DNA of 64,000 bases from Massospora cicadina (lineage: Eukaryota; Entomophthoromycota; Entomophthoromycetes; Entomophthorales; Entomophthoraceae): NCBI GenBank assembly GCA_022478985.1, contig JAKSZP010017457.1, forward strand, positions 1-64,000. Reading direction: 5' to 3'. A program made the translations under genes and the position numbers. The notes under the pieces were generated by a model, which was not told the DNA's origin, did no database searches, and worked only from the letters and a program-made list of their open reading frames with translations. Position 1 is the first letter of the stretch; each line of letters opens with the position of its first letter. This document shows, piece by piece, positions 1-64,000 of the stretch.

Positions 1-64
1 AAAGCTCATCTCCCCGCAGGAGTGGAAGAAGGCCAAGCAGGCCCATAGGACCGCGGCTAAGGAA

Positions 65-497
65 GTGGCCAAGGTCACCACCACCATCCCACACTCACAA
101 CGCCAGGAGGACATGGAGACCTTTGTGGCGGAAGCAACTTGGGAATCCATCACCCAATCAGATTGGGAGGCCCAAGCTGAATGGGCCACTCAATCTGAGG
201 ATCCAATGGGAGATTTGATCTCACCCAATTGCTGCACCCAAGCCCTGGTTGAAACTGACTTGGGACCTATCCCAACTGAAAAAAAATTTTTTGCCCCACT
301 CGATGGTGCACTGAACTTATCCGCACCGCAAAAAATTTGTCCGACGTCAGGAAAACAAAAAGTGAAGGCCAAAGCCAACGTGACTCTTTCCACAAAAATT
401 TACAAAAACCCCAATAGCATTGCTGCTAATACCCATGCTGCTGTGAAAGCCCGTGGGGACCTGGAAGAGGCTGGTGGGCCAGGGGGCCCACCCCCTC
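65..497 (+). pseudogene. LINE-A copy 1 ORF1, C-terminal remnant
   Basis: Basic, low-complexity C-terminal third of the LINE-A ORF1 protein: an Ala/Lys-rich stretch (KKAKQAHR-type), then a Ser/Gln/Asp-rich linker and a Gly/Pro-rich end. ORF1 proteins of this group bind element RNA. The CCHC knuckle would lie upstream, outside the window. In complete copies ORF1 stops with TAA just after a GPPPRT-like end. Here the deletion at about 498 removes that stop, so the frame runs on out of phase into endonuclease sequence until 601. Confidence 0.8.
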
Positions 498-500
498 ACT

Positions 501-3500
501 GGCCATCCAGGAGTCCCACTGTCCATGAGGTTCTGAGGATGCTTGGAAAACAATGCTCCTACCATCCCTATCCTTTTGGTCAAAGCACTGTGGGGTGCTA
601 ATTCGGAAAAACAATTTTTTCAAATTTACATCTTTAGAAACATTCCTAAATGACCGAGTGCTAGTTGTCACCTTCTCATGGGCCAATGTTGCACACACAA
701 TTGTCAACATTTATGCCCCAAACGGTGCACAAGAGCGTCAGGAATTTTTCTTGTCGGTCAAATCCCTCCCCTACCCCCCGATTCTTTCCTAATCGGTGAC
801 ATGAACTGTTGGCTAACCTCACCAACGGACTGGTGGCCGCCTTCACCCCATGCCCCACAGGGTCACGTAGAACTATGCATTCTAAAAGCCACCCTTGGGT
901 TAATGGATGCGCTGCCATGACATGCCCCACTGCTCAAAAACATGATGCGTCCCCACATCCACAACGGCCAATTAAGGTCCATGACCCGCATTGACCTTAT
1001 TCTAGCGCCGGCGAAATTCCAACCCCACATCTCCCACTTCAAAACAACAAAAATGGAATTCTCTGACCACCAACTGGTCTCGATAACATACCACTTACCC
1101 GTCACAGTTGCAAAGGCCCCATATTGGTGCAAAATCTGCCCCCCAGAGCTTGCGTCACCAGGATTTTCCATGTGGGTGGAAGAGGCAACTTTGGTAAAAT
1201 CGTTTGTTGCACTGTTTTGTGTGGACCCCATTTCCATATGGGCAACTTTCAAAGAAGACACCATCCACCACTATTGCCATCTCTCATCCAGACGCTCACG
1301 AGCCACATCGGCGGTTATATTGCGTGCGCTGGCAGAATTGGCCCACTTGGAGTCCAACATTCCAGCCTCAGGATATAGCCCTGCATGGGGCCAGAAGTGG
1401 GCGGAGGCAGCAGCCCACCTCAACGCACTTGAAAGGCAACACAAACATCGGGTTTGTGTCCAATACAGGGCCACACGCATCACTAAAGGTGACAAATGCA
1501 CCGCATACTTCTTCAAAAAAATTTTGCACCATGCCAGAGCGTGGCCTGCACACAGGTGCGAAGATCGGATAATTTGATTGTGGACATACCAGCCGAAGTG
1601 GCAATCGAAACGCAAAGATATTACTCCAAGTTATACTGAGCCAAACCAATTCAGCCGGCCGAAATGGCGGAATTTCTTGACAGAGCTCATATCCGCTCCA
1701 TTTTCTGATACCCAGAAATAATGAATTTAATTACTCCAAACGAATTATGGACTACCATTCGCGGTGCGCCAAACCGAAAATGCCCAGGCCCAGATGGCAT
1801 TCCATATGAGTTCTACAAAAAATATTTTAAATATATATCCCCATTGCTGCTAGCCTCACTCAACCAAAGCCTGTTGGAAACGTGCCTCCTACCAGGAGGA
1901 CATGAGGCCTTTACAGTCACACTCTTCAAGAAAGGGGATAGGCTAGAATTAGCCAACTGGCGCCCCATTTCTCTAACAAACACAGACACCAAAATTTTAA
2001 CAAAAATCATGGCTAACCGTTTAAGGACTGTAGCATCTGCCACCATCTCTCCAGAACAATTCAGTTTCATCCCCAGAAGGTCAATTTGGGATAACGTGCA
2101 CTCTGTGGCTAATGTGTGTCAGTCCACAGCCTCTGGGGCACTTGTATTCTTGGACCAACAAAAGGCCTATGATAGAGTAAACTGGGAATACCTTAGGGCC
2201 TGCCTTCATCAATTCCACTTACCCCCCGCTTCATCAACTGGGTGATGCTGCTCACGGAATCTGCAACAATGGCAGTACATGGCCCTGGCTTCCTAATGGA
2301 AGTAGTCCATCCTCAAAGGGGCCTGCGACAAGGGGACCCCCTCAGCCCACTCTTATACAACTTCAGCCTTGACCCACTACTGCGAAATGTGAATGCCCAA
2401 CTCACTGGGGTCCATGTGCCAGGCCAAACCCCAGTCAAGATGATGGCATTTGCAGATGATTTCGTGGTGGGGGTGTCTAATAATAAAGATGCACGCGCGC
2501 TTGAAGCCCTCATCCAGGAATATTCCCGGGTAAGCAACGCAGCACTGAACGCCTCCAAAACCGAAATCATCCTCCTTGGTCAGTTTCAGAACTGCTGGGC
2601 CCCAGCAAGTAGTTCCCAACCCAGCCCATCTGCTCGCCCAAGTCCACGCCTTAATAACTTAGAACACACCGCTCCACTGGTGCTCCCCTTTGTGCCACGA
2701 CCTACCATAGGACCGGTACGCCATTTGGGCGTGTGGTTGGAGGCTGTAGGATACGCGTCAGCAGTAATGGAGTGCCATATACTGGACAACGTGACGAAGC
2801 GAATCACCTCTCTCAGAGCCCACCCTACTACCCTCACTGGCAGGGTTGTTCTTGCCAACTCTATGCTCCTATCCAAATTCGGTTCGGAGCCCTCGCCATC
2901 CCCTTCTCCCCAAGCTTCTTCAAATCTCTGTATGCTTTGCTACAAGGTTGGCTTTGGTCAGGCCGCCCTCCACCAGTACGGCTAGAGGTCATGTTTGCCC
3001 TCATCATCATGGTGGCATGGGCCTACTTGACTTCAAAGCCCATGCCGCCAAGATCCTAGGCACTTGGATTGCGGCCGTCACTGCTCCTACACTCCCATCC
3101 CAACACTGGTCCCGCGCAGCCCGCTCCAACTTCTCCCGAGCCTTGGGCCTCAACAATCCATCAAACCCCCACTCCCTGATGAAATACCTCGCATCACACA
3201 CATCAGCCACAGGTCCTCACGGGACCAAAACCCACTACAAACGAATCCTACTCTCCATGCGAAGCGCAGAGTGGAGAATTCGTATTAGTGGACATACAAC
3301 CCGGAAGAGGCCGCCCCTCTCCTCAGTTCACACAAGAGGTACAGGGGCTACCCATCCATGATGGCGTGATCCCCATTCGACCCCAAGTCCTATCCAGGGT
3401 GGACTACCTGGACATGATGGACATCCCTTATTCCACTGAGACCCAAAAGACTATCTGGAAATATGCACACCATCCTCTGTTGCAGCCTTAAGTCCGCTCC

Positions 3501-4016
3501 CATGTGTGGCGCTGCCTGAGGCGGGTGTATCGTACAGCTGAGCGCTCTAATGCTTTACAATCATCCTGTGTCATGTGTGGCCAGTATGGAACGCTGTTTC
3601 ACCGCCTGGAGAAGTGCCCCACCTCTAAAGTTATATGGCGCGAAGTCCAACGTCTGCTAGGCCAGGATCAAACACATCCCTTCAGTCTGTCAAGAGATAT
3701 GTTTGCTTCATCAATGGCCTCCCCCCTCCCACCCTCCCTTCGTGCTCTGGTGGTTGCAATCGCCATGTGGATTATCCACACGATTGTCTTGGATGCCATC
3801 GCTGGATCCATCCCCACCCTCCATGAAGCTGTCCACAGATTCCGGTCTCATTTGGTGGATCACTTTCAAGCGTGGATGTTTGGATATATCCCACCACGTC
3901 GCCGGCAGCTGATCTCCTCCTGGTTCCCAGTCTGGTTCATCAAGTCAGACCCCTTCCTCCACACGTGCTCAATGGTGGCTACGCCCCCTACACACGTTCC
4001 CTCCCCCTTCCCATAA
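501..4016 (+). pseudogene. LINE-A copy 1 ORF2: endonuclease, reverse transcriptase, C-terminal zinc motif
   Basis: Fragments in different frames make up one ORF2. Endonuclease blocks are GDMNCWL near 800, the HID block near 985 and the SDH block near 1060. RT begins near 1735 (CPGPDGIP, ANWRPISL, GFIPRRSIW, FLDQQKAYDRVNW), then GLRQGDPLSPLLYN near 2325 and FADD at 2449-2460, so the catalytic aspartates survive. The C-terminus has the CxxC-x7-H-x4-C motif typical of L1 and plant-type ORF2. The endonuclease N-terminus with its catalytic Glu is partly deleted. A TAA at 3489-3491 interrupts the C-terminal region. It would nick the target and prime reverse transcription there, but this copy cannot encode a whole protein. 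Confidence 0.88.
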
Positions 4017-4104
4017 GTGGCGTTCCCGCTGGCAACAAGAGATAGCATCGCTTCTCTGGGGTGCCTCCCCTGGTACTAAGTTTTGTCTCGTCTGAGTCAT
4101 ATTC

Positions 4105-4135
4105 GGAAGTGTCCGTCCCATGGTCAGCCTTCCCC
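4105..4135 (+). other. Conserved LINE 3' tail, LINE-A version
   Basis: Last conserved block before the A/T-rich tail of LINE-A. It matches 24 of 31 bases with the SINE tail at 51830-51860, and the core TCCCATGGTCAGC has a counterpart in LINE-B at 28507-28537. In LINEs with stringent tail recognition the RT binds such a 3' RNA structure; that role here is inferred. Confidence 0.65.
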
Positions 4136-4152
4136 GCAATAAATTTATAAAT

Positions 4153-4491
4153 TTAAATCCACTGCGGGGGCTGATAGAATAAGCTTTCCAATACAAATGG
4201 GAAGGGACAAGTAAGCACCAAGTGCACGGGTGTTGTTGGGACAAGCAGTTCCAAAGTCTTGGTTATATTCAAGTCAGGTGCAGGTTTGATTTTTTTCATC
4301 AACTTGGAAGAGATTACGTTCACCTGGGAGCCTGTATCTAAGATAGCCATCACCTGAACTTTTTGGATAACCACTTTGACCTTTGTAAGTATCCCCCCAA
4401 AAGTGGGCGATAGCGCTAAGACCTCTTTAAGATGAAAAGTGGAGGTTGATTTGTACGCAGTCTCAAGGTAATTTTCCGGGATGGACTGCAT
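4153..4491 (-). pseudogene. G1 retropepsin-like aspartic protease
   Basis: The motif AILDTGSQVNVIS is the active-site loop of a retroviral-type aspartic protease (DTGS), followed by a hydrophobic strand pattern. The enzyme would cleave the Gag-Pol polyprotein inside virus-like particles. The C-terminal part is replaced by the 3' end of LINE-A copy 1. The catalytic aspartate is intact, but no complete polyprotein surrounds it. Confidence 0.8.
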
Positions 4492-5007
4492 GGTATAGCC
4501 ATGTGGAGAGGGAGAATAAGGTTGGACAACATCTCATCCGCGTCACTGGCTGTGTCAATAATTGTTTTACAACCTATAACTTGGCAGAGGTAAGTATCCC
4601 CAGGTATGGTGGTTGCATCTACTCCTTTGGCATTTAGGCGATCAGGGACCTCCACTTCTGCGGGAGCTCCCAATAAGTAGTACCCAACATCATCATAACC
4701 CCCTCAGAGTTGGCCTAAGCGGTATTCTCAACCATAGGCAAGGCTACAATTGAAGTAGGGGAGACAGCCATGGGAGGTTGAGTAATTAGTTTCGCTTTAA
4801 CCGGAATTTCCACAACCCCAGTAGTTCTGGAGGTTATACCCTTAGGGCACGCACTTGTTGGCTGAGCTGTAGGGGAAACCACAGTAGGGATCTCCGCTTT
4901 TTGTAAATGAGAGATGTCCGTTTTAAGTTGCACTGATTAAGCAGGTTTTGCAGGGAGATTAGGCACAGGTGGCCTCACTTCCAACGGTTTAATAGGCCGC
5001 AGCTCAC

Positions 5008-5418
5008 CTAAAGGAATATGGCGACGTCTAATAAAGCCTCTTTTATATCACGGAAGGATGTAAAATGGCATTTCACTGATATGATATGCCTGGCGAGAGA
5101 GGGTTGTGAAGCTAACCCCATTAATATGGCGGCGATAGAATCATCCAGGGTAAGCAGGTTAGACGTAACCAGCCTTTGAGCAGTGAGATAGAAACGCTCA
5201 GCAAAGCTAATGAGGGTTTCATCCCCATACATGATAAGGCGCATGAAATCCTGTTTCTCCCTGTATAAGCTCTGCTTTGATCTGAAGTCAGCCAAGAGGG
5301 CCTTCTTAACATCTGTCCAGGTGTGCTGAGGATCCAGGCATGGAACAATCAACTCTTGGGCTTTGCGGCTTAGAAAAGGGAAGAATGTACTGAACTCTAT
5401 GTTTATCAGTGGCGCCAT
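5008..5418 (-). pseudogene. G1 Gag capsid fragment
   Basis: A 136-residue open frame resembling the retrotransposon Gag capsid domain: TWTDVKKALLADF, then YGDETLISFAERFYLTAQRL, a helical arrangement common to Ty3/gypsy Gag. It lies 5' of the protease in the element orientation, as expected. G4 has a diverged counterpart at 26317-26592. Surrounding Gag sequence is broken by stops. Confidence 0.72.
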
Positions 5419-5638
5419 CCATCACAGCTTCATAAACATACAAAAGGAAGCAATACTCCCTTCACCCGGGGTGTACCTGTCCTTTAGAAATAATTTGAAT
5501 GGCCATTGCTCTAGCTTTTTGAGACGAGAGAAAGAGCTGGCTAGTTGCTTCTCAAGAGCAATTAATCATGATTCAGAAGAGCTGTTCACGTTTACAGCCT
5601 CCCTTGCTTTAATACTTAATGAAGTATTCAGGGTGATC

Positions 5639-5655
5639 CCCTGTAGTGAGCACCA
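5639..5655 (-). other. G1 candidate primer-binding site
   Basis: On the minus strand this reads TGGTGCTCACTACAGGG, i.e. TGG followed by complement of a tRNA acceptor end. The same 17 bases lie one base from the 5' LTR of G4, where the LTR boundary is independently defined. Here the LTR probably starts at 5657-5661. Confidence 0.6.
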
Positions 5656-5660
5656 GTTTA

Positions 5661-6146
5661 TGGGATCCACCAACGGATGCCACAAGAATTTTGTTAAAGT
5701 GAGAAAATTACTTTATAAATAAAAAAGTAATAAATAATGCTTTGTTTAAGTTTTTAATGTTTTTTATTGTTTCATCTGGGCAAAAACAAGAAAGGCCCTT
5801 TTCTCAATACTAGTATTTCCTATTTAAACTAGTTCAAATGTCGAGATTATGGGTACTTGAGGCTAAAGTATATAAAGCTGAGCCATCCAAATTAGGGAAT
5901 ATAGGCTTTCAGCCTATCAGATCAAAGATAAATTTTTTAAGGCAAAACTGACCCATGTGGTAACAATATGATAAATTGTATCCAATCACCAACGAGTAAA
6001 ATCTTCTCACCTCAGAGGTGGTCAGATTTGAGTGGTAATTATTTGTTAATTTTTACCCTATCATCGTCGAGTAAAATCTTCTCACCTCAGAGGTAGCCAG
6101 ATTTGTGTGATAACAAACACCTCAAATTTGGCCGAGAAGTCAGGGA
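5661..6146 (-). repeat. Probable G1 5' LTR / unassigned AT-rich stretch
   Basis: Non-coding AT-rich sequence between the G1 primer site and the end of the G5 integrase frame. It starts with TG next to the primer site. I could not identify the other LTR boundary, and the partner LTR would be outside the window. It contains a TATATAAA at about 5870 and a diverged direct repeat at 5994-6119. Confidence 0.35.
5994..6119. repeat. Two diverged direct repeats, 75-bp period
   Basis: GAGTAAAATCTTCTCACCTC begins at 5994 and again at 6069, each followed by AGAGGT and a CAGATTTG-containing stretch. Two units only. Such repeats are common in LTR U3 regions; the role is unknown. Confidence 0.7.
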
Positions 6147-7376
6147 ATTCCTATTATTAGTTTTACCTTATTACACTGATTTTGGTTATAATCCATATTA
6201 TTCTGATAGTTAGGATTCCACCAAGGATCCGCCAAGGTTCTTTCACCATTGGTACTCATATCATTGATAACCACAATATTATTTAAAGATTGGGCAGGAG
6301 ATGGGCCAATCATGATAGCAGATTTGGGAGCACTCGTACCTCAAACATTCTTTCTCATAAGGCGAGAAGGAGAATGTCTGACAAAGGGAAACATCTTAAT
6401 TATTCAATGATAGCTGATCTTATATGCCAGAATTAAACTAGGCAAATATTGGGGCAAATGAAGGGGTCAGTCAGCCATTTTCTGGAGGATTGCAATTAGT
6501 GTACCATTTGCCTGCTCTACCATTCTATTGCTTTCGGGATAATGGGGGTGAAAAATACATTGTTGTTTCCATCAGTTTGGCTAAATCTTTCACCAGAGAT
6601 TATTGGAAGTTTTGTTAGTTATCAGAAATTATTATATTAGGGCACCCATGCCGGGTGATAATCTGATTATATAAAAATGTGGTGGTAGCATTTGCCAAAG
6701 CTGAGAGTAGTGATACGGCTTCAATCCATTTATAAATGATCTCTTCTAGAATGAGGACTGATGATCATTATAGGCTTGAGGGATAGGGCCTAAAACATCA
6801 ATGCTAATAGTATGGAAGGGTTCACAGGGTGGAACCACTGGATGTTGAGGTCAGGGATTAAGTCCAGCTTGACTTTTACATACCAGGCATGATTTTAATG
6901 CACTTGGTTGAAAAAAGCATTCCTTCCCAATAACGTTGAGGCTTGAACCATTAGTATATTTTCCAAATTTCTTCCATGGACAACTTGCCAATGTCCCTCA
7001 ATATAATGTTGGTCTAAGCTGAGGGTCATATATAGGGCAACCATTTTTATAAATTCAAGTTTGTACAGTTTACCATTTTTAACTTTGATGTTCTTTGACC
7101 TTTATGTAATTCTTTTTGAAGAGTCTGTTTTTCATCTTTCCATAAATTTGTTTTGGGTTGAAATGTCATAGAGTCGATCCTTCACATAGTCAGTATGAAT
7201 TAATATGGGGAGCCTGGATAAGCAATTTTCATTTTGGTAGATGGTCCCTGGCTAATAATTTATGGAAAAGTCATAATTTTGAATTTTTAACACCCATCAG
7301 GCTAACATCCAATCAGGATCCTACATTTGATATAGCTATTGCAAGGAAGCAAAATCAGTAATTAATGTAAAATGAT
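6147..7376 (-). mobile_element. G5 gypsy element, fragment 4: integrase
   Basis: Minus-strand translation, with stops and frameshifts, gives a zinc-finger-like segment, the integrase core with a SDN block, and HPHYPESNRMVEQANGTL (approx. 6490-6545), which holds the third catalytic acidic residue. Downstream a frame continues with an Asn-rich end (DPWWNPNYQNNMDYNQNQ) to about 6147. This is the 3' portion of G5, cut from its RNase H by LINE-A copy 2. The G5 3' LTR was not found. Confidence 0.7.
7360..7376. repeat. Target-site duplication, left of LINE-A copy 2
   Basis: AATTAATGTAAAATGAT here matches 12647-12663 at 16 of 17 bases. It is host sequence from the G5 RNase H region, duplicated when LINE-A copy 2 inserted. 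Confidence 0.85.
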
Positions 7377-7389
7377 ACTTTTCTTTCTC

Positions 7390-7409
7390 GTTGCAATCAC
7401 TTTTGCAAC
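7390..7409 (+). promoter_or_regulatory. LINE-A 5'-end hairpin (copy 2)
   Basis: GTTGCAA and TTGCAAC form a 7-bp stem around a six-base loop, 13 bases from the element start. Equivalent hairpins are at 35918-35937 (copy 3), 57722-57741 (copy 4) and 55910-55930 (LINE-A'), where the arm sequences differ but still pair. The ATCACTTT core is shared with LINE-B and LINE-C. A role as internal promoter or RNA signal is inferred. Confidence 0.5.
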
Positions 7410-7469
7410 CTATTCAATTAAAGACTAAATCTAGTTTGATAATCTCACAGAGGAGATTTGTCTGCGCCC

Positions 7470-8880
7470 ATGTCAGGGAGCAGTTGGGCAAGCAAGGTAA
7501 GAGGAGCAGGTGGAAGGCCCGCGGCCTCCAACGTTCAAAAATGCCCCGGAGAATCTGGTGGAATAGACAAAAATCTTAAAAAACTAGCGGTCACAATTTC
7601 CCCAGAGATACTCGCATGGCAAGCACGATGCAACCAGTACATCAACACGCCACACTCCCAACCACTTTCGTCGGTGGAATTTGGAGTCTGTGTGTATCTG
7701 GACATCCAAAAAATGGCCTTATGGGAAAAATTTTGTGAAGATGTACACAAAATTTTCCTGACCATGGTGTATGTTGCACCTCACTCTATGTCACGTGGTT
7801 GGCTGGACCTAGGTTTCGAAAGCAAAATAGCAGCAGACAAGCCTGCACTGGTGCGCATAGTGGTTGACCTCCCCAAAGGGCAATGGGTTGTCGAAACCAA
7901 ATGCACTAGATGAACAAAATCAAACCAAATTTTCCTCACGTTTGACTTTTTGCCTACTATGGTAAAACGTGACATTTTGGAACAACACCTGAAAGATGGT
8001 CTCACCATATATGGCAAAGTACAATCTTTAAAATGCAACGCTTCACGCTGATGCCACACCTGTGCACTGGTAAAGCCATCACAGTTCTAACCCAACTGAG
8101 GAGATCACGTAAGACCTAACCCAGATCCTTCACTCCACTTTTATTGATATTGCAGGGCATACCACCCACCCATTCTGGGTGACCGTGGACAGCGCGCCCC
8201 CCATTTGCACCCACTGTGACGCACTCAGCCATAAGGCGCACGCATGCCCCATCAAGGAGGGCATCACATTCCAAGAGCACCCCTCAGCAGCCATGGCCAA
8301 TGGAGAGGCGCACTATGAACCAACTGCAAGCACCAAGGAAGCTTTCCCTTGGGGAGCACAAGGCTGCTACCTATTGGTAAAGCCTATCTCCCCGCAAGAA
8401 TGGAAGAAGGCTAAGCAGGCCCATAGGGCCGCGGCCAAGAAAGCGGCCAAGGCCACTACCACCATCCCACACTCACAACGCCAGGAGGACATGGAAACCT
8501 TTATGGCGGAAGCAACTCAGAAATCCATCAACCAATCAGATTGGGAAGCCAATACCGAGCGGGCCACTCAATCTGAGGATCTGATGGAAGACTTGATCTT
8601 ACCCAATTGTTGCACCCAAGCTCCGGTCAAAACTGGCTTGGGACCTATCCCAACTGAAAAAATTTTTTTGACCCGCTCAACGGTGCACTGAACTCATCTG
8701 CACCGCAAAAAATTCGTCTGATGTTGGGAAAACAAAAAGCGAAGGCCAAAGCCAATGTGGCTCTTTCCGCAAAAATCAACAAAAACTCCAATAGCGTTGC
8801 TGCTAACACCCGCGCTGCTGTGAAAGACTGTGGGGACCTAGAAGAGGCTGGTGGGCCCAGGTACCCACCCCCTCGCACCT
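7470..8880 (+). pseudogene. LINE-A copy 2 ORF1 (CCHC nucleic-acid-binding protein)
   Basis: ATG at 7470 (MSGSSW) starts the frame used in all copies. The protein has an N-terminal basic segment, a folded middle domain (VYVAPHSMSRGWLDLGFES), a CTHCDALSHKAHAC knuckle (CX2CX4HX4C) near 8200 and a basic Ala/Lys-rich tail. The first frame ends at 7913 because a TGG Trp codon became TGA; copies 3 and 4 keep TGG. A further frameshift lies near 8025. ORF1 would coat element RNA in an RNP. Confidence 0.85.
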
Positions 8881-8888
8881 AAGGTGCA

Positions 8889-11800
8889 ATGGGGGAAACC
8901 TTCACTTAAGGGATGTTGAATATCGCCAGACTCAAGGCCTTCCCATCCCGGGCTAGGAACTGAGTTTTTTACAACACAATTTACCCGTGGATATCCAGGC
9001 CATCCAGGACTCCTACTGTCTGCGAGGTTCTGAGGATGCTTGGAAAACCATGCTCCTCCCATCCCTATCATTTTGGTCGAAGCATTGTGGGGTGCTAATT
9101 CAGAAAAATAATTTTTCAAATTTGTATCCTAAGAAACATTCCTAAATGGCTGAGTTCTTGTTGTCACCTTCTCAGGGCTGACATAGTGCACGCAATCATC
9201 AACATCCATGCCCCAAACAGTGCACACGAGCATCGGGAATTTTCTCATCAGTCAAATCCCTCCCGCTACCCCCTGATTCTTTCTAGTAGGCGACATGAAC
9301 TGTTGGCTAACCTCACCAATGGACCGGTGGCCTCCCTCACCCCATGCCCCACAGGGTCACGTAGAACTATATGTTCTAAAGGCCACCCTCAGGTTAATGG
9401 ATGTGCTGCTGCGACATGCCCCGCTGCTCAAAAACATGACGCATCCCCACATCCACAATGGCCAATTAAGGCTCATGACTCGCATCAACCTTTAATCTAA
9501 CGCCAGCGAAATTCCAACCCCACATCTCCCACTTCAAAACAACAAAAATTGAATTCTCCGACCACTGACTGGTCTTGATAACCTACCACCTACCTGTCTC
9601 AGTTGCTAAGGCCCCACATTGGTGCAAAATCTGCCTCCCCCAAACTCGTGTCACCAGGATTTTCCACGTGGGTGGAAGAGGCAATTTTGGCAAAAAAGTT
9701 TGTTGCACCGTTTTGTGTGGACCCCATCTCCACATGGGCAACTTTCAAAGAGGACACCATCCGCCACTCTCGCCATCTCTCCTCCAGATGCTCATGAGCC
9801 ACATCAGCGGTTATCTCACGCGCTCCGGAAGAATTGGTACACTTGGATTCCAACATTCCAGCTACAGGATACAGCCCTGCATAGGGCTGGAAGTGGGCGG
9901 AGGCAGCCGCCCACCTCAACGCACTTGAAAGGCAACACAAACATCGGGTTTGTGTTCAATACAGGGCCACACGCATCACAAAAGGTGACAAGTGCACTGC
10001 ATATTTCTTTAAAAATTTTTTGCACCACACCAGAGCGTGGCCTGCACACAGGTGCAAAGATCGGATAATTCTATTATGGATACACTGGCCAAAGTGGCAA
10101 TCAAAACGCAAAATAATACTCTGAGTTGTACCAAGCTGAACCAATTCAGCCATCCAAGTGGCGGATTTTTTGACCGAGCTCATATCTGCACCATTTTCTG
10201 ATACTCAGAAACAATGAATTTAATTACTCCGAACAAATTATGGACAGCCATTCATGGTGCGCCAAACCAAAAATGCCCAGGCCCAGATGGCATTCCATAT
10301 GAGTTCTAAAAAATATATTTTAAATTATATCCCCACTTCTGCTTGCCTCACTTAACCAAAGCCTGTTGGAAATGCGCCTCCTACCAGGAGGACATGAGGC
10401 CTTTACTGTCACACTCTTCAAGAAAGGGGATAAGCTGACTTAGCCAACTGGCGCCCCATTTCTCTAACAAACACAGACATCAAAATTTTAACAAAAATTA
10501 TGGCTAACCAATTAGGGACTGTAGCATATGCCACCATCTCCCCAGAACAATTTGGTTTCATCCCCAGAAGGTCAATTTGGGATAACGTGCACTCTGTGGC
10601 TAATGTATGTCAGTCCACAGCCTCTGGGGCACTTGTATTCTTGGACCAACAAAAGGCCTATGATAGAGTAAACTGGGAATACCCAAGGGCCTGCCTCCAT
10701 CAATTCCGCCTACCCCCTCGCTTCATCAACTGGGTGATTCTGCTCACAGAATCTGCAACAATGGCAGTATGTGGCCCTGGCTTCCTAACGGAAGTAGTCC
10801 ACCCTCAAAGGGGCTTGCGACAAGGGGACCCCCTCAGCCCACTCTTATACAACTTCAGCCTTGACCCACTACTGCGAAATGTGAATGCCCAACTCACTGG
10901 GGTCCATGTGCCAGGCCAAACCCCAGTCAAGATGATGGCATTTGCAGATGATTGCGTGGTGGGGGTGTCTAATAACAAAGATGCACGCGCGCTTGAAGCC
11001 CTCATCCAGGAATATTCCCTGGTAAGCAACGCGGCACTGAACACCTCCAAAACCGAAATCATCCTCCTTGGTCGGTTTCAGAACTGCTGGGCCCCAGCAA
11101 TTAGTTCCCAACCCAGCCCATCTGCTCGCCCACGTCCACGCCAAATTAACTCACCACACACCGCTCCACTGGTGCTCCCCTTCATGCCACGTCCTACCAT
11201 AGGACTGGTGCGCCATCTGGGCGTGTAGATATAGGCAGGCGGATACGCGTCAGCAGTAATGGAGTGCCATATTCTGGACAACGTGACGAAGCGAATCGCC
11301 TCTCTCAGAGCCCAACCTACTTCCCTTACTGGCAGGGTTGTTTTAGCCAACTCTATGCTCCTATCCAAAGTCTGGTTTGGAGCCCACGCCATCCCCTTCT
11401 CCTCAAGCTTCTTCAAATCCCTGTATGCTTTGCAGCAAGGATGGTCTTGGTCAGGTCGCCCTCCACCAGTACGGCTAGAGGTCATGTTTGGCCCTCATCA
11501 TCAAGGTGGCATGGGCCTGCTTGACTTCAAAGCCCATGCTGCCAAGATCCTGGGCACCTGGATCGCGGCCATCACCGCTCCTACACTCCCATCCCAACAC
11601 AGGTCCCGCGCAGCCCGATCCAACCTCTCCTGAGCCTTGGGCCTCAACAATCCATTGAACCCCCACTCCCTGATGAAATACCTCGATCACACACATCGGC
11701 CACAGGTCCTCACGGGACAAAAACCCACTACAAACGAATCCTACTCTCCATGCGGAGCGCAGAGTGGAGAATTCATATTAGTCGACACACAACCCAAAGA

Positions 11801-12539
11801 GGCCACCCCTCTCCTCAGTTCACACAAGAGGTACAGGGGCTACCCATCCATGATGGCGTGATCCCCATTCGGCCCCATGTCCTATCCAGGGTGGACTACC
11901 TGGACATGATGGACTTCCCTTATTCCATTGAGACCCAAAAAATAATCTGGAAATATTTACATCACCCTCTGTTGCAGCCTCAAGTCCGCTCCCATGTGTG
12001 GCACTGCCTGAGACAGGTGTATCATACAGCTGAGCGCTCTAACGCTTTACACTCATCCTGTGTTGTGTGCGGCCAGTATAGAACGCTGTTCCACCGCCTG
12101 GAGAAGTGCCCCACCTTTAAAGTGATATGGCGCGAAGTTCAACGTCTGCCGGGCCAGGATCAAACGCATCCCTTCAGTCTGTCAAGAGATATGTTTGCTC
12201 TATCAATGGCCTCCTCCCTTCCACATTCCCTCCGTACTCTGGTGGTTGCAATCGCCATGTGGACTATCCACACCATTGTTTCTGGATGCCATCGCTGGCT
12301 CCATCCCCTCCCTCCCAGAAGCTGTCCACAGATTCTGGTCTCATTTGGTGGACCACTTTCAAGCATGGATGTTTGGATATCTCCCACCGGGTCGCAGACA
12401 GCTGGTCTCCTCCTGGTTCCCAGTCTGGTTCATCAAATCAGACCCCTTCCTCCACACGTGCTCAATTGTGGCTATGGCCCCTTCACACGTTCCCTCTCCC
12501 CTCCCCATAAGTGGTGTTCCCACTGGCAACAAGAGATAG
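8889..12539 (+). pseudogene. LINE-A copy 2 ORF2 (endonuclease-RT)
   Basis: Endonuclease, RT and C-terminal zinc motif in several frames. The best part is 10500-11228, covering GFIPRRSIWDN, FLDQQKAYDRVNW, GLRQGDPLSPLLYNFSLDPLL and FADD (10941-10952). The C-terminal CVVCGQYRTLFHRLEKC motif is open in 11750-12540. The Gln codon that is TAA in copies 1 and 3 is CAA here, so this copy derives from a different source. An in-frame TAA just after the start and a TGA in the SDH block disable the endonuclease. Confidence 0.88.
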
Positions 12540-12646
12540 CATCGCTTCTCTGGGGTGCCTCCCCTGGTACTAAGTTTATCTGTCCTGAGTCATATTTGGA
12601 AGTGTCCGTCCCATGGTCGGCCTTCCCCGCAATAAATTTAAATTTA

Positions 12647-12663
12647 AATTAATGAAAAATGAT
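12647..12663. repeat. Target-site duplication, right of LINE-A copy 2
   Basis: AATTAATGAAAAATGAT, 16/17 identical to 7360-7376. Joining the flanks restores a G5 RNase H-like frame around YLYG. Confidence 0.85.
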
Positions 12664-13232
12664 CCATATAAGTAGGTTCAAAAATGCTTAATAGCCAGTA
12701 GAATTGACAAGCATTAGTGCTCTATAATGTAATAGTTGCATTCAGCTCTGGTTAGGGTTTTGCTATAGTAGGCGATAGGATGGTCTACCAAGTTTTTGTC
12801 ATGCTATGATAGTATGGCTTCTAATGGCTATCTCACTAGCACCAATAAAAAAAGCGTCTATTAAAGTTGGGATGTATAAGTAATGGTGCATTGGAGAGAG
12901 CTGAGCGTTATAGTAGAAGGACTGCTGTTTTCTTCTTCCCATTGAAAGGGTGTGACCTTCTTCAATAAAAACACTAGTGGCTTGGAGGTGTCAGAAAAAT
13001 GTGTATGAACTGGTGATAATATTCACCATCCCCAAAAAAACTGTACATCTCATAGAAATTTAGGGGGGACATCTTGAAAATGGCGATAATTTTATTATTC
13101 ATATTGATATTATGGCTTTACCTAGCTTATGGCCCAAAAAATCCATTTCACTCTGAAAGAAAAAGCATTTTCATTGTTTTAGTTTTAATGAGGCTTGCCT
13201 TAACCACTAGAAAATTAGCCAAAGATGATCAA
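12664..13232 (-). mobile_element. G5 gypsy element, fragment 3: end of RT and RNase H
   Basis: Reading from 13232 leftwards: KCFFFQSEMDFLGHK-like end of the RT palm, then a decayed connection, then HPIAYYSKTLTRAECNYY and LLAIKHF with YLYG, the hallmark of gypsy RNase H. Many stops. Bounded on the right by the G4 3' LTR and on the left by LINE-A copy 2. Confidence 0.78.
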
Positions 13233-13792
13233 TGTTATAAAATTGGCGCTATTAATAGATACAACGATGGATTTTGCACAGGGTTTGACCCACTGAGCAA
13301 TCAGGACCAATGATATGATGATCACTGTTCACAAAACAACAGAATAGACTTATAAATAAATATGGAGCACTTGCTCTCACAACCTTTTTTATTTATTATA
13401 CTTAATACCGCGGATTTTTCCTATTACACTTACTTTAAACTCACTTAACAACAACCTCCTCTTAATCGCCCATGTCGCTTATATTACAGCAGCTTGGACA
13501 ATACCACTCTCATAGCTTGGACTATTTGGTTCCACTGATTCTCCTCATTTCAGCTGGTTATTCTTTAATTGCTATTTCCCTAATTGTAGGCGATTTAATT
13601 TGTATTTGTCCAATGTCAAAATTTCCTTATTTAGAGGCGATCCAATAATAAACATGTTATATTTAATAAAACCAGTTAATTCCAATATTGCCTCATATTG
13701 AGGCACTCGAATACTCATATCTGATATCATTTTTGGCGGATTCTGCCCTATCTGTCCCATGATTATTGTCCAGTCATATTGGAATCGCGACA
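13233..13792 (-). repeat. G4 3' LTR (560 bp)
   Basis: On the plus strand it begins TGTTATAAAATTGG and ends GAATCGCGACA. The partner is at 26888-27448. Both have TG...CA ends. A polypurine tract lies immediately to its right, which sets it as the 3' LTR of a minus-strand element. Flanking 5-mers are ATCAA (left) and ATCTA (right of the partner), a target-site duplication with one mismatch. Confidence 0.92.
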
Positions 13793-14769
13793 TTACCCCC
13801 TCCTTGACTAGATGATAAGGCTCCTATTGCTTGTATGGTCAGATGAACTTCGCGTGTACTTAAAATGATCTGACAACTTGCAGGATCCTTGATGGTATAT
13901 GCATCAACCCCAGTTTTCTTTATAACTTTGAACAGACCAGTCCAAATACTGGCCAGCTTGTCTTTCTGCCCAAATCCATGTTGGTCATGGAAGAGAACCA
14001 TATTGTCATCCTTGAATGTCACCTGCCCGCTATGATGTACCTGATTGGTAGCCTGATTCCTAATCTTCTTGGCTAAGCTGAAGGAATATGCTTTGGTTTG
14101 CAGTCTGATCAGAATGTTCGCGAGGTTTGTAAAGTAACAGTGGAGTTCCATTCCACCAGTGTCTTCTACAACCAAATAAAGTAACACCGGAAGGGCCAGG
14201 TGTTGGCCATATAGTAGTTGGAAGGGACTCTTCCCCATGGAGGAATGATAACTAATGTTATGGGCAAACACGGCAAAGGAAAGAAGAGAACTCCAATCTG
14301 AAGGGCGATCTGTTATTAATTTTTATAGTATGTTCACCAAAGTTTCATTCACCTGTTCGACCATTCCATTAGACTAAGGGTGGTATGGGGTCATCAGAAC
14401 TCCGCGGATACCCATAACCTCGTTCAGTTTGGGGAGGATGTGCAAAGTAAAGTTAGTTCCATTATCAGTGAGAATAAACCGAAGGCAACCATGGCGCTGT
14501 AAAGTGCATTCCATTATGAACTTGGCCACTGTAACCGCCCCCAAATCCCGTATTGCCCTTGCATTGACCCACCAGGTCAAGTGGTCAATAGCCACCAAGA
14601 TGTATTTACACCAGTTAGCTCCTGTTGGCAAGGGACCAAAAACATTGATAGAGACTGTATGCCAAGCAAAATGAGGTTTCACTAACTGGTATGAAGTCTT
14701 ATGGCAGAATGGCTTCTCCACTTGGCACTGATGGCAACAGGAAATGGTTTTGAATACATTGAAGTTCAT
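13774..14769 (-). pseudogene. G4 integrase
   Basis: From 14769: a CCHQCQ zinc-finger end, then the core with ILVAIDHLT (first Asp), ILTDNGTNF (second Asp) and, across a stop near 14375, SNGMVEQVNETL (Glu), so the DDE triad is visible. 14271-13774 holds the C-terminal part (MFAHNISYHSSMGKSPFQLLYG, and a GPFKV-like block). No chromodomain follows, unlike G3. The enzyme would join element cDNA to host DNA. Only a few stops separate the pieces. Confidence 0.88.
13793..13808 (-). other. G4 polypurine tract
   Basis: Minus strand reads AAGGAGGGGGTAA directly upstream of the 3' LTR, as expected for the plus-strand primer of a gypsy element. Confidence 0.75.
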
Positions 14770-14979
14770 ACTTTCTCAATAGAACCAAGGTGCAACAACT
14801 CCATTGTCTTGCGCACCCCACCCTGTCTGACTGCCTTGTGGGTGCTCATAATAATTCCTGGCAATGATGAGGGTCGCAGAAAATTTACTGTAGAGTTGCC
14901 AATCCACTTATACAATTCTCCATTCCATTGGAAGGTATTGGTTCAAATTTCATACAACACTTTAATCACTTGGAGTGGT

Positions 14980-15720
14980 TCATTGTCATACTTTCTGATG
15001 AGCATTTTGTCAAACATTATGTCACTTATATCTGCTGTAACTGCAATTGTTGGCAATCTTGATAAGCAATTGGCATTTTGGTCTTTTGCTCATGGTCAAT
15101 GAAGAATTTTAGAGTCATAAGCTTACAGCTTAAGAGCCCATAGGGCTAGTCGCACCTCAGGCTCTTTCAAGTTCTGCAACCAATGCAACGATGCATGATC
15201 CATTACAACCTTAAACTTTACTCTATGCAAGTAGACTCAGAACTGCAAATATGCATAAATCACCGCTAAGCACTCTCATTCGGTTATGGTGTAATTTCAT
15301 TCATGGCAATTCAATCTACGACTGCAGTATGGCACAGGGTGCTCCTCCCCCTTATCGACCTTCTGAGACAAGACCACCTTAACAGCGGAAAATGACGCAT
15401 CCATCTGTACTATAAATTCCTTATCCAATTAGGGTAGCGTAATATGGGTGCACTATTTATCACCATCAAAGTGTATCAAAGGCATATTGACGCTGTTCTG
15501 TCCATTTGAACATGGCATCCTTCTTTGCAGCTAAAACAGTGGACCACCAATGCAATTGAAATTGGTTATGAAGCGTCAATAATAACCCACCATCCCCAAA
15601 AACACCTGGATGTCCCACTTACTAACTGGCTTAGTCATCTTCTGGATAGCCTCTACCTTGGCAGGTTGGGGTCTTATCACAGCTGCATCCACCAAAAAAC
15701 CAAGGTACTCTAGCTGATCC
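14980..15720 (-). pseudogene. G4 RNase H domain
   Basis: Minus-strand translation continues from RT into DKEFIVQMDASFSAVKVVL and PVPYCSRRLN, the gypsy RNase H pattern with its catalytic Asp region, followed by ECLAVIYAYLQF. Several in-frame stops (e.g. in NCHE*NYT). It removes the RNA template during reverse transcription. Confidence 0.75.
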
Positions 15721-16580
15721 TAGAAGAAGTGGCATTTCCAGGGCTTGATCTTAATATTGGCCTTAGCCAGTCGGCGAAGTACCTCTTCCAGATGTGTAAG
15801 GTGTTCAGTGAACTTGTGAGAGAAGAAATTAATATCATCAAGGTACATGAGTACACATGACAGCTTCAGATCGCCCAGAATGGTGTCCATTGCTCGTTGG
15901 AACATAGCTGGGGCATTACATAGCCCTTGTGGCATCCGAGTTGGTTGGAAAAGCCCTTTGGATGTGATTATGGCGCATTTTTCTTGTTCTGCCGCGGGCA
16001 ACTCAGTTTGCCAATAACAAGATATCAAGTCCATTGCCAAGAAGTAGCGAGCTCCACCTAACTGATCCAACGCATCATCAATCTGTGGCAGAGGGTATGA
16101 GTCTTTTTTGGTGACAATATTGAGCTTCCAGTAGTTGATTACTATGCGTTTAGTACCATCCTACTTTTTAACAATTAGGATAGGCAAAGCCCATGGACTC
16201 TTAGATGGTTTGAGCATTCCCTGCTCTAGCAGCTTGCCAATATCCTCAGTGACGACTTCTTCAGCAGCCCTAGATCTGCTGAATGGCTGAGATCTGATGG
16301 GAGGATAATCCCCAGTGTCTAGTCGATGAACAACCCCCCAAGCGCACCCCAGATCATGATTGTTAGCTGCAAAAACCTCTTTATATTTTTGAAATAAAGC
16401 TTTCACCCGATCCTTCTGATCTTCTGATAATGTCACAGCTAGTGACATATTTTATGGAATTAATTGCCCTTCTAAATCCATTCTAACAAGCCCTTGGGGC
16501 AGAGACCAGAACCCCTAAGGGTCACCAATGACCTATCTAAGGTCATTGACAAAAAATGGTTTTGGCTTTGACAGCCAGGG
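15720..16580 (-). pseudogene. G4 reverse transcriptase
   Basis: From the right: a leader (FFVNDL, GFWSLPQGL), SEDQKDRVKALFQKYKEVFA, the fingers (GDYPPIRSQPFSRSRAAEE, KSPWALPILIVKK), one TAG at about 16161, DGTKRIVINYWKLN, SYPLPQIDDALDQL, FLAMDLISCYWQ, MPQGLCNAPAMFQRAM and YLDDINFF. The catalytic YLDD is intact, and the RT core has only the TAG as a lesion. The upstream end is cut by the chromovirus G3 at 16581. Confidence 0.9.
16576..16580. repeat. G3 target-site duplication, left (CAGGG)
   Basis: CAGGG just outside the G3 5' LTR; repeated at 23912-23916 after the 3' LTR. Five bases is the usual size for gypsy integrase. Confidence 0.85.
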
Positions 16581-18007
16581 TGTAAGTCCCAGGAAATGTC
16601 CCCTGGCTGTTGATCAGGCCATTTTCCCATTCCTGAGTAAGAAGACACCAAAGAGGATAGCAGTACCTCTTGTTACTTAGGGCGATCTCACTCACATAGT
16701 AGATGAGCACGGGTAACAGCTCTTCCGCTTCAGATCCCACCCCCAGCACCCACACTCACCTTGGCAGAACTGCTATGAAAAATTAGCAAAATCTGTGCCA
16801 AGATTGTCAAATTAAAAATCAGTCAGTTCTAACTTGAGTGGCAATCTTGCCGATACTCAGAATCTCAAATGGCCGGAAAGGCATGAAGACTGAGGTATCA
16901 GCCAGAATGGCTGACAGTTCCAATTTGATTAAAATGTCAATCAAAATCACCTCCCTACCAAAGTTATCAGGGATCATCCTCAATGTACAGGCTATAGCAT
17001 CAGATGCCATTGATGAGGTTTGAAGTCCCCTGTTAACAATTTGGGTGTTGTGGCTGAAGTGATGCCACTGACTGAATGAATGGCCCAGCGACTGAGCATG
17101 GGCAGGTTGGGCATCCTGAACCCATTTCCAACCAAATGGACCTGCCCCTATGTGGGGTGGCCTTGAGAGATTCCCATCACTCGTCAGGCCAAATGCCATC
17201 ACACCAACCATTGGAGATGTAGCTGAGCCTCAGTTTGGACATTCAAGGTTGAACTGACAGTGACTCGGCCTGCTGCCAAATTTTTTGATGTTGGTTTCCA
17301 AGGAACAAACCCGCCCATTCCCAAATAATTTGCCAGTTAGGTCAAAATCGAGGGTCCCAATACCAGCTTGTCACTACCCCAATTGACCACTATTTAATCA
17401 GTTGCATAGCACTGAGAAATTTGTTGGTCAATTTTCTTACTTTTCCTTAAATAAAAATTTTGCCAAAAAACCAAATATTTTTTCTATTATATTACTCAAT
17501 TTGACCGCATCCCTGATGACGTTTTCCTGGTGGCCTGTCGGTCCATATACTTGATGGGCTCTACCAGTACTTATGGCCACTATGTCCCCCTCTGTCATTG
17601 ATTGGATTCAGCGAGTCTGATATTTTTGGCTATTCAACCCCGTTATCATGAACTTCTGACAACAATAAATGGGAATCTTGTGGCCTTATGTCAACCAATT
17701 GCAAGAGAGAATCTGCCTCCTTGCCTTTCCGGTTGAAATGACCCCATCTGTTGATAAACTTACTGAAACTATCTCTTTGGTCCCACCCATGCAGCAAGGC
17801 CCCCTGGGTCAGGAGTGGGCTCATTGTGGTTCGTCGTCAGGATCAAACTCACTTCTGTGTTATACCAAAAAATTCGTTGTTTTCAATGCCCATGCTCCAT
17901 ATCAAGTCATTTGGTTGGCAATACCTCTGGCATTCTGGCTTGCTTTTTGGGTGCTTATGCATCCCGACTGGCAGGCCAGTCTAAACTTTTCTGCCGTTTC
18001 CATGACA
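16581..18007 (+). repeat. G3 5' LTR (1427 bp)
   Basis: Starts TGTAAGTCCC and ends CCATGACA, matching the 3' LTR (22481-23911). It is unusually long for a gypsy LTR, and the first part corresponds to the coding stretch described in the 3' LTR. Near its end a frame (17815-18240) runs across the LTR boundary and primer site toward Gag. ATAAAAATTTTGCC at about 17450 may be part of the polyadenylation region. Confidence 0.92.
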
Positions 18008-18010
18008 TAA

Positions 18011-18028
18011 TGGACCAACCATTATTTC
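18011..18028 (+). other. G3 primer-binding site
   Basis: TGGACCAACCATTATTTC begins three bases after the LTR. The related element G6 has a comparable TTGACTGACCCTTA next to its LTR (42507 leftwards). The tRNA was not identified. Confidence 0.6.
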
Positions 18029-18110
18029 CAGCCACTTCCGCTTTGTTCTTTGAACTGGGCGCTGCAGTGGTTACCTGTTACCAAATGAATGTACAATCAG
18101 TACTTGCTGT

Positions 18111-19012
18111 TTGTTGGTTGTTTGGTCACTTTCTGATTTTGGGAGAAATATCCACTATACCTTGGGAAATCTTCTTCAATCCACCCAAGCTGCAAGGATT
18201 GTGCCTTCTCCTCCTTCCACTAGCTCAGAGGGAAGTTTGAGTGTACCCTCCCAAGAGATCGCCAACCAAGTTCTCGACGCGCTTGCTGAAGTGCAAATTC
18301 ATACAACAATTGCTCTTAATAACGCTTCTGCATTATCTCATGCCCAACAAGGGCTCGCGTTGTTAGATGCTGTGGATGGGGATGCCCGCCGTTGGGTGAG
18401 AGGTCTTTTGTGCTCTTCCTCACAAGCTTGCAACTCCACCCCCATGATGGCTGTCATGTTGGCTGCCCTGAAACCCCTGTGTCACAATTGGACCACCTAT
18501 TCAGACTGATCTATGCCATGGCTGAAGCCCCTAGCTTGGTTTCTTTGATTATTACTTTTGTGAACTGGCCCCCGCGTCAGGTTTATCTATCAATATACTT
18601 CTGGCAGTCTTTAGATTAGGCTTGGATTTGGGTTCCGCTCATCTTGAGGTCTGGTCCACTGACCAAGGATCAGTAGATCAAATATGTGCCACTGCAACCG
18701 CCCTTAACGCCTTACCCCCCATGTTACCCGTTATCAGAAGCGAATTTCTTAATTGGGTTACCTAAAGTAGTTGCAGATGGCGCACCTATCTCTGAATTAG
18801 TGGTAAATCTGGGTACCAATATTGCCATAACCCCCAAGTCTAAGTTGGCAGATGAAGAGGTACCTATTAATGAATCTGTTCAAGCTCAGACGGAGGAAGT
18901 CGTTTCCCCCACCCTTATACTTCCAATTTTCACTCCAGCAAAGGACCCCAACTTTACTCCCAATAAGCCAGTTATTTCTTCAGTTGCAAATGAGTCAGTT
19001 AAATCTTTTTAA
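18111..19012 (+). pseudogene. G3 Gag
   Basis: The frame 18111-18509 has NQVLDALAEVQIHTTIALNNASALSHAQQGLALLDAVDGDARRW in pieces; its helical Gln/Ala-rich block recurs in G6 (42118-42336), which supports its being real Gag. A second piece (18686-19012) is Pro/Ser/Thr-rich linker. No zinc knuckle was recognised. Frames shift between pieces. Gag forms the particle shell. Confidence 0.68.
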
Positions 19013-19029
19013 TAAACAAAACTACGCAT

Positions 19030-19320
19030 ATTTCCTTTTGCCTATAAAGATCAGTGTCAGCTTTCATCATGTCTCCTTCAAAGCCCTGGTAGATACTTGA
19101 GCTGCGGGGAACTTCATGAGTGTCAAGTTGGAGCAACAAATAGAACTGGAAATGGATGTGGGCTCCTCAGTAATGGTGGCCTCATCTGCTTCCCAGCCCT
19201 CGTATGTCATTCACCAACCAGTATCTTTTTCAATCCACCAGTTTAGCTTCTGCAATCATTTTTCAAACATCCCAAACTTGGTGTTTCCGGTGATCTTAGG
19301 TGTGAGGTGGTAGCGTCAAC
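19030..19320 (+). pseudogene. G3 aspartic protease with stop in the catalytic motif
   Basis: KALVDT is followed by TGA and then AAGNFMSVKLEQ. In family members the sequence is DTGAAGNFM, so the Gly codon of the DTG active site has become TGA. Downstream FSNIPNLVFPVILGVRW corresponds to the flap and the conserved ILG end. Inactive as it stands. Confidence 0.8.
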
Positions 19321-19439
19321 AACATGTTAGGATTCATTTAGAGTCTATTATGTTGTTGTTTACCAATGATCATCTGGAGGGAGAATTCCCTTTGATTGAC
19401 ACCCTCAAGAAGATACAAGGGACCATCTCTATCATTACC

Positions 19440-20239
19440 ATAGTCACTTCTGCTGGGATCTTGGCCGATTTACCTGAGAGCTTAATGCACTATCAAAGAA
19501 TCTTTGACATGGAAAAGGTGGATCACCTGCCTAAGCACACTAGGTTTGATTGTGGGTTTTGAATGACCGTGGAGTTGGTGAACATCAACTGCCCGTTCTA
19601 TCCCCATACAGCGGAGGAAGAAGTTGCACTCAATACCTGGTTGGACGATATGTTGAAAAAGGGTTGGTTGTTCAAGGAGGCCTTATCCATCGCCTCACCC
19701 ATCATCTTCACCAAAAAAGTGGATGGTTCTCTCCATCCCTGCATGTATTACGGTCATTTGAATAAAATAACGGTTTCTGATCCCTACCCCTTGCCTCTGG
19801 AGCAGACAATCAGCCAGGAAATCGCCAAATCCCGTGTGCTCTCTAAGTTGGATCTAGTGAACGCATTCAACCAAATCTGGGTAATGGAAGGGTAGGAATG
19901 GTTGACAGCAATTATGATGAAGCATGGCATCTTCCAATTTTGTGTAATGCCCTTCTGGCTTAAGAATTCTCCCACTACGTTTCAACGGATGATCAACAAT
20001 GTGCTGGGTGATCTCAAGTTTACCTGTGCAGTTGCATACATTGATGATATTTGGGACACTCCCTGACTCCCAAACAACACACAACTGACTTGGAGGCGCT
20101 GGTGGTCGCCTTGCATAAGGCAGGTTTGTTCCTCAAACCTTCCAAGTGTGAGTTTTATAAGGAGGAGGTTACTTTCCTCGGGATCCTGGTTCTCAAAGAT
20201 TGCTATGTAATCCCTCCCAAAAAGTTAGATAGGATCTGA
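19440..20239 (+). pseudogene. G3 reverse transcriptase
   Basis: Order of motifs: ADLPESLMHYQRIFDMEKVDHLP, then HTRFDCGF, a stop, ASPIIFTKKVDGSLHPCMYYGHLNKITVSDPYPLP, SKLDLVNAFNQIWVMEG, a TAG at 19893-19895, FQFCVMPFWLKNSPTTFQRM and AYIDDI near 20037-20051. The usual YLDD is YIDD here. A frameshift directly follows the catalytic box. The fold is clearly gypsy RT. Confidence 0.88.
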
Positions 20240-21057
20240 GAATGGCCAACTTCGACCACACAGAAACAACTTCTGAGTTTCTTGGGAACTATCATTTTCC
20301 TGAAAAAGTTTTCCCCGTCACTTTCCCAGCTGGCCGCACCACTCCACCCCCTTACTGGGAAAAACGTACCATTTTTTTGGACGCCTAGATGCCAGCAGAC
20401 ATTTGAATTGATCAAGGAGGTGTTAATGTCTCCACCCATTTTGAAGCATGACAATCCCACCAAACCATCTATTGTTGCATGCGATGCCTCGTTGGTTGCA
20501 GTGGGAGCAGGGTTGCTTCAGGAGCATGATGGTTTAGAACACCCGGTCACTTACTTTTACCAGAATTTCACAGTCATGGAGCAGTCCTGGGACATATATG
20601 ACAAGGAATTGGCAGCTGTTGCATGGTCATAAACTCATTGGTGGTATTTGTTTCAGGATGCCCGCCATGAATTAATGGTCCGCATGGATCACCAGGCCCT
20701 TTTGTATTTTCACAAACCCCAAAAATTGGCGCATTAGCAGGACTGAACCTATCAGGATCTGTGCAATTTTAAACTTTAAATATGAATTCATTAAAGGTGC
20801 GCTCAATGTACTTCCCAAATTCCTAAGTTGCAGTCCCGCCCACTGTCCCTCAGAACCAGAGGAAGTGGACCTTGTTACCATGATTCATGCCGCTCAAATC
20901 CTGTCAATTGTTCCCCCCATTGTGTCCTCTGTCACTTTAGCTCCCGATGCTCCGCTGGTGGCTCAGGTCTTAGCCAGTCAAATGAACTGCCCTGAGGGTA
21001 TGCAGTTGGTCGAGCAGTTGGCTCAATCAAGTCCCAAACACTCCATATACTCCTTAT
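20240..21057 (+). pseudogene. G3 RNase H and connection
   Basis: FLKKFSPSLSQLAAPLHPLTGK, FFWTPRCQQTFELIKEVL, then the RNase H start IVACDASLVAVGAGLLQEHDG and HPVTYFYQNFT...NYDKELAAV-type block (YDKELAAVAW). A stop at 20630 breaks the domain. The remainder to 21057 is a decayed linker. Confidence 0.8.
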
Positions 21058-21099
21058 AAGAAGGACTCATCTACTTTTGGTCTCACATCTGGCTCCCCC

Positions 21100-21870
21100 T
21101 CCTTCCAATTGGAGGTATTCCACACACATTATGATCCCCCCACAATCATAAATACTGGTAACAAGAAATGCATTGATTTGATCAAGAGAACCTTCAATTG
21201 GGCGGGTCTAACAAAAGAGGTTCCAGCTTGGATTTCCAATTGTGTTACTTGTGCTAGAGCCAAGTCAGATCGCTCCAGCAAAAATGGCCTCCTGCACCCC
21301 TTACAGCAGGCGGAGGGCCCATGGACCTCAGTGTCCGTGAATTTTATCGTTGAACTCCCCTATTCTAATGGGTTCACAGCTGTGATGGTAGTGATGGATC
21401 ATTTCACGAAATTTTCCCTTTTTATACCTTGTACTTCTGAAATTATGTCAGAAGAAACTGCCCGTCTTTTCATATGCCATGTGTTTTTGATGTTGGTCCC
21501 CCCAGGAGATCATCAGTGACTGGGGGCTCACAGTTCAATGCACGGTTTTAGAGAACTTCTATCAATCCTAAAAATATCCCCCTGTCACTCCATGGCATAT
21601 CATCCTCAGTCTGATGGACAGATTGAGTGGGTCAATCAAGTCCTCAAACAGTACCTGCATTGCTATTCTGCAGCCACGCAGGATATTTGGGCTGGTGACT
21701 TGCCTCTCGCTCAATTTGCTTACAATAATGGGACCCACACATCCACGGGGTTTTCCCCTTACAAAGCAACGTTGGTTATAATCCTTCATTTTCAGTTGGA
21801 CTGTTCTTGCAGCCTGAGGTTCAAGCTGCCGCGGACCATGCTGCCCATATCAGATCAACCCAAGCCTTAG
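21100..21870 (+). pseudogene. G3 integrase
   Basis: Zinc-finger HHCC end (CVTCARAKSDRSSKNG), then the core: VMVVMDHFTKFS (Asp), SDWG after a stop at 21517 (Asp), and AYHPQSDGQIEWVNQVLKQYL (Glu). It continues with WAGDLPLAQFAYNNGTHTSTGFSPY, a standard chromovirus integrase block. One stop in the core and a frameshift near 21800 separate it from its C-terminus. Confidence 0.9.
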
Positions 21871-22535
21871 TGCAGGAACACCTCACCAAAGCCATCGACA
21901 ACTACAAGTGGTTTGCAGATCTTAAGCATCTCCCAGGTCATGATTTTACAGTGGGTTCTTATGTCATGCTTGATACCCATCACATAAGAATTCAGACCCC
22001 TTCACATAAATTCGCCTGTAAATGCTTGGGTCCCCATTTGGTGGAGGAGGTATTGGGCAATGGGGCGTTCCAACTGAAGCTCCCTGCGCATTGGAAGCAG
22101 CATCCTGTTTTCCATGTTTCCCAGCTGACACCTTTCAAGGATGCAATTCCCACGGAACTGGAACCAATCATTGTCAATAATGGGGAAGAGGCTGAGGTAG
22201 AGGCTATCCTGGCATCCTGGAAGTCGTGACGTTCCATCCAATATCTAGTGGCCTGGAAAGGGTATCCAGCCTACGAATTTAGTTGGGTCAAGGCGCGCAA
22301 TTGCACAAATTGTATGGTCCTGGTTGAAGCGTTTCACATATCCCACCCCGAGGCTCCCCGCCCCCCCCAAAAAAAGTCACAACAATTATGGCAATCAAGT
22401 TACCCTAAGGCGCACAAGAATGTGGCTCTGGTGAAGTTTCCCAGTGGGGGTGCCCTTCCTTTGGAAAAAGGAAAGTGTAATGTAAGTCCCAGGGAACATC
22501 CCTGGCTGTTGATCAGGCCATTTTCCCATTCCTGA
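21807..22535 (+). pseudogene. G3 integrase C-terminus and chromodomain
   Basis: 21807-22229: DNYKWFADLKHLPGHDFTVG and LGPHLVEEVLGNGAFQLKLP with HPVFHVSQLTPF, the GPY-like C-terminal domain. After a TGA at 22227-22229, YLVAWKGYPAYEFSWVKA is a chromodomain (aromatic cage W and Y positions visible) that would steer integration to marked chromatin. The tail is Pro/Lys-rich and runs into the polypurine tract and LTR. Confidence 0.9.
22461..22480 (+). other. G3 polypurine tract
   Basis: TTGGAAAAAGGAAAGTGTAA immediately precedes the 3' LTR. Confidence 0.75.
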
Positions 22536-23231
22536 TTAAGAAGACACCGAAGAGGATGGTGGTACCTCTCATTACTCAGGGCGATCTCACTCACATAGTA
22601 GACGAGCGGTGGGTAACAGCTCTTCCACTTCAGATCTCACCCCTAGCACCCACACTCACCTTGGCAGAACTGCTACAGGAAATAAGCAAAATCTGCGCCA
22701 AGATTGTCAAATTGAAATCAGTTAGTTCTAACTCAAGTGGCAATCTGGCCGATGCTCAGATCTCAAATGGCCGGAAAGGCATGAAGACGGAGGTATCAGC
22801 CAGAATGGCCGATGGTTCCAATTTGATTAAAATGTCAATTGAACAAATCACCTCCCTACCAAAGTTGTCGGGGGATCATCCTTGATGGCCAGACTTTAGC
22901 ATCAGATGCCATAGATGAGGGTTCAAAGTCCCCTGTTGACAATTTGGTTGTTGTGGCTGATGTGATGCCGATGACCAAACGAACAGCCCAGCGTCTGAGC
23001 ATGGGCAGGTTGGGCATCCTGAACCTATTTTCAATCAAATGGACCTGCCCCTATGTGGGGTGGCCTTGGGAGATTCCCATCGCTTGTTGGGCCAAACGCC
23101 ATCATGCCAACCATTGGAAACATAGCCAAGCCTCGGTTTGGGCGTTTGAGATCAAACTGACAGTGACTTGGCCTGCCGCCAAATTTTTTGATGTTGGTTT
23201 CCAAGGAACAAACCCGCCCATTCCCAAATAA
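22481..23231 (+). CDS. LTR (U3)-resident reading frame, C-terminal extension of pol or accessory ORF
   Basis: Two overlapping open frames (22481-22885 and 22839-23231) differ by one phase because this LTR has an extra G in a G run near 22869; the 5' LTR lacks that G. Read together they give about 250 codons starting at the LTR edge and ending NPPIPK. The G7 LTR (54091-54640, minus) encodes the same protein in a frame that crosses the pol/LTR junction without a break. Between G3 and G7, LITQGDL..VDERWV codons differ mostly at synonymous sites. No domain recognised; function unknown. Confidence 0.5.
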
Positions 23232-23911
23232 TTTGCCAGTTAGGTCAAAATCAAGGGTCCCAGTACCAGCTTGTCACTACCCCAATTGACCACTATTTAA
23301 TCAGTTGCATAGTGCTGAGAAATTTGTTGGTCAATTTTCTTACTTTTCCTTCAATAAAAATTTTGCCAAAAAACTAGTAATTTTTTCTATTGTATTACTC
23401 CTTCTGACCGCATCCCTGATGACGTTTTCCTGGTAGCCTGTCGGTCCATATACTAGATGGGCTCTACCAGTACTTATGGTTACTATGGCCCCCTCCATCG
23501 TCAATTGGATTTAGCGAGTCCAATATTTTTGGCTATTAAACCCCGTTATCATGAACTTCTGACAACAATAAATGGGAATCTTGTGGCCTTATGTCCATCA
23601 ATTGCAAGAGGGAATCTTCCTCCTTGCCTTTCCGGTTGAAATGACCCCATCTGTTGATAAACTTACTGAAACTATCTCTGTGGTCCCACCCCATGCAGCA
23701 AGGCCCCCTGGGTTGGGAGTGGGCTCATTGTGGTTTGTCGTCAGGATCATACTCACTTCTGTGTTACACCAACAATTCGTTGTTTCCCAATGCCCAGCTC
23801 CATATCAAGTCATTTGGTTGGCAATGCCTCTGGCATTCTGACTTGCTTTTTGAGTGCTTATGCATTCTGACTGGCAGGCCAGTCTAAACTTCTTCTGCCA
23901 TTTCCATGACA
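22481..23911 (+). repeat. G3 3' LTR (1431 bp)
   Basis: Partner of 16581-18007, TG...CA ends, followed by the CAGGG duplication. Its first 750 bp contain an extended reading frame, listed separately. Shares recognisable sequence with the minus-strand LTR at 53318-54472 and with 42508 onward, so these form one LTR family. Confidence 0.92.
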
Positions 23912-23916
23912 CAGGG
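23912..23916. repeat. G3 target-site duplication, right (CAGGG)
   Basis: Matches 16576-16580. Confidence 0.85.
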
Positions 23917-24600
23917 CTGAGGAAAACAGCTTAATTGAGGCAAAAGCCAAGGTGGGAATCGAACTCAAGACCCAAAAGATCACAAGATATGAGGTTTTGA
24001 AATCTGGCCAAATTTGAAAAATTTTGATTTGGTTGAAAAAAAAATTTGTAGCTCATATCAGATTCCAATAACCACTGGAATCTTCGTGAAGCAACCCCCT
24101 ATAAATTTAGTCCCAAGATGAGAAAGGCTCTGCTTTTCTCAGATACACAGATCATTCTAGTAAAGTTTAGGATTTTGGGCACATTTCCTGTATTTTGGTT
24201 TTTTCTGTAAAAATACAACTCTGAAAAGTTTTGCAATGGCTGGAGTCCGTTTTCCTCTATGGTTTGCCCCTACTGTTGTACCTGAGTCCTCCGCCTACTC
24301 CGCCGGCTCCACCTCCTTCTACTTTGCTGCCTTTTGCCCTAGATTTTTCTCCAACCTTCCCAGCTCCCAGGGCCTCATGTCCCTGATGGTTGTGTCCAGT
24401 TTGGTGTATGTTTTGCTCCACAGATTTATTTGTAAACACCATAATGAAAGTTTAGGATGTCTCTTCATTTTGTTGGGTCACTTGGCCTTGTTGGCACACC
24501 TTTGGCCTATGTCTCTCCCTCCAGTGACCTCCTGCGCTCCAGTTTCCCTGACAGATAACCCCATAAAATTCTCCCGTGGCACAACCATCATTACACTGGG
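23917..24600 (-). other. G4 internal stretch of unclear content with a tRNA-like B box
   Basis: Sequence between the G3 insertion and the G4 protease-RT linker. On the minus strand GAGTTCGATTCCCACC (plus 23951-23966) matches a Pol III B box, so part of this may be a SINE or tRNA relic within G4. Short open frames exist on both strands (for instance 24236-24610 plus, hydrophobic), but none resembles a known domain. Confidence 0.35.
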
Positions 24601-25395
24601 GGGCAGCTGATTAGCAGGCCAAACTCATCCAAGGAACCAAACTCATGAACTTGGTTGATCTCCTCAACCTGATTCAGATGTAAATATGTTATAATCTGAT
24701 GCTGGCGGAAGCAGATTGGTCTGTTCTGAAGATTTGCTATCAATATCTTGATTTCCCTATGGCCTGGAAGTATGATACCTGGAGCCATGTGGGGCTCAAG
24801 CCGCGATTGCTGATAATGCCCAATAATCTCCCCATAGAGCCCAGCTTGCACTTCCACCTCTAAAACAGTGTCTATTTTTTTTGTGTCCAGAGGGAATGGA
24901 TATAGCTCCAGCTGCCCTAAGCGGTAACCCCTGATATTCATATAACTGATGGGAAAGAGCCCGAGTTTTTCCTTTTAATCTTTGATAGCGCACTGGAATC
25001 ACCCCATCGCTGTAGGCAAGGTTGATTTGTCCCATATGCACTGAACCCTTTGGCACTATGCTGGAGGTAAAATAAATTGGGATCCGCTGCTTCAAAATAG
25101 TGAGGGTTACTTCCATCGTGTCAATGACAGCCCCATAGTGTCACATAAAAGCAGTCCCAATCAACAGATTGTAGTTGCTAACTGGTAATACTACCACTGG
25201 AGCCACCACAACAATGGATCTAAACTGCAAGAGAAGTGCGCTATATGCTCCTTCAGAGACCGTGGTTTCCGCTCCAGCAGTCCCATACACCATCCGGTGG
25301 TTTATGTCATATCTTAAAGATAACTTCACCACCAACTTAGTGGAGACAATGTTAACAGGAGCGCCCATATCAATTATAGCTCGTACTCAGGTTTT
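24591..25395 (-). pseudogene. G4 aspartic protease and protease-RT linker
   Basis: 25368 leftwards: MGAPVNIVSTKLVVKL is the active-site region, with the expected DTGA now DMGA; a later YNLLIGTAFM block is the conserved end of gypsy proteases. After a stop, frames 25116-24796 and 24941-24591 carry a linker (GHREIKILIANLQNRPI). The Thr-to-Met change in the catalytic triplet probably inactivates it. Confidence 0.75.
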
Positions 25396-25399
25396 GGCT

Positions 25400-26840
25400 A
25401 CCACAATGTCGCAGTAGGTGCACTCCAAGTAAGATGAATGCCAGCTATTTACTACATGGACATTCAGCGGTTCACGTTTTCCTAGGAAATTTATAATACT
25501 CACACCGACTGTAGGGTACTCTGCTTTAATAGCATCCAGTGGAAGGTCGACCTCTACTCCTCTTAGAGACAACGCATCTGTGAACGGTTCTAGCTGGTCT
25601 GATGGACTTTGGTCAAACATTTGACAAGCGTAAGGCTTTGGCTGCTCCAGAAACCTTGTGTCCGCCATTTCTTTGACTTTTGTTTGAGACAGCACATTTA
25701 CTCCCCCAACTGGCTGTTGTTAAAGGAAGGAATTTTCATACTGGGAGGCTTCTGCTGCAATTAATACAGTAGCTTCAAATGAGACGTATGAATTTAAGAT
25801 AACAGAAGTAGAGAGTCCCGTCTCTACTCCACTCTGACTTTTCCCTGATAACTTTGATCCTGTTGTATGTAAGGGATCCATCGATTAGGGAACCAATGTC
25901 CCATGTGCCCAGTGCAACTGCAATTAAAACAACTTACTCCTTAGTTCCTAAGTCTGTTCTTAATATAGGTTGTCTCACTTGGAAGGGTATTTGAAAAGTT
26001 AATCACCATAACCAGACCCACATTGGTAGAACGCCTGCTGTCAATAAATGTATTTAGGCCAAAGCGGTAGTTGGTCAGTTGTTGATTGGCAGATATGGGA
26101 GGGATGTTGGACTGCGGTGAGTACCCTGGAAAAACCTGCACCAATTGATTGATTCCCCCACATGATTAGGGTCAGCAACGGCGACAGTGCGAATCTATTC
26201 AAGGTTGGGTGGTGGGAAAGTTACAGCTAAGCAACATACAAACTGAACAAGTTTAAGAAGAGGTACATTGTCCTCCAACAACGGGGCCATGACGTTGTAA
26301 AGCTCAGGGTATGGCTTCACCGCAGAGGACATAGCAATGCACACATCAACTTCAGAAAAAATCCTGCCCCAATCAACACATGTGCTTCTGCTGTAAAATG
26401 CTCAGCGAATGCGGTGAGGGTCTCATTTTGCTGAAACCCAATGGTCATGAACTCAGCTTTCCGCTGCGACATCTTTGCAGTTCTGCTGAACAACCACAGC
26501 ACCATCTCCTTAACTTCTTGGTAAGTAACGGAACTATCTGGAAGGTAACAAATGACTTGATCAGCACTTCTGACATCTAAGGCTGAGATCAACAGTTTCG
26601 CAATTCGCCTGTCTGAGGTTCCTTCAGTTGCAAACTCAAATCATTGAAAGAACCCATGAATATTTCCATCACGATCAAATGGCGGCAGCTTTTCACTGCA
26701 AACTTCCTGGAGCAGCTCATCTTAACTTTTGAGCACAGTGTCCAATAAAAGTTTCAGTTCCTCATATGAAACAGGCCCAGCATCTCGTGCAGATTCCTTA
26801 TCAAATCAACTGGACTGCGACATAGCAGGCAACTGGGTTT
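25400..26840 (-). pseudogene. G4 Gag
   Basis: Capsid-like frame 26592-26317 (VTYQEVKEMVLWLFSRTAKMSQRKAEF, then NETLTAFAEHFTAEA), comparable to G1 Gag. A zinc-knuckle remnant CFNCSCTGHMGHW lies near 25900-25945; the final Cys appears lost. The segment 25695-25387 links Gag to protease. Frame breaks between the pieces. Confidence 0.7.
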
Positions 26841-26869
26841 TATTATTTTTATGAAATAATCAATGGGCC

Positions 26870-26886
26870 CCCTGTAGTGAGCACCA
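26870..26886 (-). other. G4 primer-binding site
   Basis: Minus strand TGGTGCTCACTACAGGG, one base from the 5' LTR at 26888. Identical to the site in G1 (5639-5655). Confidence 0.75.
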
Positions 26887-26887
26887 C

Positions 26888-27448
26888 TGTTATAAAATTG
26901 GCGGTATTAATAGATACGCTGGCGGATTCTGCACAGGGTTTGAACCACTGAGCAATCAGGACCAACGATATGATGATCGCTGTTCACAAAACAACAGGAT
27001 AGACTTAAATTAAAAATATGGAGCACTTGCTCCCACAACCTTTTTTATTTAATATTCTTAATACCGCGGATTCTTCCTATTACACTTACTTTAAACTCAC
27101 TTAACAACAACCTCCTCTTAATCGCCCATGTCGCTTATATTACAGCAGCTTGGACAATACCACTCTCATAGCTTGGACTATTTGATTCCACTGATTCTCC
27201 TCGTTTTGGCTAGTTATTCTTTAATCGCTATTGCCCTAATTGTAGGCGATCTAATTTGTATTAATCAAATGTCAACATTGCCTTATTTAGAGGCGATCCA
27301 ATAATAAACCTGTTATATCCAATAAAACCATTTAAACCCAATATTGCCTCATCTTGAGGCACTCAAATACTCATATCTGATATCATTTTTGGCAGATTCC
27401 GCCCTAGCTGTCCCACAATTATTGTCCAATCATATCAGAATCGCGACA
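26888..27448 (-). repeat. G4 5' LTR (561 bp)
   Basis: Partner of 13233-13792; same termini. Position next to the primer site shows this is the 5' LTR. Scattered differences from its partner indicate age. Confidence 0.92.
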
Positions 27449-28494
27449 ATCTATGTGCTCAGTAAAAGTTCTTGAAGTACTAGTAATATTGTCAAGATAG
27501 ACTAGCACACACAAACATCACAAGTCACTTTAAAGTCCGTTCATAGAGCGTTGAAAAGTATCAGGGGCGTTACTTAACCCCTGCAGCATTTGAGTAGGCT
27601 TGACTATTCTTTCATTTGAAATGAGGGCACATTTTTTAAAATCCTCCAGCATCAAATCACTTTGTCAGTACCTGCTAGAAAGATTTATAGACAAAAATAG
27701 TGTGAACTTGACATCAAGCATAAGTAATTATCTATATGAGGCAAAGGATAGTTATCTTTTCTGGTGATTGAATTGAGGCGGTGATAACCCATGACAACAT
27801 AGTAAACACCATCCTTCTTCAGAATCAATAGAATGGTGGAAGCCCACGGGCTTTTAAAAGGCAGAAGTAACACAGCCTCCAACAATTGCTGTAACTTCAA
27901 GGCCACTTGAGCTTCTTTCACTTTATATTTTCTATATGGACAAGGTTTAAATGAAGGGTGATCCTTGGTCTCAATTTGGTGAATTACCCCGTAAATTTTC
28001 CTGTAATCACTTAGTCCTGTGAAAAAATATCACAACACTCCTCAAGGAGGCTTTTGACATTCTGGCGTCCGTTAGGGGTAAGATTGTCTCCAATTCTACT
28101 TTCAACCAAAACTATGGTGGGTAGGGGATCAAATCATAAATCTTGTAGAGAGACAAAACAACTCACGTCAGCAATATTTTCAATGGTCATAGTTTTACAT
28201 AAGCTATAGAGCATACATAGGAACTTGGAGGGTTTGATCCTTTAGATTTTCTAATAAGATATAGATAGAATTTTCTTTAGGCAGGATCCATAATCCCCAG
28301 GTAGGTCAAAGCTTCTTTTATTGAAAGGTTTGAGTGTCCACTTAAGCTCCAAAAATGATTAGGAGTCATGAAGATCTTGTCCCCATATCCACAATGACTT
28401 GGGAGCAAAAGGGTATTGTAATCGATGGGGGGCATACAGAGGGATCCCATCTTCAGCATCTACCGTCTCAGGTGGTAATTTAGTTTTTCCTCCT
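27449..28494 (-). mobile_element. G5 gypsy element, fragment 2: RT and protease-RT linker
   Basis: From 27921 leftwards: KSPWASTILLILKKDGVYYVV, NSITRKDNYPLPHIDNYL, then near 27450-27580 SNAPDTFQRSMNGL and VYLDNITSTSRTFTEHID. The catalytic YLDD reads YLDN. The frame stops exactly where the G4 LTR begins and resumes at 13232 with DHLW and then KCFFF, so the two halves join in order. 28494 rightwards is interrupted by LINE-B. Confidence 0.85.
28480..28494. repeat. LINE-B target-site duplication, left
   Basis: TTAGTTTTTCCTCCT, identical over 15 bases to 39023-39037. Confidence 0.92.
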
Positions 28495-28506
28495 TTTTAT
28501 TTAACC

Positions 28507-28537
28507 GAGGTAAGCTGACCAAGGGACAGACATTACC
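28507..28537 (-). other. Conserved LINE 3' tail, LINE-B version
   Basis: On the minus strand the core is GTCCCTTGG then TCAGCTT, just before the A-rich end. It matches the SINE tail at 51830-51860 in 27 of 31 bases, and the four differences are all transitions. Confidence 0.75.
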
Positions 28538-30674
28538 GATTATATGTAAAACTAAGAGAATAATTAAGAAATATAAAAATTGGGCACCCCAGGGTACTCA
28601 AGTTACCCCTGTTGCCAGCGGGACTGCCAGGTATGGGGGGTTGGTGCACTACTCCGAGGGGGTTTCCCCTGCTATGGAGCAGGTGTGAAGTAAAGGGTCT
28701 GTGTGGAGGAACCAGAGTGGGAACCATGATTCTATGAGCGCTTTTTGTTTTGTTCTCATATATCTATAGAGCCAGGCTTGGAAGTGCTCTAGTAAGTGGA
28801 CATGGAATCTGTTAATAACCCCACAAATGGTTGGGACCGTGCCCTTGAACGCATCTAATGCAATTGTGTGTATTGTCAACATTGCAATGGGTATTATTAG
28901 GGAGCGGAGTGTAGATGGGATTGGTGACTCGATCTGGAGCGCAAAGATACTCTTTGATATCGAGAATTCCTGTTCGTTTTAATCTTGAGCAGGCGTGCGA
29001 CTTCCTGCCATATAGCTTTGGTTGGGGGGCATGTTTCTAGGCGGTGATGTAGGGATCCCTCCCCTCCACATACTGCACATGTTTTGTGGAGGGAGTTATA
29101 GCGGTCCGCCATCTATAGGTCCTTCTCAAACAGCGCCAGGCGTTTGCTCTTATCCTTGGTTGTAGGAGTGGGTGGTGTGTCATTTTCCACATTGCTTTCT
29201 GTGTGGCTAAATCATGGGGAATGTCCAGCATATCTAGGTATTCTATTCTAGCTATTCTTGGGGTTGTTGCGAGCATATCCCTCTGGGGGTGGTTTTCTGG
29301 GTTTCTTAATTTGAATTGGGGGCTGGTTCGTCCCTTCCCTGTATAGTACCCATGTTCTCTATGGTCCATCCCATACAGCGGATAGTTCGGAGGATACGTT
29401 TGAAATGAGGGGAGATTCCATGTGAACCCGTTGCAATAGGGTGCTTGGCAAGGTATGAAAGTAGTCTGGGTGGACTATGTGGGTTGGTTTATTTGAGCGC
29501 CTGTGCAAAGTTAGTCCTTGCTGCTCTGGACCAATGTTGTTGCAGGAGGTCTGGAGCAAGGATTTCCTTTATCCAGGTCCTAGGATGTGATTGGCATAGC
29601 TCTCAAAATCTATTAGTCCCATGCCTCCGCTTGAGCGTGGGACAAATAGTGTTTCCATCCGTATAGGAGGGTGAGAGCCAGGCCACAGCCAGCCCTGGAT
29701 AAGCGCGCGAATTGAGGTTATAAAGGTAGGTGAGAAGGCTATCGCATGGGCCTGGTACCACAGTATTGGGAGAATGAGCGAGTTAGCAACTGTAACTCGT
29801 CCTGTTAATCCTGGGGTTCTTCCCTTGAGGGAGGCGACGCGTTTGAATACCCGTTGTAACAGGTTACTTTCCATTGTCTCATTAGCATATCCCCCTGATT
29901 CTAGCCAGATTCCAAGGTGTTGGACAGGAGTGGTGGTGGGAGGTGTTGCAGAGGGTAATATAATTGGGTTTTTTCTTCGAGTGTTGGTGTGAGATTCTGA
30001 TGTTGTGGCCCAATTGTTTGTGTATTTGCCTAAGAGGATGATTTCTGTCTTCCTTTTGTTGAGCGATTCATTGCTCATCTTGGAGTATTCCTCTAGAGTG
30101 TGTTTCAACTGTCGGGCATCTTCATTGTTTGCTATACCTGCTACGCAGTCATCTGCAAAGGCCAGTATCTTGACTGTTAGTTGTCCTTGTGCGGTTATCC
30201 CCATGAGACATGAGTCAGTTACTCGGAGGAGCGGGTCAAAGCTGAAATTGTATAGCAGTGGGCTGAGGGGATCCCCTTGTTTGAGCCCTCTGTGTGGTTT
30301 AATCTTGTTTGTTAGGAATCCAGGGTCGCATACAGCCATGGTTGCAGATTCAATTAGAAGCATCGCCCATTTTATATATCTTAATGGGAGTTTGAAGGCA
30401 TGTAGACATTCTTTTAGGTATGGCCAGCTAACACGGTCATACGCCTTTTCCTGATCCAAGAAGACCAGGGCACCAGTTGCTTTGGATTGGCAAATATATG
30501 CAACAGGGTGAATGTTGTTCCATATTGAATGCCCTGGTATAAACCCAAACTGGTTGAGTGATAGGACATCAGATGCAATTGCGCCTAATCTAGCTGCTAG
30601 AATTTTTTTTAAAATTTTTGTGTCAGTGTTGGAGAGTGCAATTGGGCGCCAGTTGGCCAGGTCCAACTTGTCAC
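28533..30674 (-). pseudogene. LINE-B ORF2, RT and C-terminal part
   Basis: The frame 30666-29569 is open for 365 codons: ANWRPIALSNTDTKIL, GFIPGHSIWNN, FLDQEKAYDRVSW, GLKQGDPLSPLLYNFSFDPLL, FADD (30148-30159, intact), HLGIWLESGGYANE, then GGMGLIDFESYANHILG. Later frames (29369-28649) hold CAVCGGEGSLHHRLETCP, the C-terminal CCHC. It is the longest uninterrupted RT stretch among the LINE-A/B copies here. The N-terminal RT block and endonuclease are on the far side of LINE-A copy 3. Confidence 0.92.
30665..30674. repeat. LINE-A copy 3 target-site duplication, left
   Basis: AACTTGTCAC, repeated at 35966-35975. It belongs to the LINE-B codons for GDKL. Confidence 0.75.
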
Positions 30675-30815
30675 CATTTTTAATTTTAATTTATTGTGGG
30701 GAAAGCCGACCATGGGATGGACACTTCTGAATATGACTCAGGAAAGATAAACTTAGTACCAGGGGAGGCACCCCAGAGAAGCGATGCTATCTCTTGTTGC
30801 CAGCGGGAACGCCAC

Positions 30816-33800
30816 TTATGGGGAGGGGGAGGGAATGTGTGAAGGGGCCGTAGCCACTATTGAGCACGTGTGGAGGAAGGGGTCTGCTTTGATGAACCAG
30901 ACTGGGAACCAGGAGGAGACCAGCTGTTGGCGATGCGGTGGGAGGTATCCAAACATCCACGCCTGAAAGTGGTCCACCAAATGAGACCAGAATCTGTGGA
31001 CAGCTTCTGGGAGGGTGGGAGTGGAGCCTACGATGGCATCCAAGACAATCGTGTGGATAGTCCACATGGCGATTGCAACCACCAGAGCACGGAGGGAATG
31101 TGGAAGGGAGGAGGCCATTGTTAGAGCAAACGTATCTCTTGACAGACTGAAGGAATGTGTTTGATCCTGGCCAAGCAGACGTTGAACTTCGCGCCATATC
31201 ACTTTAGAGGTGGGGCACTTCTCCAGGCGGTGGAACAGCGTTCCATACTGGCCACACATGACACAGGATGAGTGTAAAGCGTTAGAGCGCTCAGCTGTAT
31301 GATACACCCACCTCAGACAGCGCCACACATGGGAGCGGACTTAAGGCTGCAACAGAGGATGGTGTGCATATTTCCAGATAGTCTTTTGGGTCTCAGTGGA
31401 ATAAGGGATGTCCATCATGTCCAGGTAGTCCACCCTGGATAGGACTTGGGGTCGAATGGGGATCACGCCATCATGAATGGGTAGCCCCTGTACCTCTTGT
31501 GTGAACTGAGGAGAGGGGCGGCCTCTTCGGGTTGTATGTCCACTAATACGAATTCTCCACTCTGCGCTTCGCATGGAGAGTAGGATTCGTTTGTAGTGGG
31601 TTTTAGTCCCATGAGGACCTGTGGCTGATGTGTGTGATGCGAGGTATTTCATCAGGGAGTGGGGGTTTGATAGATTGTTGAGGCCCAAGGCTCAGGAGAA
31701 GTTGGAGCGGGCCGCATGGGACCAGTGTTGGTATGGGAGTGTAGGAGCGGTGATGGCCGCGATCCAGGTGCCCAGGATCTTGGCAGCATGGTCTTTGAAG
31801 TCAAGCAGGCCCATGCCACCTTGATGATGAGGGCCAAACATGACCTCTAGCCGTACTGGTGGAGGGCGACCTGACCAAGACCATCCTTGCTGCAAAGCAT
31901 ACAGGGATTTGAAGAAGCTTGAGGAGAAGGGGATGGCGTGGGCTCCAAACCAGACTTTGGATAGGAGCATAGAGTTGGCAAGAACAACCCTGCCAGTGAG
32001 GGTAGTAGGGTAGGCTCTGAGAGAGGCGATTCGCTTCGTCACGTTGTCCAGTATATGGCACTCCATTACTGCTGACGCAAATCCACCTGCCTCCATCCAC
32101 ACGCCCAGATGGCGCACCGGTCCTATGGTAGGACGTGGCATGAAGGGGAGCACCAGTGGAGCGGTGTGTGGTGAGTTAATTTGGCGTGGACGTGGGCGAG
32201 CAGATGGGCTGGGTTGGGAACTAATTGCTGGGGCCCAACAGTTCTGAAACCGACCAAGGAGGATGATTTCGGTTTTGGAGGTGTTCAGTGCCGCGTTGCT
32301 TACCCGGGAATATTCTTGGATGAGGGCTTCAAGCGCGCGTGCATCTTTGTTATTAGACACCCCCACCACGCAATCATCTGCAAATGCCATCATCTTGACT
32401 GGGGTTTGGCCTGGCACATGGACCCCAGTGAGTTGGGCATTCACATTTCGTAGTAGTGGGTCAAGGCTGAAGTTGTATAAGAGTGGGCTGAGGGGGTCCC
32501 CTTGTCGCAGGCCCCTTTGAGGGTGGACTACTTCCGTTAGGAAGCCAGGGCCACGCACTGCCATTGTCACAGATTCCGTGAGCAGCATCACCCAGTTTAT
32601 GAAGTGGGGGGTAGGCGGAATTGATGGAGGAAGGCTCTAAGGTATTCCCAATTTACTCTATCATAGGCCTTTTGTTGGTCCAATAATACAAGTGCCCCAG
32701 AGGCTGTGGACTGACATACATTAGCCACAGAGTGCACGCTATCCCAAATCGACCTTCTGGGGATGAAGCCAAATTGTTCTGGGGAGATGGTGGCAGATGC
32801 TACAGTCCTTAAACGGTTAGCCATGATTTTTGTTAAAATTTTGGTGTCTGTGTTTGTTAGAGAAATGGGGCGCCAGTTGGCTAAGTCAAGCTTATCCCCT
32901 TTCTTTGAGTGTGTCAGTAAAGGCCTCATGTCCTCCTGGTAGGAGGCGCATTTCCAACAGGCTTTGGTTAAGTGAGGCTAGCAGCAATGGGGATATATAT
33001 TTGAAATATTTTTTGTAGAACTCATATGGAATGCCATCTGGGCCTGGGCATTTTTGGTTTGGCGCACCATGAATGACTGTCCATAATTCGTTCAGAGTAA
33101 TTAAATTTATTATTTCTGGGTATTGGAAAATGGTGCAGATATGAGCTCGGTTGAGAAATTCCGCCATTTCAGCTGGCTGAATTGGTTCAGCTTGGTATAA
33201 CTTGGAGTAATATTTCTGCATTTTGATTGCCACTTCGGCCAGTGTGTCTGCAATGGAATTATCCGATCTTTGCACCTGTGTGCAGGCCACACTCTGGCAT
33301 GGTGCGAAATTTTTTTAAAGAAGTATGCAGTGCACTTGTCGCCTTTAGTGATGTGTGTGGCCCTGTATTGGACACAAACCTGATGTTTGTGTTGCCTTTC
33401 AAGTGCGTTGAGGTGGGCGGCTGCTCCGCCCACTTCCAGCCCCATGCAGGGCTGTATCCTGTGGCTGGAATGTTGGACTCCAAGTGGGCCAATTCCGCCA
33501 GAGTGCGCGAGATAACCGCCAATGTGGCTCGTGAGCGTCTGGAGGAGAGATGGCGATAGTGGCGGATGGTGTCCTCTTTGAAAGTTGCCCATGTGGAAAT
33601 GGGGTCCGCACAAAATGGTGCAACAAACAATTTTGCCAAAGTTGCCTCTTCCACCCACTTGGAAATCCTGGTGACGCGAGCTCGGGGGGGGCAGATTTTG
33701 TACCAATGTGGGGCCTTTGCAACTGTGACAGGTAAGTGGTAGGTTATTGAGACCAGTCGGTGGTTGGAGAATTCCATTTTTGTTTTTTTGAAGTGGAAGA

Positions 33801-34443
33801 TGTGGGGTTGGAATTTCACCGGCATTAGAATAAGGTCGATGTGGGTCATGGACCTTAATTGGCCATTGTGGATGTGGGGACGCATCATGTTTTTGAGCAG
33901 TGGGGCATGTTGTGGCAGCGCATCCATTAACCCAAGGGTGGCTTTTAGAACGTGTAGTTCTACATGACCCTGTGGGGCGTGGGGTGAGGGCGGCCACCAG
34001 TCCATCGGTGAGGTTAGCCAACAGTTCATGTCGCCAACTAGGAAAGAATCAGGGGGTAGCAGGAGGGATTTGACCGGCAAGAAAAATTCCTGACGCTCGT
34101 GTGCACCGTTTGGGGTGTAGATGCTGATGATTGCATGCACAACATCAGCCCACAAGAAGGTGATGACGAGCACTCTGCCATTTAGGAATGTTTCTGAGGA
34201 TGTGAATTTGAAAAAATTATTTTTCTGAATTAGCACCCCACAGTGCTTTGACCAAAAGGATAGGGATGAGAAGAGCATTGTTTTCCAAGCTTCCTCAGAA
34301 CTTCGTGGACGGTGGGACTCCTGGATGGCCAGGATATCCACGGGTAAATTGTGTTGTAAAAAACTCAGTTTCCTAGCCCAGGACAGGGAGGCCTTGAGTC
34401 TGGCGATATTCAGCATCCCTAGATTGAAGGTTTCCCCCATCAT
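30816..34443 (-). pseudogene. LINE-A copy 3 ORF2 (endonuclease-RT)
   Basis: ATG at 34443, three bases after the ORF1 TAA. The endonuclease is open for over 300 codons: DILAIQESHR (catalytic Glu), LVGDMNCWL, THIDLIL and FSNHRLVSITY, where family members have SDH. A lost G near 33428 breaks the frame. RT pieces 33290-32892, 32929-32597 and 32591-31692 carry PDGIPYEFYKKYF, GFIPRRSIWD, GLRQGDPLSP and FADD (32373-32384). TAA at 31341-31343 interrupts the end, as in copy 1. C-terminal CVMCGQYGTLFHRLEKC in 31328-30816. Confidence 0.92.
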
Positions 34444-34454
34444 ACCTTAGGTGC

Positions 34455-35857
34455 GAGGGGGTGGGCCCCTAGGCCCACCAGCCTCTTCAAGGTCCCCACA
34501 GGCTTTTACAGCAGCGTGGGTGTTAGCAGCAAAGCTATCGGGGTTTTTGTTAATTTTTGTGGAAAGAGTCACGTTGGCTTTGGCCTTTGCTTTTGTTTTC
34601 CTGACGTCAGACGAATTTTTTGCGGTGCAGATAAGTTTGGTGCACCGTCAAGTGGGTCAAAAAAAATTTTCAGTTGGTATAGGTCCTAAGTCAGTTTTGA
34701 CCGAAGCTTGGGTGCAGCAATTGGGTGAGATTGATTCTCCCATCGGATCCTCAGATTGAGTGGCCCGCTCGGCATGGGCCTCCCAATATGATTAGGCGAT
34801 GAATTCCCAAGTCACTTCAGCCATAAAGGTCTCCATGTCCTCCTGGCGTTGTGAGTGTGGGATGGTGGTAGTGGCCTTGGCCGCTTTCTTGGCCGCGGCC
34901 CTATGGGCCTGCTTGGCCTTCTTCCACTCCTGTGGGGAGATGGGCTTTACCATAGGTAGCAGCCTTGTGCTCCCCATGGGAAAGCCTCCTTGGTGCTTGC
35001 GGTTGGTTTGTAGTGCGCCTCTCCACTGGCCATGGCCACCAAGGGGTGCTCTTGGAATGTGACGCCCTCCTTGATGGGGCATGCGTGCGCCTTATGGCCA
35101 AACGCGTCACAGTGGGTGCAAATGGGGGGCGCGCTGTCCACGGTTACCTGGAATGGGTGGGTGGTATGCCCTGCGATGTCAATAAAGGTGGAGTGCGGGA
35201 TCTGGGTTAGGTCCTTCACGATCTCCTCAGTTGGGGTCAGAACTGTGATGGCTTTGCTGGTGCACAGGTGTGGCATCAGCGTGAAACGTTGCATTTCAAA
35301 AGATTGCATTTCGCCATATTTGGTGAGACCATCTTTCAGGTGTTGCTCCAAAATATCACATTTTACCATAGTAGGAAAAAAGTCAAATGTGAGGAAAATT
35401 TGGTTTGATTTTGTCCATCTGGTGCATTTGGTTTCGATGACCCATTGCCCTTTGGGGAGGTCAACCACTATGCGCACCGCTGCAGCCTCATCTGCTGTTA
35501 TTTTGCTTTCGAAACCTAGGTCCAGCCAACCACGTGACATGGAGTGAGGTGCAACATACACCATGGTCAGGAAAATTTTGTGTACATCTTCACAAATTTT
35601 TCCCATAAGGCCGTTTTTTGTATGTCTAGATACACATGGACTCCAAATTTTACCGATGAAAGTGGCTGGGAGTGTGGCGTGTTGATGTACTGGTTGCATC
35701 GTGCTTGCAACGCGAGTATCTCCAGGGAAATTGTGACCACCAGTTTTTTGAGATTTTTGTCTATTCCGCCAGATTCTCCAAGGCGTTTTTGAACGTTGGA
35801 GGCTGCGGGCCTTCCGCCTGCTCCTCTTGCCTTGCATGCCCAACTGCTCCCAGACAT
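34455..35857 (-). pseudogene. LINE-A copy 3 ORF1
   Basis: Starts MSGSSW at 35857. One T lost from a T run near 35600 shifts the frame (compare 7731 in copy 2); the new frame stays open to 34947 and contains the intact knuckle CTHCDAFGHKAHAC (CX2CX4HX4C) and flanking domain. A second lost T near 34945 ends it, and the basic tail continues in another frame to GPPPRT and TAA. Typical L1-type ORF1 architecture without an obvious coiled coil. Confidence 0.88.
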
Positions 35858-35950
35858 GGGCGCAGACTAATCTCCTCTGTGAGATTATCTAACTAGATTT
35901 AGTCTTGAATTGAATAGGTTGCAAAAGTGTTTGCAACTAGAAAGAAAAGT

Positions 35951-35975
35951 CTTTTAGGATATCTTAACTTGTCAC
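35951..35975. repeat. 5' junction of LINE-A copy 3: filler plus target-site duplication
   Basis: 35966-35975 is AACTTGTCAC (target duplication). 35951-35965 (CTTTTAGGATATCTT) belongs neither to LINE-B nor to the 5' ends of other LINE-A copies, so it is filler added at the 5' junction. Confidence 0.6.
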
Positions 35976-37500
35976 TCTTTTTATACAAGGCTATAACGTA
36001 GGATTCATGGCCTCCTGGTAATAGGCGTGTTTCCAACAAACTCTGGTTCATTGACGCCAATAGGAGGGGGGCGATTTGTTGAAAATATTTTTGTAAAATT
36101 CGTAGGGTATCCCATCAGGCCCTGGGCATTTCCTACGTGGTGCACCGCGAATTGTTTCCCAAAGCTCCTCTCATGTGATAAGGGATAGTATATTGTAATT
36201 TGGTGGTGTACTTTGTATCTTGGCAGTTTGATTAAAATCTTTAATTTTTTGTGGATCTATTGGCATATCGTGATATAAACGGTGTAATAGTGGTGTACTT
36301 CCGCCTTGACCTCCTCAGGTTCAGTTGCCACAGTGCCGTTGGTCTTGCAGAACTGTGTGCATGTGGGCTGGTTTCCGCGGGAGTGGAATTGGCGGAAAAA
36401 GTATGTTGAACAGGTTTTGTCTTCCTTTATGAACTTACCTTTGTTCAATACTTTGATTCTGTGTTGGTGTTCAAAGATGAGATTGTTAAGTTGGAATGAA
36501 ATTTCTGCCCATTTGCATCCCCAATTAGGGCTATAGCCAGATCTCGGAGTATTTATTTCCAGGTGGTCTAGTTTTGCCAAGGTACGCTTGATTGTGGCTG
36601 TGTCCGCGGTGTACTTATGTGATGCAATATGTCAGGTTTTGTTGATTAAATCTTTTTTGAAATTTTTCATGTTCTGATGGGATCCGAAGTGAATGGGGTT
36701 GTGAATTTTGGGTTTGTAGCCTTGTTTTCAACCCAGTCAGATATCTCAGGCAATCTTATATTTTCTGGGTGAAGCTTTCTCCAAGGCGACACCTGTGTGT
36801 GGGATTGGGTTGGCACTAACTGCACCATAACTAATCGGTGATCAGAAAAATTGATCTTTTTTGTTGTAAATTTAGAGATTCTTGAGTGCTGGGATTGTGG
36901 GATGAGGATGTGGTCAATACAACTCATTGATATGAGCAGTCCCTCATGTATGTTGGGTCTTGTCATATGGGGAAGAATTGGTGAATTGGGAGGAAGAGCA
37001 TCCTGTAAGCTAAGAGATGCCTTCATTGTGCGATATTCAATGTGTCCAGGTGGGTATCCCCTGGGATTAGGCCATCAATCTGTATTGGGGTTATCCCAGC
37101 AGTTGAAATCGCCTAACATGATGATATCTAGTGAAAGGGTGAGGGTAGAAATTTTTTCAAAATTTTTTATCTCTCCATTGTAGTGCACGGTGCATAGATA
37201 CATGCTAACGAAATTATTTCATCTTGACATGTGATTGTTGCTACCAGGACTCGACCATGCAAGTGTGATGATGAATTTGTAATTTTAAATTTTTTGTTGT
37301 TTTGGACTATCACCCCACAGTGGGATGTCCATACTGATTGTGATGGTGCGACCCTGGTTGACCAGGATTCTTCTTCCCCTTGTAGGCAGTGGGTTTCTTG
37401 AATGGCCAAGATGTCTACAAGAGGTTTTCACAAGAATGCCAGCTTTTTGGCTTGGGACGTATGAGCCCTGGCTCCCGCGATATTTAACGCCCCCTATTGC
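35966..37500 (-). pseudogene. LINE-B ORF2, endonuclease and RT start
   Basis: From 37480: LNIAGARAHTSQAKKLAFL, then an in-frame TGA, VDILAIQETHCLQG (catalytic Glu), HCGVIVQN, ACIYAPC, then in 37026-36667 HMTRPNIHEG, CIDHILIP and FSDHRLVMVQL (catalytic His). 36580-36257 is the linker before RT. Near 36100 CPGPDGIPYEF starts RT. Several frameshifts. Confidence 0.87.
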
Positions 37501-37521
37501 CACTGAGGTGCCCGTGGCGCC

Positions 37522-38898
37522 TCAGGAGCGGTTGGGAGGACCCTCTGGTCCTATCCCACCGCGGCTCATTTTGGCCATGCTCCGCGTCTGTACTTCAACT
37601 CTTTCACTGCCATTGTTGGTTCCCTTGATCTGACCCAATGATTCAAGGGAATTGCAGTTTTTTGCATTTGCATCACCTTTTCCTGCACAGGTCTCATGTT
37701 GATTTAATGCGGGTTGTTGATTGGATTTTATATTTTTGAGGTTCAACTTTGTTGCATTGTGCACCGCATTTTCACCCAAATTGTGGTTGCATTGTTCCTC
37801 AGTATGTGCATGACTGATGACGCTTTGTGGCTCAGTCTGGTTACTGTGAAAATTTTTGACCTGGGCATATTGTTCTGATTGGTTGGTTCGGTGAATATCT
37901 GAAATATCCTCCAGAATTTGTCCGTGGTTAATGGTGGATTCCGCGTGTACCGCCGCTTCAGCCGCTGCTCTCTTGTGGGCTTTTTGTGCTGCTTTACGCT
38001 GTTTACTTGTAACTGGGTCCACGATGGAGTATAGTCCATCTTCACCCCAGCGGAATGGGTGGTGGCCATCAGTCATTTTGGCGAAGTTTTCATTATCTTC
38101 ATCCATAGCTTCTTCACAAAAATCATTTTCCATTAAGCCCTCTTTTACAGGTCATGCATGTTCCTTGTGGCCCAGTGAGCCACAGTGGTTGCAAATGGGT
38201 GGTGCGCGTCCAGTGTAACTCAGAATGCAGCTGACTGGCCCCCATCTGCAAAGTGAAATTCTGCAGCGTGGGGAATTCTGAATAAATCCTCTTCCACTTC
38301 TGAGAAGGGGTTGACTACAGCGATAGCTTTGCCCATGCACAGGTCGGCATTAAGCGAAATCGCTGTAATTTAAGTTGTTGGATTTCTCCATATGCCACAA
38401 GACCTTTGCGGAGCTCCTCCTTGATTACCTTATGAGGAAGGTTGGTGGGGAGCGAGTCAAATGAGATGAACAAAGTTTTTGCTTTGTTCCATCTGGTGCG
38501 CGCGGGGCGCACAACTTTTTGCCCTCAGGGAGGGAAATTTCCACGCAGATTTTTGCTGTGGCATTGGCTTCATCGGCTGTTTCAAAACCAATATTGATCC
38601 CGCCGCGACCCATGTTGTTGGTGGCTACATACACCGAATGAGGGAAAAGTGAGGGCTGTGCCTCACATGTTTTCTCCCACAGGGTTGGTGACTCATCCCC
38701 AAGGAAGAGTCTGATCCCATGTTCCACCTTTGACAAAGGTTGGTTAAATTGAATGTACATGTATTATGCATGCTTTACAGTAAATACCATAAACCCTGAT
38801 GGTTTCTGATTTTGCGATTTCTTTGCATATTGGGTTCCTGGTCCCCCTCCAGGGCGTTTCTTGCCCTTAGTTGCACCATTAAGTGCACCGCTTGCCAT
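37522..38898 (-). pseudogene. LINE-B ORF1
   Basis: ATG at 38898 (MASGALNG), Gly/Lys-rich start, middle domain YVATNNMGRGGINIGFE corresponding to LINE-A ORF1, then CNHCGSLGHKEHA, where the fourth zinc ligand codon TGC has become TGA. The C-terminal 203 codons (38133-37522) are open, with an Ala/Lys-rich segment and an Asn/Gln/His-rich tail. Other lesions: TAA at 38764-38766 and frameshifts near 38510 and 38340. Confidence 0.85.
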
Positions 38899-39022
38899 GA
38901 CGCTCACCCATATTGTATTATTTTTAATTAAAGTCGCCCATCTTTCCTGTGTGTGATTATCCAAATTTGGTGTTCAAATCAAATTGTAGTAACTAAAGTG
39001 ATCGTTATGAGAAAGAAAAGCC

Positions 39023-39037
39023 TTAGTTTTTCCTCCT
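39023..39037. repeat. LINE-B target-site duplication, right
   Basis: TTAGTTTTTCCTCCT, identical to 28480-28494, now 10.5 kb apart. Confidence 0.92.
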
Positions 39038-40457
39038 AAGACCAGATAATTAAACTTACAAATGGAGGACGGATATTTAAGGAGGCCTGTTCATTTCTTT
39101 GGGTCTTCTTTGCTTTTGACTGGGAGTTAAAATATAATGGGATCTGATGCTCTAGTAGTGACAGGTATTTTCTTTGTGGTTAATGATGCAGCTAAACTCC
39201 AGCATCATTTAGACTCCAATAAGCAACTCATAGTTATCATTTTTTAACGCGATGGCGGGGAAGTAATTGAAAGTTTTCTAAATTGGAGGGAAAATTCAGA
39301 ATAGGCTCTTGTCTTTAGTTGACTGGTTACCGGCCATCCCATATTCAGCTTCATGAATCAAGTCTGGAGCCATTTTTATCTTCTAGATAAGTCAGAAGGA
39401 GATAACGTTAGCTGGGAGCTTATCAATTTTTGCCAGGACTTTACACCTTTTGCACAACTATCTCTACTCGAATCACCAAAGATCTGAACTGGGAATTTCA
39501 GCTAGTAAACTGTCATTATAGATTTTGTAGCAAAGTAAGCGAAGGATTCTGCTGCAGCCAAGCTTGGGGCTGTTCAATGCATTTAAAAGTTATATCTGCC
39601 AATGCTTGGCTTTCTATAATAGAGTTGACCGCCAAACGTTGCTTGGGTATCTGACCAATTCAAAAATAAAAAGCTGAAGAACTTTATTCCCTTGGATAGG
39701 GAGGGGTACATCAACTTCTGCAGGTGTCACTAATACAAATCATCCTGAGGTGCTGGTCATAGGTTTAGAGCTATTACAAGTGTCTTGAAAATCTTAATTG
39801 TCATCAGCATATTGTGTCTCCAGACCTATAATGACTGAGCTCTTGCTGAACTACTTAGAAAGATGTAACAAGTGTCTAAAGTATGTTTTTTTGCTTGAAA
39901 AAAGTGCAGGATATTCTGGGGGTAGGCAGCTTGGGGGTATCGGAATTTTAACCAGATGGAATCCTCCAATGATTTAGTGGTATTTGGGATGAAATGGCCA
40001 ATACCAGTGGAATGGCTCATTGATAGAATTTTGTGGATGTTAACAATTGCGTGGTGTTTTTCTTCCCAAATTGGGTTAAGCCAAATCCATCATTCTGCTG
40101 AAATTGGAAGATAGGTTTGAGTGGGGCCAATTGGTAGCCCCAAATTAGTATAAGATCGCTGGCATATAGTAGCCAAGGATGATCATTTATATTAATTTAG
40201 TATAGGTTGGTGGAACCCAAATGATTCCAAGTTTGAGGTGTCAAAGGTTTTTTCCAGAGACTCATATATAATAATCAAATATTGCCCAAGTAACGTGATT
40301 CCAATAATGATTAACTACAACAAGTCAATGCATGTGTCAGCGAGAAGCTAAGGTTTCCCAAGTTACTAAGCAGCTGAAGATGTTTCTGGTGCATATTTAC
40401 TAAAATCAATTTCAGAATTTGATATTTATTTATATTATCAATTACATGGCTTACCAA
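39038..40457 (-). mobile_element. G5 gypsy element, fragment 1: Gag and protease
   Basis: Minus-strand translation: from 40020 SLEDSIWLKFRYPQAAYP then HFFQAKKHTLDTCY, a degenerate zinc knuckle in which first and second Cys positions are replaced. Near 39430-39340 ANVISF and KIKMAPDL match the G1 protease (VNVISSKLMKKIKPAPDL), and near 39200 YELLIG is the conserved protease end. Heavily decayed. Confidence 0.65.
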
Positions 40458-40883
40458 TGACTGAATCTGAGGATAAGACAAAACTAATAATCAGTCATTT
40501 GGAAGGACTGGGTAAGAGGGCAACGCCAGGTAAGAGAGTAGCGCAGTGGAAGGTTGAGAGAGTATTTGGCTGGAAGAACAAGCGATGAGTCAATAGGTTG
40601 GCAGTGGGCGCAGTAGACTCTTAAAAATATTAATACCTGGCGCTTCCCTTTCAATAAACATCTCCCTTTGCCTATAGACATATTTAATTAAGTTTATGTG
40701 TAATCTTATGGGTTGGGTTTAGGCTGAGGAATGTCTGAATGGCGTGGGTGGCACGCCAAGTGGTCAGACGGTGCTGTTGGCCTTGACGCCAAAGTTTGAA
40801 AAGAAGAAAGGGCTGACCAGTCTTCATACTGGTTGGCCTGACGACCAGCAGAGCCCACTTTGCAGGAAAAGCTATTTTAGGCA
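40458..40883 (-). repeat. G5 5' LTR (about 426 bp) with adjacent primer site
   Basis: TG...CA ends on the plus strand (TGACTGAATC...TTAGGCA). Minus-strand TGGTAAGCCATG (40445-40456) directly follows it and fits a primer-binding site. It aligns with 41625-42053, whose adjacent site reads TGGTGAGCCGCAT. The matching 3' LTR was not found to the left. Confidence 0.6.
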
Positions 40884-41110
40884 GTGTTGCTTACTATAGG
40901 GGTTCTGATGGTTGGTGCCAGAGTAACTGCAGGTAGGTGAGGAGGTGGTGGGGATGAGCACCTGGTTTAGCCGAGGAGGGAAAGAGCACGTTAGTGTGAC
41001 CCCAAACTGGTGGTTAGGTTCTGGTAATTGTTGGTGGCGGAAAGGGGCAAGCCCTGGGAGCCTTCCCTCACGTTAAGGCTAGAAGTAGGAGGAATACTAT
41101 CTGGTTAGAT
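40884..41110. other. Unassigned 227 bp between the two G5-family LTR copies
   Basis: G-rich, purine-rich plus strand, with no frame or motif I recognise. Confidence 0.5.
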
Positions 41111-42053
41111 GTGTGGGATGTCATAAAATTAACCATATGGATTCCTTCAATGATTGAATAATATTATAATGAAATAGGACAATCCTGGCGAAATGACTTA
41201 CAACTGGATTTTGTGATTATTAGGTATTGCTTAGTAGTTTCTCCCAAATGTGGGTTGAGCCAAATCCAGTATTCCGCTAAGATTAGATGTGAAGAGTGGT
41301 TGGGACCAAACACTGGACTAATTTAGGTTTATAGATCACTGACGACTAGTAGCTGATATGGTCTAATTGGTTTATATAAAATACTGGCAGAAGCCAAAGA
41401 TTTCAAGTTTGAGGCGGCCAAGGTTGTTTATGGTGTCGCATATATATATATTGCCTGAATAAGGCGATTCTACAAAGGATTGACTATGAGAGTCAAAACT
41501 TGTCATCAGTGAGAAGCTAAGGTATCCCATGTTACCTGAGCGGCTGAAGATGTTTCTGGTACACAATTACTAAGTCCAATCAAATTCAATATCAATTTAT
41601 ATTATAAAATATGCGGCTCACCAGTGACTGAATGCTGAGGATGAGCCAAAACTAATATTTGGACATTAGGGAGGATGGGGTGAGAGGGTTGACGCCAGGA
41701 AGAGAATAAGAACAGATGAAGGAAGATATAGTGGTTGGCTGGAAGATCCAGCAATGAGCTGATGGTTGGTGATGAGTGCAGTAGTCCTTTTTTACATATA
41801 GATACCTATCACTTCCCTCTCAATAAACATCTCCTTTTGCCTATTCTCCCCTTTTATTTAAGTTTATGTTTATTCCTGTGGGTTGAGGTTTAGGCTGGGG
41901 TATCTTCAAATGGCGTGGGTGACACATCAAGGAATCAGCCAGTGCTTCTAGCCTCTTCACCTAAAGCAAAATGGCAAGGGCCAGCCAGTATTTATACTGG
42001 TTGGCCTGCCAACCAGCAGAGCCCAATGTCACCAGAAAAGCGATTTTTTGACA
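41111..42053 (-). mobile_element. Second G5-family fragment: LTR plus leader/gag start
   Basis: LTR at 41625-42053 (minus strand begins TGTCAAAAAATCGC; TATAAATA about 75 bp inside), primer site TGGTGAGCCGCAT (41611-41623), then leader and a frame with SLKESIWL homologous to SLEDSIWL of G5. Aligns over its whole length with 39940-40883 but has clearly diverged, so it is a separate old copy truncated in gag. It cuts the G6 gag on its right. Confidence 0.6.
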
Positions 42054-42507
42054 CTACCAGCATAACCAACAGGTATAAACCCCCAGCCTAGTTGGATGAA
42101 CAGAGTTCTCTGCACGCTCATTGGCGTGCGTCACCCTCTATGGTAACTAACAAAGCTACGCTTTGCTGTGCATCCATCAGAGCAGCTAACGCCATTGTGT
42201 TAACCAAGAATCGCACTTTCAGCTCAGCGAGAGCGTCTAACACCTGTCTGTTCACCTTCATGGATGGGATGCCCAAGCCCACCCCCAAAGGGTGGAATAT
42301 GACTTGGGCTGAAGCCTGAGGGATGAAGTATACCATAAAGAGCTTACCCCACCATCATGTGGGAGCATCCAAAAAGTGTGCAAATCAGCCATACAAACAG
42401 CACAAGACTGAGCACTGATTGCATGTTCATATTGTAAACTGAGAACATTGCATCACTAATTTAAAACAGAAGGGTGGAAATGACAGACACTAAGGGTCAG
42501 TCAATTA
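42054..42507 (-). mobile_element. G6: Gag start of a G3-related chromovirus
   Basis: The frame 42336-42118 contains NRQVLDALAELKVRFLVN, AALMDAQQSVALL and EGDARQ, aligning with the G3 Gag (NQVLDALAEV, HAQQGLALLDAVDGDARR). The sequence from 42507 leftwards (TTGACTGACCCTTA) is placed like the G3 primer site. The rest of the element to the left is missing, replaced by the G5-family fragment. Confidence 0.7.
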
Positions 42508-44234
42508 TGTCATGGAAGCAGAAAATAAAATTGAGATCAGCATGCCAGTTTGGGTGCGTGAGCACCCAATAAGCAACTCAGAATTCTAGGGGCATTTTTA
42601 TCCAAATGGCTTATTAGTGGGCGTGGAGATAAGTGGATAGGGAGTGTTGACTAGCAACTACAATAACCATCATCTCAACCAGTAACCAGATTGTGGCTAC
42701 CAGAGTGGAAGAAGATTTTGCCACATATAACTCTTCAAGGAGCCATGGAGAGCATAGGATGTGCTGAGGAACCACTGGTGTGGAGCGAGTGGCAAGGTCA
42801 CAAAATCTCACCCAACGGAACGAAATTATCTCCAACAATAATGGGACGTCTCAACTTCAGAGGGCGTCCTTAAGTAGAGATATACCCAACATGCCACTTG
42901 CTTGGTAACCCTATTTGATGAGGAGAGGCAGCAGTGTTATAATAATAGCCACTAAGTCGCAGTTGTTGCGCAACCCTGGAACATGATTCTGTGTAGCAGC
43001 TGCAACTGAAACAGGGAAAATTCTACAACTGTAAAATTTATCTGATAAGAGAATTTGTTTATTTCAAACAAAAATTTAGAAATTGACTGACACCTGTACC
43101 AGTGAGGGATGTTTGTCTTAAGTCCTAGGGACTTAAGGAATAAATGAAAGTGTATGAACGAAGGTATCATGATCCCACGGGTTAGACCATCTAGTACTAA
43201 AAAAAAGGTATCATGATACCAACTGATTTTGGTTGAATGAGATTTGCAACTAACTCAATGCTGAATCAACCTTCCTCTGGCCACCTGACTTTCTCTAATT
43301 TTGGACTAAATTTTCCTCCAACCATAATTCCGCTTAGCAGATCAGTGACGCTTTGTTTGGCAGGTACTGGTTGTGCCCATGGCAGGCCATGTAAGCATAT
43401 TCCCATTAAGTATTAAAGGAATTTATCGCCCTCAATTTCACTGAAGTCATAATCATTTTTATCTAGATTTTTAACTCTTCAGAGGAACCTGTAATTGTAC
43501 TGGAATTAAATTCCTTGATTGATTCATATTCTTTGTCTCTTCAGCAGAACACAAAATTATCACTGGGGTAGGTTCTCGCCACTTTCCTTCAGACTGCGTC
43601 CTCATACCATTTCTACTTCCACGCACACACCCTGATCCACTTGAGCAATTCTTGCTTAGTCAGATAGGGGACAGGGGCAACCTTGAGGGGGTATTTCATC
43701 ACCTACCTCTCGTCACCACATGGCTAAATTGTCCTGAACTAAAATGGGGATGGCTGCCTTTTGGTCCTTTTTTGGTGCAGAATGATAATGCCTTGCAATT
43801 GAGGCTCAGAGGGTCATCCCTCAGACTTAAACTGAGGGGCCAACCCATAAGGCGTCTCCATTGGTTCCTGCATGCTGATAAATCCTGATCAAAATTTCAA
43901 ATTGCACCTTTAATGGCAGGTTTGACTAGAGAGGGTTTAAAAGTTTACTCAGCAATGTTCAACTCAGTAGCAAAACTCAATTTACTATTGTTTTATTTTA
44001 CAAAAAAGCAATTTAGTCTATTTTTTTGAGGACTATCACTGTTACGTTCTTCATTAACTCTTTTGGAATTAATACTATTAGCCCTCATCAATAGTTTTTT
44101 TTAAATAATCGGTCGCCAAGTTTGAGATATAATAGTATTAGCTCTCAGAGCTTCTAATGATTAAACCTAACATATCCCCTAGACCATGGCTCTTGGTACT
44201 TCAACGCTGACCCTCTTAAAGTTTAAAGACTTAC
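42508..44234 (-). repeat. G6 5' LTR, right boundary uncertain
   Basis: Starts on the plus strand TGTCATGGAAGCAG and continues with CATGCCAGT, AGCACCCAATAAGCAACTCAGAATTCTAGG-like sequence in pieces, aligning with the inverted end of the G3 LTR for the first 100 bases. Beyond about 42650 I cannot follow the alignment. GACTTACA at 44227-44234 could be the far end. It holds a LINE-C micro-insertion at 43174-43204. No coding capacity seen in 42840-44420. Confidence 0.4.
43161..43217 (+). mobile_element. Extremely 5'-truncated LINE-C insertion (31 bp) with target-site duplication
   Basis: AAGGTATCATGAT at 43161-43173 and 43205-43217 flanks 31 bases containing ACCATCTAGTACTAAAAAA, which is the 3' end of LINE-C (50854-50873). 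The arrangement of 3' end, A tail and 13-bp direct repeat is that of target-primed reverse transcription that aborted almost at once. Confidence 0.85.
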
Positions 44235-44405
44235 AAATACTGGATCTTCCATATCTCATGTAATTTCATATTTCTATTTACAGGATCAATAGAATACTAA
44301 TCACTTATTATTTTACAAGAGTAACCCATTGAAACCCTAGGCTGATGTCAAATAATCTAACTTTTGCTATTTTTCAATTGCCTTGCCTTGGTTAAAAACA
44401 AAATT

Positions 44406-44421
44406 AAGATTGAGTGTTACA
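44406..44421. repeat. LINE-C target-site duplication, left
   Basis: AAGATTGAGTGTTACA, identical to 50874-50889. Confidence 0.93.
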
Positions 44422-44508
44422 TTTTTTCTGCTAAGCATCACTTTTCAAAAATCAATTCAGCCTGAAATTTAGCTCCACTAAAGAGATTTACGAAAACTAT
44501 TAGCAAAT

Positions 44509-47273
44509 ATGGCGGGAAACCCCGCAAAAGAACCCGCAGGCTATGCCAAACGAGCCAGCACCACCCCCAAACGAAGCAACCCTCGGTTACCCACCTCAGG
44601 GTCAACCAGAATCACCCGCTCTCAAGCAGCAGCCATGAAAGCAGGCACCACCCCCCAACCTGGAGCTACTCCAACTAGCGCCAGTTCACCTGATCGCACT
44701 TCTGCAACCTGCACGCCTAACAGCTCTGTGTGTGCTGCCTCCCACCAACCCGCTGGGCCCCCTCCAACCAAGGAGGCCATCACCCACGCTGTTTTAATGG
44801 CGTCTGCTCAGTTGAATGCAACTCAGCCCATCCAGACATTCACCTCCCCCATTGTGTCAGCTAATTCAGCCCCATCTATTATTGCTGACGCCGTGTTTCT
44901 GGCTCCCTCCATGAGGGGCGATACCCAGCTACCTGGCCCCCAAATCCTCAGATGTAAGGTTGGATTAGCTGCACATTCTGGTTCACTAAGCACCAAATTG
45001 GGACAATCTACTCTTCCCAATGAGGATTCAAATGGTTCGGATTTTGGAACTTCACACCAGTTCCAATCTCACCCGTCCCATTTAAACCCCGTAATTGGCA
45101 CTTCTCAAGTTGGCACTTTATTGCAATATGCTGAAAACGACCAATTCACTAATCAGCCAATGAGTTTTGCCCACGAAATCACAGCAAACACTCGGGCTGA
45201 ATTTACCCAAATAGATTGGGATGGTGATGAAACATCTCCCTCCTCCCAATTGGCTGGAGTTAATTCCAATCTGGATGGGACTCCCCAATTTAGCGAGGCC
45301 CAACAATCACCTGACCCCAAACCCTCGGATGTAAGGTTGGATTAGCCGCACATTCTGGTTCACTAAGCACCAAATTGGGACAATCTACTCTTCCCAATGG
45401 GGATTTAAATGGTTCAGATTTTGGAACTTCACACCAGTCCCAATCTCACCCGTCCCATTTAAACCCCATAATCGGCACTTCTCAAGTCGGCACTTTATCT
45501 CAATATGCTGAAAATGACCAATTCACCAATCAGCCAGTGAGTTTTGCCCACGAAATTACAGCAAACACTCGGGCTGAATTTACCCAAATAGATTGGGATG
45601 GTGATGAAACATCTCCCTCCTCCCAACTGGCTGGAGTTAATTCCAATCTGGATGGGCCTCCCCAATTTAGCAAGGCCCAACAAACCGCCCCTCAATTTAA
45701 TATGACGCCAGCAACTGCTGTAACATTCCAGAAACAAGGGAACTCCACAAACTTGTCCAAACCACCAGCTCACACTCAACCTGCAATAGCAGCCCAAAGC
45801 AAACACAAACGTACCAAAGGAGCCACTGGGGCGTGGCAAAAACCTCTGGCACCAACGCTACCCAAATCTGATCCCCGTGAAGTGGCGTTTATTGCCGATG
45901 TTAAGAAGAAATGGGCCGAAACTAGAGCGCAAAAAGCTCTACCTCGCTCAACCTTCTCCCTCGCAATTCGCCTTTATTATGGGCATAACCCTGTTGAATT
46001 CTATACAGAGGATTACTTCTCATACTTTGCAGCGATTGCGGAGACATTCCCTATTAACACCACCATCCATGAATCAGTGGAGGGCCACTACATCGATGTG
46101 GGCTTCACTGAAGCTGCCCTTGCTGACCATGCTGCCACCCTCCAGGTCATTATTCCACGCGGATCTCTTCACATCTCCCGCACACGCTCTCACCTGGAGA
46201 AAATTTCATGGGTTACTTTTTCCAACCTACCAACGACTGTTGATCCTGAGTCTCTTAAACTGGCACTCCGTCGTGGTTTAATGGAGTTTGGGTCTGTTCT
46301 TTCAGTGGACTTTAGCGTCCCCTCTTACTATGCTCCCACTCAAAGAGCTCGCACTGCTAGGGCGTCATTCATCCCCTCCCCCACTGTATCCCGTAACATT
46401 GAGGTTATTCCTCGTGTGGCGGTAGTTGGGGCATGCCCTGAGATCTTTTTTGTCGACCCTGATCAGGCGCGCCCCCGGTGTTCATGGTGTAACGCCCTTG
46501 GACACTTGTATAGTGGCTGCACAGCTCGAAAACAAGCCCTCTTAGCCACCACCCAGGGGCCTAAACCAGGCCAAAAACGATCCCACGTGGCTGCAGCAGC
46601 AATTCCACAACCCACACAATGGGTTCCCATTCAAGACCTGTCCCCTGAGGCCTTATGCCTAGCAGTTGAAACAGCTAACCCCACTATTGGTGTGGGATAC
46701 CTTCGCGCTCATGCCCCCCTTCCAATGGGCACCCCCTCCAATCTCCCAGAGTCAACTCCCTCTCTCACCAAGCGCAAGGCATCTCCCACAGGGTGCCCCT
46801 CGTCAGCCACCCCCACTCAGGGCTCCGCGGCACCCCCACCAACCCCCACCAGCGATTTATCGCATCAGCCCTCAGCTCCCAATGGAGCTATGCCCACCAG
46901 CATGGACTGGCAACTCGCGGCCTGCAGTAGAAGTGCCACCTCAAAGAGTCTTACCCCAACCCCACAGTCCATTTCGCGCGGATCCTTTGCAGTGTTAGAG
47001 GAAGTGAATATGGACTCAGACTCATCAAATGGGGACACCGCGGAGGTCACCATTGAGCACCCTCAGGTCCTTCCCCTGCAACGGAGCGGGGGCAGCATCC
47101 TAGGCTGGCTTACTGGGTCCTCCGCCCCCCCACCCTCTCCTTCCCCTCAGAGCCCTCGACGCACCTCACGGATTGCAGCTAATAGTCAAGCTAAAGGACT
47201 CAAAACTAGCCGCCTCACAGCAGCAGGTTTAAGCGCTGGCAACCCCCCAGGACATGGAGGGGAACAGCTATGA
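44509..47273 (+). pseudogene. LINE-C ORF1 (CCHC protein), interrupted by a tandem duplication
   Basis: ATG at 44509, 87 bp from the element start. Order: Ser/Thr/Pro-rich basic N-terminus with ITRSQAAAMK, a Ser/Gln-rich region duplicated in tandem (44951-45327 and 45328-45704), a folded region (FSLAIRLYYGHNPVEFY, then an RRM-like stretch), the knuckle CSWCNALGHLYSGC (CX2CX4HX4C) near 46480-46520, and a long Pro/Ser-rich C-terminus. The 377-bp duplication shifts phase, so translation from the ATG ends at 45345; the downstream frame 45375-47273 is open for 632 codons. Without it ORF1 would be 795 codons plus stop. Confidence 0.88.
44951..45704 (+). repeat. 377-bp tandem duplication within LINE-C ORF1
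   Basis: GATGTAAGGTTGGATTAG starts at 44951 and 45328, and the two units run in parallel with roughly 5% mismatches. 377 is not a multiple of 3, so it breaks ORF1. Confidence 0.9.
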
Positions 47274-50200
47274 GTCCCCATGGCAGCACCCTGGCCCTGT
47301 AATCCATCAACGCAAATGGGTTGCGGGACTTTAAGCGGAGAGCCCGCCTCCTCCGAAACTTCAGGTCAGCACAAATTGACATCGCTGCTGTCCAGGAGCC
47401 CCATATCCTCCCCTCACGAACAATCTGCATGGAATGAACAGTTTGGAGGCAACTCCTTCTGGACAAACCATGCCGCCCTTATTGTTTTGAATCCCCGGGT
47501 TAAAACCCATTCTTTTTCACAATATCTAGGTGGCCGCCTCATACTGGCCAAGCTCACCACTCCTGACTTCTCCTTCTTCGCTGCAAGCATCTACCTGCCT
47601 AATGCAGGTCAGAAGCAAAATTGGCTCTTGGAAGAGCTCCTCCAACTCAATCTCCCACGGAATACAGTCCTCTTAGGAGATTTCAACACAACCATAAGTC
47701 GCGTCCGTGACTCTAACCCCCCTGCAGCAAAGGAACGCCCTGGATCAAGTCGCCTCCAGGATTTCCTTCGCCTGAGTGGCTTTATAGATGCGCTTCCACC
47801 CTCCGCGTCTGGCCTAGGTTGCATGACTAGGATCCAGTATGATGGAGGAGCTTTCCAGTCAGCGTCACGCATAGATATGGCACTGATTGGCCCCCTGCTA
47901 ATTGGCCGCGTCTCCTCTCCCATCTCTCGTGACAACCATCTGAGTGATCACAGGTCACTCACCGTTGTCCTCACCACCACACTTAGACCGTCGCGTAGGT
48001 TCTGGCCTAGGGTTGCCCCAGCTCTTCTCAACAACCCCTTCATTAAGGAGAAGCTGTCTATGACCATCCGGGAGACTCTCACCTCCCCCCACCCCACCTG
48101 CTTGACCACAAGGCTAGATGGGCGGTGACCAAGGAGGGCATCACCCGCGTTGCTTACAACTGTGCCAAAGCCCAGATGACTGCAGCTCGCGCCAGAGTCA
48201 AAAGGGCGGAAGCTAGAATCAGACATCTAGAGCGAAACTGCCAGCCTTCGCCCTCTCCCAGATGGTTGGAAGACTGGGAAGCGGCGCAGGAAGCACTCCG
48301 CTTGGAGCTCACACTGCAGGAAGAACGGGCAGCAAACTTTACAACATCTCGTTACTATGCTCAATGGGAACGCCCCACCCGCTTCTTCTTTCAGAAACAG
48401 AAAGCCCGGTCAAAAGCGCAGGATATTACTGCACTGAAGATTGGCACTACAACCACTCCAGATAAGGAGGAATTCACGCAGGAACTACACCGCTTCTACT
48501 CCAGCCTCTTCCATGCCACCCAGGTGGACCCATCGGACATCCAAGACTTCCTGTGGCGGGCTCCAGAGCCGCCCATTGACCCACGGGCTGATGAGGCTCT
48601 ACTGGCGCCTATTTCCATCCAGGAGGTGATGGAAACCCTTCTGAAATCCCCACGGCTTTTAGCCCCAGGCCCAGACGGAATACCCTTTGAAGTGTACCTT
48701 CTGGAACCTGCAGTGATAGCCAGAACCCTCCGCGACCTCTTCGCTGCACTCTTGGTGAATGGCGAGGTCCTCCCCGACTCCAGAGGCTCAATCACGACCC
48801 TCATTCACAAGAAGTCAGACCGTGAGAACCTGGCGAACTGGCGCCCCATAGCGTTGATCAACACAGACCACAAGCTCTTCACGAAGCTTCTGGCCAACCG
48901 CATCACCAAATGGGTGTCACCTCGCCTCTCCCCATCCCAGTACGGTTTTATTCCGGGGAGGTCGTTATGGGACAACTATAATGACCTTCACGTGACTTTG
49001 ACTGCTAACTCTCGTAAGGTGAATGGCTTTGTGGCTCTTCTGGATATGGAGAAAGCATATGATCGGGTAGCCTGGAAGTATATTGATGCTTCCCTGGCCC
49101 GCTTCCATCTCCCACCCGCAGCTAGGCGCTGGATATCATCGCTCTATGACCAGCTCCACACCAGAGTCCTGGCGCCAATGGGTTTTACAGTGGCAGTACC
49201 AGTTGGACAAGGTCTCCGGCAAGGGGACCCCCTGAGCCCTATCCTTTTTAACATCACCCTTGACCCCCTCTTGGCCTCCTTACAGGACAAGCTAACAGGG
49301 ATTCTGGTCCCAGGTAAAGCCCCCACACGCACCATGGCATTTGCAGATGACACTGCCATTGCATTTGGCTGCCCTGGGGATGTTGCCCTCGCTGCTGTGA
49401 CCATTGAGAGGTACACCAAGGCGTCCAACGCCATGGTCAACACCTCCAAGACAACAGTTGTACAGGTCAGCTCCCCCACCTTCCCCCCACCATTTGGTAT
49501 AGAACCTGTGCGCGGTAACTTCCGTCACCTGGGCGTTCTCACCAACCAACAAGGAGTTGCGCTAAAAGACAATAAGGACTTGCTCCTTGCAGCAGTTAAC
49601 TCCAGGATTGCCAGCTGGAACCGGTGGCACATCACCCCCCAGGGTCGAGCTCTGATGGCCAATGTGTTCCTCCTCTCCAAAGTCTGGTTCCTAGCGCACG
49701 TCTGCCCATTCACAGATGCCTTTTATACGCGGCTCAATGTACTCCTCCGCTGTTGGATCTGGGGCTCAAACCATCCATCAATAGCCCTCTCAACCATTGC
49801 CCGACCCTGCAATGAAGGGGGCCTAGGGCTTCTGGACACGCGATCCCACGCCACCACAATCTTCCTGAAGTTCCTATGGCCGATTGTCTGCTGGGACGCG
49901 ACCCCCATGCCCCAATGGGCGCCCGCCCTCCGCCAGTCAGTGTCAGCAGCTCTGGGTCTTCCTAGAGCATCTCTGACCTCATTAGGGGAGTGGCTCACAA
50001 ACCACCCAGGCCATCGCCTAAAACCATCCTCATCCCCCTACTGGAACCAGGCTCTCCTTGCCCTGAAACGAGTAGGCGCGCGGATCCATCATGCCTTCCC
50101 ATACAGAAGGGAAGGCCCTGGCCTCAGCCCACGTCGCCATGCAATTGTGCACAATGGACAAGTTGTCACAACTCGCCTCAACCCCCAAGATCGTCCTCCC

Positions 50201-50803
50201 ATCCGCCCAAGACTCCTTGAGCTCCTCCCTCCCTCCGTGAGATTTGACCTTAAGGAATTGTGGAAGGACGTCTATCACCCCATCCTGTCAGCAAAGGTGT
50301 CCAACACCTTATGGAGAGTGCTCCACTGTTCATACAGGACAGAGGACCGGACTGGCCCTACCTTCCAGCACCGAAGCTGCCCCCGCTGTGTGGAGCCTAT
50401 TGACTCCCACCTCCATCGTTTTTTCACCTGTCCAGGTGTCGCCGCATTTTGGCCAAAGGCCCGCGCGCTCCTCCATGCTCAGCCCTGGTCTGGACACCCT
50501 GTGCAAGACCTCATGTTTGAGCAGACATTACCTGGTTGCCAATGACCCCTCCGTGTCCTCGCCTATGCCACAGCCATCTGGACCATCCATAACTCCTTCC
50601 TTCGTGCTGCCTTTGACCAGCAGGTGTGGACCCTTCCACACATGATCACCCACTTTCAGGTACACTTTGAGATGGCCCTGAAGGTCTGCACTATGTCGCC
50701 AACCCTCCCCGCTCAGTTGTCACTGCAGCACGGCTCTGGCGCGCAAACCCCCCTCCCTTTCTCGATGCCTCCTCCCTCCCCTTCCCTCGCCTCAGGCTCT
50801 TAG
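47270..50803 (+). pseudogene. LINE-C ORF2 (endonuclease, RT, CCHC), four lesions
   Basis: The ATG at 47270 overlaps the ORF1 TGA as ATGA. Codon 11 is TAA (47300-47302). SINANGLRDFKRRARLL and AAVQEPH (Glu) follow, then a +1 shift near 47430 into the frame carrying LLGDFN, SRIDMALI and SDHRSL; a -1 shift in a C run near 48085 restores the first frame. 48125-50545 is open: PDGIPFEVYL, ANWRPIAL, GFIPGRSLWDN, LLDMEKAYDRVAW, GLRQGDPLSPILFN, FADD (49340-49351) and CPRCVEPIDSHLHRFFTC. TGA at 50543-50545 precedes a homologous C-terminus (AIWTIHNSF) to TAG at 50801. Confidence 0.92.
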
Positions 50804-50873
50804 GAGCCCAGGCGTAATTCAATAAACATCAATGAATCCCCCCCTTGGGTTGGGACCATCTAGTACTAAAAAA

Positions 50874-50889
50874 AAGATTGAGTGTTACA
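50874..50889. repeat. LINE-C target-site duplication, right
   Basis: AAGATTGAGTGTTACA, identical to 44406-44421. Confidence 0.93.
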
Positions 50890-51436
50890 GTTTAAAACTG
50901 ACTTAGATCTTTATTTTCACTTTTTACCTAGTTATGATTAAGTATGGCAACCCCTAGAATGTTTACATGTTGAGAAAGAATTGACAAGGTTTTCAAGAGC
51001 CAAGTGGAATTCATAGAGCCTGCTTTCCCCCTCTTGTTAACCCAAAAACAGTATCAATCACCTAGATGAAATGCATAAGGATTAAAATTCTTTTGCATTT
51101 TTTATTTAATTCAAAAAAATTACTACCCAGAAACAAATAGTAGATGACACCATTTTCCCAACATGGAGTATCCTCTTAAAACCGTGTTAATGAAAATTTT
51201 GCTGCTTCAAATGGCAACTACAACTTACACCCCAATTGATGCATTTTACTTAATAACACCCAATTAAAGATAGCATATTTTAACACGCTTATAATTGATA
51301 AAATCCATTGTTTTATCTTAGTGTAAAATTCTGATGAGCACAATATTCACTATATCTATGATATGAAATTAGTTTAAATCTGTCTAATCACCAATCATTG
51401 TTCAGGGATATCTGCCTATAAAAAATTAGTTGGTTT
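50890..51436. other. AT-rich stretch without recognisable features
   Basis: No open frame above the noise, no repeat partner seen in the window. Confidence 0.5.
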
Positions 51437-51577
51437 TAGGGAGTGGAAGGCGAGTCATCAGGGTGTACAGCTGCCAATATGAAAGTTGCAGGTTTGACTG
51501 ACACCCTCATCACATTTTTTGAGGTACATTCCAAAGGATGCTAATGGCAGTTAATAGATCTAAAAACATGAAAACCT

Positions 51578-51877
51578 AGGGGGTGGAAGGCGAGTCAATA
51601 GGGCATATGGCTACCAATCAGAAGGTTGCAGGTTTGATTCCCGCCCTTCACACATTAATTGGGGTGCCAGCTGAAGGAAGCTATTGGCGGTTAGTAGGTA
51701 TAATAACACAAAAACCTTACCCATGACATAACCAGAAAAATCTGAGTCCCAATCCGGAGGTGAAAAAAAACTTCTATGACAGAGTTGACCCTGCTCAGGT
51801 TACATGTTGATACTTTCTTTCTCTATTTTGGTAATGTCCATCCCCTGGTCAGCTTGCCTCAAATAAATAAAAAAAAT
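51578..51877 (+). mobile_element. SINE copy 2, full length (300 bp), tRNA-derived
   Basis: 5' tRNA-like head (51582-51655): GTGGAAGG and CCCTTCAC can pair as an acceptor stem, B box GGTTTGATTCC at 51631, and CTACCAATCAGAAGG resembles an anticodon arm with CCA in the loop (Trp-like, tentative). Unrelated body, then a 31-base LINE-type tail (51830-51860) and AAATAAATAAAAAAAATAAA. Flanked by AAAAACATGAAAACCT (51562-51577) and AAAAACACGAAAACCT (51878-51893). Transcription by RNA polymerase III is expected from the boxes. Confidence 0.85.
51830..51860 (+). other. SINE 3' tail shared with LINE-B and LINE-A
   Basis: 27/31 identical to LINE-B 28507-28537 (minus) and 24/31 to LINE-A 4105-4135. Core TCCCCTGGTCAGCTT. 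Confidence 0.78.
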
Positions 51878-52639
51878 AAAAACACGAAAACCTTACAATG
51901 ATGTAACCATAAAATTCAAGTTTTAATCCAGATGTGGAAATCTTTCTTCAACGGAGATGACCCTGCACAAGTTTCATGTCTATGCTTTCTTTCTTTCTCT
52001 ATTTCAGTAATTTCCATCCCCTGTTGGCTTGCATCAAATAAATATATAATTTGTTTCTTTTATTGTTGGGGAAGAAACTAAATGTTAATGCTTATTAACT
52101 CTTAATCAAGCACAATTGATGATAATGGTTGTATGTGGAATCTGTTGTTGGCTTCTTTTGTCAATAATTAAGTTCCATGTGTGGATCAAACGAGATGAGC
52201 TGCCAATTATTTGTTTATTTGGTGTAAGCCATCCATAGGATGGACATTAGTAAAGCTCAGTGGAGCAAATTAAGCTAAAGAAAAATAAAAAATGAGCAGA
52301 ACAAGACAAATGGATCACTCAAACTGACATAAAATTCCAAAATTAAAAAAAACAAGTTCAGAAGCGTTAAACCACTAGCCATCTATAGCGGAGGGTGAAG
52401 GGGGATTATGAGGCTCATTATCCTCATATGGAGTATAAAGGGTATGGCATAAATACAAGAGTATGGGTATGGGTAAACCCTTAAGGTATGGGTCAAGGTA
52501 GCAAAGTGGGGCTTGTAACTTGATCTTTCCTATGAGAAGAGTGGTGACATATTCAGAGTGGGTTTTCTCAGCCTCAAGGCGCTCTTTGGGGATGGTAGTG
52601 AAGGTGGAAATATTATTGTTGGTGATGAAGGGTTTAAGG

Positions 52640-53070
52640 CCAAAGTTTGCAGCATCTGCAAATTTTATACTGCTTCAATGGCAACTTGCTGAAAGTGGAG
52701 CTGTTATTTTTTATGTGTTGGGTGCATGGTGTGGAGGACAAGAGGGGGCAGGCCCTTGGTTAAGACTGCAACTGACTTTACATCATCCTTTTGGAGGGGA
52801 CAACACTCAAGGGAAGCAACAGCCTCTTCAGTGAGTTGGTGTTGATTCTAAAATGGGTCAGTATCAGGGAAAAGTGCTTAATGATGAGGTGAGAACTGGG
52901 ATGCATAATCAGCATTGAGGTATAGTTCAAAGCCAGGGTCCTCAACCAAGTCAGGGACAGGATTTCTAAATTTATTAACTTCCTTTAAATAATCTTAGAA
53001 ATTTAGTTTAAATATCTTTGGTTTAGCAGCATATGGTTTGGATGGTAGGTGATTGTTTTTAAAGATCTAA
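52640..53070 (-). pseudogene. Degraded coding sequence of unknown type
   Basis: Minus-strand frame with a few stops reading YAAKPKIFKLNF, then NKFRNPVPDLVEDPGFELYL, LTEEAVASLECCPLQKDDVK and VLTKGLPPLVLHTMHPTHKK. The composition looks protein-coding, and the length and position near an LTR suggest a Gag or linker remnant, but I do not recognise a family. Confidence 0.4.
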
Positions 53071-53317
53071 CGGGGTCCAAGAAGGGGCCTGATCTGTTGG
53101 AAAAGGAGGGGGTTTGGTGATAAGGCACCTGATTGGTTAATACAGGGAAGCTTCAACAACTTCCTTGGGGGAAAGAGGGAAATTTTGTGTCCCATACAAA
53201 AAAGTTGTAGTATCAATGATGGATATAATGGGAGTAATTGGTGTCAACCATGTCTCAGTTGATGGAGAGGAAGAGCCATTTTGATAGGTCCAGATTAAAA
53301 CAGGTGGGGCAGATGGT

Positions 53318-54472
53318 TGTCAGGCAAACAGCAAGTTAGAATTAGACCTGCCTGCCAGCCCAGGTGCTGGAGCACCCAAATGGCAAATCAGAATGCCAAA
53401 GGTACTACTGCTGGTATGACGGATATGAAACTGGATAGGATGTTTGCTAATAACTACCAATGAGCCAAAATCTCATTTAGGTACATAATGAAATACCAGA
53501 CGAGTATGGCCATTAACCCCGAGGGGTGTGTGAGTGCTGGATGAAAGGGTGGTTTAATTTTTCAACATAAATAACTAAAGTTGGGAAAGGATATATTCAA
53601 TAAGAAATAAAGAAAAAAATTGACCAACAATTTTCTCAGTGCAATGCAACTGATTTAATAGTGGTCAATTGATGTGGGGACAAACAGGGATCAGGTCCCT
53701 CAAGTTTCACCTAACTGGAAAATTATTCAGGGATGGGGGCAGATAAGATCAATAGGAACTGACATCAAAGGATTTGTCAGCAGGCTGAGTCACTGTCAGT
53801 TTGACCTCAAACGCGCAAAATGAGGCTTAAATGCATTTCCAACAGCTAGCGTGATGGTGTCTGGCCAATGAGCAGCGGGGATTCCTCAAGGCCACCCCAC
53901 ATAGGGGTGGTCCCAATTGGTTGGTAATGGGTTCAGGATGCCCAACCCACCCATGCCCAGTTGCTGGGCTGTTCATTTGGTCAAAAGCATTGCATCAGCC
54001 GCAACTCCTGATTTGCCAGAAGGGAGCTAGAGACATCATTGATGGTGTCCAATGCTACTACCTGCATGTCAGGAATGATCCCCGATGATTTTAAGAGGGG
54101 TTAATTTTGATGATTGCACTGCTGGGCAAATTGAAACTGTCAGCGATTCTGGCCAATAACTCAATCTTCATCCTTCTTTGGCTATGCAGAATCTGATTGT
54201 TGGGCTTAATTTCTATCAGTTTCAGAGTGATCGACTTTGATTTGGCGTTCTCAGCACAGATTTCCTTAATCTCTCTAATGATTTTGGCTGAGGTGAACAA
54301 AGGTACCGCGGGAGGGGTCCAGAGAGGGAAGGCCATTACCCAACGCTCATCTACCATATGGGCAAGATCGCCCTGGGTGATGAGGGGCATGGCCACCCTC
54401 TTTGGCCCCTTTTTTCTCAGAAACAGGAAGAGTGACCAATCTACGCACAGGGGAAGTTCCCCTGGACTTACA
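53318..54472 (-). repeat. G7: G3-family LTR (about 1155 bp), probably a 3' LTR
   Basis: Plus strand starts TGTCAGGCAAACAGC and ends GGGGAAGTTCCCCTGGACTTACA, aligning with inverted G3 LTR (including CACCCCACATAGGGGTGG, GACCAACAATTTTCTCAG). A purine-rich GATGGAGAGAGCAACAT lies just outside its right end (minus strand), placing a pol end to the right, hence a 3' LTR. No G3-like primer site at the left edge. Confidence 0.8.
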
Positions 54473-54640
54473 ATGTTGCTCTCTCCATCTACTTGGGACC
54501 AGAAAGGATGGTCAGTGGAAGAAGAGGCAATGGTGTAAGGAGGAATTGAGATGAAAATTCCTGGTTGAATATAGGCAGATAGCCACAAAGACGCAATGGC
54601 CTGTGAGTCAGGTGGCTCAGTTGAGTGTAACGGGTAATGC
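54091..54640 (-). CDS. G7 reading frame crossing from the element interior into the LTR
   Basis: Open for at least 165 codons from about 54640 to 54091, passing the LTR edge at 54472 without a break (GESNIVSPGELP spans it). Inside the LTR it reads LITQGDLAHMVDERWVMA, matching LITQGDLTHIVDERWVTA of the G3 3' LTR. Beyond 54091 the homology continues with stops. No recognised domain; C-terminal extension of Pol or an accessory protein are both possible. Confidence 0.5.
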
Positions 54641-54692
54641 CTTCAAATGGTTTCTATGAAAGGTTTATAATTATATACAATTTTAATTTTAT

Positions 54693-55088
54693 TTGGGATG
54701 TGCAATTTATGACGATACACTTGTGGAGAGAGGTAGGCGAGAGTTTGGGAATAATGAGGAGATTTATGGCATTGGAAGCACAGTCTCAGCCTTCAGGTCT
54801 CACTGTGTTTTAGAAACTAGCGATTTGAGGTGGTGGGAGATCCACATGCTTGTTAGGTTTGCTGTGGAGATCTCAAGAATGTGTGCATTTTCCCTTGCCA
54901 ATACCCATGCGCATTGCTTGGCTTGTATGGCTAAACCAAACAGCCAGTATCAAAAGTTTTTTAATATTCACTTTGAAGTTGTCAAAGCTCTGTGTGGGCC
55001 CACTTGTGTTGATGCATTTAACTGGGTGATCCAATTATTGTGTATTGAGCATTGCGTGAGCATAAATATAACCTCTTTCTTTTCTTAA
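54693..55088 (+). CDS. Unrecognised 131-codon open frame
   Basis: Open frame with a rather protein-like composition (EIYGIGSTVSAFRSHCVLE, SLANTHAHCLACMAKP, NIHFEVVKALCGPTCVDAFN; several Cys and His). It does not match any element family in the window. It could be a remnant of another transposon or chance; no partner copy is present to test it. Confidence 0.3.
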   Translation: MGCAIYDDTLVERGRREFGNNEEIYGIGSTVSAFRSHCVLETSDLRWWEIHMLVRFAVEISRMCAFSLANTHAHCLACMAKPNSQYQKFFNIHFEVVKALCGPTCVDAFNWVIQLLCIEHCVSINITSFFS

Positions 55089-55600
55089 TCCTTATATCTA
55101 GATTTTTTGGAACAGCCAGTCTTCAAATATTGAGCTTGAGTTCATGGTTTCTCAGAGCTGTGCTAGGTGTACCGCCGCATCCCAGACAACGTGGGCATCA
55201 TGTCATTCAAGGTACTTATTCTGGAAGGTATCTATCTCTTGGAATGTGGGGCACAGCTTATAGGAGGCGTTGGTTCGCTTTCCTGTCAGGAAATGACGCT
55301 TCACAATCTTCCAGTAAAGCGAGGATATTTTTTAGATGGACCAGGGGTTCAATGTATGCATTACACAGCATTCTGCAATGTTCTGGCCAGTGCATAATTC
55401 CCCAGGATCCCAACGTTCATGATTTTTAAGGGTTTGATCCTGGCATGGTGCACCACTATAAGGTTCAATTTTCTAACTAAATTTATCAATTTTCCCCCCC
55501 TTGGACGTTTTATTATTATTATAACCAAGTTTTTGTATGATACCAATTATTTTCAGGTAGTGGAGCATTGACTTGGCCTCAGGCGCGGCATCTAAGGTCC
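55089..55600. other. Unassigned stretch
   Basis: Short frames on the plus strand (55167-55397) without recognisable motifs; AT-rich end. Nothing else identified. Confidence 0.45.
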
Positions 55601-55605
55601 AACAA

Positions 55606-55788
55606 ACCTGTGCTCAAGCACAGGTATTTTCCTAAAGTGTTAGATGAAGCTGGCTTTTTAAGGCCAGTTTTCTTGCTTATTTGTATTTTAACAGCAGATG
55701 CACATATTGGGGTGTCTTCCTGTGCATCTGCTGCTTCCATCCAAATATATAGATATGTTGTTGTTTTGTGCTCAGGTTTAATGAGCAC
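55606..55788. other. Cluster of four hairpins
   Basis: Four inverted repeats in 183 bp: 55606-55625 (ACCTGTGCT / AGCACAGGT), 55650-55667 (CTGGC / GCCAG), 55692-55733 (CAGCAGATGCACA / TGTGCATCTGCTG, 13-bp perfect stem, 16-base loop) and 55768-55788 (GTGCTC / GAGCAC). No frame covers them. Role unknown. Confidence 0.6.
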
Positions 55789-55998
55789 CATTCCCACATA
55801 TATATGAGCCAGTTAGTGTTAAGATTTTAGCAAGTGGGGAACTAGAATTCCATATTCAAACATGTGAAATTGAGGTTAGCTTATAAAAAAGCGTTTACTT
55901 TTCTCTCTCATTGCAATCACTAATTGCAATAAATTTTATTCAAGATTAGGTAAATTTGATAACCTCTTTGAGAAAATTAGTGTGCACCCAATGTCAGA

Positions 55999-57311
55999 TA
56001 GCAGTTGCGCTAGCAAATTAAAGGGCACAGGAGTGGGCTCTTCACCATCCAAAGTATGGAATTGCCCTAGCGACACCGGTGGCCTCAATAAAAGTAAAAA
56101 ACTGGCGGTTAGTATTTCCCTGGAGATTTTGGCCTGGTAAGCAAAATGTAACCAGTTCATTAATACTCTGCATTCATAGCCCCTGTCATCAGTGGAGAAC
56201 GGGGTGCAAGTTTTCCTGGATATTAATTAAACAGCACTTTATTAAAAGTTTTGTGGAGATGAACAACCATTTTCCAGCTGCAGTATATGTAGAACCGCAC
56301 TCCATGACCTGCAGTTGGTTAGATTTAGGGTTTGAAAATAAAACAGCAGCGGACAAAGCCGCACAGGTGCATGTGGTGGTAGACCTCCCAGACAGTCAAT
56401 GGGTGGTCAATATGGAGCGCACTCATTGGACCAAATCAAACCAAATTTTCGTTCTGTTTGATTTCCTCCCCACAACAATTAAGCGCACAATGCTGGCACC
56501 ACCTAATGTCTGGGCTTAAAGCATATGGGGAAATTCACTCCTTCAAAATGCAACGCTTTACGCTCATGCTGGACCTGTGCATGGGCAAAGAGATTGCTGG
56601 GATCACCATGTCCGCAGGCATCGCAGAAGAATTGACCCAAATCCCCCACACTGCAGTTGTGTTTGTTGACGGTTTTAAATCCCATATGTTCCACATCACA
56701 GTGGATTGCACGCCCCTACCTGCACCTTTTGTCACACTTTTGGCCACAAGGCCAACACCTGCCCCACCAAGGAGGTCATTACACAAAATGAAATCCTCCC
56801 CGACACAATAGCAGTTCAGACACCCTTTATGAACCAGTTATGTGCACCGATGTCACCTTTCTCATGGGGCGTGCAAGGGTGTTACATTCAGGTCAAATCT
56901 GTGTCCCCACAGGAGCGTAAGGAGGCCAAGCAGGCCAGCAGAGCAGCGGCCAAGGCAGCAGCCACAGCCACATCTGTGATCCCACCTGCCCAGATCCAGG
57001 ATGACACCGAGTCATTTTCTGCAGAAGAGGCTTGTGAATCTGTTCACCAATCAGATTGGGCCAACTAACATGATGACCTAATGGGGAGTTGGATCTACCC
57101 AAGCAATGTTCCCAAGCCTTAATTGAGAGTAATTCTACCACTTATTACCCTCCCAAATTTTTGTTGAACTGTGATGATGCACCACAGGAGCACAGCAATG
57201 TGAAAACTCGAACAAAAACAGCAAAAAAGAACACCAAAACTGCAACTACATCCAAAGTGTTGAAGTCTCTTCAACCCCCGCATATAAAAAAAAAGTTATC
57301 CAGTGTGGTTT
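55999..57311 (+). pseudogene. LINE-A' ORF1
   Basis: Start codon region ATGTCAGATAGCAG near 55993. Pieces: KKLAVSISLEILAW, then YVEPHSMTCSWLDLGFENKTAADKAAQVHVVVDLP, KMQRFTLMLDLCMGKEI, CTFCHTFGHKANTC (knuckle CX2CX4HX4C near 56717) and the basic tail QERKEAKQASRAAAKAAATA. Stops and frameshifts throughout. Confidence 0.82.
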
Positions 57312-57363
57312 AATACTACTGCTGCTGCTGAGAAATCGGCAATGGAAGACCTAGGGGCCCTTC

Positions 57364-57707
57364 CCATAGCACCTAAGGTGCAAAGGGGGAGCCTTCACAA
57401 TAGGGATGTTGAAAATTTCTGGACTCAATGCCTCGCCATCCTGCGCTAGAAAACTGAGTTTTTAAAAAAATTATCTTTGTACATCCTGGCCTTTCAGAAA
57501 ACCTACTATCCATACAGTGCTGAGGACACATGGGCAACCATGCTCCTCCCCTCCCTTTTCTTTTGGTCGCCACACTGTGGGATGCTTATAAATATAACCC
57601 ATAATTTTAAATTAATTCTAATAATTTATACCTCAATGGCCATGTGCCTGTTGTGTCCTTTTCACGAAATGGCGAAGTGTATGAGATCATTAATATTTAT
57701 GCCCTGA
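57364..57707 (+). pseudogene. LINE-A' ORF2, endonuclease start
   Basis: CACCTAAGGTGCAAAGG (ORF1 stop/ORF2 start region), then ILAFQKTYYPYSAEDTWATMLLPSLFFWSPHCG, and EIINIYAL up to the insertion. The catalytic IQES block reads FQKT, so the Glu is lost. Confidence 0.78.
57692..57707. repeat. LINE-A copy 4 target-site duplication, left
   Basis: AATATTTATGCCCTGA, identical over 16 bases to 62965-62980. Confidence 0.95.
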
Positions 57708-57802
57708 AACTTTTCTCTCTCATTGCAATCACTTTTGCAACCCATTCAATTCAAGTCTGAATCTTTTTTGATAAATCTCATAGAGGAGATTAGTCTGCGC
57801 CC

Positions 57803-59210
57803 ATGTCAGGGAGCAGCTGGGCAAGTAAGGTAAAAGGAGCATGTGGGAGGCCTGCGGCCTCAAACGTTCAAAAACGCCCCAGAGAAACTGGCAGAGTAGA
57901 AAAAATTTCAAAAACTGGTGGTCACTATTTCCCCAGAAACCTCACTTGGCAAGCATGATGCAACCAGTACATCAATATACCGCACTCCCAGCCACTTTTG
58001 TCAGTGGAATATGGAGTCCGCATGTTTCTGGACATCTTATAAACGGCTTTATGAGAAAAAATTTGTGGAGATGTGCACACTTTTTCCAGACTGTGGTGTA
58101 TGTTGCACCTCGTTCCATGTCACGCAGTTGGCTGGACCTAGGTTTTGAAAACAAGGAGGCAGCATATGAAGCTGCTGCGGTGTGAATAGTGATTGACCTC
58201 CCTGAAGGGCAATTGGTCGTCAAAACAAAACGCACTAGATGGACAAAATCCAACCAAATTTTCCTCACGTTCAACTTCTTGCCTACTACAGAAAATGTGA
58301 CATTTTGGAGCAACACCTGAAAGATGGTCTCGCCATCTATGGAGAAATACAATCTTTCGAAATGCAACGCTTTATGTTGATGCCACACCTGTGCACCAGC
58401 AAAGCCATCGCAGTTCTGACCCTAACTGATGAGATCATGAAGGACCTAACCCAGATCCCGCACTCCACTTTTATTAATATTAAAGGGCATACCACCCACC
58501 CTTTCCAGGTAACCGTGGACAGAGCGCCCCCCATCTGCACCCACTGTGACGCATTTAGCCATAAGGCACATGCATGCCCCGCCAAGGAGGGCGTCACATT
58601 CCAAGAGCACCCCTCAGCGGCCATGGCCAGCAGAGAGGCGCACTATGAACCAACCGTAAGAACCAAAGAGGCCTTCCCATGGGAAGCACAAGGCTGCTAC
58701 CTATTGGTAAAGCCTATCTCCCCACAAGAATTGAAGAAGGCCAAGCAGGCCTGCAGAGCTGTGGCCAAGGGAGCAGCCAAAGTCACCACCACTAACCCAC
58801 ACTACCAACGCCAGGAGGACATCAAAACCTTTGCAGCAGAAGCAATTGGGAATCCATTAACCAATCAAATTGGGAATCCCATACTAATTGGGCCACCCAA
58901 TCTGAGGATCCGATGGGTGACTCAAATTCTCCTGATCTTTGCAACCAAGCTCCAGTTGAAACTGACTTGTCCTTCAACCTACCTGAAAATTTTTTTTCGC
59001 CCCACTTGATGGTGCACCAAACTCATCCGCACCACAAAAAATTCGTCCAATGTCAGGGAAACAAAAATTGAAGGCAAAAGAAACGCGAATCTTTCTGCTA
59101 AAATTAACAAAACTACTGATAGCATTGCTACAAACACCCACGCTGCTGTGAAGGCCCATGGGGATCTAGAGGAGGCTAGTGGGCCTGGGTGCCCACCCCC
59201 TCGCACCTAA
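57803..59210 (+). pseudogene. LINE-A copy 4 ORF1
   Basis: ATG at 57803 (MSGSSWASKVKG). Frame breaks before 57960 and near 58190. The longest piece (58239-59009) has CDILEQHLKDGLAIYGEIQSF, the knuckle CTHCDAFSHKAHAC (Gly before His replaced by Ser) and the basic tail. It ends before the TAA of the GCACCTAAGGTG junction at about 59200-59212. Confidence 0.86.
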
Positions 59211-59215
59211 GGTGT

Positions 59216-62200
59216 GATGAGGGAACCTTCACTTTAGGGACATTGAATATCGCCAGACTCAAGGCCTCGCCGTCCCAGGCTAGGAAACTGAGTTTTTTAT
59301 AAAAAAATTTACCCATGGATATCCTGGCCATCCAGGAGTCACACTGTCTATGAGGTTCCGAGGAGGCTTGGAAAACAATGCTCCTCCCATCCCTATCCTT
59401 TTGGTCAAAGCACAGTGGGGTGCTAATTCAGACAAATAATTTTTTTTTAAATTTTTATCATCGGAAAACTTCCTCAATGGCTGAGTCCTCGTTGTCACTT
59501 TTTTGTGGGCTGACGTGTAACATGCTATTATCAACATCTATGCCCCAAATGGTGCACAAGAGCGTTGTGATTTTTCTCATCAGTCAAATCCCTCCTGTTA
59601 CCCCAGACCCTTTTGTAGTTGAAGACATGAACTGTTGGCTAAACACTCCAATGTACCGGTGGCCTTCCTCCTCACACACCCCCAGGGCCACGTTGAACTT
59701 CGCGTTCTAAAGGCCACCCTTGGGTTAATGGATATGCTGCCGCGGCAAGCCCCACTGCTTGAGAACATGATGTACCCCCACATCCACAATGGTTAATTAA
59801 GGTCCATGTCCTGCATCGACCTTATCCTTATGCTGGCAAATTCCAACCCCACATATCCCACTTTAAAAAAACAAAAATGGAATTCTCCAACCATCGACTG
59901 GTCTTGATAACCTACCACCTACCTGTCACAGCTGCTAAGGCCCCACATTGGTGCAAACTCCGCCCTCCTAAACTTGTATCGCTAGGATTTTCCACGTGGG
60001 TGGAGTCAGCAACTTTGGCATTAGAGTTTGTTGCACCATTTTGTGCAGACCCCATTTCCACATGGACAACTTTCAAAGAAGATACCATCTGCCAATCTCG
60101 CCACCTATCCTCCAGACGCTCACGAGCCACATTGGCTGTCATTTCGCGCACTTTGGAAGAGTTGGCACACCTGGAGTCCAACATCCCAGCTACAGGATAC
60201 ATCTCTGCATGGGGCCAGAAGTGGGCGGAGGCAGCTGCCCACCTCAACGCGCTCAAAAGGCAACACAAACATAAGGTTTGTGTTCAGTACAGGGCCAAAT
60301 GCATCACAAAAGGTGACAAGTGCACCGCATATTTTTTAAAAAAATTTGCACCATGCCAGAGTGTGGCCTGCACACAGGTGCAAAGACCGGATGATTCCAT
60401 TGCAGACACACTGGCCGAAGTGGCAATCAAAACACAAAAGTATTACTCTGAGTTGTACTAATCTGATCCAATTTCAGCCGGCTGAAGTGTCAGAATTTCT
60501 CAACTGAGCCCACATCGACACTATTTCCTGATATCCGAAAATAATGAATTTGATTACTCCAATCGAATTATGGACAGCCATCCGTGGTCACCAAACTGAA
60601 AATGCCAGGCCTGGATGGCATTCCATATGAATTCTACAAAAAGTACTTCAAATATATATCCCCACTACTGTTGGCCTCACTTAACCAGAGCCTTTTGCAA
60701 ACGCGCCTCCTACCAGGAGGACAAGAGGCCTTCACCATCACACTATTCAAGAAAGGGGACAAGCTAGACTCAGCCAACTGGCGCCCCATTTCTTTAACTA
60801 ACACGGATACAAAAATTTTAAAAAAATCATGGCTAACCATTTAGGGATTGTAGCATCTGCCACCATCTCCCCAGAACAATTTGGTTTTATACCCAGAAGG
60901 TCGATTTGAGACAACGTGCACTCTGTGGCCAACGCGTGCCAGTCCACAGCCTCTGGGGCACTTGCATTCTTGGACCATCAGAAGGCCTATGATAGAGTAA
61001 ACTGGGAATACCTCAGGGCCTGCTTTCATCAATTCCGCTTACCCCCACGCTTCATCAACTGGGTGATGCTGCTCACGGAATCTGCAACAATGGCAGTACG
61101 TGGCCCTGGCTTCCTAACAGAAGTAGTCCGCCCTCAAAGGGGCTTACGACAAGGGGACCCCCTTAGACCAATCTTATACAACTTCAGCCTTGACCCACTA
61201 AAACAAAATGCGAATGCCAAACTCACTGGGGTCCATGTGCCAGCCCAAGCCCCAGTCAAGATAATGGCGTTCGCAGACAACTGTGTGGTGGGGGTGTCTA
61301 ATAATAAAGATTCATGCGCACTAGAAGCTCTCATCCGGGAGTATTCCTGGGTAAGTAATGCTGCACTGAACGCCTCCAAAACTGAAATCATCCTCCTTGG
61401 TCAGTATCAAAACTGCTGGGCCCCTGCAACCAGTGCCCAGCCTGGACCATCTGCTCACAAACGCGCTCACCCTCCCAGCTCAACCCACACCGCCCCACTG
61501 GTGCTCCCCTTTGTGCCACGCCCTACCATAGGGCCAGTCCACCATCTGGGCGTGTGGGTGGAGGCAGGCGGATATGCATCAGCAGTAATAAAGAGTCATA
61601 TTCTAGACAATGTGATGAAGCGCATCGCCTCCCTCAGAGCCCACCCTACTTCCCTTACTGGAAGGGTCGTTTTGGCCAACTCTATGCTCATCTCCAAAGT
61701 CTGGTTTGGAGCCCACGAATCCCCTTCTCCCCAAGCTTCTTCAAATCCTTGCATTCCCTGCTGCAAGGATGGCTATGCTCAGGCTGCCCTCCACCAGTAT
61801 GGTTAGAAGTCATGTTTGGTCCTCATCAGCATGGTGGCATGGGCCTGCTTGACTTCAGAGCCCATACAGCCAAGATCTTGGCTACTTGGATTGTGGCCAT
61901 CACTGCATCTACACTCCCCCTCCCAACACTGGTCCCGCGCGGCCCGCTCCAACTTCTCCCACGCCTTGGGCCTCAAAAATCTACGAACCCCACTCCCTGA
62001 TGAAATACCTGGCTTCACATCCATCGGCCACAGGTCCTCACGGTACTAAAACCCACTACAAACGAATCCTAATCTTCATGCGGAGCGCTGAGTGGAGAAT
62101 TTGTATTAGAGGACATACAATCTGAAGAGGCCGCCCCTCTCCTCAGTTCACACAAGAGGTACAGGGGTTACCTATCCATGATGGCGTGATCCCCATACAG

Positions 62201-62835
62201 CCCCATGTCCTATCCAGGGTGGACTACCTGGACATGATGGACATCCCTTACTCCATTGAGACCCTAAAAACCATCTGGAAATACGCTCACCATCCTCTGT
62301 TGCAGCCTCAAATCCGCTCCCATGTGTGGCGCTGCCTGAGACGGGTGTATCGTACAGCTGAGCGCTCTAACGCTTTACACTCATCCTGCGTCGTGTGTGG
62401 CCAGTATGGAACGCTGTTCCAACGCCTGGAGAAGTGTCCTAACTCTAAAGTGATATGGCGCGAAGTTCAACGTTTACTGGGCCAGAATCAAACACATCCC
62501 TTCAGTCTGTCAAGAGATATGTTTGCTTTATTAATGGCCTCCCCCTTCCACCCTCCCTCCGTGCTCTGGTGGTTGCAATCGCCAGGTGGACCATCCACAC
62601 GATTGTCTTGGATGCCATCGCAGGCTCCACCCCCACCCTCCCAGAAGTTGTCCACAGATTCTGGTCTCATTTGGTGGACCACTTTCAGGCGTGGATGTTT
62701 GGATACCTCCCACCGCATCGCCAACAGCTGGTCTCCTCCTGGTTCCCAGTTTGGTTCATCAAATCAGACCCTTTCCTCCACACTTGTTCAAATGTGGTTA
62801 TGGCCCCTTTACACGTTCCCTCCCCCTCCCCATAG
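59216..62835 (+). pseudogene. LINE-A copy 4 ORF2 with FADN in the RT active site
   Basis: Endonuclease fragments to 59900 (FSNHRLVLITYHLP near 59885) then the linker 59877-60461. RT starts PGLDGIPYEFYKKYF (60600), with SIW changed to SI* by a TGG-to-TGA change near 60908; 60916-61806 has FLDHQKAYDRVNW, GLRQGDPLRPILYN and FADN at 61270-61281, where the second catalytic Asp (GAT) is AAC. C-terminal CVVCGQYGTLFQRLEKC in 62186-62540. The Gln codon that is a stop in copies 1 and 3 is CAA here. Confidence 0.9.
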
Positions 62836-62964
62836 TGGCGTTCCCGCTGGCAACAAGAGATAGATTCGCTTCTATGGGGTGCCTTCCCTGTTCTAAGTTT
62901 TGTCTCGTCAAGTCAATTTTGGAAGTGTCCGTCCTATGGTCGGCCTTCCCCGCAATAAATAAAA

Positions 62965-62980
62965 AATATTTATGCCCTGA
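62965..62980. repeat. LINE-A copy 4 target-site duplication, right
   Basis: AATATTTATGCCCTGA, same as 57692-57707. Confidence 0.95.
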
Positions 62981-64000
62981 CCTGTGCATGGGCTTGCTGG
63001 GAATTCATCTCAGCCATTACTTTCTTCTTGCTTCCCCCTGACTTGTTTGTGGTGGGAAATATGAACTGCTGGACCAACCCAGCCTCCGATTGCTAGCCTT
63101 TGTTGCCTGACCCCACCTGCAGGGGAACATGTAACTTTACATTCTAAAAGACAATTTGGAGCTGTTTGTACTCTACCTAAACATGCACCTCTTTTCCCCA
63201 ACATTTTTCATCCACATATGCACAAAGGTCAGCTGAGGATGATGTCCCACATTGACCTTATTCTTACCCCGTTGAACTTTCAGTCTCAGGTTGCACACTT
63301 TATGATGACAAAAAACAATTTCTCTGACCACAGGTTGGTGTCAATTTCCTTCTCTTTGTCACATCCAGTGGCACAGGTGCTGAAGTGGTGCAAACCTTGC
63401 CCAGCTGAGATCTCGTCACCTAGGTTTTCCTCATGGGTGGACACCAAAATCTCAGCTCCAGAGTTTACCACACCATTATGTGCGGACCCACATTCAACCT
63501 GTCAAACTTTAAAGCAAACATCATCCACTAGGAATGTCACATCTCATTGCATCACTCTCGGGCTGCCTCAGTGGTCATTTTGTGCACACTTGCAGAGGTG
63601 GAACGCCCAGAATCTAATGTTCCTGCTGCAGGCTACAGCATAACTTGGGGTCACAAGTGGGCAGAGGTGTCCGCTTGCCTCAATACACTGGTAAGTCAAC
63701 ACAAACATCACATTTCTGTACAGTACAAAGCAAAAAATATAGTGGCAGGCAACACGTGTTCCATCTACTTTTTCCAAAAAAAAGTTACACCAAAACAGAT
63801 CTTTGTCTGCACACAGGTGGGGCATCCATGTCCACTCCATCATAGAAGCTCTGGCCTATGTGGCATTCAAAGTTCAAAATTATTACTCCAAAAAGTATTG
63901 CTCTGATCCAGTTGAACTGACTGAAGTTGCTGAATTTCTCAAAAGTGCACATATCCGCACCATTTCCCATTATCTGTGTTGATGGTTTTAATTTCTCAGT
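62981..64000 (+). pseudogene. LINE-A' ORF2, endonuclease and linker, continuing past the window
   Basis: Resumes with NMNCWTNPA (from GDMNCW), HIDLILTPLNFQSQ, NNFSDHRLVSISFSL (catalytic His block intact), then the linker ESNVPAAGYSITWGHKWAEVSACLN and QYKAKNIVAGNTCSIYFFQKK up to LLQKVLL-type sequence. RT would follow beyond 64000. Diverged from the LINE-A copies but collinear with them. Confidence 0.88.

Follow-up and report, generated by a model that had tools for sequence, protein, structure and literature searches.

A candidate SINE-LINE partnership through a shared 3' hairpin tail in the fungus Massospora cicadina

Does a SINE of Massospora cicadina move by means of a LINE whose 3' tail it shares? 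The question was raised by a preliminary description of one stretch of DNA, 64 kb long and here called the window, in which the 31 nt before the A-rich end of a SINE resemble the ends of two LINEs, LINE-A and LINE-B. The window covers the first 64 of the 88.7 kb of its contig (assembly of 1.47 Gb in 16,968 contigs), and non-LTR retrotransposons make up much of the window. Among them are LINE-A in four copies, LINE-B and LINE-C in one copy each, the SINE, which sits inside an older SINE, and an old member of another family, E (Table 1). A further repeat of about 1.4 kb is also present (16581-18007, 22481-23911 and 53609-54472; copies 90% and 69-71% identical).

DNA searches of the assembly gave 4152 candidates for the SINE, 2734 for LINE-B and 433 for LINE-A, and 40 places of each, the limit of the search, were scored, from which 28, 30 and 30 copies respectively were used. 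Tails were located by script in 28 SINE, 29 LINE-B and 30 LINE-A copies, and 86 tails were aligned (alignment A1; it leaves out L051, with a tail of 30 nt, and L018, whose tail was detected by the model described next and not by the script). Because the aligned copies are among the best-scoring, old and divergent members are under-represented. A model of the tail, R1, was built from the SINE, LINE-A and LINE-B families.

Table 1. Coordinates of the SINE, the LINEs and further carriers of the tail. Positions are those of the window, except in the rows whose feature name holds a locus (L076, L089, L092), which refer to that locus.
Feature	Position	Strand	Remarks
SINE	51579..51875	+	tRNA-like head, own body, 31-nt tail, AAATAAATAAAA end; 28 genome copies aligned
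SINE hairpin tail, 31 nt	51830..51860	+	54.8 bits, E 6.9e-18, model R1
SINE 5' target-site duplication	51561..51577	+	17-nt match, 1 mismatch, to 51877-51893
SINE 3' target-site duplication	51877..51893	+	
Older same-family SINE hosting the young SINE	51439..52045	+	halves 51439-51577 and 51876-52045 aligned apart
Decayed tail of older SINE	52006-52035	+	12.0 bits, model R1
LINE-A copy 1 tail	4105..4135	+	53.5 bits (R1); element cut by window start
LINE-A copy 2 tail	12598..12628	+	52.0 bits (R1); element ~7376-12650
LINE-A copy 3 tail	30698..30728	-	40.6 bits (R1); element ~30678-35950
LINE-A copy 4 tail	62921..62951	+	46.8 bits (R1); element ~57708-62968
LINE-B tail	28507..28537	-	50.1 bits, model R1
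LINE-B RT ORF piece	29569..30666	-	RVT_1 E 1.8e-32; best solved relatives LINE-1 ORF2 proteins
LINE-C, L1-like	44509..50840 (approximate)	+	RVT_1 E 1.5e-33
Old family-E copy	52209..52336	-	eroded tail 52225-52249, 12.4 bits; 70% to L076 over 131 nt
Family E, L076	835-865	-	
Family E, L089	about 2629-4307	-	
Family F, L092	about 3659-5386	+	

The SINE and the LINEs of the window

The SINE is approximately 282 nt long and measured 280-284 nt up to the end of the tail in the 27 copies with a recognised head. A B-box-like motif, GGTTTGATTCC, was found by eye in the consensus of the head, and the element is probably tRNA-derived; ARAGORN called no tRNA anywhere in the window, no Rfam match was obtained at gathering thresholds and the head matched no LINE in the window. 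The SINE is a short, dispersed element flanked by target-site duplications (TSDs). Allowing one mismatch and requiring 8 nt or more, TSDs were present in 24 of the 27 copies with a recognised head; when a core of 8 or more exactly matching nt was required, they were found in 21 of 28 copies (mean 14.5 nt). Insertion sites lean to TT|AAAA, the A side being blurred by the A-rich tail. The 3' end reads ...CTC-AAATAAATAAA, followed by flank which varies between copies. The older SINE into which the young one was inserted is about 75% identical to it.

The LINEs had been described as L1-like, and the RT of LINE-B is indeed nearest to LINE-1 ORF2p among solved proteins, scoring 101.6 bits to LINE-1 ORF2 proteins, 102.8 bits to 8c8j (named RNA-directed DNA polymerase), which we take to be the same protein as the LINE-1 ORF2 entries, and 59.6 bits to R2. 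Its protein sequence is 52% identical to the RT of LINE-A over 273 aa and 35% identical to that of LINE-C over 364 aa. Few entries among the best 120 relatives listed for the LINE-B RT were named by organism, and those are fungi (Rhizopus, Zancudomyces, Calcarisporiella and basidiomycetes). As to a possible APE-type endonuclease, an Exo_endo_phos match in a LINE-A ORF (E 0.0062, 16.8 bits) was below the cut-off of 24.5, and the SINE insertion sites lean to TT|AAAA.

LINE-B ends in ...CTC-GGTTAAATAAAA and LINE-A in ...CCC-GCAATAAATTTA(AATTTA)n, in both cases followed by copy-specific flank. LINE-A copy 4 has a 16-nt TSD, AATATTTATGCCCTGA (flanks read by eye), and TSD candidates were obtained for 6 of 29 LINE-B and 4 of 30 LINE-A loci, some of them clearly inside the element. 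The LINE-A copy at 30678-35950 (-) interrupts ORF2 of LINE-B, and the flank beyond it reads into the start of the LINE-B RT (DLANWRPIAL).

LINE-C was without the shared tail when the window was scanned with R1. Shortly before its 3' end it contains a hairpin at 50788-50814 (+), CGCCT CA GGCTC TTAG GAGCC C AGGCG (-15.5 kcal/mol), which is possibly a second, separate recognition tail. These data are consistent with tail and RT lineage travelling together, LINE-C being one comparison only. Where the ORF1 region of LINE-C begins there is a 369-bp tandem duplication (95%; window 44938-45683).

A common 31-nt block and its folding

Re-reading of the letters placed the tails of the SINE, LINE-B and LINE-A copy 1 where the preliminary description had put them, with the same agreement on direct reading: 27/31 between SINE and LINE-B, all four differences being transitions, and 24/31 between SINE and LINE-A. 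A conserved 3' block was present throughout the genomic copies of all three families, and the consensus tails agreed at 28/31 (SINE/LINE-B), 23/31 (SINE/LINE-A) and 23/31 (LINE-A/LINE-B). When the last 373 nt of the partner were shuffled with dinucleotides preserved and searched for the best ungapped 31-mer, these values were reached by 0/2000 shuffles in each comparison (mean about 16; maxima 21, 22 and 22 respectively), the 23/31 of SINE/LINE-A being one base above its maximum. With a local score of +2/-3 the SINE scored 47 against LINE-B (shuffle maximum 24), while tail matches to LINE-A were within the range of shuffles (SINE vs LINE-A 23, maximum 28).

The body and head of the SINE had been called unrelated to the LINEs, and the 150 nt upstream of the tail matched at shuffle level only, with a score of 15 against LINE-B (253/500 shuffles as high) and 16 against LINE-A (164/500). 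Identity between SINE and LINE-B stops at the first base of the block. The corresponding 150 nt of LINE-A and LINE-B do match each other (0/500 shuffles as good), this longer match stopping about 40-46 nt before the tail. There is no sharp edge to the block between these two LINEs because 10/15 nt directly before it also agree, compared with 3/15 and 2/15 at 15-45 nt before. Their tails are 23/31 identical although their RT pieces are 52% identical and the preceding 15-45 nt unlike.

A scan of the whole window with R1 (filters off) returned six strong matches of 40-55 bits, which were exactly the 3' ends of the one SINE, the four LINE-A copies and the one LINE-B, the element ends falling directly after the tail. 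The next two matches (12 bits) were the older SINE and the older family-E element, and the remainder, from 10.3 bits down, look like noise. An origin of the shared tail as a chimera of one locus was rejected, given the many genome copies and the TSDs of the SINE copies.

On folding, the block forms a bulged hairpin with stem 1-5/25-29, bulge 23-24, pairs 6-7/21-22, a U-U mismatch at 8/20, pairs 9-11/17-19 and loop 12-16. Unguided RNAalifold recovered 9/10 of its pairs. As a named structure it paired 96.1% of 310 cells, compared with at most 53.2% for slid partners, and its pairing or covariation score was reached by 0/500 shuffles; the two-sided pair count was reached by 499/500 shuffles and the number of further pair types by 495/500. 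Pairs 3-27 (UA/UG/AU) and 5-25 (AU/GC) are compensatory between LINE-A and LINE-B; the compensatory evidence consists of about two changes between these LINEs. All three consensus differences between SINE and LINE-B (10, 11 and 27) are at paired positions and keep the pairing in the named structure, two of the three falling in a contested inner part. There RNAfold prefers another inner helix (LINE-A -12.8 vs -7.3, LINE-B -9.5 vs -4.2 kcal/mol), which pairs fewer cells (88.3%) and is broken in most SINE copies. Support is thus good for the outer stem and weaker for the inner part, where the competing helix is the more stable one in the LINEs. Fold energy alone was weak evidence, 65 (SINE), 11 (LINE-B) and 20 (LINE-A) of 1000 shuffles being as low. 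In the 86 aligned tails the loop positions U12 and C13, together with G18-G19-U20 and G23-C24, are invariant, with stem pairs exchanged.

Further carriers of the tail

A search with R1 of 88 loci (234,930 b) gave 101 matches at E <=1, of which 4 were weak and 97 strong. Apart from the 88 tails already known, the strong matches added nine: two from LINE-A, one from the SINE, one that is LINE-B-like, two from relatives of LINE-A which differ from it in the sequence before the tail, one from family E and two from a family F. Families E and F carry the tail at their 3' ends behind unrelated bodies. Single copies have broken pairs (5-25 in E L076; 5-25 and 1-29 in F L078; 1-29 in L015; 7-21 in L044), and F copy L073 keeps all pairs of the hairpin.

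The proteins of E and F are 36-38% identical to each other over 75 and 103 aa. Pfam gave nothing significant for four E/F protein pieces, and the likeness to LINE ORF1 was marginal (E 0.016, eight-protein comparison). A family-F protein piece had one homologue in the protein collection, L0F63_002612 of Massospora cicadina itself (82% over 46% of the query). This speaks against a plant host, as does, weakly because plastid contigs may have been omitted, the lack of any RuBisCO large-subunit match in the assembly. The 2.4-2.6 kb preceding the tail in E and F showed no RT. Directly beyond the E tail of L089 there is a LINE fragment with an RT, and we read this as the element in which E landed and not as part of E. 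Families E and F are perhaps half-LINE-like passengers.

Six 10-kb stretches away from the original matches contained three tails at E <1e-4 in 60 kb, two of them from LINE-B copies, of which one is older, and the third from an older SINE. As a rough guess, from sampled contigs which were chosen for holding a SINE, the genome may hold tens of thousands of tails.

Proposed partnership, alternatives and meaning

As in stringent SINE/LINE pairs, the elements share a 3' end below unrelated upstream sequence and the shared part is a conserved stem-loop with pairing-preserving changes in the outer stem. With conserved 3' blocks in three families, an edge at the block and no single-locus chimera, the partnership proposed in the preliminary description is supported. 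We consider it likely, at roughly 85%, that one lineage of L1-clade LINEs has in this block its 3' recognition hairpin, which the SINE acquired and by which its RNA is accepted in trans. An ORF2 protein of the LINE-A/LINE-B lineage would most likely bind the hairpin in the element RNA, and target-primed reverse transcription would begin in the A-rich run directly behind it. A tRNA-derived SINE would have gained this LINE tail, its RNA would therefore have been accepted in trans, and the SINE would then have spread genome-wide; E and F may borrow the same ORF2 through their tails. From the sequences we infer protein binding, trans-mobilisation and the identity of the LINE which supplies the enzyme, as well as the RT requirement for the hairpin.

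LINE-B shares the tail at 28/31, but it is not the sole candidate because E and F carry the tail too, and as sole partner it was dropped. E L076 ties with LINE-B in the block, each matching the SINE consensus at 28/31, and is nearer to the SINE after it: over the last 44 nt E L076 is 91% identical to the window SINE (listed SINE copies 86-93%) and the window LINE-B 84%, and the run behind the stem is CTC-AAATAAA or near in the SINE, in E copies and in 1/3 F copies, and CTC-GGTTAAATAAA in LINE-B. The donor and helper of the SINE might accordingly be a LINE not seen here whose 3' end is like that of E, with LINE-B as its cousin. We give this reading less weight because of the tie within the block, the difference being confined to the run after it; moreover, the end of F copy L092 resembles that of LINE-B, neither E nor F yielded an RT, and stringent enzymes may accept several close tails. 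It is unlikely on balance, while far from negligible.

A further possibility is that the LINEs are of the relaxed type and read the A-rich end only, as mammalian L1 does (excerpts of PMC4176376), so that the block would reflect LINE descent and a chance carry-over into the nascent SINE. A-rich runs end the SINE, LINE-A and LINE-B alike, as poly(A)-like recognition would allow. However, the block has outlasted the preceding 15-45 nt between LINE-A and LINE-B, its pairing is maintained by compensatory change, and E and F, whose bodies differ, have it at their 3' ends as well, which makes this explanation improbable. Chance or convergence of a short motif can be practically dismissed: the block is short and the match of SINE to LINE-A is not significant under the strict local score, but no shuffle reached 28/31 or 23/31 and every strong match in the window is the 3' end of an element.

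UnaL2, the partner of UnaSINE1, and ZfL2 belong to the L2 clade and not to L1, and MgL is a Tad-type LINE, also not L1. The recognition hairpin proposed here resembles the short 3' hairpin which eel UnaL2 and zebrafish ZfL2-1/ZfL2-2 need for mobility. In ZfL2 the binding of this hairpin by the ORF2 protein depends more on the loop than on the stem, with which the conserved loop and exchangeable stem pairs found here agree (excerpts of PMC4176376). UnaL2 ends in TGTAA repeats, unlike the A-rich ends of the present elements, and fungal tRNA SINEs with a LINE-derived tail are described in Mg-SINE/MgL and SINE2-1_BG/Tad1-24_BG, the partner in the latter being Tad-type by name and not L1 (both from parts of PMC3747384).

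A shared structured tail on L1-like LINEs had been considered unusual. It is uncommon, but L1-clade SINE/LINE pairs with a conserved hairpin have been published for maize and sorghum (PMC3747384 and PMC2774510, in excerpt) and a shared 3' end for Chlamydomonas. Maize ZmSINE2/ZmSINE3 and LINE1-1_ZM (L1 clade, monocot lineage in ME1) likewise combine a tRNA-related SINE with a shared L1-clade 3' end, and have a putative hairpin with compensatory stem changes and a conserved loop (same excerpts). They differ in a UCU loop and CGAG 3' flank, compared by eye as a quoted motif with the loop UCCCC/UCCCA and flank CUC/CCC here, in their plant host and in the poly(T) end of ZmSINE2. Chlamydomonas SINEX-3_CR and L1-1_CR are a SINE and an L1-clade LINE with a common 3' end and poly(A) terminus (excerpt of PMC3747384); this pair, from a green alga and with about 80 nt shared, is likened by description and not by sequence. 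The L1-clade pairs named in the consulted part of that review are from green plants and algae. In the literature searched, which mostly excludes subscription journals, we found no fungal L1-clade SINE/LINE pair, and what is added here would be such a pair in a fungus, as far as its sequences indicate. Any claim of priority must also take into account the proposal of a conserved 3' UTR stem-loop in the human elements L1 and Alu (PMC5135761, in excerpt).

Genomes of more than 500 Mb are described for several members of the Entomophthorales, and L1 LINEs were substantial (6.3%) in M. cicadina alone among the genomes compared (PMC10515909, a preprint, in excerpt). We tentatively entertain, at less than even odds, that the hairpin is a general retrotransposition tag in this entomophthoralean fungus, carried by a tRNA SINE and by protein-coding elements without RT (E and F) as well as by two or more L1-clade LINEs. 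The hairpin is small enough for direct tests with purified ORF2, and the SINE would also serve as a marker in a fungal genome that is very large and rich in repeats. If the reading as a general tag holds, the L1 clade would have a stringent system beyond the green plants, and a fungal L1 lineage with hairpin, SINE and passenger families would provide an opisthokont case. It bears on the question, raised by the consulted parts of PMC3747384 and PMC4176376, of whether L1 elements were hairpin readers first and poly(A) readers later: on the general-tag reading, stringent recognition of the tail would be favoured as ancestral for L1, with mammals and flowering plants each having lost it on their own.
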